From assembly GCA_026018925.1 (NCBI GenBank), contig JAKSZU010000016.1:2046001-2110000 (forward strand): a DNA stretch of 64,000 nt, read 5' to 3'. The stretch is from Tupaia tana (lineage: Eukaryota > Chordata > Mammalia > Scandentia > Tupaiidae). A program made the translations under genes and the position numbers. The notes below the pieces were generated by a model. The model was not told where the DNA came from, ran no database searches, and saw nothing but the letters and a program-made list of their open reading frames with translations. Below, one piece after another: positions 1 to 64,000 of the stretch (positions are counted from its first letter, which is position 1; each line of letters opens with the position of its first letter).

Positions 1-60
1 ACTGTGGCTGACCACGTGGGAGTCCAGAACCTTAATCACTATGCCATCTGCTGGCCCCAA
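1..60 (-). mobile_element. tRNA-derived SINE, head only (cut by window edge)
   Basis: The reverse complement starts at position 60 with the family head (CTTGGGGCCAGCAG) and runs through the region corresponding to the tRNA A box before the window ends. The rest of the element lies outside the window. The usual GGGAGTCCAG landmark of the antisense head is present at about 18-27. Confidence 0.75.
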
Positions 61-61
61 G

Positions 62-112
62 ATTCTTTTTTTTTCTTTAAAAAAAAAATGTTGTCAGAGG
101 TTGTATGTGCTC

Positions 113-177
<65 letters not shown>

Positions 178-356
178 GAGAGACAGCGCCTTCCCTGGAG
201 AATGGTCATGCCGTAGTCCCATTTCTCCTTTCGGGATTTTGGCCATGAACACACATGGGCCCAGCATGGTTTTTCAAGCTGCTGGGTCTGGACTTGAACC
301 ACAGAGTTGGGATTTTGGTATCCAGCTGCTTAAATCACCACATCACCCACTTGCCA
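62..356 (-). mobile_element. tRNA-derived SINE, long form, diverged, with expanded GA tract
   Basis: Reading the minus strand, a degraded head (about 356-300), the CTGGGTCTGGACTTGAACC region (antisense B box, about 283-301), the middle body and a CT-rich 3' part are all recognisable. The 3' part has expanded into a pure dinucleotide tract. A T-rich stretch at 64-90 is the antisense A tail. It lies directly behind the preceding SINE head. Confidence 0.7.
114..184. repeat. (GA)n microsatellite inside a SINE
   Basis: Nearly pure GAGAGA with a few GGA interruptions. It sits where the SINE consensus has its CT-rich stretch (GTCTCTCTGTCTCTC on the sense strand), so it is an expansion of the element's own sequence. 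Confidence 0.9.
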
Positions 357-628
357 CAAAAAGATTCTTAAAGTGGAAACAATGCTTTACTGTCTAAAAT
401 AGGTCATTGCAACACGGAGGTTTATACTGCAGCCATTTCTAAGCCAGTGATTGAACCCCCTTCTCCCCCTGGGAGGCTCGTTTGATGAGCATGCTCTAGT
501 GGTTGGTTCCTGACCATTCAGTGAGTCTCCCACCGAAGCAGCCTGAAGCAGGCACGCAGTGCTGGGCCTTCCCCGCGACAGCTCTGCTTTGGCGCTGGGG
601 AAAGAATGCGCAGAATACCAGGCAGCTG

Positions 629-862
629 GGCCAGCAACCTGGCATGTATTTAACGAAGCCAGGTCCCACATGGCCGCCCAGGTTGGAGTCCTGGCCTTGA
701 CTTGCAAAACACACTAGGCTTGTGCCCGTGCCCCAAATCCCGACAGGATGAAGAAATGGAGAGAATGCTGTGTGGCCGTGCCCCACTGAGAGGCACTTCC
801 TCCCTTCCTCCGGTTTCTCTCTTTGTCTCTGTCTCTCTCTCTGGTGAGTAAGCATGTTCTCT
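629..862 (+). mobile_element. tRNA-derived SINE, old copy
   Basis: GGGCCAGCAACCTGGCATG head at 629, CCCACATGGCC at about 666, a degenerate B box (GGTTGGAGTCCTGG) at about 681, and a 3' CT-rich block ending in TCTCTGGTGAGTAAGCATGTTC near 860. It is much more diverged than the copies near 15.6 or 61.7 kb. No clear A tail or target-site duplication was seen. Confidence 0.65.
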
Positions 863-992
863 GGCAATGAAAACAAAGGCAGCAAGTTATCAAATGAAGT
901 AGCAGTAGGGTGGGAGAGAAATACTGCTGACTTTTATTTTGCTTATTGGATCAGTTTGGTTTAGACTATGATGTTTAGGTATCCAGGGTTTT

Positions 993-1263
993 TTTTTGTT
1001 TTGTTTATTTATTTAGAGATTTTTGCTATAGGGTGCATGTGCTCGCTGGAGAGACAGAGAGAGATAGAGAGACAGAAAACGAGAAATCACCCCCAGTAGG
1101 ATGGCCACACCGCAATCCCTTCTCCTCCATTCTCCTCTCGGGATCTTGGGCACGCACGCACACGCGCCCGGCGTGAGTTTTAAGCCACCGGGTCCAGGAC
1201 TCATGCTGCCGTTGACTATGTGGGAGTCCAGCGATGTAACCATTATGCTATCTGCTTGTCCCA
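993..1263 (-). mobile_element. tRNA-derived SINE, long form
   Basis: Antisense T-rich tail at 990-1016, then TTTTTGCTATAGGGTGCATG, the GA-rich block, the CACCCCCAGTAGGATGG middle and GCGCCCGGCGTGAG. It ends with the antisense head CTGCTTGTCCCA at 1263. The element is full length. Confidence 0.9.
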
Positions 1264-2280
1264 GTATCAAGGTTTTAATTAGGGCAATATAATTTTTAAA
1301 AAACCCAAGTATAATAAAAAAGTAACGCATAACTGCATCAGTTCTGTCTTGTGGAACCGGGAAGAGCAGGCCGAAGGAAGTGCAGGAAGACCCGTATTCA
1401 AGTTTTTGGCCTGAAAAAGTCACCTTTGTGACTTGAATAGAAGAGCCATCTTGAATGAGCCGAAGTGTCCTCTGTTTTAAGTGCTTCATTTGTTTATAAA
1501 AAAACTGAAGTAAACTTGTGAATTAGAGATAAAAAAACCCAGAGTATTTATTTTTAAAAGTGAAATGAACTCTTTTCAGAATTTAACAGAATGAGGTGTG
1601 TCCCCTTCAAGGTCTGCGCTGGCGTGACTGGAGGTTGCCCAGTCCCAGGGTGTCAGCACATCGAAGCACAGTCATGTAACTTGGATGCTCATTCTGGCCC
1701 TCCTCAAAACTCTCCATTTTACCACTTGGCCTCTATGAATAGAAACTCATTTGCAATGTTTATGGCTTTTTATAGGTTGTTAGTATTTTGTTCCTCACTG
1801 AGGAGTTCGAAATGAACGCTGGCACGGGAGGGAGCCAAGGATTTGCTGTGCTGCTCGCTCTCCAGGTAGGCGAGGAGAGAGCAGCGTGGCAGAGCTCGGG
1901 AGGGTGGAGTGGGGACCGTCACTTTTTCCTACTGCAGTTTCAAGTGTGTTTGCCAAAAGCTCATAGGGAAAAAGTTTCTTCTCTGTGTCCCTTCGCTTTG
2001 CTTTGCTCACGTCCTGGCCTGAGCTGAAACACCGCGGTAAACAAGGAGCACATGTGAGCAGCCCGCGTCCTCCAGCACCAGAACCGCCACTGCGGCAGAC
2101 GGCAGCAGCCCGGGGCGTGGTGCAGCCCAGGGCCGAAGCTGGGGAGGCCCCACGTTCGCACGCATGGCTTTTCAGATCCAGTTTTGTCTCTGATGTCCTA
2201 CTGTGTTCTGGGCTTGGTTGTGGCCGTTGTACTTTAAGGAATAGTACCTGAACGGCAAGATACTGGATTTATTTAATTAA
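1264..2280. other. Unassigned sequence, no gene seen
   Basis: No coding pattern, RNA gene or recognisable transposon was found. The part from about 1840 to 2170 is GC-richer but carries no convincing open frame, and the short open frames overlap on both strands. Confidence 0.5.
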
Positions 2281-2281
2281 T

Positions 2282-2533
2282 TAATTTATTTTGGAGAAGT
2301 TTTTGCTATAGAGCACATGCACAGAAAGAGAGACAGAGAGACAGAAAGTGAGAAATCACCCCCCAGGGAGGATGGCCACGCCACAATCCCTTCTTTTCCG
2401 TTCTACTCCTGGGATCTTGGGCACGCACGCACACGCGCCCGGCGTGAGTTTAAGCCACCGGGTCCGGGACTCAAACTGGGGTCGACTACGTGGGAGTCCA
2501 GCTACATAGTCATTACACCAACTGCTGGTCCCA
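2282..2533 (-). mobile_element. tRNA-derived SINE, long form
   Basis: AT-rich antisense tail at 2267-2290, then GGAGAAGTTTTTGCTATAG, the CACCCCCCAGGGAGGATGG middle, GCGCCCGGCGTGAG, and the head ACTGCTGGTCCCA ending at 2533. It is close to full length with modest divergence. Confidence 0.92.
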
Positions 2534-2878
2534 AGACTGGATTTATTTTCGTAAAAAGTTGAAGATGTGGCCAGAAGAAGGATTGAACTGATTTAGCATA
2601 GAATCTAAACCATACAGAAGGTGATGGGAAAGACAGACTGTACCAGGAAAAAGAGGGACTAGGACCTAGCAGTACAGTAACGCTGATAAGCAAAGGTCAG
2701 GTCATGACAAGAGCCACGAGGGTAGAGACCACGCCAGAGAAGTTGGCATTCACTTGCAATGTCTGAAAGGCAGATCTGCTCCACTGTAGACAAGGTCTCG
2801 GGAAGGGCAAGCCAACAGCTGACCCAGATAGCACGAAGAAGAAGGACTTTGGTGACTTCTCCGTTAAGAACTTGAGGG

Positions 2879-3124
2879 ACCAGCAGTTGGCATAATGGCT
2901 ATGTCACTGGACTCCCATGTAGCTGACCGCGGTTCGAGTCCCAGAGCTGATAGTTTAAACTCACACCAGGCACATGTGTGTGCATGCCCAAGTTCCCGAG
3001 AGGAGAATGGAGGAGAAGGGATTGCGGCGTGGCCATCCCCCCTGGGGGGTGATTTCTCTCTTTCTGTCTCTCTGTCTCTGTCTGTCTTTCTGGCGAGCGC
3101 ACGCGCCCTATAGCAAAAACCTCT

Positions 3125-3164
<40 letters not shown>

Positions 3165-3165
3165 A
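2879..3165 (+). mobile_element. tRNA-derived SINE, long form, with long poly(A)
   Basis: It starts GGGACCAGCAGTTGGCATAA, has an intact B-box-like GGTTCGAGTCCC near 2931, and ends CCCTATAGCAAAAACCTCTC followed by about 38 A residues (3124-3162) and a GAA tail. The long, little-decayed A tail suggests a fairly recent insertion. Confidence 0.95.
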
Positions 3166-4164
3166 GAAGAAAAAAGTAAAAGAACCCGAGAAGCCAGAAT
3201 GCTTGTGTGGAGGTTCTGAGGTCAGCCGAATGGTGGATGGTCATGGGGACACGGTGTAGGCTGTGAGTCCCAGGAAAGTCTGCAGTGACTGAGGAGCTGG
3301 GACTGCGTGAGAAAGCAGAAGAGGCTGCGAACGTGCCTATGGTGATTCACTGCTCTCTGTAGCTGCAGCTTTGGCAATTTTAGGCACATCCCACTTTTAT
3401 GGCACTTGGCAGACACTGTGTTTTTATAAATTGAAGGTCTGTGGTGACCCTGCATCAAAAAGTCTGTCAGCTCCGTTTTTCCAGCGGATGTGCCCCCGCC
3501 GAGTGTAGGCGCTGCATTTCAGCGATTGTCACGGTATTCCATACTGCTCATTGCTGAAGTCTCCTGGCAGCCTGCCAGCGGCGGTCTTCAGTGTCACTGT
3601 CGTCTTAGGGTAACACACGGTGCCGGTGTGTCACTGAACTTAGCGCTTCACGGACTGGCCATTTCCCTCTCTCGCTCCTTCTCCTCGTGCTTCCCTGTTC
3701 TCGAGACACAGTATTAAAACTAGGTCCACTAAGAACCCAGCCTCTAAGTGTTCAAGTGAAAGGAAGAGTCATACGTTCCTCACTTTAAATCAGAAGGGGA
3801 TATAATCAAGCTTGTAGGAAGGCATGCCGAAGCCACGTATGCTGAGCGAAGCCTCCTGCACCAAACGGGTGGCCAAGCTGGGAGTGCAAAGGGAATATTC
3901 TTGAAGGAAATTAAAAGTGCTTCTCAATGAACACACAAATGTCAAGAAAGCAAAACGGCCTCGATTATATGGAGAAGGTTTTCGTGATCTGCATGGAAGA
4001 CCCAATCAGCCACAACGTTCCCATAAGCCAGTCTCACTCGGAGTCTAACCCAGGGTCTCCTGAGCTCTATGAAGACAGAGAGGTGGGAAAGCTGCAGAAG
4101 AGCTTGGAGCTTGTGGAGGCTGACTCACGAGGTTTCGGGGAAGAGGCCATCCCCATTGGATGAG

Positions 4165-4410
4165 AGTGCAGCAGAGCGGGTAGGTGTAGACGCCGGAGTC
4201 TGGAAGAGAGGGAAGGAGATGGCAGGAGTGGGTGGGAAGGGCAAAGGGAAGAAACATTTAACAGGGGAAAGAATGCAAAGGTCTCTGTTGAAAATGAGGT
4301 AGGTGGCAAGTCCCTGATTTGATTGCCACGTGTTGCATGCATGTGTGGAAAAGCCACACTGTGTACTATAGAGGTGTGCAGTGATGGAATCTAGTTTAGA
4401 AAAACACACA
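4165..4410 (+). mobile_element. L1 3' UTR fragment inserted in Tigger1
   Basis: It interrupts the Tigger1 reading region: GAGAGTGCA before it and GCGAAGCAGCAAGTGCTG after it are adjacent in the transposon as I recall it. The insert ends with a diverged version of the local L1 tail (TGTGCAGTGATGGAATCTAG near 4375-4395), which matches the tails at 6.3, 16.2 and 49.8 kb. It is 5' truncated. Confidence 0.65.
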
Positions 4411-4968
4411 GCGAAGCAGCAAGTGCTGAGTGGAGGTCACACAAGAGCTCCAGTGACGTACGAGGAGGTGAATGTCGTTTTCACGCCACTTGCATGACAG
4501 CCGTTCTGCATCCCAGGACCGCGGAGTCATTTTTGCCTTTCAGGTCTAATTTTTTAAAAGAATTATATTTCATAAGGCTACAACTGCCTCTGCTGGATCT
4601 GGACGAGGTAAACTGAAACGTTTCTGAAAGGGCTCATCATTGTAGACTCCATTAAGAGCTTTTGTGATTCACGGGAAGAGGTCAAAATATCAACATTAAA
4701 AGGAGATGGGAAGAAGTTAATTCTAACTCTTATGGATGACTTTGAGGGCTTCAAGACTTCTGAAGGGAAAATTACTGCAGATGTGGTAAAAATAGTGAGA
4801 ACGCTAGAATTAGAAGTGGAGCCTGAAAATGTGACCTGCTAGCCTCATGATAAAACTTGTCAGGCATCGCTGCTTACGGATGAGCAGAGATATTTTCTTG
4901 AGATGAAACTGCTCCTTATGAAGATGCAGCGACCCTTGTTGAAATGACAACAAAGGGTTTAAAATGTA

Positions 4969-5248
4969 GGGACCAGCAGTTTTGGCGTAATGGCTATGTC
5001 GCTGGACTCCCATGTAGTTGACTGTGGTTCAAGTCCCGGACCCAGGGGCTTAAACTCACACCAGGCACGTGTGCGTGCATGTCCAAGATCCTGAGAGGAG
5101 AAGGGAGGAGAAGGGATTGTGGTGTGGCAATCCCTCCTGGGGGGAGGGGGGGTGATTTTTCGCTTTCTGTCTCTCTGTCTCTCTCTGTCTTTCTGGCGAG
5201 AGCACGTGCCCTTTAGCAAAAACCTCTCCAAAAAAAGAAAAAAAATGT
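4969..5248 (+). mobile_element. tRNA-derived SINE, long form, inserted in Tigger1
   Basis: GGGACCAGCAGTTTTGGCGTA head, B-box-like GGTTCAAGTCCCGG near 5025, and a 3' end CCCTTTAGCAAAAACCTCTCC followed by an A-rich tail to 5248. The Tigger1 sequence AAGGGTTTAAAATG before it continues as TTGCATACATGAAGTTGATA after it. Confidence 0.95.
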
Positions 5249-5554
5249 TGCATACATGAAGTTGATAAGCCAGCTGCAGGGTTGACCAAGCAGTGCAGAG
5301 TTTCAGAGGATTGACTCCGACTTCTAAAGAAGCCCTTCTGCGGGTCACATGCTGCAGAGAACTCTTCTAGGAAAGGAAGAACCAAGTGATACAGCAAACT
5401 GTCGTCTTACTTTAAGAGGTTGCCACGGGCACCCCAACTTCGTCACTCACCACCCTGATAACTCAGCAGTCATCTACACTGAAGCAAGATCCTCCACCAG
5501 CTACAGGGTTAGGACTCACTGAGGGCTCAGGCGATCATTAACACTCTTTAGCCA

Positions 5555-5810
5555 GATTTTGCTTGAAGTTTATTTTGGTCATGATAGTGAATGTACAGGG
5601 GAGAGGCGTAGGGAAAAGAGAGTACCACTGACAGAGTCTTGTCAAGCCGCAGTCCCCTTCCCGGTCCTGCAGCTCATCAGGATGTTGGGCGCATACGTAC
5701 ACACCTGGAATGTTTTCAAACCAGCTGGCGGGGCTGATTTCACAGTTTACCCATGTAGCTTCCAACATTTGAAGTTCAGTTTGCTACTGAATGCACCACC
5801 AGGGTGAGAA
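5555..5810 (-). mobile_element. Diverged tRNA-derived SINE inserted in Tigger1
   Basis: It occupies the gap between Tigger1 GATCATTAACACTCTTTAGC and AATAAAGTGCTG, which are nearly adjacent in the transposon. The minus strand shows the family outline: a head near 5808, a body with CGTATGCGCCCAACATCCTGA, and a degenerate 3' part. Sequence similarity is low, so the call rests on layout as well as sequence. Confidence 0.5.
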
Positions 5811-5842
5811 ATAAAGTGCTGTTATATTAAGAAATGTATGGG

Positions 5843-6345
5843 TTTTGTTGTTTTTTATGGATGAATAGTATTCCATTGAATATATATCCCACAGTTTTTC
5901 TAACCATTCATCAGTTCGTGGGCATTTGGGTTGTTTCCATGACTTAGCAATCGTGAAAAGTGCCGCATGTGGAAGACTTACTGCTGAATGAAGCGTCATG
6001 CTATGAAGGAGAGGCATTGTATGTCCCCACTTAATAAATACCGAGTGTCTGCACTCTATGACTGAAACTAATTATCTAAAGGATGTAGAAACGCAGTATA
6101 TAGATGTAAATACCAGATATAGTGTGTGTGAAAGAGGAGGGTCTGAGGAAGGACATTTGGGGGAGGGACAGGGAGGAAAAGCATTAATGGCACAAAGAGG
6201 TGTGGTATTATCTGTTGAAGATGTTTCGTAGTTTTATCAACAGTACTAGGGAGAAATGTTCACCTGTTGAAATATCCATTTTGTAAGATAAATAATAATG
6301 TGATTGAATGTATGGAAGAAAATGAAATGAAAAAAAAATAATAAT
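5843..6345. mobile_element. L1 3' end with 5' inversion (twin priming), inserted in Tigger1
   Basis: 5843-5958 encodes the L1 ORF2 C terminus on the minus strand (residues WKQPKCPRTDEWLEKLWDIY are readable). From about 5965 the orientation flips and the L1 3' UTR runs on the plus strand (TGGAAGACTTACTGCTGAAT), ending with the tail GATTGAATGTATGG and an A-rich stretch at 6330-6345. The antisense and sense pieces are neighbours in the intact copy at 50.3-51.7 kb, which is the signature of a 5' inversion made during reverse transcription. The target AAGAAATGTATGGG occurs at 5829-5842 and again near 6510. Confidence 0.85.
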
Positions 6346-6347
6346 AT

Positions 6348-6510
6348 AGGTGCAGTGCTTAAGGTGCTGCATTGCCACATGGCTAATTCTGGTTGGAGTC
6401 CTAGACCCAGTGGTTTAAAAATCATGGGAAATCACATTTTGTATGCTGTGATCATCCTCAGTGAATGAATATAAATAAATTTATTTATTAAAAATTAAAA
6501 ATTAAAAAAA
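6348..6510 (+). mobile_element. Chimera of a SINE tRNA-like head and an L1 3' tail
   Basis: 6348-6425 is a SINE head (TGCAGTGCTTAAGGTGCTGC, then GGTTGGAGTCCTAGACCCAG at the B box). At about 6426 it switches to the L1 terminal sequence (CACATTTTGTATGCTGTGAT, then AGTGAATGAATATAAAT) and an AT-rich tail. It lies inside the same target-site copies as the twin-primed L1, so it may be a template-switch product of that event or a separate insertion into its tail. Confidence 0.6.
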
Positions 6511-6520
6511 AGAAATGTAT

Positions 6521-6794
6521 GGGACCAGCAGGTGGCATAGTGGTTAAGATGCTGGACTCCCACAGGGTCAACTATAGTTTGAGTCCTGGACCCAATGGCT
6601 TCAAACTCATGCTGGGCGCAGGTGTGTGTGTACCCCAAATCCTGAGGACAGTAGAGGAGAAGGAATTATGGCATGGCCACAATCACCCCTGGAGGATGAT
6701 GTCTCACTTTCTCTCTCTTTGTCTTTCTCTGGTGAGCACATGCACTCTATGGCAAAATCTTAATAATAATTATAATAATAAAATAAATAAAAAA
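6521..6794 (+). mobile_element. tRNA-derived SINE, long form, with target-site duplication
   Basis: GGGACCAGCAGGTGGCATAG head, degenerate B box near 6578, CACTCTATGGCAAAATC end and an AATAAT tail. It is flanked by AGAAATGTATG at 6511-6521 and AAGAAATGTATG at 6797-6808. The same target also precedes the neighbouring L1 at 5829. Confidence 0.92.
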
Positions 6795-6819
6795 TTAAGA
6801 AATGTATGCCCATTGCCTT

Positions 6820-7041
6820 TTGCTTGTTTATTTTTGCCATAGGATGTATGCATTTGTGGTGGGGGTGAGAAATCACACACACACGCACACACACACGCAC
6901 CCCAAGGGGGGATGGCCATGTCACAATCTCTTCTACGTACATGCACCTGACATATTTTTCAAACCTCCAGAACTGGACTTAATTATACAGTCAGCCATGT
7001 GGAATTCAACTGCCTTTACCACTATGCCACCAGCTGGTGCC

Positions 7042-7072
<31 letters not shown>
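6820..7072 (-). mobile_element. tRNA-derived SINE inserted in Tigger1
   Basis: Antisense 3' end TTTTTGCCATAGGATGTATG, a short (AC)n tract at 6875-6897 replacing part of the CT-rich region, and an antisense head ending in CCAGCTGGTGCCA at about 7042. A 30-nt T run follows on the plus strand. That run lies at the head side, so it may belong to a second, lost element. Confidence 0.8.
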
Positions 7073-7075
<3 letters not shown>

Positions 7076-7120
7076 TAATACTATTGAAAACTTAATAGAT
7101 TGCAGTATAGTGTAAACATA

Positions 7121-7394
7121 ATTTTTTTAGAGGTTTTTTTCCTTAAGATGCATGCATTTGCTGGAGAGAGAGACAGACAGTCATAAGTGAGAGAGAAAGT
7201 GAGAAATCACCCCCTGGAGGGACGACCATGCCACAATCCCTTCTCCTCCATTCTCCTCCTGGGATCTTGGGCACATACGCACACGCGCATACGTGCACCT
7301 GGTGTGATTTTGAAGCCACTGGGTCCAGAACCCGAACCGTGGTTGGCCATGTGGGAGTCCAACGACATAACTGCTCCACCATCTGCTGGTCCCA
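7121..7394 (-). mobile_element. tRNA-derived SINE, long form, inserted in Tigger1
   Basis: TTTTTTTAGAGGTTTTTTTCC at the antisense 3' end, CACCCCCTGGAGGGACG middle, and the head ATCTGCTGGTCCCA ending at 7394. Tigger1 ACATAATTT before and ACATAACTT after form a plausible target-site duplication. Confidence 0.93.
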
Positions 7395-7530
7395 CATAAC
7401 TTGCATGTACACTGGGACACCAAAACATTTGTGTGACCCACTTTATTGGGATATTTGCTTTCTCCAGTTGCCAGGAACTGAAACTGGAGTAACTTTGTGG
7501 ATCTCCGTGGTCTTCTTGCCCTGCCGATGT

Positions 7531-7983
7531 TCCCGTCAAGAAGAGAAGTCTATTTCCTCTATTCTCAAGTTTGTGTTGGTCTCATAACTAGTGTGGGTGG
7601 ATGTATAAAATATGGTGGAGATAGTAGAAGTGGTGGTGTGCCAGTCTGAGGCCTAGACTTCAAAAACTGTGCATGCTTCCATTTGCTCTCTTGTAATCTG
7701 CCCAGTCACGATGCGACTCCACCAGGCTAGTCTGCTGGGGGATAACAGAGGACAAGGGGCAGAAATATGTTTTTCTAGCTGGGATCGTCCTATTATAGCC
7801 ATCCCTCTGTCAACCTGAGAACAAGGTGGTTTCAGCTGAGCCCCGAAGAATGGCCTGGCTGAGCACAGTCCGAACTGCTGCTCTGCAGGACCGAGGACTG
7901 AGTAAATAGTTGTTATTTTAAGTCATGAAATTATAAGGCAATTTGTTGTGCAGCAAAATCTAACATGAAAAATCTAAATGCAT
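7531..7983. other. Unassigned sequence, no gene seen
   Basis: No coding signal, RNA gene or recognised repeat was found between the Tigger1 end and the next SINE. Confidence 0.5.
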
Positions 7984-8262
7984 GGGAACCAGCAGTTAGC
8001 GTAATGGCTATGTCTCTGGACTCCCACGTAGTCGACCGCGGTTCGCATCCTGGACCCGGTGGCTTAAAACTCACGCTGGGCGCATGTGCATGTGTGCCCA
8101 GGATCCCGAGAGGAGAATGGAGGAGAAGGGATTGCGGCATTACCATCCCCCCTGGGGGGTGATTTCTCGCTTTCTGTCTCTATGTCTCTCTCTGTCTGTC
8201 TGGCGAGTGCACGCACCCTATAGCGAAAAACCTCTCCAAAAAAATAAATAAATAAATAAAAT
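7984..8262 (+). mobile_element. tRNA-derived SINE, long form, young
   Basis: GGGAACCAGCAGTTAGCGTAA head, B-box GGTTCGCATCC, CCCTATAGCGAAAAACCTCTC end and an (AAAT)n tail. It is flanked by AAATCTAAATGCA (about 7970-7982 and 8259-8271), a clean target-site duplication. It is near consensus and CpG-rich, so it is young. Confidence 0.97.
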
Positions 8263-9345
8263 CTAAATGCAGAAATAACTCTGACCACGAAGTATATGAA
8301 GTAGAAAAACTGAATGATGCAAGCCTCAAAGAAGCAGCATCTTTTAAACAAAGACACAGATTATGACATTAGATCTAAAAGTGGTTATAAAAATTGGAGA
8401 GGCACTCAAACATTTGATGCCACTATTCTCCCTTTCTTATGTGTGAGTCTAAGGGAGAGACTTTATGAGAAATGATGATAAGTAATACGTATATTTTGGG
8501 AACTCCAAACACATGTTCAGTTACACAATGACTCATTAAAATTTAAATCTGGTTCTTACATTTTTATATATAATTAAAGGAAGATTTATGAGAGAGAAAA
8601 TAATTTATGTGTACTGAGACCTAGCTCTCATAACTTTTGTCTGAGTTGGTCTCTCTTTAGTGTCAAACGTATTTCATTTCCACTTTTCCCACTGGACTGA
8701 ACTTCATGCCCATTTGACCCATGCTTAGATTGTGTAGGTATTCCCATTTCTTATTGATTACCTTATTTTATTCCTGTTGTTCAGAGTACCATAGCACAAA
8801 ATATACTCTTCTCGTCTACCATGGAGTATACACATCTGGGACGTGGTCTTAAATTCAGCCTTTATACACCTTACTGCCCTTTTCTGTATTTGCCAGTTCC
8901 CTGACTCTCAGCCTCTGCGTCCAGAAATCTCACACTTGCCCCTCACCTAACTCCTGTAACTAACTGCCCGGATGCCGGCCTCTCTCCTGTCACAGTAACG
9001 AGGCGCGAGCCCTCTGTGGTTATACATGAGGTCCATCACTGTCTGTCTATGGTGTGTGGTGTAGCAGGGTGTGTGATTATGGGGTGGTGCTGCGGTACGT
9101 GTACGAGGGCAGGGCCTGGGGGCGGGGCCGTGGAGTGCAGCTGCAGCCACGTGGGGAGGGCACTGGGTTCTGTCCGGGGCCCTCCCTGAGTACCCGAGGT
9201 GCGCATGAGCGCCTGTGCTCCCGCCGGGCTGGCTGAGCCCGAGGGTGGGTAGCAGCCGGGTCCCTCTTAGGGCCCCCTCTCTCTCCGTCTTTCTCCTGGA
9301 ATAAGTAAGTAAACTAAAAAGTTAAAAGTAATAAAAAGTATATAT
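8263..9345. other. Unassigned sequence with a GC-rich patch
   Basis: 8263-8990 is AT-rich without a recognised element. 8990-9290 is clearly GC-rich (GGCAGGGCCTGGGGGCGGGG near 9110) and ends in a CT-rich run and TAAGTAAGTAAAC. It might be a very old SINE copy, but the head is not convincing. No coding frame is supported. Confidence 0.4.
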
Positions 9346-9346
9346 A

Positions 9347-9348
<2 letters not shown>

Positions 9349-9382
<34 letters not shown>
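9349..9382. repeat. (TG)n microsatellite
   Basis: An uninterrupted TG run of about 17 repeats directly before the small inverted-terminus element. Confidence 0.95.
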
Positions 9383-9385
<3 letters not shown>

Positions 9386-9386
<1 letters not shown>

Positions 9387-9507
9387 CTTCAAAAACTTTT
9401 TGGAAAATGAAATTAAAGCATCCGTTTCTTTTGATGCAAAAAATGTTGTAATCCATCCAGAGTTTTTTTCATGATACATGTTTTTCATGACCTTTCTGGA
9501 GACCATA
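9386..9507. mobile_element. Short element with imperfect inverted termini (MITE-like)
   Basis: The left end ACTTCAAAAACTTTTTGGAA and the right end CATGACCTTTCTGGAGACC are imperfect inverted repeats. The interior is AT-rich. A similar left end (CCTTCAAAAAGTCCACGG) occurs at 53655. I do not recall a family name with confidence, so the call rests on the termini and the second copy. Confidence 0.45.
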
Positions 9508-9599
9508 TATATTTATAAGTCTTCATATAAATATGTCTCTCTGTGTGGATGTGTATGCCCTTTCTCAGTAAAATATTTAAAATGTACCCTTAAATAAGC

Positions 9600-9715
9600 A
9601 TTTAAGGAGAAGGGATTGCAACATGGCCTTCCCAACGTGAGAGTGATGTTTTATTTTCTGTCTTTCTCTGTCTCTCTCCAGTGAGCCTATGTGCCCTGTA
9701 GCAAAAACTTTAAAA
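9600..9715 (+). mobile_element. tRNA-derived SINE, 5'-truncated
   Basis: Only the 3' half is present: AGGAGAAGGGATTGCAACATGG, the CT-rich block, and TGCCCTGTAGCAAAAAC followed by a short A-rich tail. Heads are missing in only a few copies here. Confidence 0.8.
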
Positions 9716-11514
9716 AATGTATTTAAAAAGTATTCATGTCAAGATTAGGTTGAAAAACTAGAAAGTCATGAAAATATTTGGAATAGACAAGATAATTTTA
9801 GTAAAAAATCTTAATTAAGCCTTTCTTATTTGGTAAAAATATTTCAGATTCACTGACAGCTGATAATATAGAAATGATTTATACTTGATAAGTTTTCTTT
9901 CCTGGAATCTGTCATTCTCCATACAAATACGTTTTCAGGCCATTATATTTTCTATAAACTTTTCTCAGAATCTGATAATTAATATGGTTGGGTAAAATTG
10001 GCATAAATACCAGCATTTTTCTTTAAAGCCAAAAAAAAAATCTTTTTCTCTAACCCATATTTTAAAACTTTGCTTAATTTATTCTTTGTTTGGGGTTTCT
10101 GGGATTATACTAATTCACCAGTTTGCTCTGTAGAGTAGCTTACAGATGCAATGTGTAATCAGAGAGTGAAGTCGAGTTCTAATTACCCATTTTTGTCAAA
10201 AAAAAAAATTAATGCATACCTTCTTATGTGCAAACACACCTGAAATTGACTGTGTGTCTTCCAGGTATTGTGTTAACTGATGGCTGTTTTGAAATCTTTA
10301 AGAGCAAGAGTGAAAGCCCAGAGGTCTGGGTATAAAAGCCGCCTTGGGTAGCCAGTGTCTGCACTAACGAAGCCTTCCTAACCTAGACCTGTGTTTTACC
10401 AAGTGCCTGTTACTGCAGCGATGGGCCTGGAGCACATCCCTGGTGTAAGTTCATTACCCAGTTCCTCTCTGTACAGCTGTCAACTCTAGGAAAACAGCTT
10501 CTTAATAAAGCAAAATATGTTTGACTGCTGCCCATGGAGGAGACAGGCACAGAAAGAGACGTGTGACAAGGAGCTAATTCTACAAGATGTTAGCATCAGA
10601 GGTCTTGAATCTTGGAAGAAAATTAGCAGTCATCTGGACTGAATATGTTCTGCATGCAAATACAGTTAGGTTTTTCCTTTTCATTTGTTTGGGGAATTTC
10701 TAGAAATGCCAGTCTTCACTGACACGAATTTATAAGATTTGGCAATGAGTGCTCAACTGTTCCTGCCAAAGAATATTGCTTTTCCCCTTTCTATTTGGCT
10801 GTCTCTGGGCAGAATGGAGAGCTGTCTCACAGCATGGGGGAAGGACCAACGAGCTGAAGGATTCAAGCCTTTGGCCCTGGTCCTGCTGCCACCCTGTGGG
10901 ACTGTAGGCTAAGGGAGAGCAGGAGACGGAGAGAGGGCGTGTAAGGGCCTCACGGAGCAAACTTCTTAGGGAAAATAGGAGTAACCAGAATGTTGTGGGG
11001 TACATTGATCACGAAAATGGGATACTTTATTTGCATAATAATAGGATGACTTCTATTTTTTGAGTTTGCGTGTGCCCCAGTATTTTCACTTTCCTTCCAT
11101 AAACATTTTCTCTTCATATCCTCAGTGGGACTCCAGGGGACAGACTCTCATTCAGTCACGAACAAGTGATTTATTCATGTGTGACAGACCCAACTCAGAA
11201 TCCAAGACCTGGTGTTTATTGGTGGAGCAGCCAGACTCACATATCTAAATAAATAGTCTTAAACAACAATGTCAAGGAAATGGATTCTCAAGTGGAGCAG
11301 AAGCATGTTACCTTGGGATACACCCCAGAGAAGGCTCAGAAGTCTGGGGATTTCAACGCGTCTCCTCAAGGGGGTCGTGCTCCTCATTCAGCAGGGCTTG
11401 AACAAGTATTTATTGTGCACTGTTATGTACAAGCTTATGTAAATTGTGGGATCATATGAACCAACATTTTACTTGAAACAGATTCTTAGGGATTATTTAA
11501 AATGTCCTCCCATT
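9716..11514. other. Unassigned AT-rich sequence, no gene seen
   Basis: There is no open frame with coding character and no recognised repeat. The minus-strand open frame at 10730-11005 has no recognisable similarity and overlaps nothing conserved that I can identify. Confidence 0.5.
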
Positions 11515-11700
11515 TATTTGTATGTATTTATTTATTTTAGTGGAAACCCCTATCTAACATAAAATTCACTCTCCCGACAATTTCAAGTGCATAGTACAAT
11601 ATTGTTAGTCACTCGAACACGTCCCCAGCATGTCCTGAAACTCTGCATCCCCCAAGCAACAACTCCCCACCTTCTCCTCACCCCAGTTCCATCCCACCTT
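11515..11700. mobile_element. Possible ancient L1-derived fragment
   Basis: TAACATAAAATTCACTCTCC, then CAAGTGCATAGTACAATATTG, then ACTCTGCATCCCCCAAGCAA and AACAACTCCCCACC follow the order of a well-known ancient mammalian repeat stretch that I associate with old L1. The orientation was not established. Confidence 0.4.
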
Positions 11701-12195
11701 TTCAGAATAGAAAACCTTGGCTTATACGGGTTAGACTGCATAGGCTGATTTCTTCGTAGCTACATAAGAACAGAGATGACATTAGGATCAAGGTTTCTTG
11801 GCTCATCTAAATTCCCTGTGGCAAGCTTGTCACCAAAAGAAGAGAAATGGGCATTTATCTGTCTTGACATAAATACTGGATTTTGAAGAAGTGTGGCATT
11901 GTACGTACATTGCGTGTGTGCATGCATAGGGGTGTCAGTGTGGGGTATTGCAGATAATCATGTGGAGACAAGTTGGCAAAGGAAGTGCATAAAAGGCAGG
12001 CCGAGTGTGAGGCAGGCACATGCCAGAGCTGTGGGGAAAGCGGGGCTACTTTCCCTACTGTGGAACACTGGTGACTTCTTCGTGATGAAAAGCAGAGTCA
12101 GACTTCCTGGTTGATAAATACTTATTAGATTTCCACACTGGGATGTGATGGAATAGGAATTCTGAAATAAAAATATTCGCACCACAAAAGATCTA

Positions 12196-12458
12196 ATTTT
12201 TTTTTTTTTTGAGAGGTTTTTGCTATAGGGTGCGTGCGCTCGCCAGAGACAGAGAGAGACAGAGAGACAGAAAGTGAGAAATCACCCCCCAGGGGGAATG
12301 GCCATGCCGCAATCCCTTCTCCTCCATTCTCCTCTCGGGATCTTGGGTACGCACACACGCATGCCCGGTGGGAGTTTAAGCCACCGGGTCTGGGACTCGA
12401 ACTGCGGTCAACTACATGGGAATCCAGCAACATAGCCATTAAGCTAACTGCTGGTCCC
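12196..12458 (-). mobile_element. tRNA-derived SINE, long form, young, with target-site duplication
   Basis: T run, GAGAGGTTTTTGCTATAGGG, CACCCCCCAGGGGGAATGG, and the head AACTGCTGGTCCC ending at 12458. It is flanked by AAAAGATCTA at about 12187-12196 and 12459-12468. It is near consensus, and the intact duplication fixes both ends. Confidence 0.98.
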
Positions 12459-12659
12459 AAAAGATCTATAATTTTTGAGTAAAATACCAAGGAAAGAATT
12501 TTCTTTATGTAGTTGGACACTCAAAACCTTCAGGAAAATTACAGATCTCAAACAAAAAGGGGGCTGCAGGTCAGTAATAAGCCCCTGAAATGACTTCTTT
12601 CATGAGGATTTTTCCTGATGTCAGGCGCCAGGCTATACTGACTAGCCACCTGTAAGGAT

Positions 12660-13310
12660 GGTTATTATGAAGCAAGAGTTAAGAACTGGTGAGGACGTGA
12701 AGAAACTGGAACCCTTGTCAACTGCTGAAGGGAATGTAAAATAATATAGCCACTGTGAAAAGACAGTATAGAAGTTCTGATCCAGCAATCCCACTTTGAA
12801 TATCCATCTAAAGAACGAAAATCACCCGGAAGAGATGTTTGCACTCTTATGTTCATTGCAATATTATTCACAATAACCAAAATATGTGTCTGTTAATGAA
12901 TGAAGAAAGAAAATATGGTATATACATATATGAATTAGTTAACCTTTAAAAAAGAAGGACATTCTACCAAATGTGACTACGTGGATACACCTAAAGGATA
13001 TTATGTTAAGTGAAAGAAGCCAGACACAGGAGAAATATTGCCCAAGTCTACTTATAGGAGGTATCTAAAATGGGAAAGCTGAAAGAAACAGAGTAAAATG
13101 GCGGCAATCGTCAGGAACTGGGGAGTGAAGGATATGAATCACTGCTGTTCAGTGGGCATACATTTTTTGTTGTGAAAAATGAGCAAGTTTTATCTGCTGT
13201 AAAACATTGTGCTTATAATTAGTAATACTGTGTCATGCATTTAAAATTTGTTAAGAGGCAGATTTCAGGCTAAGTGTTCTTATCTTAATAAAATAAAAAG
13301 TTGACAATTA
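12660..13310 (+). mobile_element. Old L1 (L1M-type) 3' end
   Basis: Degraded ORF2 C-terminal coding sequence is readable by order: CCAGCAATCCCACTTTGAAT, then GCACTCTTATGTTCATTGCA, then CACAATAACCAAAATATG, then AAGTGAAAGAAGCCAGACAC. A 3' UTR follows, with an A-rich end near 13305. It is 5' truncated, and its divergence indicates an old insertion. Confidence 0.85.
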
Positions 13311-13469
13311 TTAAATAAAACATAGATAAATGACACACAAAGAAAGCTAAGTAGCTATTTTGATATTAGACAAAATGGCCTTTGAGGCAAAAGCATTTCA
13401 GATATATGTATGATCAACACATATAATAAATTATACTGAAGAGATCATTTAGAGAACTTAGGTTTCAAA

Positions 13470-13570
13470 TACATTTTTAACTCTTAGTAGATGTATGGGG
13501 TTCAGCAAGTTGCCTTACCTGAAGACTCAGTTTTCTCATCTATAAAATGAGATTAATATACCTATACTAA
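13470..13570 (-). mobile_element. MIR fragment
   Basis: The plus strand reads AGCAAGTTGCCTTACCTGAA, then CTCAGTTTTCTCATCTATAA AATGAGATTAATA, matching the MIR core in antisense (CTCAGTTTCCTCATCTGTAAA). This is an ancient mammalian SINE and only the core remains. Confidence 0.75.
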
Positions 13571-13661
13571 ATAAATGTGGTATGTGGTAAATATGTATGG
13601 TCATTTTTTCTTTTATTTCTCTCTCTCTCTTTTTCTCTGTTTTCTTTTCCTTTTTTATCTA

Positions 13662-13926
13662 ATCATTTTTTTTTTGAGAGGTTTTTGCTATAGGGCGCAT
13701 GCGCTCGCCAGACAGACAGAGAGAGACAGAGAGAGAGAAAGTGAGAAATCATCCCCCAGGGGGGATGGCCATGCTGCAATCCCTTCTCTTCCATTCTCCT
13801 CCCAGGATCTTGGGTATGCACACACACGCGCCCGGCGTGAGTTTTAAGCCACCGGGTCCGGGATGCGAACCGCAGTCGACTACGTGGGAGTCCAGTGACA
13901 TAGCCATTACGCTAACTGCTGGTCCC
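13662..13926 (-). mobile_element. tRNA-derived SINE, long form, young, with target-site duplication
   Basis: T run, GAGAGGTTTTTGCTATAGGG, CCCCCAGGGGGGATGG, and the head AACTGCTGGTCCC. It is flanked by TTATCTAATCATTTT on both sides (about 13655-13669 and 13928-13942), a 15-bp target-site duplication. Confidence 0.98.
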
Positions 13927-13949
13927 TTTATCTAATCATTTTGCTACTC

Positions 13950-15480
13950 AGTCTCCATGCACAGAGTGTCTAGACAGATCTAAGGGAACTGTAGTTAAAC
14001 ATTCAAATACTACTAGGGTCAGCATATTCTTCAATACCCACTGAATCTGCTGTACAAAGGGATAAAAATGGAATGGCAAAGAGCCCCTGAACACTCAATT
14101 TGAACGTCCAGAAATTAGGAAGAAATGTATAACCCATCAGATGACTAGAAATCACTGCAAAGGCACACAATATGAGAAACCAGGATAATTCCTCCCCACA
14201 AGGGGAAAGAATAACTCCTCTTCCTCTACACACAGTACAATGGAACTCATGGAAATGTCTGATCAAGAATGTAGAATATTCATGGTGACAAAGCTAACAG
14301 AGATACAAGAGAAGAGAGACAATGAACTCAGACGAGGCAGAAGAATAGAACTGAGGAGTCCTAGGAGGTGAGAAAGTTTGTGCCTGTTCTGAAAGAGGAA
14401 ATACACATCATAAAAAATAAACAGAACTGTTAGAGATGAGGGCTCTAATACAGGAAATCAAAACTCCTTGAAAATATTAAAAGCAGCCTAGATCATACAG
14501 AGGATCAAATCTCAGATGTAGAAGACAGAATCACTGGCCTACAAAAATCTACCACAAAGACTGAGAAAATAGTCCAAAAAAATTGAGAATAACATATGAG
14601 TAATACTAGATACCATTAAACATCCAAACATCTGGATCATCGTATTCCAGAAGGTGAAGAGACTAATAAGGGCATGGATAATCTATTCCATGAAATCCTG
14701 GAAGAAAACTTTTCAAACCTAGAGAGGCATTCAAAGATCCAGACCCAAGAAATACAAAGGACCCCAAATAGAATCAACCCAAGAAGATCTTCTCCAAGAC
14801 ATATTATAGCCAGATTGACCCAAACCACAGGCAAAGACAAGATACTCAGACTGGCAAGAGAGAAACATCATGTTACCTACAAAGGATATCCCATCAGGCT
14901 AATGTCAGACCTCTCATTGGAAACAACGCAAGGAAGGAAAGAATGGGAAAATATATTCAGTGTTGAGTGAAAAACAATTTCAACCAAGAATACTATACCC
15001 ACAAGATTATCCTTCATATGGGAAGAGAAGACAAGAACATTCTCAGATAAAAGCTGAAAGAATTTACCAACACCAGACCAGTTCTCCAAGAAGTCCTGAA
15101 GGGAGTGCTATCCCAGGAAAACTAAAGTCAGATACACAGAAATAAGGGTTAAAAACATCTAAGAAAAGGGCCAACTTAATGGTAGAGACAAGTCTGGAGC
15201 TGAATATTATCTTCCAGAATTTAAACGGGAAGCTTGTACCGCAACAGAAGTTAGATTAAGCACGTGAGTATGAGCTGGTGAAATAGAATTTTATGACTTT
15301 TGACTAAAACAATACTGACCTTTTTTATGCTTTGTACTCTGTAAGGATTTTTGTCTTCTCTTGAATTGTTGACAGATCCATGTGCCTACTATTTGAACAG
15401 AATCCTAACCTGTTTCTTGACTATAAGTCTTAAGCAAAGTTCTCTTAACATGTTTTGATTTTGATTTACTAAAGCTACAA
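13950..15480 (+). mobile_element. HAL1-like LINE fragment (L1-type ORF1)
   Basis: Frame-shifted but readable ORF1 peptides run in order: coiled-coil-like sequence at about 14290-14590, then residues HPNIWI (about 14620), LFHEILEENF, RTPNRINPRRSSPRHII (about 14758-14808) and PIRLMSDLSLETTQGRKEW (about 14890-14946). A further region of the NFQPRILYP type follows near 14975. TPNRINPRR and PRHII are characteristic of L1-family ORF1 RNA-binding proteins. I see no ORF2 downstream before about 15500, which fits HAL1 (half-L1). An ordinary old L1 with ORF2 lost is the alternative. The element is dead. Confidence 0.75.
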
Positions 15481-15567
15481 CTGCCTATCTTGAAATTAAA
15501 AAAATATATAAAAAATACCTATTTAATGACCACCTATAGTGAGCTATATAGCCTCATCCAGGTGCTG

Positions 15568-15826
15568 ATTTTTTTGGAGAAGTTTTTGCTATCGGGCGCG
15601 TGCGCTCACCAAACAGACAGAGCGAGACAGAGAGACAGAAAGTGAGAAATCACCCCCCAGGGGGGATGGCCACGCTGCAATCCCTTCTCCTCCATTCTCC
15701 TCTCGGGATCTTGGGCACGCACGCACACGCGCCCGGCGTGAGTTTAAGCCACCGGGTCTGGGACTTGAACCGCGGTCGACTACGTGGGAGTCCAGCGACA
15801 TAGCCATTACGCTAACTGCTGGTCCC
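15568..15826 (-). mobile_element. tRNA-derived SINE, long form, very young
   Basis: GGAGAAGTTTTTGCTATCGGG, CACCCCCCAGGGGGGATGG, GCGCCCGGCGTGAGTTTAAG, CGCGGTCGACTACGTGGGAG, and the head CTAACTGCTGGTCCC. It is one of the most CpG-complete copies in the window. It is flanked by CCAGGTGCTG at about 15558-15567 and 15828-15837. Confidence 0.98.
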
Positions 15827-15974
15827 GCCAGGTGCTGTTTTATCTTATTTTCATTCCACTCACAGTTTCATGCCTAAAGACAAACATTTGTTTACAGATA
15901 TTTATATAGCAGCTGAACTTGCTACAGAAAGTAGTTAGATCAATTAAGATATTTTGTTAACCAATAAAATGTGG

Positions 15975-16262
15975 TGGGGAAAATAAGGGAATGGAAAGCA
16001 AGTGCAGATACCAGAGATAGTGTGGGAGGAGGGCAGGAAATGGCAGAGGATGAAAAATAGGAGGGGGAAACATATATGTGTGTGTATATATATATATATA
16101 TATAAAATAAGAAAAATGGAAAATTATTTGTCGATGAGAGCATGTATGCATGTATGACTAAACCTCTACACAGTGTATTCTGTATGGAAAACTGCATTTT
16201 GTAGGCTGTGATGATGTTCAGTGAATGAATATAAAATCAAGTAATTAATTAAAAATGCAAAA
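15975..16262 (+). mobile_element. L1 3' UTR, 5'-truncated
   Basis: AGATACCAGAGATAGTGTGG, a GGAGGAGGGCAGG purine stretch, a (TA)n patch at 16085-16103, then the terminal block CATTTTGTAGGCTGTGATGA and AGTGAATGAATATAAA before an AT-rich tail. The terminal block is shared with the L1 copies at 6.4 and 49.8 kb. Confidence 0.85.
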
Positions 16263-17002
16263 AAGCAAGTACGTAAAATTTGAAAAATTATTAAAAATTA
16301 TTCTAATATATTAGAGTACATATACCTTCTAACCTAAATGTGATTGGATTAAACATCTACCACAATAAAATAAGGAAGCCTGAAATACTTAAAAATTTAA
16401 AAACACACTTCTATGTAAGCTATAGGTCAAAGAAAAAAATTAAAAGGGAAGTTAGAGAACTGAATAGTAATGAAAAAATCATAATGAAAAATTTAGGTCA
16501 CAAAGCACAATCAGATTATTAGATTAAAAATTATTGTTTAAATGAAAGCATATATTCAGAAAGGAAAATTATTTAAAATCAGTGATCTGGGTTTGATTTT
16601 ATAAAATTAGTCTGAAAGAATAATTGAGCCTAATTAAGTACATAGTAAAAAATAATACAGATAATAACAAAAACCAGCGAAGTTAAAGAAAAAATAGAGA
16701 AACATTAGTGAAATCAGAATTGGTCTTTTGAAAGAATAAATATGATTGATAAACTTCTAGCTTGGTGGTAAAGAAAAAATACAGATACATATTGCCATAA
16801 TCAGAAATGACATGGGGGAACATCACTACATATCCTACAGATACTGAAAAATAGTAAGAAAATATGAAAACCTTGGCAATAATGTTTACAGTTTAGATTA
16901 AATGATAAAAATCATTTGAGAAAGACTAATTGGAAAAAACTGACTTAAGAAGAGAAAACTTGAAGGCAAATGTCTCTCAAAATGATTTAAAATATGGCGC
17001 GA

Positions 17003-17205
17003 GGAGATGGTCCCTGACTTCTTATGGCTTGACTTATGATTTTTCAAATTTACAATGAATTTAATTGGGACATAGCTCCATCTTAAGTTGTAGAGCCTCT
17101 GTACTGTGTTGCCAACAATAAATGGAGTTTTGATTTACAATATTTTTAACTTATGATGCATTTAGCATACCTAAACCCATTATAAGTCAAGGAACAACTG
17201 TGTAA
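17003..17205. mobile_element. Small non-autonomous DNA transposon with inverted termini
   Basis: Left end TCCCTGACTTCTTATGGCTT with GACTTATGATTTTTCAA; right end TTAACTTATGATGC with CATTATAAGTCAAGGAACA. These are imperfect inverted repeats. The layout resembles Tigger-type miniature elements, but I cannot name the subfamily. Confidence 0.55.
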
Positions 17206-17274
17206 TCTAATAACTTCTCAATGGAAAAAAAATCATGGATAAAACCGAGACTTTAGGACTAGACCACTGGTGTC

Positions 17275-17672
17275 TTAGTCTTTAGCACTGACTATGCTGC
17301 CACAACAGAATACCTGAAACTGGGTCACTTACATAGAACAACAATTTATTTCTTACAGTTCTGTAGGCTAGGAAGTCCACGATCAAGGTGGTAGCGGGAT
17401 TGATGCTTGGTAAGTGCTTGATGTCTTCTTCCAGTAAGATGCCTTGTTGTATTCCCTCGAATAGAGCAGTACTATTCCTCCCATGGCAGAAGAGTGGAAG
17501 GACAAAGAGAGAGAAGAGGCTCCTGAAAGTTCTTTTTGTAAAGGGATAAAATCCACTCATGAGGGTGGAGCTTTTATGGCCTAATTACCTCTTAAGGCTC
17601 CACTTCCCAATACTTTGGCAATTAAATTTCAACATAAATTTTGGAGAGGACAAACATTTAAAACCTAGCACT
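17275..17672 (-). mobile_element. Solitary ERVL-MaLR LTR (MST/MLT-type)
   Basis: In antisense it carries the familiar MaLR LTR landmarks: ACAGAATACCTGAAACTGGG near the upstream edge, TTATTTCTTACAGTTCTG, and near 17580 TAATTACCTCTTAAGGCTCC. It is a single LTR with no internal region beside it, so it is a solo remnant. It is old, broken, and inserted in the old L1. Confidence 0.7.
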
Positions 17673-18039
17673 GGTGAAATTAAGAAAATATGAAAGTGAA
17701 TAATATTAATCCTAGAGCAACAATTTCAAAAATAGAAACTGAGAAAGCATTTATCAACTGATTTTATAAGCTAGTGTTACCCAACCAAACCTAACAGGAT
17801 TTTGGAAAAGTCAAGAAGCTGATGGTAAAACTAGTATGGAGAAATAAAAAAACCTGGAACAGCCAAAACAATTTTGAAATAGATGAACATTCTTGGAAGA
17901 TTTATGCTGTCTGAATTTAAAACTGATTAGAAGGCTTCAATAATCAAGATAGTAAGGATAGATATATAGACCTATTGCTCAATTGACAATAAAAGTAATA
18001 TAGACAATTCAGAAATAGATTTATAGTTACTTGAACAAT

Positions 18040-18239
18040 TACTTTTTAAAAAATAATTATTTATTTTATTTTTTTATTTATTCATTCATTTATTTTTAAA
18101 TTTGACCAGAGAGAGACAGAGAGTGAGAGTGAGAGAGAGAGGAAGTGAGAAAGCAAGCCACCAGATTCAGGACTTGAACCCTGGTCGGCCATGTGGGAGT
18201 GTCCAGTGCCTTAACCACCATGCCACCTGCTGGTCCCGG
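18040..18239 (-). mobile_element. tRNA-derived SINE, short form
   Basis: In sense orientation the head (GGGACCAGCAGGTGGCATGG, CCAGGGTTCAAGTCCTG) passes straight from GGTGGCTTGC into TTTCTCACTTCCTCTCTC, skipping about 110 bp of body present in the long form. A TATTTATT-rich antisense tail is at 18040-18095. It is flanked by TTACTTTTT on both sides (about 18031 and 18240). Confidence 0.88.
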
Positions 18240-18740
18240 TTTACTTTTTGAGAAAGTGCCAAGATAATTAAATTAAGAAGTGATTTTTTTTTTTTTTTTG
18301 AAAAAGAAATGTTTCTGGAACTATAGGATATCTATATGGGTAAAGTGAACATCTTATCTCACACTATATATAGAAAATAAATAAAAACTGATCACAGACC
18401 TAAACTTAACACCTAAAGCTATCACAATCTTAGAGGAATATGTAGCACAAAATCTTCATGACATCAATCAGCCATAGAGTTCTTTAAATTAACCTACAAA
18501 AACCATTCTAAAAATAAGTTTATTAGAATAAAACATTTTAGCTGTTTTGAACACTCAGTTACAAAAATGAAACTGCATCTCCCAGGGGTGCAGAACGTTT
18601 GAAATAAAGGAAATTCATACATCTTGATTGTGATATGGTCATACACTGCACATAATTACCCAAGTTCCCATGTATACTTCAACTGGGTGAATCTTAGGTA
18701 TGTCAATCACATTACAATAAAGCTTTAAAAAGTATAGCTA

Positions 18741-20737
18741 ATTTTAGGTTGAGTCTCTCAGATTTCACTATCAGATGTTTTTAAATTTTCATAGCAGAAT
18801 CTTATAAGAAATCTGGTAAGAACTTAGATATTCATGTTCCATACACAGATATTCTCATTCTGTGGGTCTGGCATGAAGCCTGAGAGGATACATTTTCCCC
18901 ATTTGCTGAAAGGATGGTCTACAGCCTGGATGCCTAAATTCAGCAAGAAGCTAAATAAATCCCTCCTAATAAAAGTAGTTTTAGATTTTAAACTCTGGCA
19001 CAAGTATTATGCAAACTGGATTTGTCTACTGAACACTAGCTAAACCCAACACTCAATAAATCAGTTCCGTAACACAAAATTCATAAAGGTTGGCGTATAT
19101 CAATGATCTGTTGGGAATCGGGGCTGGTGAATTATTCAGGAAAGTGTGTGCTCAGGGGAGCGTGGGAAGCACAGCTTCAGAGAAGACAGGCTTGCAGAAC
19201 CCTCATCTGCTCACAGCCACGTGGGCGAACTCCCATCCCACGAGCACTTCCTGCCTCCAGTTACAGAGCGAGCGTCAAGGCTGCAACCCTGGAAGGTGTC
19301 GCTGTCGAGGCCACTCGGAGCCGATTCCATGGGGTCCGCACAGCACAGCCTCTGAGCTCTTTGGAAATGTTCTCCCTTTTTTTTTTTTTGTAAAAGCAGA
19401 CAGTGAGGAACTCAGTTCCCAAAGAGGAGCCAGTAGCGACCAATAGAGACCAAGAGAGATACGTGTCCTGCCTTGAGACACTCTGTCAAGGGGGAGTCCT
19501 GACTTAGGAGAGCTCAGGTGTGTCTTCTGGGATGCTACGAGATAACGATACAGGCAGAGACCACAGGGGGCCGGAAGCATTCTCAGCCAGAGGAGGAGCC
19601 GTTGTCCTCGGGATGAGAGAAGAGACACCAGCAGGCAGACGCCCAGTCCTAGTGCGCGAGAATTACTGTATGACGCTGTGGGTCCCTTACTCTCTGAGTC
19701 TAAGAAGTGTGGTTTTCAGAGAGTCTCGGGCTCATCCTCTCCTGGGAAACGCTGGCCGTTTCTTTCAAGACTCGTTCTGCTGAAGAGAAAGCTGCAGGGG
19801 CAGTGCTGGCTACGTTGTGCGTGTGCCCGGTGCAAAATGAAAACGCCAGTCCTCTTGTTCAAAAAACGTGAAGAATATCAGGATGGTAACACCACACCTT
19901 CACGCTGAGTGAGGGGACTGTCTGAGGGCCCCATCAACTGCACGGTGACAGTGTGCGAAGCAGCCCTGACTGTGGGAGGGTAGGACCCAAGTTCAGCCCA
20001 GCAGCGGGGACACTGGCCTCTGCTGGAGTATCCTCAGATTGAGTGATTAGCAGGCTCCTGCGGGCTCCAGACATCCGGGAAGGACAGCCTGATGAAGCCG
20101 GCAGTGGCTCAAGAACACTTGTTTAACTCACCAGGTGGTTCTACTGTAGGCCGGCTTGGCGATCATGGTCGTCTAAGGCTTGTGCTGATTTACTTAAGAT
20201 GCGTTTTGAAGAAACTTGAATAGTCATCCCATAGTGTTCAAACTGAAAACAACTTGACCATCCAATCGAACACTTTTCTCTTTGATATTAAACATAGGTT
20301 TCTGTGTGATTATAGATCTTGATGCAAATGTTGGACTCAACCCAGGAATCTGTTGTTTCAAATCCTGCATGTCGCTTTTCAATGCACTTTGGTATTAAAT
20401 TGGCTACTACTAAAACATCCCCCTCTTTTTGTTAATCTTCACCTTTCCTGCTATTTGGACCTTGAAAAAAAATTCTAGTTTTAGAAAGATTTGTGTAATA
20501 ATAGTTCTTAACACTGTTTCAGACTCTTAGATGATACATTTCATGCAGTATTAGTAAAACATTAAATCCTATCCAAATGCCTGTAATGTATAAAATTGGT
20601 GTATAAAAGAATTCTTGGCACCATACGGGGTAATTGATTCAGTTCAAGCTACCAAAATCATTAGAAAATATTACCCAAAATTTAGTTTTAGGTTTTAAAA
20701 ATGTCTTCTTAATCTTTTTAGTATTTTATAGTTTTAA
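18741..20737. other. Unassigned sequence, no gene seen
   Basis: 19100-20150 is somewhat GC-richer, with several short overlapping open frames on both strands and none recognisable. The remainder is AT-rich. There is no RNA gene and no recognised repeat. Confidence 0.5.
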
Positions 20738-20946
20738 GGTTTTTGCCAAAGGGGCTCACCAGAGGAAGACAGAGACAGTGGAAGTGAGGTATCACCCCCC
20801 GGGGGTTGGCCATGCCGCAATCCCTTCTCCTCCATTCTCCTGGAATTTTGGACATGCACACACATGTACCTCGTGGATCCAGGACTCAGACTGTGGTTGG
20901 TCATGTGGGAGTCCAGTGCCTTAACTGCCATGCCACCTACTGGCCC
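20738..20946 (-). mobile_element. tRNA-derived SINE, long form with small deletions
   Basis: AGGTTTTTGCCAAAGGGGCTC, CACCCCCCGGGGGTTGG, TTCTCCTCCATTCTCCTGG, and the head CCACCTACTGGCCCC ending at 20946. The segment between the antisense GTGTGCATGTCC region and the B box is shortened compared with full copies. Confidence 0.9.
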
Positions 20947-21253
20947 CTTTTTAGTATTTTTAATGTCTTTCTGAATAATATACTCCTTTCCTTCCCATTT
21001 GACCAGAGTGGTAGTAAATCTCACCATCAAAGCTGAGAGTGCACAGAAATTGAGCATAGACTGTGACTTCTCAGAACTGGACAGGGACGTGAACAGCACA
21101 CTGTGAGATGCACAAAGAGCCTGCGAGTGTGTGAGGCCATCCAGCGGCTCACTGAATCCCTGGGGAACATCAGTCGGAAGCAGGGAACAAATGAGAGTAA
21201 GAGGCTAGTATCACCTACTTGCATCCCCGCACAAATGTGATTTAAAATACATG

Positions 21254-21468
21254 GGGCCAGCAGGTGGCAGGGTGGTTCAGGTGGCTGGACCCCATGTGAC
21301 CGACTGCACAGTTTGAGTCTTGGCTCAGTGGCTGGAAAAGCACACTGTGTGTATGTGCCTGAAATCCTGACAGAGAGATGGAGGACAGGGCTGTCCTGTG
21401 GCCATCCCCCTCGGGTGGTGTGTTCTCTCCCTCTCTCTGGTGACGTCACATGTCCTATAGCAAACTAA
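21254..21468 (+). mobile_element. tRNA-derived SINE, old copy
   Basis: TGGGGCCAGCAGGTGGCAGG head, CAGTTTGAGTCTTGGC at the B box, the GGAGGACAGGGCTGTCCTGTGG body, and CCTATAGCAAACTAAC end. It is more diverged than its neighbours. Confidence 0.85.
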
Positions 21469-21529
21469 CTCCATAAATGATGTGCATTTCCCCGACGATC
21501 AGCGGCGTTGAGCCTTCGTACATGTATCA

Positions 21530-22435
21530 TCTTTGCCCAGTTAGAATGGTTATTACCACAAAGATAAAAAAGAAAAAAAAAACCAAAAAATGCTGGTGAG
21601 AAGTTTCACTGTTGTGGAAATGTAAATTAATAAATCATTGGCAGAAATGTAAATTAATATAACTATTATGGAAAACAGTATGGAGATTCATCAAAAAACT
21701 GAAAATAGAACTGTTGTATAATCCTGCAGTCTCACCAGGCATGTAAACAAAGTAAAGGAAATCAGTATGTCATGGAGATAGATGTTCCCCAGTGCTTATT
21801 GAAGCACTGTTCCTAAGAGCCAAGATAAGGAATCAATTAAGTGTCCCTAAACAGATGAACAGATAGGGGCCAACAGGTGGCACGCTAGTTAATGCCCTGG
21901 ACTCCCATATGGCCAACTGAGGTTCGAGTCCTGCACCCGGTGGCTTGCGTTCTCACTTTCTCTCTCTCTGTCTGGTGAGCACATGTGCCCTGTAACAAAT
22001 TGAAGTTAATAATAGTGATAATAAAATTAAATAAAAATAATTTTAAAAAAAGCCCAGATGAACAGGGAACGAAGTATTGTATATACTCACACATACACAG
22101 GAAAACTATACAACCATTAAGAAAATGAAATCCTGTCCTTTGGGGCAGCTTGGCTAAGCCTGGAGGACATTATATTAGGTGAAATAAACCAGGTATAAAA
22201 AGGCAACATGACATGTGTTCACTCATATATGGGAACTAAAGAAGATGACCTAAATGAAATGGAGTGGAGAACAGTGACTGTGAGAGGCTTGGCTGGAGAA
22301 GGCAGTGAGGGGTATGGAAAGGTGATTGATGGGTACAAAATGACCGACAGGTAAGAGGGAGGAGTTCTAATGTTACAAAATAGCAGTGTGAGTACACCTA
22401 ACCTTTAACTCTTTATCTCAAATTAGCTAAAAAAC
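21530..22435 (+). mobile_element. Old L1 (L1M-type) 3' end, interrupted by a SINE
   Basis: ORF2 C-terminal sequence by order: TGGAAAACAGTATGGAGATT, TGAAAATAGAACTGTTGTAT, CTAAGAGCCAAGATAAGGAA, then after the SINE ACAACCATTAAGAAAATGAA and GTGAAATAAACCAGG. The 3' UTR follows with ACTCATATATGGGAACTAAAG. It lies just upstream of the tandem array, separated from it only by one SINE. Confidence 0.82.
21867..22048 (+). mobile_element. tRNA-derived SINE, short form, inserted in L1
   Basis: GGGGCCAACAGGTGGCACGC head, GAGGTTCGAGTCCTGCACCC, then GGTGGCTTGCGTTCTCACTT directly joining the CT-rich end, and a (AAT)n-like tail. It is flanked by CAGATGAACAG at about 21852 and 22055. Confidence 0.92.
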
Positions 22436-22444
22436 AGGATTCAG

Positions 22445-22696
22445 GGGACCGGCAGATGGTGTAATGGTTACGTTGCTGGACTCCCACAGTCAGCCATGGT
22501 TCGAGTCCTGGACCTGGTGGCTTGAAACTTACACTGGGCGCATGTGTGTGTGTACTGAAAATTCTGAGGGGAGAATGGAGGAAAAGGGATTGTGGTGTGG
22601 TCATCCTCCTTAGGGGATGATTTCTCACTTTCTGTCTCTCTGTTTCTCCGATGAGTGCATGTGCCCTAAAGCAAAAATCTCTCTCTCTAAAAAAAG
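22445..22696 (+). mobile_element. tRNA-derived SINE, long form, at left edge of the array
   Basis: GGGGACCGGCAGATGGTGTA head, GGTTCGAGTCCTGGACC, TGCCCTAAAGCAAAAATCTC end, and a short A tail to 22696. Sixty bases separate it from the first tandem unit. Confidence 0.93.
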
Positions 22697-22751
22697 TAGG
22701 ATTTTGAATGTTTACAACACAAAGTAACAGTGAATGTCTGAGATAACGGGC

Positions 22752-22788
22752 GTACACATTGCCCTGAGTTGATCTCTGGGCAGTGTAC
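22752..22788. repeat. Inverted half-unit at the left array boundary
   Basis: GTACACATTGCCC (22752-22764) and GGGCAGTGTAC (22778-22788) are reverse complements apart from two extra bases (AT), with a 13-nt loop. The second arm is the normal array core; the first is the same core in opposite orientation. It occurs exactly where the tandem order begins. Confidence 0.75.
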
Positions 22789-25700
22789 TCCTGAGCTGAT
22801 CGCTGGACAGTGTACTCCTGAGCTGATCGCTGGGCAGTGTACTCCTGACTGATCGCTGGGCAGTGTACTCCTGAGCTGATCGCAAGACAGTTTACTCCTG
22901 ACTGATCGCTGGGCAGTGTACTCCTGACTGATATCTGGGCAGTGTACTCCTGACTGATAGCTGGGCAGTGTACACCTGACTGATCGCTGGGCAGTGTACT
23001 CCTGACTGATCGCTGGGCAGTGTACTCCTGACTGATCGCTGGGCAGTGTACTCCTGACCTGATCGCTGGGCAGTGTACTCCTGACCAGATCGCTAGGCAG
23101 TGTACTCCAGACCTGAGCACTGGGCAGTGTACTCCTGACTGATCGCTGGGCAGTGTACACCTGACTGATCGCGGGGCAGTGTACTCCTGACTGATCGCTG
23201 GGCAGTGTACTCCTGACTTCGATCACTGGGCAGTGTACTCCTGAGCTGATCGCTGGGCAGTGTACTCCTGACTGATCGCTGGGCAGTGTACTCCTGACTG
23301 ATCGCTGGGCAGTGTACTCCTGAGCTGATCGCTGGGCAGTGTACACCTGACTGATCGCTGGGCAGTGTACTCCTGAGCTGATCGCTGGGCAGTGTACACC
23401 TGACTGATCGCTGGGCAGTGTACTCCTGACTGATCGCTGGGCAGAGTACTCCTGACCTGATCGCCGGGCAGTGTACTCCTGACCTGATGGCCGGGCAGTG
23501 TACTCCAGACCTGATCGCCGGGCAGTGTACTCCTGAGCTGATCGCAGGGCACTGTACTCCTGAGCTGAACGCCGGGCAGTGTACTCCTGACTGATCGCTG
23601 GGCAGTGTACTCCTGACTGATCGCTGGGCAGTGTACTCCTGACTGATCGCTGGGCAGTGTACTCCTGAGTGATCGCTGGGCAGTGTACTCCTGAGCTGAT
23701 CGCTGGGCAGTGTACTCCTGAATGATCGCTGGGCAGTGTACTCCTGACTGATCGCTGGGCAGTGTACTTCTGACTGAGCGCTGGGCAGTGTACTCCTGAG
23801 TGATCGCTGGGCAGTGTACTCCTGAGCTGATCGCTGGGCAGTGTACTCCTGACTGATCGCCGGGCAGTGTACACCTGACTGATCGCTGGGCAGTGTACTC
23901 CTGACTGATCGCTGGGCAGAGTACTCCTGACCTGATCCTGATGCCGGGCAGTGTACTCCTGACCTGATGGCCGGGGCAGTGTACTCCTGACAGATCGCTG
24001 GGCAGTGTACTCCTGAGCTGATCGCTGGACAGTTTACTCCTGACTGATCGCTGGGCAGTGTACTCCAGACCTGATCGCAGGGCAGTGTACTCCTGACTGA
24101 TATCTGGGCAGTGTACTCCTGACTGATCGCTGGGCAGTGTACACCTGACTGATCGCTGGGCAGTGTACTCCTGACTGATCGCTGGGCAGTGTACTCCTGA
24201 CCTGATCGCTAGGCAGTGTACACAAGACCTAATCACTGGGCAGTGTACTACAAACCTGATCGCTGGGCAGGGTACTCCTTACTGATCGCTGGGCAGTGTA
24301 CTCCTGACTGATCGCTGGGCAGTGTACACCTGACTGATCGCTGGGCAGTGTACTACTGACAGATCGCTGGGCAGTGTACTCCTGACTGATCGCTGGGCAG
24401 TGTACTCGTGACTTGATCACTGGGCAGTGTACTCCTGAGGTGATCGCTGGGCAGTGTACTCCTGACTGATCGCTGGGCAGTGTACTCCTGACGGATCGCT
24501 GGGCAGTGTACTCCTGAGCTGATCGCTGGGCAGTGTACACCTGACTGATCGCTGGGCAGTGTACTCCTGAGCTGATCGCTGGGCAGTGTACACCTGACTG
24601 ATCGCTGGGCAGTGTAGTCCTGACTGATTGCTGGGCAGTGTACTCCTGACTGATCGCTGGGCAGTGTACTCCTGAGATGATCGCTGGGCAGTGTACACCT
24701 GACTGATCGCTGGGCAGTGTACTCCTGAGCTGATCGCTGGGCAGTGTACACCTGACTGATCGCTGGGCAGTGTACTCCTGACCTGATCGCTGGGCAGTGT
24801 ACACCTGACTGATCGCTGGGCAGTGTACACCTGATTGATCGCTGGGCAGTGTACTACTGACTGATCGCTGGGCAGTGTACTACTGATCGCTGGGCAGTGT
24901 ACTCCTGAGCTGATCGCTGGGCAGTGTACTCCTGACTGATCGCTGGGCAGTGTACTCCTGAGCTGATCGCTGGGCAGTGTACGACTGATCGCTGGGCAGT
25001 GTACTCCTGAGCTGATCGCTGGGCAGTGTACTGATGATCGCTGGGCAGTGTACTCCTGACTGATCGCTGGGCAGTGTATTGTACCTGACTGATCGCTGGG
25101 CAGTGTACTCCTGAGCTGATCTCTGGGCAGTGTACTCCTGAGCTGATCGCAGGGCAGTGTACTCCTGAGCTGATCGCCGGGCAGTGTACTCCTGAGCTGA
25201 TCGCCGGGCAGTGTACTCCTGAGCTGATCAGTGTACTCCTGATTTGATCGCTGTACTCCTGACCTGATCGCTGTACTCCTGACCTGATCGCCGGGCGGTG
25301 TACTCCTGACTGATCGCTGGGCAGTGTACTCCTGACAGATCGCTGGGCAGTCTCCTGACTGATCGCTGGGCAGTGTACACCTGACTGATCACTGGGCAGT
25401 GTACTCCTGACTGATCGCTGGGCAGTGTACTCCTGACCTGATCGCTGGGCAGTGTACTCCTGACCAGATCGCTGGGCAGTGTACTCCAGACCTGATCACT
25501 GGGCAGTGTACTACAAAACTGATCGCTGGGCAGTGTACTCCTGACTGATCGCCGGGCAGTGTACACCTGACTGATCGCCGGCAGTGTACTCCTGACTGAT
25601 CGCTGGGCAGTGTACTCCTGAGCTGATCGCTGGGCAGTGTACTCCTGACTGATCGCCGGGCAGTGTACTCCTGACTGATCGCCGGGCAGTGTACTCCTGA

Positions 25701-28700
25701 CTGATCGCCGGGCAGTGTACTCCTGAGCTGATCTCTGAGCAGTGTACTCCTGAGCTGATCTCTGGGCAGTGTACTCCTGAGCTGATCGCCGGGCAGTGTA
25801 CTCCAGACCTGATCGCCGGGCAGTGTACTCCTGAGCTGATCGCCGGGCAGTGTACTCCTGAGCTGATCGCCGGGCAGTGTACTCCTGACTGATCGCCGGG
25901 CAGTGTACTCCTGACTGATCGCCGGGCAGTGTACTCCTGAGCTGATCGCCGGCCAGTGTACTCCTGACTGATCGCCGGGCGGTGTACTCCTGACTGATCG
26001 CTGCGCGGTGTACTCCTGACTGATCGCTGGGCAGTGTACTCCTGACTGATCGCTGGGCAGTGTACTCCTGACTGATCGCTGGGCAGTGTACTCCTGAGCT
26101 GATCGCTGGGCAGTGTACTCCTGAGCTGATCTCTGGGCAGTGTACTCCTGAGCTGATCGCCGGGCAGTGTACTCCTGACTGATCGCAGGGCAGTGTACTC
26201 CTGAGCTGATCTCTGGGCAGTGTACTCCTTGCTGATCACTTGGCAGTGTACTCCTAACTGATCGCTGGGCAGTGTACTCCTGACTGATCGCTGGGCAGTG
26301 TACTCCTGAGCTGATCGCTGGGCAGTGTACACCTGACTGATCGCTGGGCAGTGTACTCCTGAGCTGATCTCTGGGCAGTGTACTCCTGAGCTGATCTCTG
26401 GGCAGTGTACTCCTGACTGATCGTTGGGCAGTGTACTCCTGACTGATCGCTGTGCAGTGTACTCCTGACTGATCGCTGGGCAGTGTACTCCTGACTTGAT
26501 CACTGGGCAGTGTACTCCTGAGCTGATCGCTGGGCAGTGTACTCCTGACTGATCGCTGGGCAGTGTACTCCTGAGTGATCGCTGAGCAGTGTACTCCTGA
26601 GCTGATAGCTGGGCAGTGTACACCTGACTGATCGCTGTGCAGTGTACTCCTGAGCTGATCGCTGGGCAGTGTACACCTGACTGATCGCTGGACAGTGTAC
26701 TCCTGAGTGGTCGCTGGGCAGTGTACTCCTGACCTGATCGCTGGGCAGTGTACTCCTGAGATCTGATCGCCGGGCAGTGTACTCCTGAGCTGATCGCCGG
26801 GTAGTGTACTCCTGAGCTGATCGCCGGGCAGTGTACTCCTGACTGATCGCCGGACAGTGTACTCCTGACTGATCGCTGGCCAGTGTACTCCTGACAGATC
26901 GCTGGGCAGTGTACTGCTGACTGATCGCTGGGCAGTGTACTCCTGACCAGATCGCTGGGCAGTGTACTCCAGACCTGATTACTGGGCAGTGTACTACTGA
27001 ACTGATAGCTGGGCAGTGTACTCCTGACTGATCGCTGGGCAGTGTACTCCTGACTGATCTCTGGGCAGTGTACTCCTGAGCTGATCTCTGGGCAGTGTAC
27101 TCCTGAGCTGATCGCCGGGCAGTGTACTCCTGACATGATCGCCGGGCAGTGTACTCCTGAGCTGATCGCCGGGCAGTGTACTCCTGAGCTGATCGCCGGG
27201 CAGTGTACTCCTGACTGATCGCTGGGCAGTGTACTCCTGACTGATCAATGGGCAGTGTACTGCTGACTGATCGCTGGGCAGTGTACTCCTGAGCTGATCG
27301 CTGGGCAGTGTACTCCTGACGGATCGCTGGGCAGTGTACTCCTGACTGATCGCTGGGCAGTGTATTCCTGACTGATCGCTGGTCAGTGTACTCCTGACCT
27401 GATCGCTGGGCAGTGTACTCCTGACTGATCGATCTGGGCAGTGTACTCCTGAGCTGATCTCTGGGCAGTGTACTCCTGAGCTGATCGCCAGGCAGTGTAC
27501 TCCTGAGCTGATCGCCGGGCAGTGTACTCCTGATTTGATCGCTGGGCAGTGTACCCCTGACCTGATCGCCGGGCAGTGTACCCCTGACCTGATCGCTGGG
27601 CAGTGTACCCCTGACCTGATCGCTGGGCAGTGTACTCCTGAGCTGATCGCCAGGCCGTGTACTCCTGACTGATCGCCGGGCAGTGTACTCCTGACTGATC
27701 GCCGGGCAGTGTACTACTGAACTGATTGCCGGGCAGTGTACTCCTGACTGATCGCCGGGCAGTGTACTCCTGACTGATCGCCGGGCAGTGTATACCTGAC
27801 TGATCGCTGGGCAGTGTACTCCTGACTGATCGCTGGGCAGTGTACTCCTGACTGATCGCTGGGCAGTGTATTCCTGACTGATCGCTGGGCAGTGTACTCC
27901 TGAGCTGATCGCCGGGCAGTGTACTCCTGACTGATCGCCGGGCAGTGTACTCCTGACTGATCGCTGGGCAGTGTACTCCTGACCTGATCGCTGGGCAGTG
28001 TACTCCTGACTGATCTCTGGGCAGTGTATTCCTGAGCTGATCTCTGGGCAGTGTACTCCTGAGCTGATCGCCGGGCAGTGTACTCCTGAGCTGACCGCCG
28101 GGCAGTGTACTCCTGACTGATCGCTGGGCAGTGTACTCCTGACTGATCGCTGAGCAGTGTACTCCTGAGCTGATCGCTGGGCAGTGTACTCCTGACTGAT
28201 CGCTGGGCAGTGTACACCTGACTCATCGCTGGGCAGTGTACTCCTGACTGATCGCTGGGCAGCGTACTCCTGACTGATCGCTGAGCAGTGTACTCCTGAC
28301 TGATCGCTGGGCAGTGTACTCCTGACCTGATCTCTGGGCAGTGTACTCCTGACTGATCTCTGGGCAGTGTACTCCTGAGCTGATCTCTGGGCAGTGTACT
28401 CCTGAGCTGATCGCTGGGCAGTGTACTCCTGACATGATCGCTGGGCAGTGTACTCCTGAGCTGATCGCCGGGCAGTGTACTCCTGAGCTGATCGCCGGGC
28501 AGTGTACTCCTGACTGATCGCTGGGCAGTGTACTCCTGACTGATCAATGGGCAGTGTACTGCTGACTGATCGCTGGGCAGTGTACTCCTGAGCTGATCGC
28601 TGGGCAGTGTACTCCTGACTGATCGCTGGGCAGTGTACTCCTGAGCTGATCGCTGGGCAGTGTACTCCTGACTGATCGCTGGGCAGTGTACTCCTGACCT

Positions 28701-31700
28701 GATCGCTGGGCAGTGTACTCCTGACTGATCTCTGGGCAGTGTACTCCTGACTGATCTCTGGGCAGTGTACTCCTGAGCTGATCGCCAGTGTACAGTGTAC
28801 TCCTGAGCTGATCGCTGGGCAGTGTACTGACCTGATTTGATCGCTGGGCAGTGTACTCCTGACCTGATCGCCGGGCAGTGTACCCCTGACCTGATCGCTG
28901 GGCAGTGTACCCCTGACCTGATCGCTGGGCAGTGTACTCCTGAGCTGATCGCCAGGCAGTGTACTCCTGACTGATCGCCGGGCAGTGTACTCCTGACTGA
29001 TCGCCGGGCAGTGTACTCCTGAACTGATCGCTGGGCAGTGTACTCCTGACTGATCGCTGGGCAGTGTACTCCTGACTGATCGCTGGGCAGTGTATACCTG
29101 ACTGATTGCTGGGCAGTGTACTCCTGACTGATCGCTGGGCAGTGTACTCCTGACTGATCGCTGGGCAGTGTACTCCTGACTGATCGCTGGGCAGTGTACT
29201 CCTGAGCTGATCGCCGGGCAGTGTACTCCTGACTGATCGCCGGGCAGTGTACTCCTGACTGATCGCTGGGCAGTGTACTCCTGACCTGATCGCTGGGCAG
29301 TGTACTCCTGACTGATCTCTGGGCAGTGTACTCCTGAGCTGATCTCTGGGCAGTGTACTCCTGAGCTGATCGCCGGGCAGTGTACTCCTGAGCTGATCGC
29401 TGGGCAGTGTACTCCTGACTGATCGCTGTACTCCTGACTGATCGCTGGGCAGTGTACTCCTGACTGATCGCTGGGCAGTGTACTCCTGAGCTGATCGCTG
29501 GGCAGTGTACTCCTGACTGATCGCTGGGCAGTGTACACCTGACTGATCGCTGGGCAGTGTACTCCTGACTGATCGCTGGGCAGCGTACTCCTGACTGATC
29601 GCTGAGCAGTGTACTCCTGACTGATCGCTGGGCAGTGTACTCCTGACCTGATCTCTGGGCAGTGTACTCCTGACTGATCTCTGGGCAGTGTACTCCTGAG
29701 CTGATCTCTGGGCAGTGTACTCCTGAGCTGATCACCGGGCAGTGTACTCCTGACTGATCGCTGGGCAGTGTACTCCTGAGCTGATCTCTGGGCAGTGTAC
29801 TCCTGACTGATCGCTGGGCAGTGTACTCCTGACTGATCGCTGGGCAGTGTACTCCTGACTGATCGCTGGGCAGTGTACTCCTGACTGATCGCTGGGCAGT
29901 GTACTCCTGACTTGATCGCTGGGCAGTGTACTCCTGAGCTGATCGCTGGGCAGTGTACTCCTGACCTGATCGCCGGGCAGTGTACTCCTGACCTGATCGC
30001 CGGGCAGTGTACTCCTGAGCTTGATCTCTGGGCAGTGTACTCCTGAGCTGATCGCTGGGCAGTGTACTCCTGAGCTGATCTCTGGGCAGTGTACTCCTGG
30101 CTGATCGCTGGGCAGTGTACTCCTGACTGATCGCTGGGCAGTGTACTCCTGACTGATCGCTGGGCAGTGTACTCCTGAGCTGATCGCTGGGCAGTGTACT
30201 CCTGACTGATCGCTGGGCAGTGTACTCCTGACTGATCGCTGGGCAGTGTACTCCTGACTGATCGCTGGGCAGTGTACTCCTGAGCTGATCTCTGGGCAGT
30301 GTACTCCTGAGCTGATCGCTGGGCAGTGTACTCCTGACTGATCGCTGGGCAGTGTACTCCTGACTGATCGCTGTGCAGTGTACTCCTGACTGATCGCTGG
30401 GCAGTGTACTCCTGACTGATCGCTGGGCAGTGTACTCCTGACTTGATCACTGGGCAGTGTACTCCTGAGCTGATCGCTGGGCAGTGTACACCTGACTGAT
30501 CGCTGGGCAGTGTACTCCTGAGCTGATCGCTGGGCAGTGTACTCCTGACTGATCGCTGGGCAGTGTACTCCTGAGCTGATCGCTGGGCAGTGTACTCCTG
30601 AGCTGATCGCTGGGCAGTGTACTCCTGACTGATCGCTGGGCAGTGTACTCCTGAGCTGATCGCTGGGCAGTGTACTCCTGACTGATCGCTGGGCAGTGTA
30701 CTCCTGACTGATCGCTGGGCAGTGTACTCCTGACTGATCGCTGGGCAGTGTACTCCTGACTGATCGCTGGGCAGTGTACTCCTGAGCTGATCGCTGGGCA
30801 GTGTACTCCTGAGCTGATCGCTGGGCAGTGTACTCCTGACTGATCGCTGGGCAGTGTACTCCTGAGCTGATCGCCTGGGCAGTGTACTCCTGACTGATCG
30901 CTGGGCAGTGTACTCCTGACTGATCGCTGGGCAGTGTACTGCTGACTGATCGCTGGGCAGTGTACTCCTGAGCTGATCGCTGGGCAGTGTACTCCTGAAG
31001 GATCGCTGGGCAGTGTACTCCTGACTGATCGCTGGGCAGTGTACTCCTGACTGATCGCTGGGCAGTGTACTCCTGACTGATCGCTGGGCAGTGTACTCCT
31101 GACTGATCGCTGGGCAGTGTACTCCTGAGCTGATCTCTGGGCAGTGTACTCCTGAGCTGATCGCTGGGCAGTGTACTCCTGAGCTGATCGCTGGGCAGTG
31201 TACTCCTGATTGGATCGCTGGGCAGTGTACTCCTGACCTGATCGCCGGGCAGTGTACTCCTGACCTGATCGCCGGGCAGTGTACTCCTGACCTGATCGCT
31301 GGGCAGTGTACTCCTGAGCTGATCGCTGGGCAGTGTACTCCTGACTGATCGCTGGGCAGTGTACTCCTGACTGATCGCTGGGCAGTGTACTCCTGACCTG
31401 ATCGCTGGGCAGTGTACTCCTGAGCTGATCGCTGGGCAGTGTACTCCTGACTGATCGCTGGGCAGTGTACACCTGACTGATCGCTGGGCAGTGTACTCCT
31501 GAGCTGATCGCTGGGCAGTGTACACCTGACTGATCGCTGGGCAGTGTACTCCTGACTGATTGCTGGACAGTGTACTCCTGAACTGATCGCTGGGCAGTGT
31601 ACTCCTGAACTGATCGCTGGGCAGTGTACTCCTGATTGATCGCTGGGCAGTGTACTCCTGAGCTGATCACTGGGCAGTGTACACCTGACTGATCGCTGGG

Positions 31701-34700
31701 CAGTGTACTCCTGAGCTGATCGCTGGGCAGTGTACTCCTGAGCTGATCGCTGGGCAGTGTACTCCTGAGCTGATCGCTGGGCAGTGTACTCCTGAGCTGA
31801 TCTCTGGGCAGTGTACTCCTGAGCTGATCGCTGGGCAGTGTACTCCTGAGCTGATCGCTGGGCAGTGTACTCCTGAGCTGATCGCTGGGCAGTGTACTCC
31901 TGACCTGATCGCTGGGCAGTGTACTCCTGACCTGATCGCCGGGCAGTGTACTCCTGACCTGATCGCCGGGCAGTGTACTCCTGACCTGATCACTGGCAGT
32001 GTACTCCTGAGCTGATCGCTGGGCAGTGTACTCCTGACTGATCGCTGGGCAGTGTACTCCTGACTGATCGCTGGGCAGTGTACTCCTGACTGATCGCTGG
32101 GCAGTGTACTCCTGACTGATCGCTGGGCAGTGTACTCCTGACTGATCGCTGGGCAGTGTACTCCTGAGCTGATCGCTGGGCAGTGTACTCCTGAGCTGAT
32201 CTCTGGGCAGTGTACTCCTGACTGATCGCTGGGCAGTGTACTCCTGACTGATCGCTGGGCAGTGTACTCCTGACTGATCGCTGGGCAGTGTACTCCTGAC
32301 CTGATCGCTGGGCAGTGTACTCCTGAGCTGATCGCTGGGCAGTGTACTCCTGAGCTGATCGCTGGGCAGTGTACTCCTGACTGATCGCTGGGCAGTGTAC
32401 TCCTGACTGATCGCTGGGCAGTGTACTCCTGACTGATCGCTGGGCAGTGTACTCCTGACTGATCGCTGGGCAGTGTACTCCTGACTGATCGCTGGGCAGT
32501 GTACTCCTGACCTGATCGCTGGGCAGTGTACTCCTGACCAGATCGCTGGGCAGTGTACTCCTGACTGATTACTGGGCAGTGTACTACTGAACTGATCGCT
32601 GGGCAGTGTACTCCTGACTGATCGCTGGGCAGTGTACTCCTGACTGATCTCTGGGCAGTGTACTCCTGAACTGATCGCTGGGCAGTGTACTCCTGAGCTG
32701 ATCGCCGGGCAGTGTACTCCTGACATGATCGCCGGGCAGTGTACTCCTGAGCTGATCGCCGGGCAGTGTACTCCTGAGCTGATCGCTGGGCAGTGTACTC
32801 CTGACTGATCGCTGGGCAGTGTACTCCTGACTGATCGCTGGGCAGTGTACTCCTGACTGATCGCTGGGCAGTGTACTCCTGAGCTGATCGCTGGGCAGTG
32901 TACTCCTGACGGATCGCTGGGCAGTGTACTCCTGACTGATCGCTGGGCAGTGTACTCCTGACTGATCGCTGGGCAGTGTACTCCTGACTGATCGCTGGGC
33001 AGTGTACTCCTGACTGATCGCTGGGCAGTGTACTCCTGAGCTGATCTCTGGGCAGTGTACTCCTGAGCTGATCGCTGGGCAGTGTACTCCTGAGCTGATC
33101 GCTGGGCAGTGTACTCCTGATTTGATCGCTGGGCAGTGTACTCCTGACCTGATCGCTGGGCAGTGTACTCCTGACCTGATCGCTGGGCAGTGTACTCCTG
33201 ACCTGATCGCTGGGCAGTGTACTCCTGAGCTGATCGCTGGGCAGTGTACTCCTGACTGATCGCCGGGCAGTGTACTCCTGACTGATCGCTGGGCAGTGTA
33301 CTCCTGACCTGATCGCTGGGCAGTGTACTCCTGACCTGATCACTGGGCAGTGTACTCCTGACTGATCGCTGGGCAGTGTACTCCTGACTGATCGCTGGGC
33401 AGTGTACTCCTGACTGATCGCTGGGCAGTGTACTCCTGAGCTGATCGCTGGGCAGTGTACTCCTGACTGATCGCTGGGCAGTGTACTCCTGACTGATCGC
33501 TGGGCAGTGTACTCCTGAGCTGATCGCTGGGCAGTGTACTCCTGAACTGATCTCTGGGCAGTGTACTCCTGATTGATCGCTGGGTAGTGTACTCCTGAGC
33601 TGATCACTGGGCAGTGTACACCTGACTGATCGCTGGGCAGTGTACTCCTGAGCTGATCGCTGGGCAGTGTACTCCTGAGCTGATCACTGGGCAGTGTACT
33701 CCTGAGCTGATCGCTGGGCAGTGTACTCCTGAGCTGATCTCTGGGCAGTGTACTCCTGAGCTGATCGCTGGGCAGTGTACTCCTGAGCTGATCGCCGGGC
33801 AGTGTACCCCTGAGCTGATCGCTGGGCAGTGTACTCCTGACTGACCTGATCGCCTGGACCGTGTACTCCCTGACCTGATCGCCGGGCAGTGTACCCCTGA
33901 CCTGATCGCCGGGCAGTGTACCCCTGACCTGATCACCAGGCAGTGTACTCCTGAGCTGATCGCTGGGCAGTGTACTCCTGACTGATCGCTGGGCAGTGTA
34001 CTCCTGACTGATCGCTGGGCAGTGTACTCCTGACTGATCGCTGGGCAGTGTACTCCTGACTGATCGCTGGGCAGTGTACTCCTGACTGATCGCTGGGCAG
34101 TGTACTCCTGAGCTGATCTCTGGGCAGTGTACTCCTGAGCTGATCTCTGGGCAGTGTACTCCTGACTGATCGCTGGGCAGTGTACTCCTGACTGATCGCT
34201 GGGCAGTGTACTCCTGACTGATCGCTGGGCAGTGTACTCCTGACTTGATCGCTGGGCAGTGTACTCCTGAGCTGATCGCTGGGCAGTGTACTCCTGACTG
34301 ATCGCTGGGCAGTGTACTCCTGACTGATCGCTGGGCAGTGTACTCCTGAGCTGATCGCTGGGCAGTGTACTCCTGACTGATCGCTGGGCAGTGTACTCCT
34401 GAGCTGATCGCTGGGCAGTGTACTCCTGACTGATCGCTGGGCAGTGTACTCCTGACTGATCGCTGGGCAGTGTACTGCTGACTGATCGCTGGGCAGTGTA
34501 CTCCTGACTGATCGCTGGGCAGTGTACTCCTGACCTGATCGCTGGGCAGTGTACTCCTGAACTGATCTCTGGGCAGTGTACTCCTGACTGATCGCTGGGC
34601 AGTGTACTCCTGAGCTGATCGCTGGGCAGTGTACTCCTGACTGATCGCTGGGCAGTGTACTCCTGAGCTGATCTCTGGGCAGTGTACTCCTGAGCTGATC

Positions 34701-37700
34701 GCTGGGCAGTGTACTCCTGAGCTGATCGCTGGGCAGTGTACTCCTGAGTGATCGCTGGGCAGTGTACTCCTGAGCTGATCGCTGGGCAGTGTACTCCTGA
34801 GCTGATCGCTGGGCAGTGTACTCCTGACTGATCGCTGGGCAGTGTACTCCTGACCAGATCGCTGGGCAGTGTACTCCTGAGCTGATCGCTGGGCAGTGTA
34901 CTCCTGACTGATCGCTGGGCAGTGTACTCCTGACCTGATCGCTGGGCAGTGTACTCCTGACCTGATCGCTGGGCAGTGTACTCCTGAGCTGATCGCTGGG
35001 CAGTGTACTCCTGAGCTGATCGCTGGGCAGTGTACTCCTGACTTGATCGCTGGGCAGTGTACTCTGATGAGCTGATCGCTGGGCAGTGTACTCCTGACTG
35101 ATCGCTGGGCAGTGTACTCCTGAGCTGATCGCTGGGCAGTGTACTCCTGACTGATCGCTGGGCAGTGTACTCCTGAGCTGATCTGGACAGTGTACTCCTG
35201 ATCGCTGGGCAGTGTATTCCTGACCTGATCGCCGGGCAGTGTACTCCTGACTGATCGCTGGGCAGTGTACTCCTGAACTGATCGCTGGGCAGTGTACTCC
35301 TGAGCTGATCGCTGGGCAGTGTACTCCTGAGCTGATCGCTGGGCAGTGTACTCCTGACTGATCGCTGGGCAGTGTACTCCTCCTGACTGATCGCTGGGCA
35401 GTGTACTCCTGACTGATCGCTGGGCAGTGTACTCCTGACTGATCGCTGGGCAGTGTACTCCTGAGCTGATCGCTGGGCAGTGTACTCCTGACTGATCGCT
35501 GGGCAGTGTACTCCTGACCTGATCGCTGGGCAGTGTACTCCTGAACTGATCGCTGGGCAGTGTACTCCTGACTGATCGCTGGGCAGTGTACTCCTGACCT
35601 GATCGCTGGGCAGTGTACTCCTGACCTGATCGCTGGGCAGTGTACTCCTGAGCTGATCGCTGGGCAGTGTACTCCTGAGCTGATCTCTGGGCAGTGTACT
35701 CCTGACTGATCGCTGGGCAGTGTACTCCTGAGCTGATCGCTGGGCAGTGTACACCTGACTGATCGCTGGGCAGTGTACTCCTGAGCTGATCGCTGGGCAG
35801 TGTACTCCTGAGCTGATCGCTGGGCAGTGTACTCCTGAGCTGATCTCTGGGCAGTGTACTCCTGACTTGATCGCTGGGCAGTGTACTCCTGAGCTGATCG
35901 CTGGGCAGTGTACTCCTGACTGATCGCTGGGCAGTGTACTCCTGAGATCGCTGTATCGCTGGGGGCAGTGTACTCCTGACTGATCGCTGGGCAGTGTACT
36001 CCTGAGCTGATCGCTGGGCAGTGTACTCACTGACCTGATCGCTGGGCAGTGTACTCCTGACTTGATCGCTGGGCAGTGTACTCCTGAGCTGATCGCTGGG
36101 CAGTGTACTCCTGACTGATCGCTGGGCAGTGTACTCCTGACCTGATCGCTGGGCAGTGTACTCCTGAGCTGATCGCTGGGCAGTGTACTCCTGAGCTGAT
36201 CGCTGGGCAGTGTACTCCTGAGCTGATCTCTGGGCAGTGTACTCCTGACTTGATCGCTGGGCAGTGTACTCCTGACCTGATCGCTGGGCAGTGTACTCCT
36301 GACTGATCGCTGGGCAGTGTACTCCTGAGCTGATCGCTGGGCAGTGTACTCCTGACTGATCGCTGGGCAGTGTACTCCTGACTGATCGCTGGGCAGTGTA
36401 CTCCTGACCTGATCGCTGGGCAGTGTACTCCTGACCTGATCGCTGGGCAGTGTACTCCTGACTGATCGCTGGGCAGTGTACTCCTGACTGATCGATCTCC
36501 TGCTGGCTGGGCAGTGTACTCCTGAGCTGATCGCTGGGCAGTGTACTCCTGAGCTGATCGCTGGGCAGTGTACTCCTGACTGATCGCTGGGCAGTGTACT
36601 CCTGACTCCTGAGATCGCTGGGCAGTGTACTCCTGACTGATCGCTGGGCAGTGTACTCCTGAGCTGATCGCTGGGCAGTGTACTCCTGACCTGATCGCTG
36701 GGCAGTGTACTCCTGAGCTGATCGCTGGGCAGTGTACTCCTGAGCTGATCGCTGGGCAGTGTACTCCTGACTGATCGCTGGGCAGTGTACTCCTGACCTG
36801 ATCGCTGGGCAGTGTACTCCTGACCTGATCGCTGGGCAGTGTACTCCTGACTGATCGCTGGGCAGTGTACTCCTGACTGATCGCTGGGCAGTGTACTCCT
36901 GACTGATCGCTGGGCAGTGTACTCCTGACTGATCGCTGGGCAGTGTACTCCTGACTGATCGCTGGGCAGTGTACTCCTGAGCTGATCGCTGGGCAGTGTA
37001 CTCCTGAGCTGATCGGTGTACTCCTGAGCTGATCGCTGGGCAGTGTACTCCTGAGCTGATCGCTGGGCAGTGTACTCCTGAGCTGATCGCTGGGCAGTGT
37101 ACACCTGACTGATCGCTGGGCAGTGTACTCCTGAGCTGATCGCTGGGCAGTGTACTCCTGACTGATCGCTGGGCAGTGTACTCCTGACTGATCGCTGGGC
37201 AGTGTACTCCTGAGCTGATCACTGGGCAGTGTACTCCTGAACTGATCGCTGGGCAGTGTACTCCTGAGCTGATCGCTGGGCAGTGTACTCCTGACTGATC
37301 GCTGGGCAGTGTACTCCTGAGCTGATCGCTGGGCAGTGTACTCCTGAGCTGATCGCTGGGCAGTGTACTCCTGACTGATCGCTGGGCAGTGTACTCCTGA
37401 CTTGATCGTTGGGCAGTGTACTCCTGACTGATGATCGCTGGGCAGTGTACTCCTGACTGATCGCTGGGCAGTGTACTCCTGACTTGATCGCTGGGCAGTG
37501 TACTCCTGACTTGATCTCTGGGCAGTGTGGGCAGTGTACTCCTGACTGATCTGATCGCTGGGCAGTGTACACCTGACTGATCGCTGGGCAGTGTACTCCT
37601 GACCTGATCGCTGGGCAGTGTACTCCTGAGCTGATCGCTGGGCAGTGTACTCCTGACTGATCGCTGGGCAGTGTACTCCTGACTTGATCGCTGGGCAGTG

Positions 37701-40700
37701 TACTCCTGAGATCTGATGAGCTGCTGGGCAGTGTACTCCTGACTGATTGCTGGGCAGTGTACTCCTGACCTGATCGCTGGGCAGTGTACTCCTGACCTGA
37801 TCGCTGGGCAGTGTACTCCTGAGCTGATCGCTGGGCAGTGTACACCTGACTGATCGCTGGGCAGTGTACTCCTGACCGCTGATCGCTGGGCAGTGTACTC
37901 CTGAGCTGATCTCTGGACAGTGTACTCCTGAGCTGATCGCTGGGCAGTGTACACTGATCGCTGGGCTGACCTGACTGATCGCTGGGCAGTGTACTCCTGA
38001 CCTGGGCATGTACTCCTGACTGGGCAGTGTACTCTGAGCTGATCTCCGGGCAGTGTACTCCTGACCTGATCGCTGGGCAGTGTACTCCTGACTTGATCGC
38101 TGGGCAGTGTACTCCTGAGCTGATCGCTGGGCAGTGTACTCCTGACTGATCGGGCAGTGTACTCCTGAGCTGATCGCTGGGCAGTGTACTCCTGACTGAT
38201 CGCTGGGCAGTGTACTCCTGACTGATCGCTGGGCAGTGTACTCCTGACCTGATCGCTGGGCAGTGTACTCCTGAGCTGATCGATCGCTGGGCAGTGTACT
38301 CCTGAGCTGATCGCTGGGCAGTGTACTCCTGACTTGATCGCTGGGCAGTGTACTCCTGACTTGATCGCTGGGCAGTGTACTCCTGAGCTGATCGCTGGGC
38401 AGTGTACTCCTGACTCATCGCTGGGCAGTGTACTCCTGAGCTGATCGCTGGGCAGTGTACTCCTGACTGATCGCTGGGCAGTGTACTCCTGACTGATCGC
38501 TGGGCAGTGTACTCCTGAGCTGATCGCTGGGCAGTGTACTCCTGACTGATCGCTGGGCAGTGTACACCTGACTGATCGCTGGGCAGTGTACTCCTGACCT
38601 GATCGCTGGGCAGTGTACTCCTGAGCTGATCGAGTGTACTCCTGGGCAGTGAGGTGATCTCTCTGAGCTGATCGCTGGGCAGTGTACTCCTGACTTGATC
38701 GCTGGGCAGTGTACTCCTGAGCTGATCGCTGGGCAGTGTACTCCTGACTGATCGCTGGGCAGTGTACTCCTGACTGATCGCTGGGCAGTGTACTCCTGGG
38801 CAGTGACTCCTGACTGACTGATCGCTGGGCAGTGTACTCCTGACTTGATCGCTGGGCAGTGTACTCCTGAGCTGATCGCTGGGCAGTGTACTCCTGAGCT
38901 GATCGCTGGGCAGTGTACTCCTGACTGATCGCTGGGCAGTGTACTCCTGAGCTGATCGCTGGGCAGTGTACTCCTGAGCTGATCGCTGGGCAGTGTACTC
39001 CTGACTGATCGCTGGGCAGTGTACTCCTGACCTGATCGCTGGGCAGTGTACACCTGACTGATCGCTGGGCAGTGTACTCCTGAGCTGATCGCTGGGCAGT
39101 GTACTCCTGAGCTGATCGCTGGGCAGTGTACTCCTGACTGATCGCTGGGCAGTGTACTCCTGACTCCTGACTTGATCGCTGGGCAGTGTACTCCTGAGCT
39201 GATCGCTGGGCAGTGTACACCTGACTGATCGCTGGGCAGTGTACTCCTGACTTGATCGCTGGGCAGTGTACTCCTGAGCTGATCGCTGGGCAGTGTACAC
39301 CTGACTGATCGCTGGGCAGTGTACTCCTGACCTGATCGCTGGGCAGTGTACTCCTGAGCTGATCGCTGGGCAGTGTACTCCTGACTGATCGCTGGGCAGT
39401 GTACTCCTGACTGATCGCTGGGCAGTGTACTCCTGAGCTGATCGCTGGGCAGTGTACTCCTGACTGATCGCTGGGCAGTGTACTCCTGACTGATCGCTGG
39501 GCAGTGTACTCCTGACTGATCGCTGGGCAGTGTACTCCTGAGCTGATCGCTGGGCAGTGTACTCCTGAGCTGATCTCTGGGCAGTGTACTCCTGAGCTGA
39601 TCGCTGGGCAGTGTACTCCTGAGCTGATCGCTGGGCAGTGTACTCCTGACCTGATCGCTGGGCAGTGTACTCCTGACCTGATCGCTGGGCAGTGTACTCC
39701 TGACTTGATCGCTGGGCAGTGTACTCCTGACTGATCGCTGGGCAGTGTACTCCTGAACTGATCGCTGGGCAGTGTACTCCTGACTTGATCGCTGGGCAGT
39801 GTACTCCTGAGCTGATCTCTGGGCAGTGTACTCCTGTACTCCTGACTGATCGCTGGGCAGTGTACTCCTGACCTGATCGCTGGGCAGTGTACTCCTGAGC
39901 TGATCGCTGGGCAGTGTACTCCTGACTGATCACTGGGCAGTGTACTCCTGACCTGATCGCTGGGCAGTGTACTCCTGAGCTGATCTCTGGGCAGTGTACT
40001 CCTGACTGATCGCTGGGCAGTGTACTCCTGAGCTGATCGCTGGGCAGTGTACTCCTGAGCTGATCTCTGGGCAGTGTACTCCTGAGCTGATCGCTGGGCA
40101 GTGTACTCCTGAGCTGATCTCTGGGCAGTGTACACCTGACTGATCGCTGGGCAGTGTACTCCTGACTGATCGCTGGGCAGCGTACACCTGACTGATCGCT
40201 GGGCAGTGTACTCCTGACCTGATCGCTGGGCAGTGTACTCCTGAGCTGATCGCTGGGCAGTGTACACCTGACTGATCGCTGGGCAGTGTACTCCTGACTT
40301 GATCGAGCTGGGCAGTGTACTCCTGAGCTGATCGCTGGGCAGTGTACTCCTGACTGATCGCTGGGCAGTGTACTCCTGACCTGATCGCTGGGCAGTGTAC
40401 TCCTGACCTGATCGCTGGGCAGTGTACTCCTGAGCTGATCGCTGAGCAGTGTACACCTGACTGATCGCTGGGCAGTGTACTCCTGACTTGATCGCTGGGC
40501 AGTGTACTCCTGACTGATCGCTGGGCAGTGTACTCCTGACTTGATCGCTGGGCAGTGTACTGATCTCCGGGCAGTGTACTCCTGACCTGATCGCTGGGCA
40601 GTGTACTCCTGACTGATCGCTGGGCAGTGTACTCCTGAGCTGATCGCTGGGCAGTGTACTCCTGACTGATCGCTGGGCAGTGTACTCCTGACTGATCGCT

Positions 40701-43700
40701 GGGCAGTGTACTCCTGACCTGATCGCTGGGCAGTGTACTCCTGAGCTGATCGACTGGGCAGTGTACTCCTGAGCTGATCGCTGGGCAGTGTACTCCTGAC
40801 TTGATCGCTGGGCAGTGTACTCCTGAGCTGATCGCTGGGCAGTGTACTCCTGACTGATCGCTGGGCAGTGTACTCCTGACTGATCGCTGGGCAGTGTACT
40901 CCTGACTTGATCGCTGGGCAGTGTACTCCTGACTGATCGCTGGGCAGTGTACTCCTGAGCTGATCGCTGGGCAGTGTACTCCTGAGCTGATCGCTGGGCA
41001 GTGTACACCTGACTGATCGCTGGGCAGTGTACTCCTGAGCTGATCGCTGGGCAGTGTACTCCTGAGCTGATCGCTGGGCAGTGTACACCTGACTGATCGC
41101 TGGGCAGTGTACTCCTGACCTGATCGCTGGGCAGTGTACTCCTGACTGATCGCTGGGCAGTGTACTCCTGACTGATCGCTGGGCAGTGTACTCCTGAGCT
41201 GATCGCTGGGCAGTGTACACCTGAGTGTACTGATCGCTGGGCAGTGTACTCCTGACTTGATCGCTGGGCAGTGTACTCCTGAGCTGATCGCTGGGCAGTG
41301 TACACCTGACTGATCGCTGGGCAGTGTACTCCTGACTTGATCGCTGGGCAGTGTACTCCTGAGCTGATCGCTGGCAGTGTACACCTGACTGATCGCTGGG
41401 CAGTGTACTCCTGACCTGATCGCTGGGCAGTGTACTCCTGAGCTGATCGCTGGGCAGTGTACTCCTGACTGATCGCTGGGCAGTGTACTCCTGACTTGAT
41501 CGCTGGGCAGTGTACTCCTGAGCTGATCGCTGGGCAGTGTACTCCTGACTGATCGCTGGGCAGTGTACTCCTGACCTGATTTCTGGGCAGTGTACTCCTG
41601 ACCTGATCGCTGGGCAGTGTACTCCTGAGCTGATCGCTGGGCAGTGTACTCCTGAGCTGATCTCTGGGCAGTGTACTCCTGAGCTGATCGCTGGGCAGTG
41701 TACTCCTGAGCTGATCTCTGGCAGTGTACTCCTGACCTGATCGCTGGGCAGTGTACTCCTGACCTGATCGCTGGGCAGTGTACTCCTGACTGATTGCTGG
41801 GCAGTGTACTCCTGAGCTGATCGCTGGGCAGTGTACTCCTGAATCTGATCGCTCCTGACTTTATCGCTGGCAGTGTACTCCTGACTTGATTGCTGGGCAG
41901 TGTACTCCTGATGGGCAGTGTACTGATCTCTGGGCAGTGTACTCCTTACTGATCGCTGGGCAGTGTACTCCTGACCTGATCGCTGGGCAGTGTACTCCTG
42001 ACCTGATCGCTGGGCAGTGTACTCCTTTGCTGATCACTGGGCAGTGTACTCCTGACCTGATCGCTGGGCAGTGTACTCCTGACCTGATCGCTGGGCAGTG
42101 TACTCCTGAGCTGATCGCTGGGCAGTGTACTCCTGAGCTGATCGCTGGGCAGTGTACTCCTGAGCTGATCTCTGGGCAGTGTACTCCTGAGCTGATCGCT
42201 GGGCAGTGTACTCCTGAGCTGATCTCTGGGCAGTGTACACCTGACTGATCGCTGGGCAGTGTACTCCTGACCTGATCGCTGGGCAGTGTACTCCTGACTG
42301 ATCGCTGGGCAGTGTACTCCTGACCTGATCGCTGGGCAGTGTACTCCTGAGCTGATCGCTGGGCAGTGTACACCTGAGTGTACTGATCGCTGGGCAGTGT
42401 ACTCCTGACTGATCGCTGGGCAGTGTACTCCTGAGCTGATCGCTGGGCAGTGTACTCCTGACTGATCGCTGGGCAGTGTACTCCTGACCTGATCGCTGGG
42501 CAGTGTACTCCTGACTGATCGCTGGGCAGTGTACTCCTGAGCTGATCGCTGGGCAGTGTACACCTGACTGATCGCTGGGCAGTGTACTCCTGACTTGATC
42601 GCTGGGCAGTGTACTCCTGAGATCTGGGCATCTCTGAGCTGACAGTGTACTCCTGAGCTGATCGCTGGGCAGTGTACACCTGACTGATCGCTGACTGATC
42701 GCTGGGCAGTGTACTCCTGACCTCATCGCTGGGCAGTGTACTCCTGGAGCTGATCTCCGGGCAGTGTACTCCTGACCTGATCGCCGGGCAGTGTACTCCT
42801 GACTTCATCGCTGGGCAGTGTACTCCTGAGCTGATCGCTGGGCAGTGTACTCCTGACTGATCGCTGGGCAGTGTACACCTGACTGATCGCTGGGCAGTGT
42901 ACTCCTGACCTGATCGCTGGGCAGTGTACTCCTGAGCTGATCGACTTATCGGGCAGTGTACTCCTGAGCTGATCGCTGGGCAGTGTACTCCTGACTTGAT
43001 CGCTGGGCAGTGTACTCCTGAGCTGATCGCTGGGCAGTGTACTCCTGACTGATCGCTGGGCAGTGTACACCTGACTGATCGCTGGGCAGTGTACTCCTGA
43101 CTTGATCGCTGGGCAGTGTACTCCTGAGCTGATCGCTGGGCAGTGTACTCCTGACCTGATAGCTGGGCAGTGTACTCCTGAGCTGATCGCTGGGCAGTGT
43201 ACTCCTGAGCTGATCGCTGGGCAGTGTACTCCTGACTTCGATCGCTGGGCAGTGTACTCCTGACTTGATCGTTGGGCAGTGTACTCCTGACTGATCGCTG
43301 GGCAGTGTACTCCTGAATGATCGCTGGGCAGTGTACTCCTGACTGATCGCTGGGCAGTGTACTCCTGAGCTGATCGCTGGGCCGTGTACTCCTGAGCTGA
43401 TCGCTGGGCAGTGTACACCTGACTGATCGCTGGGCAGTGTACTCCTGAGCTGATCGCTGGGCAGTGTACTCCTGAGCTGATCGCTGGGCAGTGTACACCT
43501 GACTGATCGCTGGGCAGTGTACTCCTGACTTGATCGCTGGGCAGTGTACTCCTGAGCTGATCGCTGGGCAGTGTACACCTGACTGATCGATGGGCAGTGT
43601 ACTCCTGACTTGATCGCTGGGCAGTGTACTCCTGAGCTGATCGCTGGGCAGTGTACACCTGACTGATCGCTGGGCAGTGTACTCCTGACCTGATCGCTGG

Positions 43701-44747
43701 GCAGTGTACTCCTGAGCTGATCGCAGGGCAGTGTACACCTGACTGATCGCTGGGCAGTGTACTCCTGACTTGATCTGAGTGTACTCCTGAGCTATTCGCT
43801 GGTCAGTGTACTCCTGACTGATCGCTGGGCAGTGTACTCCTGACTGATTTCTGGGCAGTGTACTCCTGACCTGATCGCTGGGCAGTGTACTCCTGAGCTG
43901 ATCGCTGGCAGTGTACTCCTGAGCTGATCTCTGGGCAGTGTACTCCTGACTTGATCGCTGGGCAGTGTACTCCTGACCTGATCGCTGGGCAGTGTACTCC
44001 TGAGCTGATCGCCGGGCAGTGTACTCCTGACTGATCGCTGGGCAGTGTACTCCTGACCTTATTGATCTGGGCAGTGTACTCCTGACCTGATCGCTGGGCA
44101 GTGTACTCCTGACTGATCGCTGGGCAGTGTACTCCTGACTTGATCGCTGGGCAGTGTACTCCTGACTTGATCGCTGGGCAGTGTACTCCTGAGCTGAGTG
44201 TACTCCTGACTTGATCGCTGGGCAGTGTACTCCTGAGCTGATCTCTGGGCAGTGTACTCCTGAGCTGATCGCTGGGCAGTGTACACCTGACTGATCGCTG
44301 GGCAGTGTACTCCTGCCCTCATCGCTGGGCAGTGTACTCCTGAGCTGATTCCTGGGCAGTGTACTCCTGACCTGATCGCCGGGCAGTGTACTCCTGACTT
44401 GATCGCTGGGCAGTGTACTCCTGAGCTGATCGCTGGGCAGTGTACTCCTGACTGATCGCCGGGCAGTGTACCTGACTGATCGCTGGGCAGTGTACTCCTG
44501 ACCTGATCGCTGGGCAGTGTACTCCTGAGCTGATCGCTGGGCAGTGTACTCCTGAGTTGATCTCTGGGCAGTGTACTCCTGAGCTGATCGCTGGGCAGTG
44601 TACTCCTGACTTGATTGCTGGGCAGTGTACACCTGACTGATCGCCGGGCAGTGTACTCCTGAGCTGATCATTGGGCAGTGTACTTCTGACTTGATTGCTG
44701 GGCAGTGTACTCCTGACTTGATCGCTGGGCAGTGTATTCCTGAACTG
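22757..44747. repeat. 22-kb tandem array of 26/27-bp units (VNTR / satellite)
   Basis: The unit has the core GATCGCTGGGCAGTGTAC, then TCCTGA, then C, GC, CC or CT and a T leading into the next GATC. The spacer choice makes units of 26 or 27 bp. At about 26.5 bp per unit, 22 kb holds of the order of 800 units. Units carry a GATC and a GTAC palindrome and about 58% GC. Common variants at the core are GATCGCTGGG (dominant), GATCTCTGGG and GATCGCCGGG (mainly 25-30 kb); GATCACTGGG and GATTGCTGGG look like CpG decay. Units with TACACC in place of TACTCC are nearly always 26-mers. Edge units are the most diverged. No transposon interrupts it. It has no CENP-B box, no telomere motif and no similarity to alpha satellite that I can see. 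I do not recognise the family, and nothing shows a function. Confidence 0.98.
27240..29760. repeat. Higher-order duplication of about 1.3 kb inside the array
   Basis: Rare unit variants recur in the same order at constant spacing. TGATCAATGGGCAGTG is at 27242 and 28541, TATACCTGACTGAT at 27791 and 29093, and AGCGTACTCCTGACTG at 28261 and 29582. Spacings are 1299, 1302 and 1321 bp; the last is enlarged by a partial unit near 29425. This is roughly 49 units duplicated as a block. Confidence 0.8.
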
Positions 44748-44790
44748 AAAAGTTAAATTGTGCCCCATAAATATGAACAATTACTGTATG

Positions 44791-45048
44791 TCTTTTTTTT
44801 TTTTTTTTTTTTAAGCTTTTTGCCATAGAATGCATGTACTTGGCGCGGGGGGGGGGGAGAGGAAAAGAAATCATCATCCCTTGGGTGCGATGGTTATGCC
44901 AAAATCTTTTCTCCATTCTTCTCTTGGGATTTTGGGAATGCATGCATAGACGCCCGATGTGAGTGTCAAGTCACTGGGTCTGGGACTTGAACTGTGGTTA
45001 GCCATGCGGGAGTCCAATGACTCAATCACCATGCTACCTGCTGACCCC
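44791..45048 (-). mobile_element. tRNA-derived SINE, long form, at right edge of the array
   Basis: A T run at 44792-44813, AAGCTTTTTGCCATAGAATG, a G11 tract at 44847-44857 within the GA-rich region, and the head ACCTGCTGACCCC ending at 45048. It sits about 43 bp beyond the last tandem unit, in the opposite orientation to the SINE at the left edge. Confidence 0.92.
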
Positions 45049-47732
45049 ACTATATGTTATTTTTAAAAAAGTTTGAAAGATAAAGGACTTTGTTCACTTT
45101 TTGGAAAGTGAATTTCCCGGTGACTTTTCTCCCGTTAGCACCTCTCCAACGGTTTTGAAGCTGTGTTTCAATTCCCTTCAGGGCTATTTGGTTTCTTTCC
45201 CCCATAAGCGAATGAAGGTAAGCAAAGTTCCTACTGAGCGTTTCCTTCCCAGGCCTTTCTGGAGGGCAAGGGCCGAGTGCGTCTCCTGCCGTCGGTTTCA
45301 TTCCCTCTCCTGGTGCTGAGAACACCAGCAGGACTTGGTTTGTAAAAGCAGCCACATTTGTTAGATTTGCCAAGTAAGCTGCCTGTGGTAAAGATAGGAC
45401 TACGGAAACTTCTAGTTAAAGAGTCTTTCACAGCACAGGGGTGAGTGCTCAAGCGGGGAGGACTCCTAGTTGGAGAGGACTCCTAATCTGGTGGGATCCC
45501 AGACCCGCACAGTCTGCAGCCCTGAACTGATGTCACCGTCACTAAGGTGTGTGCTCCGTGGTCTGCAGCTGGATCAGGCTTCCTGCCTCCTTGTCTCCAA
45601 ACTTTGCCTTAGAAAAATGGGTGTAAATCTCCCCTCCCGCTCTTTTGCTCGGAGAACCCTCATTCCTCTTTGAAGCATGCACTCAGATATAAGTTTCAAA
45701 ACCTCCTGGTGGCAGAGGGGCTGAATCTGGTGCTATGCACCATGCAACGGTCCCAGTCTCCAGCCGGTGGGAACTTTGGCAGTTTGCCCCTGACTTGCAC
45801 ATTCAGTGAGGCCGGGAGATCTCTGGTTCTCTGCGTACAGGAGGTACTGCTGTTTCACTGACTTCTTAGCACTAGAAAGGAAAGGGAAGGAGTCATCTAA
45901 CAAAGGCATCCTTGAGTGTAACAGAGGAATAGATGACCTACAAACTAAAAATGCGGTACATTGCAGCCACAGAAGAGATCATGCGTTTACCACACAAATA
46001 CACGACCTTCTCAGCTTGAGAACTCACCCAGAATACAGACGCGGAATTTCTTGGAGTTGTTTAGATGCAGCCTCCATGTCTGTAGAACGAGGATCTCGCT
46101 TACATTCCTAGATTTCACTTCAGACCTAAGCATTTGGAAAATGGCAATGTGTTTCTGAAGTCTCCCTGAGGAGACCACAACATGGCGGGGTATCGTTCAA
46201 ACCTAAGGTGTCCCAGGCTGCATCCTGGTTCAGATCAGCCGCCCCAAGACGCTCAGCCTTCAGGTGCTATAACCTGCCTGTGCAGGCCAGACCCGCTGCC
46301 CCGACGTCGTCCTGCGTGTGCCCGCAGACTTCCGCTGTGAGTTAGGTCCCCCTCAAGTGCCCGACCCCCATCTGCTCCCCAAACTGGCTTCCGGCGGTGT
46401 TTCCTTGGTCATTTTAAACTTGAAGACTCAAACCCATTGTTTCTCACATCTCCCCGCTCTCTGCCATCATCAGAAACATTATTTTACAGGCTTTCTTTTC
46501 CAGTTTCCTGTGTGAGCTGAACTCCCAGCTTTTCCTCTCCAAACTTTCCATGAAGCCTTCTTGGTCTGTTAAAAGCAAATTCTCCCAAATCCTCGCTTCT
46601 CCTCTAAACATCTGCAGGGTGTTGTTTCCCCACGGACACTCCCTCCCCTCGGGTCCTCTAAAGTAAGTTTTATCCTGTGTACCTTCGTGCCCCAAGGCCT
46701 GCTTGTGGGCCCGTGGTCCCTGTTTCTGCTTTACTCCAGACTCCTTCCTTCTGTTGAGAACACACGCTCCTCTGCGGTGTTTGTCATCGGACTTTATCTG
46801 CCATGTACTCCTCATCAGCGTGTCTCGCCATGCCCTAGGAGCACCCCCTTCAGTGAGGCTTGGCCACCTCCGACATCCAGAGTACCCTGCTGCTCAGATC
46901 CGGAGCTCCTCATTCCCGGGAACTTTCTTTTCTCTCACATCTCATGAGACCATGCTCCAGTTCTGGCCATCACTCACGACTGCGTTGCCTCTGAAATCTT
47001 GACTTTACATTTCAAGAACCTTCCTTCAAAGTATTTGTTCTCCTCTAACTATCTCAGCAATTCTCGTTGAGACTTCAGATCTGTCAACTCAGTGCTTTTC
47101 CACTATCCATTGCCATCTTTGCTTTCCTTACTTCCACATTTATTAATATGAAAGCCCTCTTCGATCCTGTGTATCCTCTTACTTCTCCCCAAGTATTGTT
47201 ACGAATTTTGCAAAAGAATTGCATAAAGTTTCTGCTTGTACTTCATCACCTTTCGATGTCACCTCTAATTGCTACAATGGCGTCTGTCCTCATCACTCTA
47301 CCCAAAGTAACTGGAACAAAGATAAAGTTATTATTCACCAAAGCCGGTGCTCAGTTTGTTACCCTCGACTTAGTTTATCCCTTGGTAGTTTTAATTGTAG
47401 ACATCTTTTTAAAAAACCCTTTCTATTGTTGTTTATGATACTAAATCCTTTTGGTTTTCCTTATTGGCTACTCTTTCTGGGAGTCCTCGGTGGCTACTGT
47501 TGAGTGTTGACTTGGCCAGAACTCTGTCCTTACCGCTTTCTGTGTTGCACTTTCTTTGTCAGTGCTCTTGACCAGTTCAAATGACTGACCAACCACACAC
47601 TAACAGCTTTCCAGGGTGTCCCTACTGCCTGGGCCTCGCTGCTGAACCCAACTCATTTATGCACCTCCTAGCCTGAAATTATTTTCCAAGGTTATGAAAT
47701 GACCACAGTCAATAAAAAATATTAATCTTTTC
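45049..47732. other. Unassigned sequence, no gene seen
   Basis: This is the longest stretch without a recognised young repeat. 46400-47560 is pyrimidine-rich and, from about 47210, has scattered wording reminiscent of L2 (CTCATCACTCTACCC, TACTCTTTCTGGGAG), too weak to call. Short open frames on both strands show nothing recognisable. Confidence 0.45.
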
Positions 47733-47908
47733 TTTCTCCTTCCTTCCTTCCTTCCTTCCTTCCTTCCTTCCTTCCTTCCTTCCTTCCTTCTTTCTTTCTT
47801 TCTTTCTTTCTTTCTTTTTCTTTCTTTCTTTCTTTCTTTCTTTCTCTTTCTTCCTTTTTCTTTCTTCTTCCTTTCTCTTTCTCTCTCTTTCTTTCTTTCT
47901 CTCTCTCC

Positions 47909-47964
<56 letters not shown>

Positions 47965-47968
47965 TTTT
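47733..47968. repeat. CT-rich tetranucleotide microsatellite, (TTCC)n then (TTCT)n
   Basis: TTCC repeats at 47740-47789, then TTCT repeats with interruptions to 47968. It abuts the antisense 3' end of the next SINE, so on the minus strand it is the expanded AAAG/AAGG tail of that SINE. Confidence 0.95.
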
Positions 47969-48215
47969 CTTAGCTTTGCTGTAGGGTGTGTACTCTCCAG
48001 AGAGAGATGGGGGTCGTAGGGAGGAGGAGGTGGGAAATCACCCCCAGGAGGGGTGTCCATACCTAATTCCCTTCTCCTCTAGTTTCCTCTTGGCATTTTG
48101 GGCATGTGTGCAAAAGCACCTGGGGTGATTTTCAAGCTGCTGGGTCAGAGACTCAAACCATGGAGTTGCCCAAGTGGGATCCAGCACCTTAACTTTCATG
48201 CCTCCTGCTGGTCCT
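47969..48215 (-). mobile_element. tRNA-derived SINE with expanded tail
   Basis: TTAGCTTTGCTGTAGGGTGTG, CACCCCCAGGAGGGGTG, GCTGCTGGGTCAGAGACTC, and the head CCTCCTGCTGGTCC ending at 48215. It is moderately diverged. Confidence 0.9.
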
Positions 48216-48339
48216 CCAAAATATTTTTTTTTAATCAAAATGTTTTCTATCCCAAGTCTCTCTGTTTCAATAAATAGTATCCTCATTCATTTACTGTTTA
48301 AGACTAAAATATAAAAATTGTCCCGCTTTCTTTTCCCTC

Positions 48340-49030
48340 ATACCTCATATCTAATCTATCAGCACATCCTATTGGTTCTACTTCTGACATACACGTCAGA
48401 GTGGGCCTTCCTCGCCATCCTCTCTACACCTCCTTAGCTCAAGCCATCATATTGAAGACCATTGTCATAGCCTCTTACTCAGTCTCCCCGACTTTGCTTA
48501 CCTGTCTCTCTACCTCTGAAGTCCCTTCCCCACTCTCTTAAAGTATAATAACACACGCCTACAAACACGTACGATGATTGTTTGTGAGCCAGGAATCATA
48601 ACTAAAATGCTAATGTAATGTCACATTTAGTTCCCTCTAACACTTTCCCACAGAAAGAGCCGAAGATGTTCAATTCTGACCATGGCATTAACACCACCTC
48701 CTTTCATCCTACTCATAATTCATTGTGTTTTAGGTCCAGTTACCTAAAAGCTGCCTCTGAGCACCTCGAGACCATTCCCACTCAGGGCCTTACTGTTTGA
48801 TGGTCTTACTGATCTTCATAAGGTTCCTTCCTGCTCGTAATTCCAGTCTCTGCTCATGTTTTCAGAAAGACCTTCCTAACTACTACAGCTGTGTCAGCAG
48901 ACGTCTGCCTCCCAGGAAATCTGCATCACATCAGCACCACCTTACGTAGCCTTTATCTTATGAAGTATTTTGATTGTTATTTGTATGTTTATTTCTTGGC
49001 CTCTTTCACTGATGTACTCCCTCAGACGTC
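48340..49030 (+). mobile_element. L2 LINE 3' region, degraded
   Basis: The order and wording follow the pyrimidine-rich L2 3' coding region: ATAGCCTCTTACTCAGTCTC (about 48467), then GCATTAACACCACCTCC (about 48684), GTCTCTGCTCATGTTTTCAG (about 48845), and AGAAAGACCTTCCTAACTAC. Internal gaps are likely. It predates the placental radiation. Confidence 0.55.
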
Positions 49031-49044
49031 TGTCTTATTAATTG

Positions 49045-49160
49045 CTTTACTGTTATTATAGATGAGAGAAATGCCAAGCTCACATAACAAGAGGCGAGAC
49101 TGAAATCTAGGCAGTCTGGTCTCAGAGTCCAAACCCTTACCCACTCCACTGCATCTTTCC
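49045..49160 (+). mobile_element. MIR fragment
   Basis: TTATTATAGATGAGAGAAATG, GCTCACATAACAAGAGGCG, CTGAAATCTAGGCAGTCTGG, CCCACTCCACTGCATC match the order of MIR landmarks (TTACAGATGAGGAAAC to CCACTACACCATGC). Confidence 0.7.
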
Positions 49161-49309
49161 CATGGTCTACCTACCTCGTTCTTGACGTGAGTGGTTTTCA
49201 AATGCCTCTCTCCATGTGCATTCTATCCGGGGTAGCTTGACATTATTGTAGATCAGTATTCCTCAAATTTTTGGCCTTAGGGGACTTGTACAATTTAAAA
49301 AATTATTGG

Positions 49310-49862
49310 TACTTACACATCCATATTTATTGTAGCATTATTCAAAATTGCTAAAGCCTGAAATCAACCCAAAAGTTCTAAAACATATTGAAAAAGTGTG
49401 GCACATACACACTATGGAATATTACTCAGTCATAAAAAATGATAAGACCCTGGCATTTGATCAAAAGTGGATGAATGTGGAAGATTAAATGATGAGTGAA
49501 ACAAGCCAGACTATGAAAGAGGAACATTGTATGATCCCGCTTAATATATACAGAATGTCTGTACTCTCTGACAGAAACTGAAAGGTTGGAAGGCAGGGAG
49601 AGCAACTGCAGGCAGCAGAGATAGGGTGGGAGGAGAGTGGACAATGGGGAGGAGTGGGAGAAGAGAATCAAGAGGGGAAAAAAGAAGAAGCAAAATCATT
49701 AAAAAACACACAAATGGAAAATTATCTGGTGACGATAACATATGGTAATATCTTAGACTGGACTAATATATAATGTATTCATGCTGGGAAAATCCAGTTT
49801 GTATGCTGTAAAGATGTACAGTGATTGAATGTAAAAAAAATAAGAAAATAATAGGAAAAAAA
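49310..49862 (+). mobile_element. L1 3' end, 5'-truncated
   Basis: ORF2 terminal coding sequence (TGGAATATTACTCAGTCATA, GGATGAATGTGGAAGATTAA) is followed by a 3' UTR with a purine-rich stretch (GATAGGGTGGGAGGAGAG) and the terminal block CAGTTTGTATGCTGTAAAGA, ending in GTGATTGAATGTAAAAAAAA. This is the most complete sense-strand 3' UTR of the younger local L1 family. Confidence 0.9.
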
Positions 49863-49865
49863 TAT

Positions 49866-49960
49866 TGGGGAACTGGCCCCAAAGTGCACCAGTTAGGTGC
49901 TATGCAGAGGAAGCTTGGTCCCACATCAGAGGTCAAATCCTGGTGCCACTGGCATTTTTT
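49866..49960 (+). mobile_element. Possible tRNA-like SINE head fragment
   Basis: GGGGAACTGGCCCC, then ACCAGTTAGGTGCTATGC (A-box-like spacing) and AGAGGTCAAATCCTGG (B-box-like). There is no body or 3' part. It follows directly on the L1 A-rich tail, as the chimera at 6348 does. Confidence 0.35.
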
Positions 49961-50053
49961 TGTTTGTTTTTGACTGTGCCTCATTCTCCTCTTTATTTTA
50001 GTTTTAATTAATTTATTTTTTATATTACATGTAATTACTCATATATATATATA

Positions 50054-50318
50054 TTTTTTTTTTTTTTGAGAGGTTTTTGCTATAGGGCACGTGGGCTCGC
50101 CAGAAAGACAGAAAGAAACAGAGAGACAGAAAGAGAGAAATCACCCCCCAGGGGGGATGGCCACACTGCAATCCCTTCTCTTCCATCCTCCTCTCGGGAT
50201 CTTGGACACGCACGCACACACGCCTGGCATGAGTTTAAGCCACCGGATCTGGGACTTGAACTGTGATCTACTACGTGGGAGTCCAGCAACATAGTCATTA
50301 CGCCAACAGCTGGTCCCA
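50054..50318 (-). mobile_element. tRNA-derived SINE, long form
   Basis: T run, GAGAGGTTTTTGCTATAGGG, CACCCCCCAGGGGGGATGG, and the head AACAGCTGGTCCC. It is inserted at the 3' end of the antisense L1; (AT)n precedes the tail. Confidence 0.95.
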
Positions 50319-51700
50319 ATCACATATATCTTTACAGTGTATTACATTTTTTTTTCCAGTACGATTACCATGCATATCAGTCAAGACATATTACTATTCA
50401 CATAATCATCAGCAAAAAACTTTTCATTCTTTTTCAGATTATTATTATTTTTAAATTCTTCTTCTTACATTTTAAAATATTAAATTGCTATATATCATTT
50501 GGCTTGTAAAGAGAATTTACCTAACACAAAATACTTTTCAGACTAGTCTAGTTGAGAATACTATACATGTTATCCTCAACTGGTAATAAATCATTTCTGT
50601 GTCCCAAAAATGTCATGCCTGTCTATTTTTTCTCCTGCTTTCCTTCTCTATACTCTTCCCTTCTACCTCTTCCCCTGTCCCAGTCATTCCACACTGTTTT
50701 AAGCATCCATACCTATTTTCACTGCTTTTATGTCCTCCGGTATTTCAATTTTTACTATATAGAGTGTGGATAGTTGGTATATATTAAGTAGATACATACA
50801 ATATCTTTCTTTCATAGCCTGGCTTGCTTCATTCAGCAATAAGTCTTCCATATTCGATCACTTTCTATCAAACACCAGGGTGTTGCTGGTTTTTTTTTTT
50901 ATGGCTGAATAGTATTCCATAGAGTATATGTGCCACACTTTTTCCATCCATTCATATGTTTGTGGGCATTTGGGCTGGTTCCATGTCTTAGCAATCTTGA
51001 ATAATGCCACAATAAACACTGATGTGCAAGCACTTTTCCAACTGAGCATGCTCCTGTCCTTTGGGTAGATACCCAGGAGTGGGATTGCTGGATCAAATGG
51101 TAGTCCTATTTGTAGGTCTTTGAGGAACCTCCATGTGGTTCTCCACAGTGACTGGACCAGTTTACATTCCCACCAATAGTGTAGGAGAGTTCCCTTTTCA
51201 TCACAACCCTGCCAAGACTTATCACTTTTTGTGTTTTTAATTGGGTTAATAATTTTTTTTTTTGAATAAGCTGCTTGAGTTCTCTGTGTATTCTGGTTGT
51301 CAGTCCCTTGTCTGAGGCATAGTTTACAAAAATCTTCTCCCATTCTGAGGGTTGTCAATTCACACTAACTATGCCCTTTGCTGTGCACAAACTTCTTAAT
51401 CTGATATAGTCCCACTTGTCTATTTTAGGGGTCATTGCCCATACATTGAGAGTCTTATTTAGGAAGTCTTTTCCTACCCCAATGTCTCCCAGAGTTTCTC
51501 TAGTGTTTTCCAGCAGTAGTTTTATAGTTTGAGGTCTTAGGTTCAGATCTTTGGTTCATTTTGAGTTGATTTTTGTTAATGGTGAAAGATGGGGATTCAG
51601 TTTCATCTTTCTGCAGGTGGATGTCCAGTTTTTCCAGCATTGTTTGCTAAAGAGGTTTTCCTTTTTCCACTGGATTGACTGGTATCCTTGTCGAAAATAA
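50319..51700 (-). mobile_element. L1 3' end carrying the ORF2 C terminus, fused to U6 at its 5' side
   Basis: The minus strand encodes the ORF2 C-terminal domain in one open stretch (50858-51358). Readable motifs include [33 protein letters not shown], the cysteine-rich end and IYSMEYYSAIK. Upstream coding sequence reaches 51695 but is shifted. The 3' UTR runs to about 50319, where a form of the L1 terminal block is visible (CACTGTAAAGATATATGTG on the minus strand). The element lacks everything upstream of late ORF2. Confidence 0.9.
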
Positions 51701-51807
51701 AAAAATATGGAACACTTCACAAATTTGCATGTCATTCTTGTGCAGGGCCCATGCTAATCTTCTCTGTATAGTTCCAATGTTAGTACATGTGCTGCCGAAG
51801 CGAGCAC
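51701..51807 (-). pseudogene. RNU6: U6 snRNA pseudogene, full length, joined to L1
   Basis: The minus strand begins GTGCTCGCTTCGGCAGCACA and continues through AGAAGATTAGCATGG and CAAGAATGACATGC to the terminal ATATTTTT, 107 nt in all. It has roughly ten substitutions relative to the mammalian U6 I remember. It has no recognisable U6 promoter (PSE or TATA at the expected spacing) on the 51808+ side, so transcription is unlikely. The 3' end runs directly into L1 ORF2 sequence with only a few bases between. Confidence 0.95.
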
Positions 51808-51824
51808 CCATTGGTGTTTCAGGC

Positions 51825-51960
51825 TAGATGTGTACACATGTGTCCAGAATTGCAAGAAAAGGATTGTGGCATTGACTGGGCCCCATCGTGTGTGTTGGGA
51901 TGTGTTCCCTTGCTCTCTCTCTCTGTCTCTCTCATGCATGTGCAAATATTCTAGTATAAA
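51825..51960 (+). mobile_element. tRNA-derived SINE, 3' part only, diverged
   Basis: GCAAGAAAAGGATTGTGGCA, then CTTGCTCTCTCTCTCTGTCT and CATGTGCAAATATTCTAG resemble the 3' half of the long form. The head is missing. Confidence 0.5.
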
Positions 51961-52586
51961 AAAATTATTGGAGGATCCCAAATATTTTTTTATGTAGGTT
52001 ATATTTTTCAGTTATTATTTTAGAAATTAAAACTGAAACATTGAAAATATTTCTTAACTCACTTAAATACAATACTATTCCATGTTATAATAAATAATAT
52101 TCTTATAAAAATACACTGTAAGTCCAAAATAAAATATAGTGAGATGAATAGCACTACTTTACATTTTGGACTTGCCTCATAGATTCCAGAGCGATCCTCA
52201 TTTTGTTTCTTCATTCAACCTGTACAACAGCACACATCCTGGAGCCTTGAGGAGTGAATGAGAGTGCGAAAGGAGCGATGTCTTCGTGTTATTGTCAGCA
52301 CAGCTGTGACACAGCAGGCCAGGTACAAGAACTACTGCTGCCTTAAATGAGATCAGTGCACTGACTGCTTCCTATCCCGCAGACCGCCCTCACTAAGGGA
52401 CATGACTAACTTGCCTGTTTTCCCTCCCCTCCATTCTATGTTTACCACATGCTTTTAACTATTTTAATTATTTCTATTAATTAATTTTATTTTTTTCAAG
52501 TTTAATTGTTCTTATTGCTGAGATCATGTTAAAATAGCTGTTAAATACTAATCAATTAGATGCTTTTAAAAGATATAGTCTCTTGG

Positions 52587-52795
52587 GCCAGCCTGTGGCA
52601 TGATAGTTAAGGCATCTGAATCCCACATGGCCGACTACACTGTTCAAGCCCTGGACCCAGAGTCTCGAAAAGCATGCTGTATGCATGCGTGTGCACGCCC
52701 AAAATTCTGAAGGAAGGGATTGGAGAGTGACCACTCCCATGTGGGTTATTCTCTCTTTCCCTTTCTGTCTTGTGCACTCTGGCAAAATAGAAAAA
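52587..52795 (+). mobile_element. tRNA-derived SINE, old copy
   Basis: GGGCCAGCCTGTGGCATGATA head, CACTGTTCAAGCCCTGGACC at the B box, the GCACGCCCAAAATTCTGAAGG body, and TTGTGCACTCTGGCAAAATAG end. The CACCCCC middle is reduced. Confidence 0.85.
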
Positions 52796-52861
52796 AGAAA
52801 AAGGATATCATCTTTCTAATATTTGGAGTTGCTATAAAGATGAAATAAATCTCGACTGAAA

Positions 52862-53240
52862 CTCACTCATTCATTCATTCTGCAAATTCTAATGAAGCTT
52901 TTTATTAGGCGCCTGGTGCTGCTTCAGGTCTTGGGCTGTCAGTGAGCGAAGCAGGCAAGTCTCTACCTTCGTGGGACTCACGTGAGAAATGGAGATAGTG
53001 AAGATAAAACATGTAGCGTATAGTATGTAGTATGTTCAAAGGTGGCATGTGCTAGGGAAGAAGGCAAATTAGAGTTTGGTAAGCAGGGCAAGGTGTGCAT
53101 TTCTGTGGGAAGGTGAATTGTAACCCAGGGTGGTAAGTGTGAGTCTCCTTGAGTGATGCCTGAGCAAAGGCTTGAAGGAGGTGTGGGAGTTAATGGGTAG
53201 ATAATGGGGTGTGGGGTAGGTGGGGAGAAAGTTTCATAAA
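52862..53240 (-). mobile_element. L2 LINE 3' end
   Basis: The plus strand opens CATTCATTCATTCTGC, then GGCGCCTGGTGCTGC, TGTCAGTGAGCGAAGCAGG, CGTGGGACTCACGTG and GAGCAAAGGCTTGAAGGAGG. This is the reverse complement of the L2 3' end as I recall it, whose terminal TGAATGAATGAATG gives the opening CATT repeats. Confidence 0.65.
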
Positions 53241-53254
53241 GAGGAAGGAGCAAA

Positions 53255-53520
53255 GGGCCAGTAGGTGGCGGTGTTTAAGGCACTGGAATCCCACGTGGTT
53301 GGCTACAGTTTGAGTCTGGACCCAGAAGCTTGAAAATCATGCCAGACGTGTGTGTGCATGCCTAAAATCCCGAGAGGAGAATGGAGGAGAAAGGATTGTG
53401 GCGTGGCCATGCCCCCTGGGGGAGGTGATATTTTTGCTTTTCTTCTTTCTCTCTGGTGAGTTCACAACCCCCCCCCCCCCCCCATGGCCAAACCTTACAT
53501 AAATGAATAAGCAAATAAAA
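53255..53520 (+). mobile_element. tRNA-derived SINE, long form, with C16 tract
   Basis: AGGGCCAGTAGGTGGCGGTG head, AGTTTGAGTCTGGACCC, CATGCCCCCTGGGGGAGG, and an end disrupted by a pure C run at 53468-53483 where the consensus has GCGCCCTATAG. A short tail of AATAAGCAAATAAA follows. Confidence 0.9.
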
Positions 53521-53654
53521 GATGAAGGCGCAGGCTGGCGGTCTCCAGCAGGACCCACAGCTGCTGCAGCCGGAGAGCAGCGGGGAGATCTGTGTGCTGG
53601 AGCGAGGAGGGGAGGCGCTACAGACCAAGTCCGAGAGACCGGGCTAGACCACGG

Positions 53655-53779
53655 CCTTCAAAAAGTCCACGGAGAATGGAATTAAATTACCAGCTCATTT
53701 TGTCCCCCCCACCCAAAAAAAAAAAGGGAAAACCATACATTTTAAAAAGATATACAATTTCTGGGGTTTTTTTGAAGCT
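53655..53779. mobile_element. Short element with inverted termini, second copy
   Basis: Left end CCTTCAAAAAGTCCACGG and right end GGGTTTTTTTGAAGC are imperfect inverted repeats. The interior contains a homopolymer-rich patch. It resembles the element at 9386. The family is not named. Confidence 0.4.
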
Positions 53780-53975
53780 CCCTAATATCTTACATGCTGA
53801 ATGAAAAGGGCATGCAGTTCCATTTTGGTTATGACCTTGATCTTCATGAACTTGCAGGAAATGCATGATTAAATGCATCTTAGTGTCTTTGAATATAAAG
53901 CGCGAAAACTGTATGTGAGAATTTCCAAGATTCCAACAAACTCTATAATTCTGACTTATTTTTTTAATTAAAAAA

Positions 53976-53976
<1 letters not shown>

Positions 53977-54022
<46 letters not shown>

Positions 54023-54267
54023 TTCTTGCTATAGGGTGTGTGCACTTGCCAGAGAGAATCAGAGACAGAGAGAGAGAGAGAGAGGGAAAGTGCAAAATCA
54101 CCCACCAGAGGGAAAGACCATGCTGCAGTCCCTTCTCCTCCGTTCTCCTCCTGGATTTTAGGCTTGTATGCATATGCACCCAGCTTGATTTTCAAGCTGC
54201 CTGGCCCAGGACCATGCAGACAGCCATGTAGGATCCAGCACCTTAACCTCCACACCACCTGCTGGCC
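53977..54267 (-). mobile_element. tRNA-derived SINE with a long T run
   Basis: A T run of about 42 nt (53978-54019), AGATTCTTGCTATAGGGTG, CACCCACCAGAGGGAAAGACC, and the head ACCTGCTGGCC ending near 54267. The long homopolymer is the antisense poly(A) tail. Confidence 0.93.
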
Positions 54268-54520
54268 TTAATTCTCTGATATTAAGACATTTAAAAATGC
54301 AAGTAAATTAAAGGATGCCTAATAAAAGCTAAAAGCTTTACTCATAAAAACCAACATTTCAATGATGATATATTTCAGTGAAGATAGCTATTTAAATGTA
54401 CGTATTAGATAAATAGGCTTTTAACATATGTTGGTACAGTTATTCAAATAGTTAAAAAAAAAGAACATCTCCTCAAGATAAATAAAAAGCAAATAATTGA
54501 GATGAAAATTGTAACACTGG

Positions 54521-56247
54521 CTTTTTCGCCATGGGTTTGCCCCCAGAACACAGGTGTTGTGAAAACCACCGCTGAATCAAAGCCAGAGTGGGAAAGGAGA
54601 AGACTCACATCAGCATTGCTGTCATTGGACACGTAGATTCCGGCAAGTCCACCGCTATTGCCATCTGATCTACAATGTGGTGGGATCAGCAAAAGAACCA
54701 TCGAAAGATCTGAGAAGAGGCTGTGAGATGGGAAAGGGCTCCTTCAAATACGCCTGGGTCTTGGCTAAACAAAGCTGAACGTGAGCGAGATCTCACCATT
54801 CCCATCTCCCTGTGGGAATCTGAGACCAGCAGGTATTATGACTGTCATCAATGCCCCAGGACACAGAGACTTTATTAGAAACATGACGACAGGCCCGTCT
54901 CAGGCCGACTGTGCTGTCCTGATTGTTCCTGCTGGTGTTGGTGAATTTGAGGCTGGTATCTCCAAGAACGGGCAGACCCATGAGCATGCCCTTCTGGACT
55001 ACACACTGGGTGTGAAACAACTAATTGTTGGTGTTAACAAAATGGATTCTACTGAGCCACCCTACAGTCAGAAGAGATGCGAGGAAATTGTTAAAGAAGT
55101 CAGCACCTACATTAAGAAAATTGGCTACAATCCCGACACAGTAACGTTTGTGCCCATTTCTGGTTGGAATGGTGACAACATGTTGGAGCCAAGTGCTAGT
55201 ATGCCATGGTTCAAAGGATGGACAGTGACCCATAAAGATGGCAATGCCAGTGGAACTCCACTGCTTGAAGCTCTGGATTGCATCCTGCCACCAACTCGTC
55301 CAACTGACAAGCCCTTGCATCTGCCCCTCCAGGATGTGTACGAAATTGGTGGTATTGGCATTGTCCCTGTCAGCCGAGTGGAGACTGGTGTGCTCAAACC
55401 TGGTATGGTGGTCACTTTTGCACCAGTGAATGTGACAAGTGGAGTAAAGTCTGCTGAAATGCACCATAAGGCTCTGAGTGAAGCTCTTCCTGGGGACAAC
55501 GTGGGTTTCAATGCCAGGAAAGTGTCTGTGAAAGACATTTGATGTGGTAGTGTTGCTGGTGACAGTAAAAATGACCCAGCAATGGAAGCAGCTGGCTTCA
55601 CCGGTCAGGTGATTATCCTGAACTGTCGAGGCCAAATCAGTGCTGGCTACGCCCACACAGCTCACATTGCTTGCAAGTTTGCTGAGCTGAAGGAAAAGAT
55701 TGATCGCCGTTCTGGTAAAAAGCTGGAAGATGGCCCTAAATTTTTGAAATCCGGTGATGCTGCCACTGTTGACATGGTTCCCGGCAAGCCCATGTGTGCT
55801 GAGAGCTTCTCTGACTACCCCCCTCTGGGTCGTTTTGCTGTTCGTGATGTGAGACAGACAGTTGCTGTGAGTGTCATCAAAGCTGTGGGCAAAAAGGCTG
55901 CTGGAGCTGGCAAGGTCACCAAGCCTGCCCAGAAAGCTCAGAGGCTGAATGAGTCCCTAATTCCTGCCACCCCAGTCTCAATCCGTGGGGGAAGAGCAGT
56001 CTCAGAACTGTGTCTCCCTTGGCCATTTCAGAGTAACAGTAAAAGTAAACACTGGGTAATGATAACGATGCATCGGAAAGCCTTCAGAAGGAAAGGAGAA
56101 TGTTTTGTGGACCATTTGCATTTTTGTGTGTGGCAGTTTTAAGTTATTCGTTTTTAAAAATACGTACTTTTTAATGAAAACAACTTGACCAAAAATCTGT
56201 CACAGAATTTTGAGACCCATAAAAACAAAGTTTAATGAGAAAAAAAA
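54521..56247 (+). pseudogene. EEF1A1: EEF1A1 processed pseudogene (translation elongation factor 1-alpha 1)
   Basis: The functional protein is the GTPase that brings aminoacyl-tRNA to the ribosome. This copy is intronless and covers the spliced 5' UTR (from CTTTTTCGCCATGGG), the coding region and the 3' UTR, with a short A stretch at 56241-56247, so it is a retrocopy of nearly the whole mRNA. The start codon is changed to GTG (54588-54590). GHVDSGKST is largely readable, as are [18 protein letters not shown] and the beta-barrel domains. The cognate stop is at 55950-55952. The frame breaks several times: the longest open pieces are 54781-55542 and 55582-56142. A TGA replaces an arginine codon near 55540, and five codons (PVLDC) are missing near 55651. 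It is flanked by AAAATTGTAACACTGG (54505-54520) and AAAATCATAATACTGG (56244-56259), 13 of 16 bases matching. It is not expected to make protein. Confidence 0.97.
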
Positions 56248-56447
56248 TCATAATACTGGATGATTATGGTCCAGATCAATATTCCTGTTTGGGATAAGAT
56301 CTCTGCTTGGTTAAGCTACTCACGAAGCTATTAGGCCTTTTCCCCATTTGTAATAGGTAGAAAATTATGTCTCAATTTTGTATCACAAAATATTATAATA
56401 TTTTATCTTAAAAAAACACTAGGATTTGAGTACTACTGGATATTTTT

Positions 56448-56646
56448 AAGAAGTTTATTTCTTCAGAGTGAGAGAGAGGGGAGAAGAGAGCACATGATGC
56501 TCTCAACAGGGTTCTTATGGGAGTTTCCCCTGGTGTCACGCAGCCAGGACCACGTGCAGGACCTGGCATACAGAGACCTCGGGGCACAAACCAGGAACCT
56601 TCCCGTGGTCTCAGCATCATGGATTGCCGTGCCACCATGGCTGTCC
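56448..56646 (-). mobile_element. Probable old SINE of a different or very diverged type
   Basis: The minus strand starts GGACAGCCATGGTGGCACGG and has GGTTCCTGGTTTGTG at a possible B box. It ends in a CT-rich block (GCTCTCTTCTCCCCTC) and AAGAAATAAACTTC. The architecture is tRNA-SINE-like, but the body does not match the common family. Confidence 0.4.
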
Positions 56647-56967
56647 TACACGGGATTTAAAAAATGGTTTTTAAAGGCATGTTTTTCTGGTAAGCCTTAA
56701 TTGATCACCCAGATTGTGAATTGTTGGCAAACTGTCAGGAAATTAAAAAATGTGTCTTGGGTCAGAGGCAACGAACTATAACTGCAAAGTGGGTTTACCA
56801 TCCACGATCAATACAGTAATACAGTCTTGCTCTCCAGCATCTTGATTCAAAGACCTCAGCTCATTATCCTGCTGGCTTCAGGAAAGCCCTGGGGAGGCCA
56901 CCTTTAAAAGATATCTCCACTAGTCTCTCTCACTCTGTTTTCCTTTCTTTTCTTTCCTTCTTTCTTT

Positions 56968-57204
56968 TTCAGGGTTTTGTCACAGGGTGTGTGTACTTGC
57001 TGGAAAAAGACAGAGAGATAGATAGAGAGAGGGAAAGTGGGAAATCACCCCCAGGGGGGATGTCCACTCTACAATTCCCTCTCCTCCATTCTCCTCCTGG
57101 GATTTGGGCATGTGTCCGGTGTGATCAAGCCTCCAGGTCCGGGATACAAGCCAGTCAGCCATATGGGAGTCCAGTGCTGTAACTACTATGCCACCTGCTG
57201 GCCC
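56968..57204 (-). mobile_element. tRNA-derived SINE, long form
   Basis: CAGGGTTTTGTCACAGGGTG, CACCCCCAGGGGGGATG, CCTCCATTCTCCTCCTGGG, and the head CACCTGCTGGCCC ending at 57204. It is followed without a gap by another SINE in the same orientation. Confidence 0.92.
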
Positions 57205-57209
57205 TTCTT

Positions 57210-57476
57210 TCTCTATTTTTAAAATTTTGCCAGAGGGCTCTTACTGGAGAGAGATGAGAGATGAGAGAGAGAGAGGGAGAGAAAGAGGGAGAGAGAGGAC
57301 GAATGAGAAATTGCTCCCCTCCATGGGATGTGGTCATGCTGCAATCCCCCTCCTCTATCTCCCTCCCACTGGGGTTTTGGGCACATGCACTCACACACCC
57401 AGCGTGTTTCTCAGGCCGGGTCCAGGACATGAAATACATGGTGGCCATGTGGGTTCCACACACCATGCCACGGATG
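57210..57476 (-). mobile_element. tRNA-derived SINE, old copy, with GA tract
   Basis: AAAATTTTGCCAGAGGGCTC, a GAGAGA stretch at 57247-57300, GGGATGTGGTCATGCTGCAAT, GTTTTGGGCACATGCACTC, and a degraded head near 57470 (CACACCATGCCACGG). Confidence 0.75.
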
Positions 57477-57599
57477 AGTCACTAGTCTCCTTTCTAGTGA
57501 ACTTTCCTGATTCTTACTTAAGGCTTAAGGGGAAATGAACATTGGCGCACGTCCTTTTATCTCCCAGTTAGGCTGTAAAAACGGTAAAGCCAGAGCGCA

Positions 57600-57800
57600 A
57601 GCGTCCTCACACCTGTAAAGAGAGGGAAGGTGGGCCCACGTTCACGCCCAGGTACAGGTGGCAGGGCTGTGCATCAGGCCAGCTGCTCAGTTCGGCGAGT
57701 TGGAGCAGAATCCACAGGACTCTCGGCCGAATCCCCACCTGGCAGCTTTTTCTCTCTCACTCTGTCCCTCTCTGTTTAAAATTAAATAAATAAATAAAGT
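57600..57800 (+). mobile_element. Possible old SINE
   Basis: A CT-rich block (TTTTTCTCTCTCACTCTGTC) followed by an (AAAT)n tail at 57778-57810, downstream of CCAGGTACAGGTGGCAGGGC. The head is not convincing. Confidence 0.3.
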
Positions 57801-58054
57801 TAAATAAAATAATTCCTTAAAAAACATTTGAAAAATTATATTGCTGATTAAACAGTGCCATTCCTTCAAGGTATCGTGTGTTTTTCCCCCATCAACAATA
57901 TTGCCACTAATCCCAATATGGGTATAGTACCAGTTTATCATCACTGGGATTTAATCTCATAATTGAGTTATCCTGAACACTCAGTACCAGTGGAATATAA
58001 GCATGTTATTATTAAAGAGAAGCTCTTTTATTATTATTCAAAATATTTTTTGCC

Positions 58055-58265
58055 AGGCCAGCAGGTAGTGTGGTGGTAATGCACTGGACTCCTACATGGC
58101 CAACCATGGTTCAAGTTCTGGACCTGGTGGCTTGCTTTCTCACTTTCTCTCTCTCTGTCTCTCTCTCTCTGGAGAGCACATGTGCCCTACAGCAAGCTTA
58201 ACAATAATAACAGTAATAATAGTAATTATTAAAATAATTAAAAATAATAAGTAAAATAAAATGTA
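58055..58265 (+). mobile_element. tRNA-derived SINE, short form
   Basis: CAGGCCAGCAGGTAGTGTGG head and AACCATGGTTCAAGTTCTGG, then GGTGGCTTGC joined directly to TTTCTCACTTTCTCTCTC and GAGCACATGTGCCCTACAGC. A long (AAT)n-like tail runs to 58265. Confidence 0.92.
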
Positions 58266-58271
58266 AAAGTA

Positions 58272-58672
58272 TTTGCTTACTTATTTTGCCAGAAGGCATG
58301 TGCACTTGCTAGAGAAAAAGAGACAGCCAGAGAGAGAGAGAGAGAGGAAAAGTGAGAGAGCACCCCTCATGAGGAATGGTCACGTTGAATCTATCTTTTC
58401 TTTAAATTTTATTTTTTTCAAATTTTTTCTTTTTCTTTCTATCTTTTTCCACTGAATCACTGTACATCTCCACAGCATACAAAATGAATCTTCTGAGCAT
58501 GAATACACTGCACATCAGCTGAGTCAAAGACATTACCTCTGCCTTCTCTCTTTGGGGATTCTGGGCATGCACGCACATGTGCCCAGTGCATTTTTCGAAG
58601 CACTAGCTCTGGGTCTCAGACCATGCAGTTGGCCATGTGGGATCCAGCTGCCTTAACCATCAGGCTCACCCT
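58272..58672 (-). mobile_element. tRNA-derived SINE split by an L1 tail
   Basis: 58272-58388 holds the antisense 3' part (TTATTTTGCCAGAAGGCATG, GCACCCCTCATGAGGAATGG). 58533-58672 holds the rest, from CTCTGCCTTCTCTCTTTGGG to a head near 58670. The two halves are in correct order and orientation around a foreign segment. Confidence 0.8.
58389..58532 (-). mobile_element. L1 3' tail inserted inside a SINE
   Basis: The minus strand shows TGCAGTGTATTCATGCTC, then CATTTTGTATGCTGTGGAGA and TGTACAGTGATTCAGTGG, the local L1 terminal block, ending in an A-rich run at 58390-58450. Only the last 80-odd bases of L1 plus the tail were inserted. Confidence 0.8.
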
Positions 58673-58875
58673 TGAAACTCCTTTAGTTAAGAATCTAAAG
58701 AATCTCTGCTGTTAATAATAATAAACATTTAATCTTTATTCTGCAAAGAATAAAGATTAAAGTTAGGCTCTGACCCTAACTATAATCTGCAATTGAGGTC
58801 ACTTACTGTATATATGTGGTATGTATATATATACCCACACATTTTTAAAATAGACATTTATTTATTTGTTTGTTG

Positions 58876-58967
58876 TGATTTTTAAGCCACTGGGTCTGGG
58901 ACTCAAACCACTGCTGGCCATGTGAGAATCCAGTGCCTTAGCCACTACTCCACCTGCTGGTCTCTAG
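58876..58967 (-). mobile_element. tRNA-derived SINE, head half only
   Basis: TTTAAGCCACTGGGTCTGGG, CAAACCACTGCTGGCCATG, and the head CCACCTGCTGGTCT ending at 58967. The body and CT-rich part are missing; TTTATTTATTTGTTTG replaces them. Confidence 0.8.
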
Positions 58968-60194
58968 ACCACTTACTTGTTTTTTTTTTTTTTGTAAAAA
59001 ATGGTTAATCAATTCCATCTTTGTATAAACACATAGGAGAAACTGAGCCAACCAACACAACTGTCACCACATGAGAAGGTCCTCCTATCACATTTCTAGT
59101 CTAAGAATGTACAAATGTTTCTTTTAACATTACCTGCAGTAGTTGTTTATGCTTTTCCATTTAATTGGTTGTTAAAGTTTCACATAGCCCCATTATTTCT
59201 TCTGTTACAGTCTAATGTTGGGGAGGAAGAGGGTTGGTTACATCAATCCGCCATGCTGTTTTCTGCTGTCCTTTCTTTCCAGAGATTTGTGGATGGGAGG
59301 GCTCACGCCACCCACAGCTCTGGCCTCCTTGTTGAGCGAGTCCAGCCCTCCATCACCAAGCTAAGTGCTGCGGAGTGCTGTGCTTCACCGACATCCTTGC
59401 AGGCGTTGCGTGGCTGCTCCAGGGCCTGCAGCTCAGCCCTCTGGGAGTGAGACGCTGCCTTAGCCTTGGCGGAGGACAGTGGCCCACGTGTTCCCAGCAC
59501 GGCAGAGCCGTGCCTATGCCTGCGTGGCCCAGGCCAGATGCTTCACGCAGGCATATGGACGTGATGGCATTGTCCGAGACGTGCTTCCTCACCTATGAAC
59601 TGAGGAAGGCTTCCATGACAGTCCACTTTTGCTGGTAGGAGTCCTAGTTTGGGCCCCTATAATAATCAGTCCTCGTCAGAGGCAGTAACCGTAGTTCCTT
59701 TATGCTTCAATCTCAAGAACTTTCAGACAGCTTCTCATCACAGTGTGAGAGACAGAGAGAGAGTGAGCAAGAGGGAGGGGGCGTGTTTATATCCGTGTTC
59801 TGCGGTTCACTAGTGTTCTTCTCAGACTCTTCTGTCAAACGTCGTTTCGCTTTGTCTTTTGCTGTCTAATTTCTGGGTGACACACCTCACTGGTGCCATG
59901 GCATGTAGACTTCTTTCTCTCTACCACAAACCTCCACCTCACCCTCTCCGCTCCAGGGCCTGGCGTCGCATCACATTTATTGACTTTGAGCAGTCTGTGC
60001 TATTGATGTCAACGTCAGCCAGCTAGCCTGAATGCAAGAATCTACAGAATGCAGGTGCATTATCTACGGTGTAGAACGAAAACCGGATAGCGCCTCACAA
60101 AGCCTCACTAGTGCCCACACCCTGCGGACATCTTCCTGGAACTGGAACCAGGTTGTGTGTCTGTGCAGAAGCAGGCAAAAGAATACAGAGGTGA
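58968..60194. other. Unassigned sequence with a GC-rich patch of unknown origin
   Basis: 59230-59640 is GC-rich (CGCTGCCTTAGCCTTGGCGG near 59452) and has short open frames on both strands that I do not recognise. A decayed retrocopy of some gene is possible but not supported. The rest shows nothing. Confidence 0.4.
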
Positions 60195-60452
60195 GGGACC
60201 AGCAGTTAGTGTAATGGCTATGTCGCTGGACTCCCATGTAGTCGACCATTGTTCGAGTCCCGGACCCAGTAGCTTAAACTCACGCCAGGCATGTGTGTGT
60301 GTGTGCCCAAGATTCTGAGAGGAGAATGGAGGAGAAGGGATTGCAGCGTGGCCATCCCCCCTGAGGAGTGATTTCTCGCTTTCTGTCTCTCTGTCTCTGT
60401 CTCTCTGGTGCGTGCATGTGCCCTATAGCAAAAACCTCTCCAAAAGAAAAAA
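60195..60452 (+). mobile_element. tRNA-derived SINE, long form, with target-site duplication
   Basis: GGGACCAGCAGTTAGTGTAA head, TTGTTCGAGTCCCGGACCC, CATCCCCCCTGAGGAGTG, and CCCTATAGCAAAAACCTCTCC with a short A tail. It is flanked by AAAGAATACAGAGG at about 60178 and 60454. Confidence 0.97.
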
Positions 60453-60612
60453 AAAGAATACAGAGGCAAGGCGGAGACAATACCTTCTAAAACTCTTATT
60501 TTTGCACCAGAGCTGCTGATGCACAAGTCTCTTGGAAATGGAGTCTCAGACTAAACGTGTGTCAAGCAAGCCAGTAAGAGGAATACACTTCATTGTTCTA
60601 TCTAACTTTTAA

Positions 60613-60621
60613 AATACACAC

Positions 60622-60676
<55 letters not shown>

Positions 60677-60690
60677 TGTGTGTATATATA

Positions 60691-60733
<43 letters not shown>
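60613..60733. repeat. Compound (TA)n / (TG)n microsatellite
   Basis: TATATA, then TGTGTG at 60640-60680, then alternating short TATATA and TGTGTG blocks and a final (TA)n to 60731. It abuts the 3' end of the RPL6 pseudogene, so it may have grown from its A-rich tail. Confidence 0.95.
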
Positions 60734-60736
<3 letters not shown>

Positions 60737-60867
60737 AAATTAGATTCTTGGCAAGAAATTTAGAACACCAATTTGTGAGGATAAGCTCCATTTGTAAGAG
60801 CAAACATGGATTGCAGGTAGCCCTGCCGATTTTTGATTTTTGGTAAAATTTGTGAGTACACAGCTTT

Positions 60868-60897
60868 CTTTCTTTCTTCTCTTTTTCCTTCCTTCCT

Positions 60898-60933
<36 letters not shown>

Positions 60934-61170
60934 TCCTTCTTTCTTTCTTTTTGAAGGTTTTTGATATGGGGTTTATGCACTCACCAGAGAGACAGAGAGA
61001 GACGATGAGAAGGAAAGTGAGCAATTACCTCCTAGGGGGATGACCATGCCACAGTCCCTTCTCCTCCATTCTCCTGGAATTTGGGGCAAGCATGTGTGCA
61101 CACGTGCATGAGTCTCAGGCTGCTGGGTCTGGTACTTGAACCATGGTTGACCATGTGGGAGTCCAGCATC
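60868..61170 (-). mobile_element. tRNA-derived SINE with expanded (AAAG)n tail, in the RPL6 pseudogene
   Basis: (CTTT)n at 60870-60950 is the antisense tail. Next come GAAGGTTTTTGATATGGGG, CCTCCTAGGGGGATGACC, CATTCTCCTGGAATTTGGGG, and GACCATGTGGGAGTCCAGCATC at about 61149-61170. The terminal part of the head is missing where the next SINE begins. Confidence 0.92.
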
Positions 61171-61341
61171 TTTTTTTAATTTAAAGAATTATTTATTTTA
61201 TTTTATTTATTATTATTTTTTAATTTGGTCAGAGCGGCAGAGAGAAGGAAAGTGAAAAGTAAGCTGCCAGGTCCAGAACTCCAACTGTAGTCGCCCATGT
61301 GGGAATCCAGCGCCTTAACCACCATGCCACCTACTGGCCCC
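61171..61341 (-). mobile_element. tRNA-derived SINE, short form, abutting the previous SINE
   Basis: A TTTATTTTATTT-rich antisense tail, TTTGGTCAGAGCGGCAGAG, AAGTAAGCTGCCAGGTCCAG (the short-form junction), and the head CCACCTACTGGCCCC ending at about 61341, where RPL6 sequence resumes. Confidence 0.9.
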
Positions 61342-61650
61342 TCCACAACTTTCCGGTCAAACTTGGCACTGCTCTGTAATCTTCTATTTCTCTTTCTTTG
61401 TCTCAGAAAATCTCACCCCTATGATGTCTGGGCTTCTGTCCTCTTTTTCTTGAAGTAAGCATCAGTGAGGTGTTTTGAGATTTTTATTTTGCTATTATCA
61501 ATTTTCATGGAAGTGGTGATGACAGGTTCTGTGCGTTCTATGCAGTGGAACTGGGTTGAGGGCCAGAGGTCCAGTCACAGCAGCAAGCCAAGCTCCGCTG
61601 CCTCAGGAAAACCGCTTCCCCGTCTCTGCGGCACCTAGCCCTCAGGTCAG

Positions 61651-61929
61651 CCTTTTTTTTTTTTTTTTTTTTTTTTTTTGAGAGGTTTTCGCTATAGGGC
61701 GCGTGCGCTCGCCAGACAGACAGAGAGAGACAGAGAGACAGAAAGCGAGAAATCACACCCCAGGGGGGATGGCCACGCCGCAATCCCTTCTCCTCCATTC
61801 TCCTCTCGGGATCCTGGGCACGCACGCACACGCGCCCGGCGTGAGTTTAAGCCACCGGGTCCGGGACGCGAACCGCGGTCGACTACGTGGGAGTGCAGTG
61901 ACATAGCCATGACGCTAACTGCTGGTCCC
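61651..61929 (-). mobile_element. tRNA-derived SINE, long form, youngest-looking copy, in the RPL6 pseudogene
   Basis: T run of about 29 nt, GAGAGGTTTTCGCTATAGGG, CACCCCAGGGGGGATGG, CGCGCCCGGCGTGAGTTTAA, CCGCGGTCGACTACGTGGG, and the head AACTGCTGGTCCC. It is flanked by CTCAGGTCAGCCTTTTT (61641-61657 and 61929-61945). It has very high CpG content and long duplications. Confidence 0.98.
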
Positions 61930-62047
61930 TCAGGTCAGCCTTTTTAACCCGCACTGGCGTCAGCCTTCTTGGTTTCAGGTTTCTTAGCATCCAGCTTCTC
62001 AGCTTTCTCACCCGCCATCTTGTACGATGGGAAAGAACTCTGACTTT

Positions 62048-62375
62048 TTTATTTTTATTTATTTATTTATTTTTTATTTCCAGAGTGTACATATGCTCAT
62101 CAAAAAGAGATAGAGCAAGAGAGAGTGAGAGAGAGAGAGAGATTGAGAGTGAGAGTGCGTGCCCCCACATGAGAGAGGAACCGTCCCCGAGTGGGGCGTG
62201 TTCACATCATAACCCTTTTCCCTCTATTTCTCCAGCCCATCAGGATCTTGGATATGCATGCTCACAGGCCCAGTGTGCCTTTCCAGCTACCAGGGCCAGG
62301 GTGTAAACTGGTGAGCCGTGTGGGACCTGGTTCTCCATGGACAGAGCTTACTCGTAAGCCACAGGGCTGGCCCTT
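62048..62375 (-). mobile_element. tRNA-derived SINE, old or divergent subfamily
   Basis: TTTATTTATTTATTT antisense tail, GTGTACATATGCTCATC, a GA tract at 62114-62155, CATCAGGATCTTGGATATG, and the head CCACAGGGCTGGCCC ending at 62375. The B-box region is poorly preserved. It is longer than typical copies. Confidence 0.7.
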
Positions 62376-62388
62376 CCACCTGACTCTT

Positions 62389-62696
62389 TTTAAAAATTTT
62401 TATGTTTTTAATTTAATTTTTTTAGAGGATTTTTCTATAGGGTGTGTGCACTCACCAGAAAGACAGAGAGAGACAGAGAGACAGAAAGCAAGAAATCACC
62501 CTCCCCCCCCCCCCCCCCCCCCCCCCCCGGGGAGGTGGCTACACCGCAATCCCTTCTCTTCCATTCTCCTCTTGGGAATCTTGGGCACGTACACACATTC
62601 ACCCAGCATGAATTTAAGCCACTGGGTCTGGAGCTTGAACCGAGGGTGAATACGTGGGAGTCCAGTGATGTAGCCATTACGCCAACTGCTGGTCCC
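62389..62696 (-). mobile_element. tRNA-derived SINE, long form, with C27 tract and target-site duplication
   Basis: AT-rich antisense tail, AGAGGATTTTTCTATAGGGTG, a C run at about 62502-62528 where other copies have CACCCCCCAGGGGGG, and the head CAACTGCTGGTCCC. It is flanked by CACCTGACTCTT at 62377-62388 and about 62698-62709. Confidence 0.96.
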
Positions 62697-63569
62697 TCAC
62701 CTGACTCTTAATCACACTCTTTCCCCCATCACTCGTTAATACATCAGATTACATATTTGTGTGTTGTTGGAAAATGTCTTTATGATCAGTTTTTGAGTGA
62801 AATCAGAAAGGCTTGGTAAAGAAATAACCTAGGCTTCCCCTTGGGGTTTGTATTTGCGGCATGGGGCCGAGATTAAGAGCAATTTTCCTCATTTCACAAC
62901 AGCCCTTGGAAACGCAGGTGATGACATAGATGTCCTGTCCCATGCTCTGGTTCAAATTTGTCTCCATCTGATGCCAATATTAGGTCAGATTTCCAGTCTT
63001 CAGACTTTCCATTTTTAGCAGTAAAGGCCAAATTTTACAATGTCTGTTTTGTTCGAGCTCTTCCTTGAGGTGATCCAATACCTAGCACATCTGGAAAATG
63101 AAAGCTATTAAACCCACTGATTAAACAAAACAAAAAATATATAATTTTGAGGCACAACCTATTGATTTATTGGTTGGGCTTCTTAGAGCTGTTCAAATAA
63201 ACTATTTGTTAGGCTTCAGTTTATGCCTATGTTGGAGTCCAAGCAAAATTACATTTATGCCAAAAAAATTAAGTTGATGGATTTTTGGCTTTTTTCCAAA
63301 GTAACACAGTGATGTGGATACCTCCATAAGGGTAATTAATATGTTTTCGATGATGCGTGGCCTCCATGTAAACTGCATGTCTGCAGCCAAGCACCTTCTA
63401 AAGCTATTGGGGCATTACAGAGTGATGTGTCTGGCACACACCCCTGTCAGGAGACCGCTCATGTTTGCTCAGAGCTGCTGTTTGTGCAGGGTAGGGCAGG
63501 GTACAAAATAAATCATAGAATTAGAAGTGCAATCATAACATTTAGAACAATACTTCGATTTTTCTCTAC
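62697..63569. other. Unassigned sequence, no gene seen
   Basis: No coding pattern or recognised repeat. The GC content is average for the window. Confidence 0.5.
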
Positions 63570-63670
63570 TTTCAACTTAATATTTTTGTTTCACAGATGA
63601 GAAAATTAAAGCCCCCATCATCTGCTCAGTGTCCCCTAATCATCCAGGGCTGGAACTTAGAGGAGAGCCT
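63570..63670 (+). mobile_element. MIR fragment
   Basis: TTTCACAGATGAGAAAATTAA, then CTGCTCAGTGTCCCC and CCAGGGCTGGAACTTAGAGG follow the MIR core order (TTACAGATGAGGAAACTG to AGGGCTGGGATT). The last 330 bases of the window after it show nothing recognised. Confidence 0.6.
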
Positions 63671-64000
63671 TTTTCCCGGGTGACTCCTTCTCCATCCTGT
63701 GTGAGAGCATTTTCAAAGTAATCGTCATTTTGAGGACAGGTGTGGGATTTTCCATAACGCGTGGAGCTGGCATTCGGCACGGGTTTCCCAAGTGAAATAG
63801 AATTCATGTCAGTGAATTTTCTTACACACACACAGGCAAATTTATACAGTGAATACCACCTTCTCACCATCTGTCTGTCATTACAGTAATATTGAATTCT
63901 TATCTTTAGAACTCTATTCAAAATCTTTGTAAGTGAAGATTTTTTGATAAAAAGTATACTAATGTGTATCATAACATTTAAACCTAAATGTAAATGTAAA

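Follow-up and report, generated by a model that had tools for sequence, protein, structure and literature searches.

The window, a 64,000-nucleotide stretch of Tupaia tana DNA, contains an array of 830 units that are arranged head to tail without interruption from position 22763 to 44748, as delimited by wrap-around alignment, and that form a single locus in this assembly. The array is a long but ordinary kind of minisatellite, and no sign of coding was found. Very probably, we are dealing with a non-coding, single-locus minisatellite whose seed was amplified by duplication of multi-unit blocks and which is being scrambled by point mutation.

Extent and composition of the array

Each unit, read on the plus strand, consists of the core TGATCGCTGGGCAGTGTACTCCTGA and a spacer that is C, GC, CC, CT, AC or another sequence. 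Tandem Repeats Finder (TRF), which had been proposed as a check, recovered the array at 22770-44748 with 830.1 copies of the consensus TGATCGCTGGGCAGTGTACTCCTGAC and a score of 33040. Together with the wrap-around alignment, this placed the bounds given in the original prediction (22757..44747) within a few bases of the correct ones. The predicted uninterrupted tandem structure of about 22 kb with a 26/27-bp unit was borne out as well, as a foreign insert was looked for in the alignment over 22763-44748 and none was found. The length is 26 bp in 336 units and 27 bp in 420 (756 of the 830 taken together), while the remaining 74 have other lengths. This alternation is mostly due to the variable spacer, which sits after ...CCTGA of the unit (C in 331 of the 830 units, GC in 263, CC in 112, CT in 50, AC in 14 and other sequences in 60). 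Altogether, 204 distinct unit strings are present. With head-to-tail units well inside the size range of minisatellites, given as 9-100 bp (PMC2599865), and with a mosaic of variant repeats built on five main spacers, the array has the features of this class.

The unit had been described as belonging to no recognised family and as unrelated to alpha satellite, the CENP-B box and telomere repeats, and our searches agree with this. Neither the essential bases of the CENP-B box, in the form that we take to be the essential pattern, nor TTAGGG occur in the array on either strand, so that it resembles neither alpha-type centromeric nor telomeric repeats. Five pieces of the unit (16-18 bases) had no match in 5.39 million papers, searched as text only, and nothing related was found among papers on 26-bp mammalian arrays, as judged by title. 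Exact scans of viral contigs (24 bases) and of prokaryote genome contigs (21 bases) were empty, and blastn of 1001 array bases against plasmids returned no relatives.

A single locus in the assembly

The contig on which the array lies measures 86.1 Mb (86,101,715 bases), and about 2.07 Mb of it precede the array. The whole assembly (2,948,224,869 bases, i.e., 2.95 Gb, in 1198 contigs) was searched on both strands for the 20-base core pattern GCTGGGCAGTGTACTCCTGA with at most two mismatches, and the reversed pattern served as the control. The core matched 789 times (785 forward, 4 reverse) and the control three times (1 forward, 2 reverse). As many as 782 of the 789 core matches, 522 of them exact, lie within the array. 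A search of the same genome for further loci of the unit had been suggested; it left seven core matches outside the array, compared with three for the control, and among those listed were three on contigs C242 and C264, each with two mismatches. A search of the genome with a 78-base unit sequence gave 76 matches, all of them in the array, one of the two first-look candidates having been scored. Within the surrounding 144 kb, the 20-base core had no site outside the array even when up to four mismatches were allowed, and no other tandem repeat of period 7 or more exceeds 250 bp (TRF score 80). The longest words listed as shared between the array and the rest of the window measure 10 bases.

Satellite DNA typically comprises many large arrays, often in centromeric or heterochromatic regions, whereas a single 22-kb array is present here. 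With 782 of the 789 core matches in one array, the element therefore represents, in this assembly, a minisatellite confined to one locus instead of a satellite family with dispersed copies, and the satellite reading offered in the original prediction was not upheld. It is accordingly very unlikely that the array is a piece of some satellite family of this species, be it dispersed or pericentromeric. The array is long and organised head to tail, its 22 kb fall between the usual sizes of minisatellites and of satellites, the 78-base search initially scored only one of its two candidates, and satellite regions may be collapsed or missing in the assembly. Against these points stand the concentration of core matches at this site with a control of three, the SINE-rich flanks with their piece of L1 and the absence of the essential CENP-B pattern. 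One count over the whole genome can thus distinguish a striking solitary array from a family of satellites.

Internal structure of the array

To profile divergence, each unit was compared with four main variants, and its edit distance to the closest one was averaged over bins of 40 units. The left part (22770..29102, plus strand) is more degenerate, its six bins having means of 0.90-1.78 edits per unit, and it holds 43 of the 65 units that bear GCCGGGC. The most uniform stretch lies at 30154..33336 (plus strand; three bins with means of 0.25, 0.45 and 0.38); the longest exact repeat within the array (212 bp) has two copies, which both start here, at 31000 and 32911. Bin means vary between 0.42 and 1.93 in the right part (35467..44748, plus strand), where degenerate bins at 37605 (1.40), 41843 (1.78) and 43979 (1.93) occur alongside a uniform one at 40775 (0.42), and where 43 of the 50 units with a CT spacer and 50 of the 74 odd-length units are found. 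A clean gradient from centre to edge is not apparent, which counts against amplification followed by scrambling.

The array is a mosaic of variants that contains duplicated blocks. Nine lags (49, 50, 72, 73, 78, 80, 150, 163 and 211 units) score above 18.1 bits, the highest value from only three shuffles of the unit order. The duplicated blocks span 8-39 units at offsets of 1299-5590 bp and are imperfect (e.g., 13 of 17 unit pairs identical). The clearest ones lie on the plus strand at 27055..29730 (end approximate) with lags of 49 and 50 units, or about 1.3 kb, scores of 55.6 and 42.7 bits and 22 of 39 and 9 of 11 identical unit pairs, respectively. That the best block has only 22 of 39 identical pairs and that the threshold comes from just three shuffles likewise speaks against the preferred account. 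Neighbouring spacers are correlated (chi 128.9; 500 shuffles confined to blocks of 40 units gave a mean of 27.8 and did not exceed 60.6). We also looked for a higher-order repeat and found no fixed multimer over lags of 1-399 units, the peak of unit identity being 0.157 (lag 20) versus 0.107 expected. Expansion of perfect tracts at present was considered as well. Runs of identical units comprise at most five units, which is at the level of shuffled arrays (mean longest run 4.9), and slippage of perfect tracts is therefore not visible now. Taken together, this fits an array that grew by duplication of multi-unit blocks and was then scrambled better than one whose perfect tracts are slipping at present.

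The concentration of odd-length units at 35467-44748 may stem from real rearrangement or from consensus errors, and shortened units show little microhomology. A single clean deletion accounts for 12 of the 35 shortened units, with only 0-2 bases of homology. Like the short runs of identical units, this is a point against the preferred account. An assembly artefact, i.e., a true array that is much shorter or differently ordered, would find some backing in the 74 odd-length units among the 830, 50 of them after 35.4 kb, and in the 23 shortened units that cannot be derived from the main variants by one clean deletion. Long exact self-copies are nevertheless absent, the 212-bp repeat being the longest, and the make-up of variants shifts along the array, unlike that of a copied stretch. 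We therefore regard an artefact as improbable.

Mutation at the CpG of the unit

Substitutions were compared for the 749 of the 830 units that could be aligned without gaps. The two CpG transitions occur 17.0 times on average and in 12.0 distinct unit types, whereas other transitions have means of 5.48 occurrences (median 2) and 3.09 distinct unit types. Change at CpG is thus raised in the array, which contains 809 CpGs at an observed/expected ratio of 0.44, compared with 0.38 in the flanks. The ordinary reading of this raised decay would be germline methylation of the CpG in the unit.

Open reading frames on the minus strand

All three minus-strand frames are largely open, the longest extending over 3397 aa, and this could be taken as a sign of a coding repeat. 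The consensus unit has no stop triplet in any of the three minus frames, however, so that openness is automatic and does not need selection. Units of 26 and 27 bp mix the reading frames, and changes that create stops are not avoided: the 13 possible stop-creating changes on the minus strand are represented by 3.0 distinct unit types each, compared with 2.4 for the 62 others, and the array contains 52 minus-strand stops over the three frames. A Pfam search with the 3397-aa frame gave no match. The long frames reflect a stop-free unit and not a gene, and a coding function of the array on this strand is extremely unlikely.

Genomic surroundings

The array had been predicted to lie within interspersed-repeat DNA, and SINEs, L1 pieces and an EEF1A copy are indeed found around it, a content that by itself points to a mammal, probably a placental one. 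The flanks (1-22762 and 44749-64000) are densely populated by a SINE family whose members measure about 260 bp and may derive from a tRNA, some copies being up to 93% alike; ARAGORN detected no tRNA gene in the window. One SINE copy (22441..22700, plus strand) adjoins the array on the left without being part of it. When the right flank piece 44753-45060 was searched against the genome, and 40 of 4327 candidates were scored, 39 matches of 72-83% identity were obtained in addition to the self-match (100%), and these would represent SINE copies. A U6 snRNA copy of full model length (103.5 bits) is located at 51701-51807 on the minus strand. Eight chosen frames of the window were compared with Pfam; five had no match and one, in a flank, contained an L1 ORF1 domain. 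The remaining two lie next to each other at 54769-56142 with a stop between them, contain EEF1A domains and probably belong to a processed pseudogene. When frames of 45 aa or more with little repeat content were extracted from the surrounding 144 kb, 713 were obtained, among them 116 with at least 85 aa. Of 115 frames of at least 85 aa, 103 were searched against Pfam, while four from the EEF1A region and eight others were set aside. DnaJ, DnaJ_C, HMG_box and DUF2039 were each hit by one member, and these may be pseudogenes. No gene was recognised in the 144 kb by this coarse search (the 103 frames just mentioned and the eight chosen ones), in which smaller exons are missed.

Other tandem repeats were seen at both ends of the contig. 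Its start (1-4147) carries a minisatellite with the 20-bp unit GTGTGAGGCTTGGCCTGCTG; the part at 220-697 is in the opposite orientation. The last 10 kb (86091716-86101715) consist of a tandem array with a period of 78/168 bp and 144 TTAGGG words, without any run of four or more; in appearance, this is a subtelomeric satellite that includes telomere-like portions. With a view to a clustering of minisatellites near this chromosome end, a small set of four further 10-kb samples was inspected, in which arrays above 100 bp, all shorter than 160 bp, were present only at 45 Mb.

Origin of the array

The array would have originated from a short seed at this site through repeated duplication of multi-unit blocks, either by unequal sister exchange or by gene-conversion-like repair such as synthesis-dependent strand annealing (SDSA), the mechanism proposed for classical minisatellites (PMC2599865). 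Block duplication would also have mixed the variant units, and the array would be scrambled by point mutation, the unit's only CpG decaying at an increased rate. The recombination mechanism of array growth is a matter of inference; the array would be polymorphic in length and in all likelihood does not serve any function itself. In the pedigree study PMC12240836, none of the 27 de novo repeat structural variants reported was at a recombination breakpoint, and crossover between homologues is therefore the less likely route of exchange.

A degenerate seed was not found in the array flanks, and a second allele was not encountered, both of which weaken this scenario. Aligned to the unit, the 60 bp on each side do not stand out from random pieces of the flanks, since 36% and 96% of 2000 of these reached scores as high; a unit look-alike at 22371-22430 fared no better (36%). 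Instability driven by hairpins was also considered and discarded: the DNA fold of 247 bases has a z of 0.26, and 122 of 200 shuffles were at least as stable. A search for recombination motifs, with what we presume to be the appropriate patterns, found neither the PRDM9 13-mer nor chi-like motifs in the array, which has a single GGGCAGG on each strand.

Comparison with known minisatellites and possible impact

In size and unit length, the array resembles the human CACNA1C 30-bp VNTR. This element, TRACT, is described as ranging in allele length from 3 to over 30 kb, with about 24 kb for the long alleles, as being built of near-identical variants and as showing no new change in a four-generation pedigree (PMC13131567); a 30-mer in 100-3000 copies is linked to the same disorders in PMC10502081. 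It is the closest case found by anatomy: both occupy one locus and mix single-base variants of a unit near 30 bp, and the long TRACT alleles mean that a single minisatellite of such length is not as unusual as had been claimed (PMC13131567). TRACT differs in its unit sequence, its intronic position and its known polymorphism, whereas no gene was recognised around the array studied here, and its longest perfect tracts reach up to 26 units, compared with at most five. Human MS32, CEB1 and MSY1 likewise have units of 9-100 bp, variant-repeat mosaics and SDSA gene conversion as the proposed mechanism (PMC2599865). Mutation and polymorphism were measured for these loci, whereas our array is known from one assembly, and the MSY1 array studied there had 77 units versus 830. 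The minisatellite at the contig start is also a short-unit tandem array of the same genome and differs by its 20-bp unit, its length of about 4 kb in the stretch fetched and its location at a contig end.

Long TRACT alleles show an association with lower expression in fibroblasts and testis (PMC13131567). By analogy, the array could be a regulatory VNTR that alters the expression of a neighbouring gene. Unit size and length similar to those of long TRACT alleles (PMC13131567) and the 809 CpGs would be in line with such a role, while the coarse search recognised no gene in 144 kb; we consider the chances of this to be slim. Equally doubtful is the notion of a recent, species-specific element whose approximately 800 CpGs would form a focus of heterochromatin or recombination about 2 Mb from the chromosome end and influence nearby chromatin. 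If true, the CpG-rich focus would act on its surroundings as TRACT alleles may in humans. The non-coding minisatellite described here opens no new mechanism; very long and assembled from flank to flank, it provides a clean case for the growth and decay of a variant-repeat mosaic.
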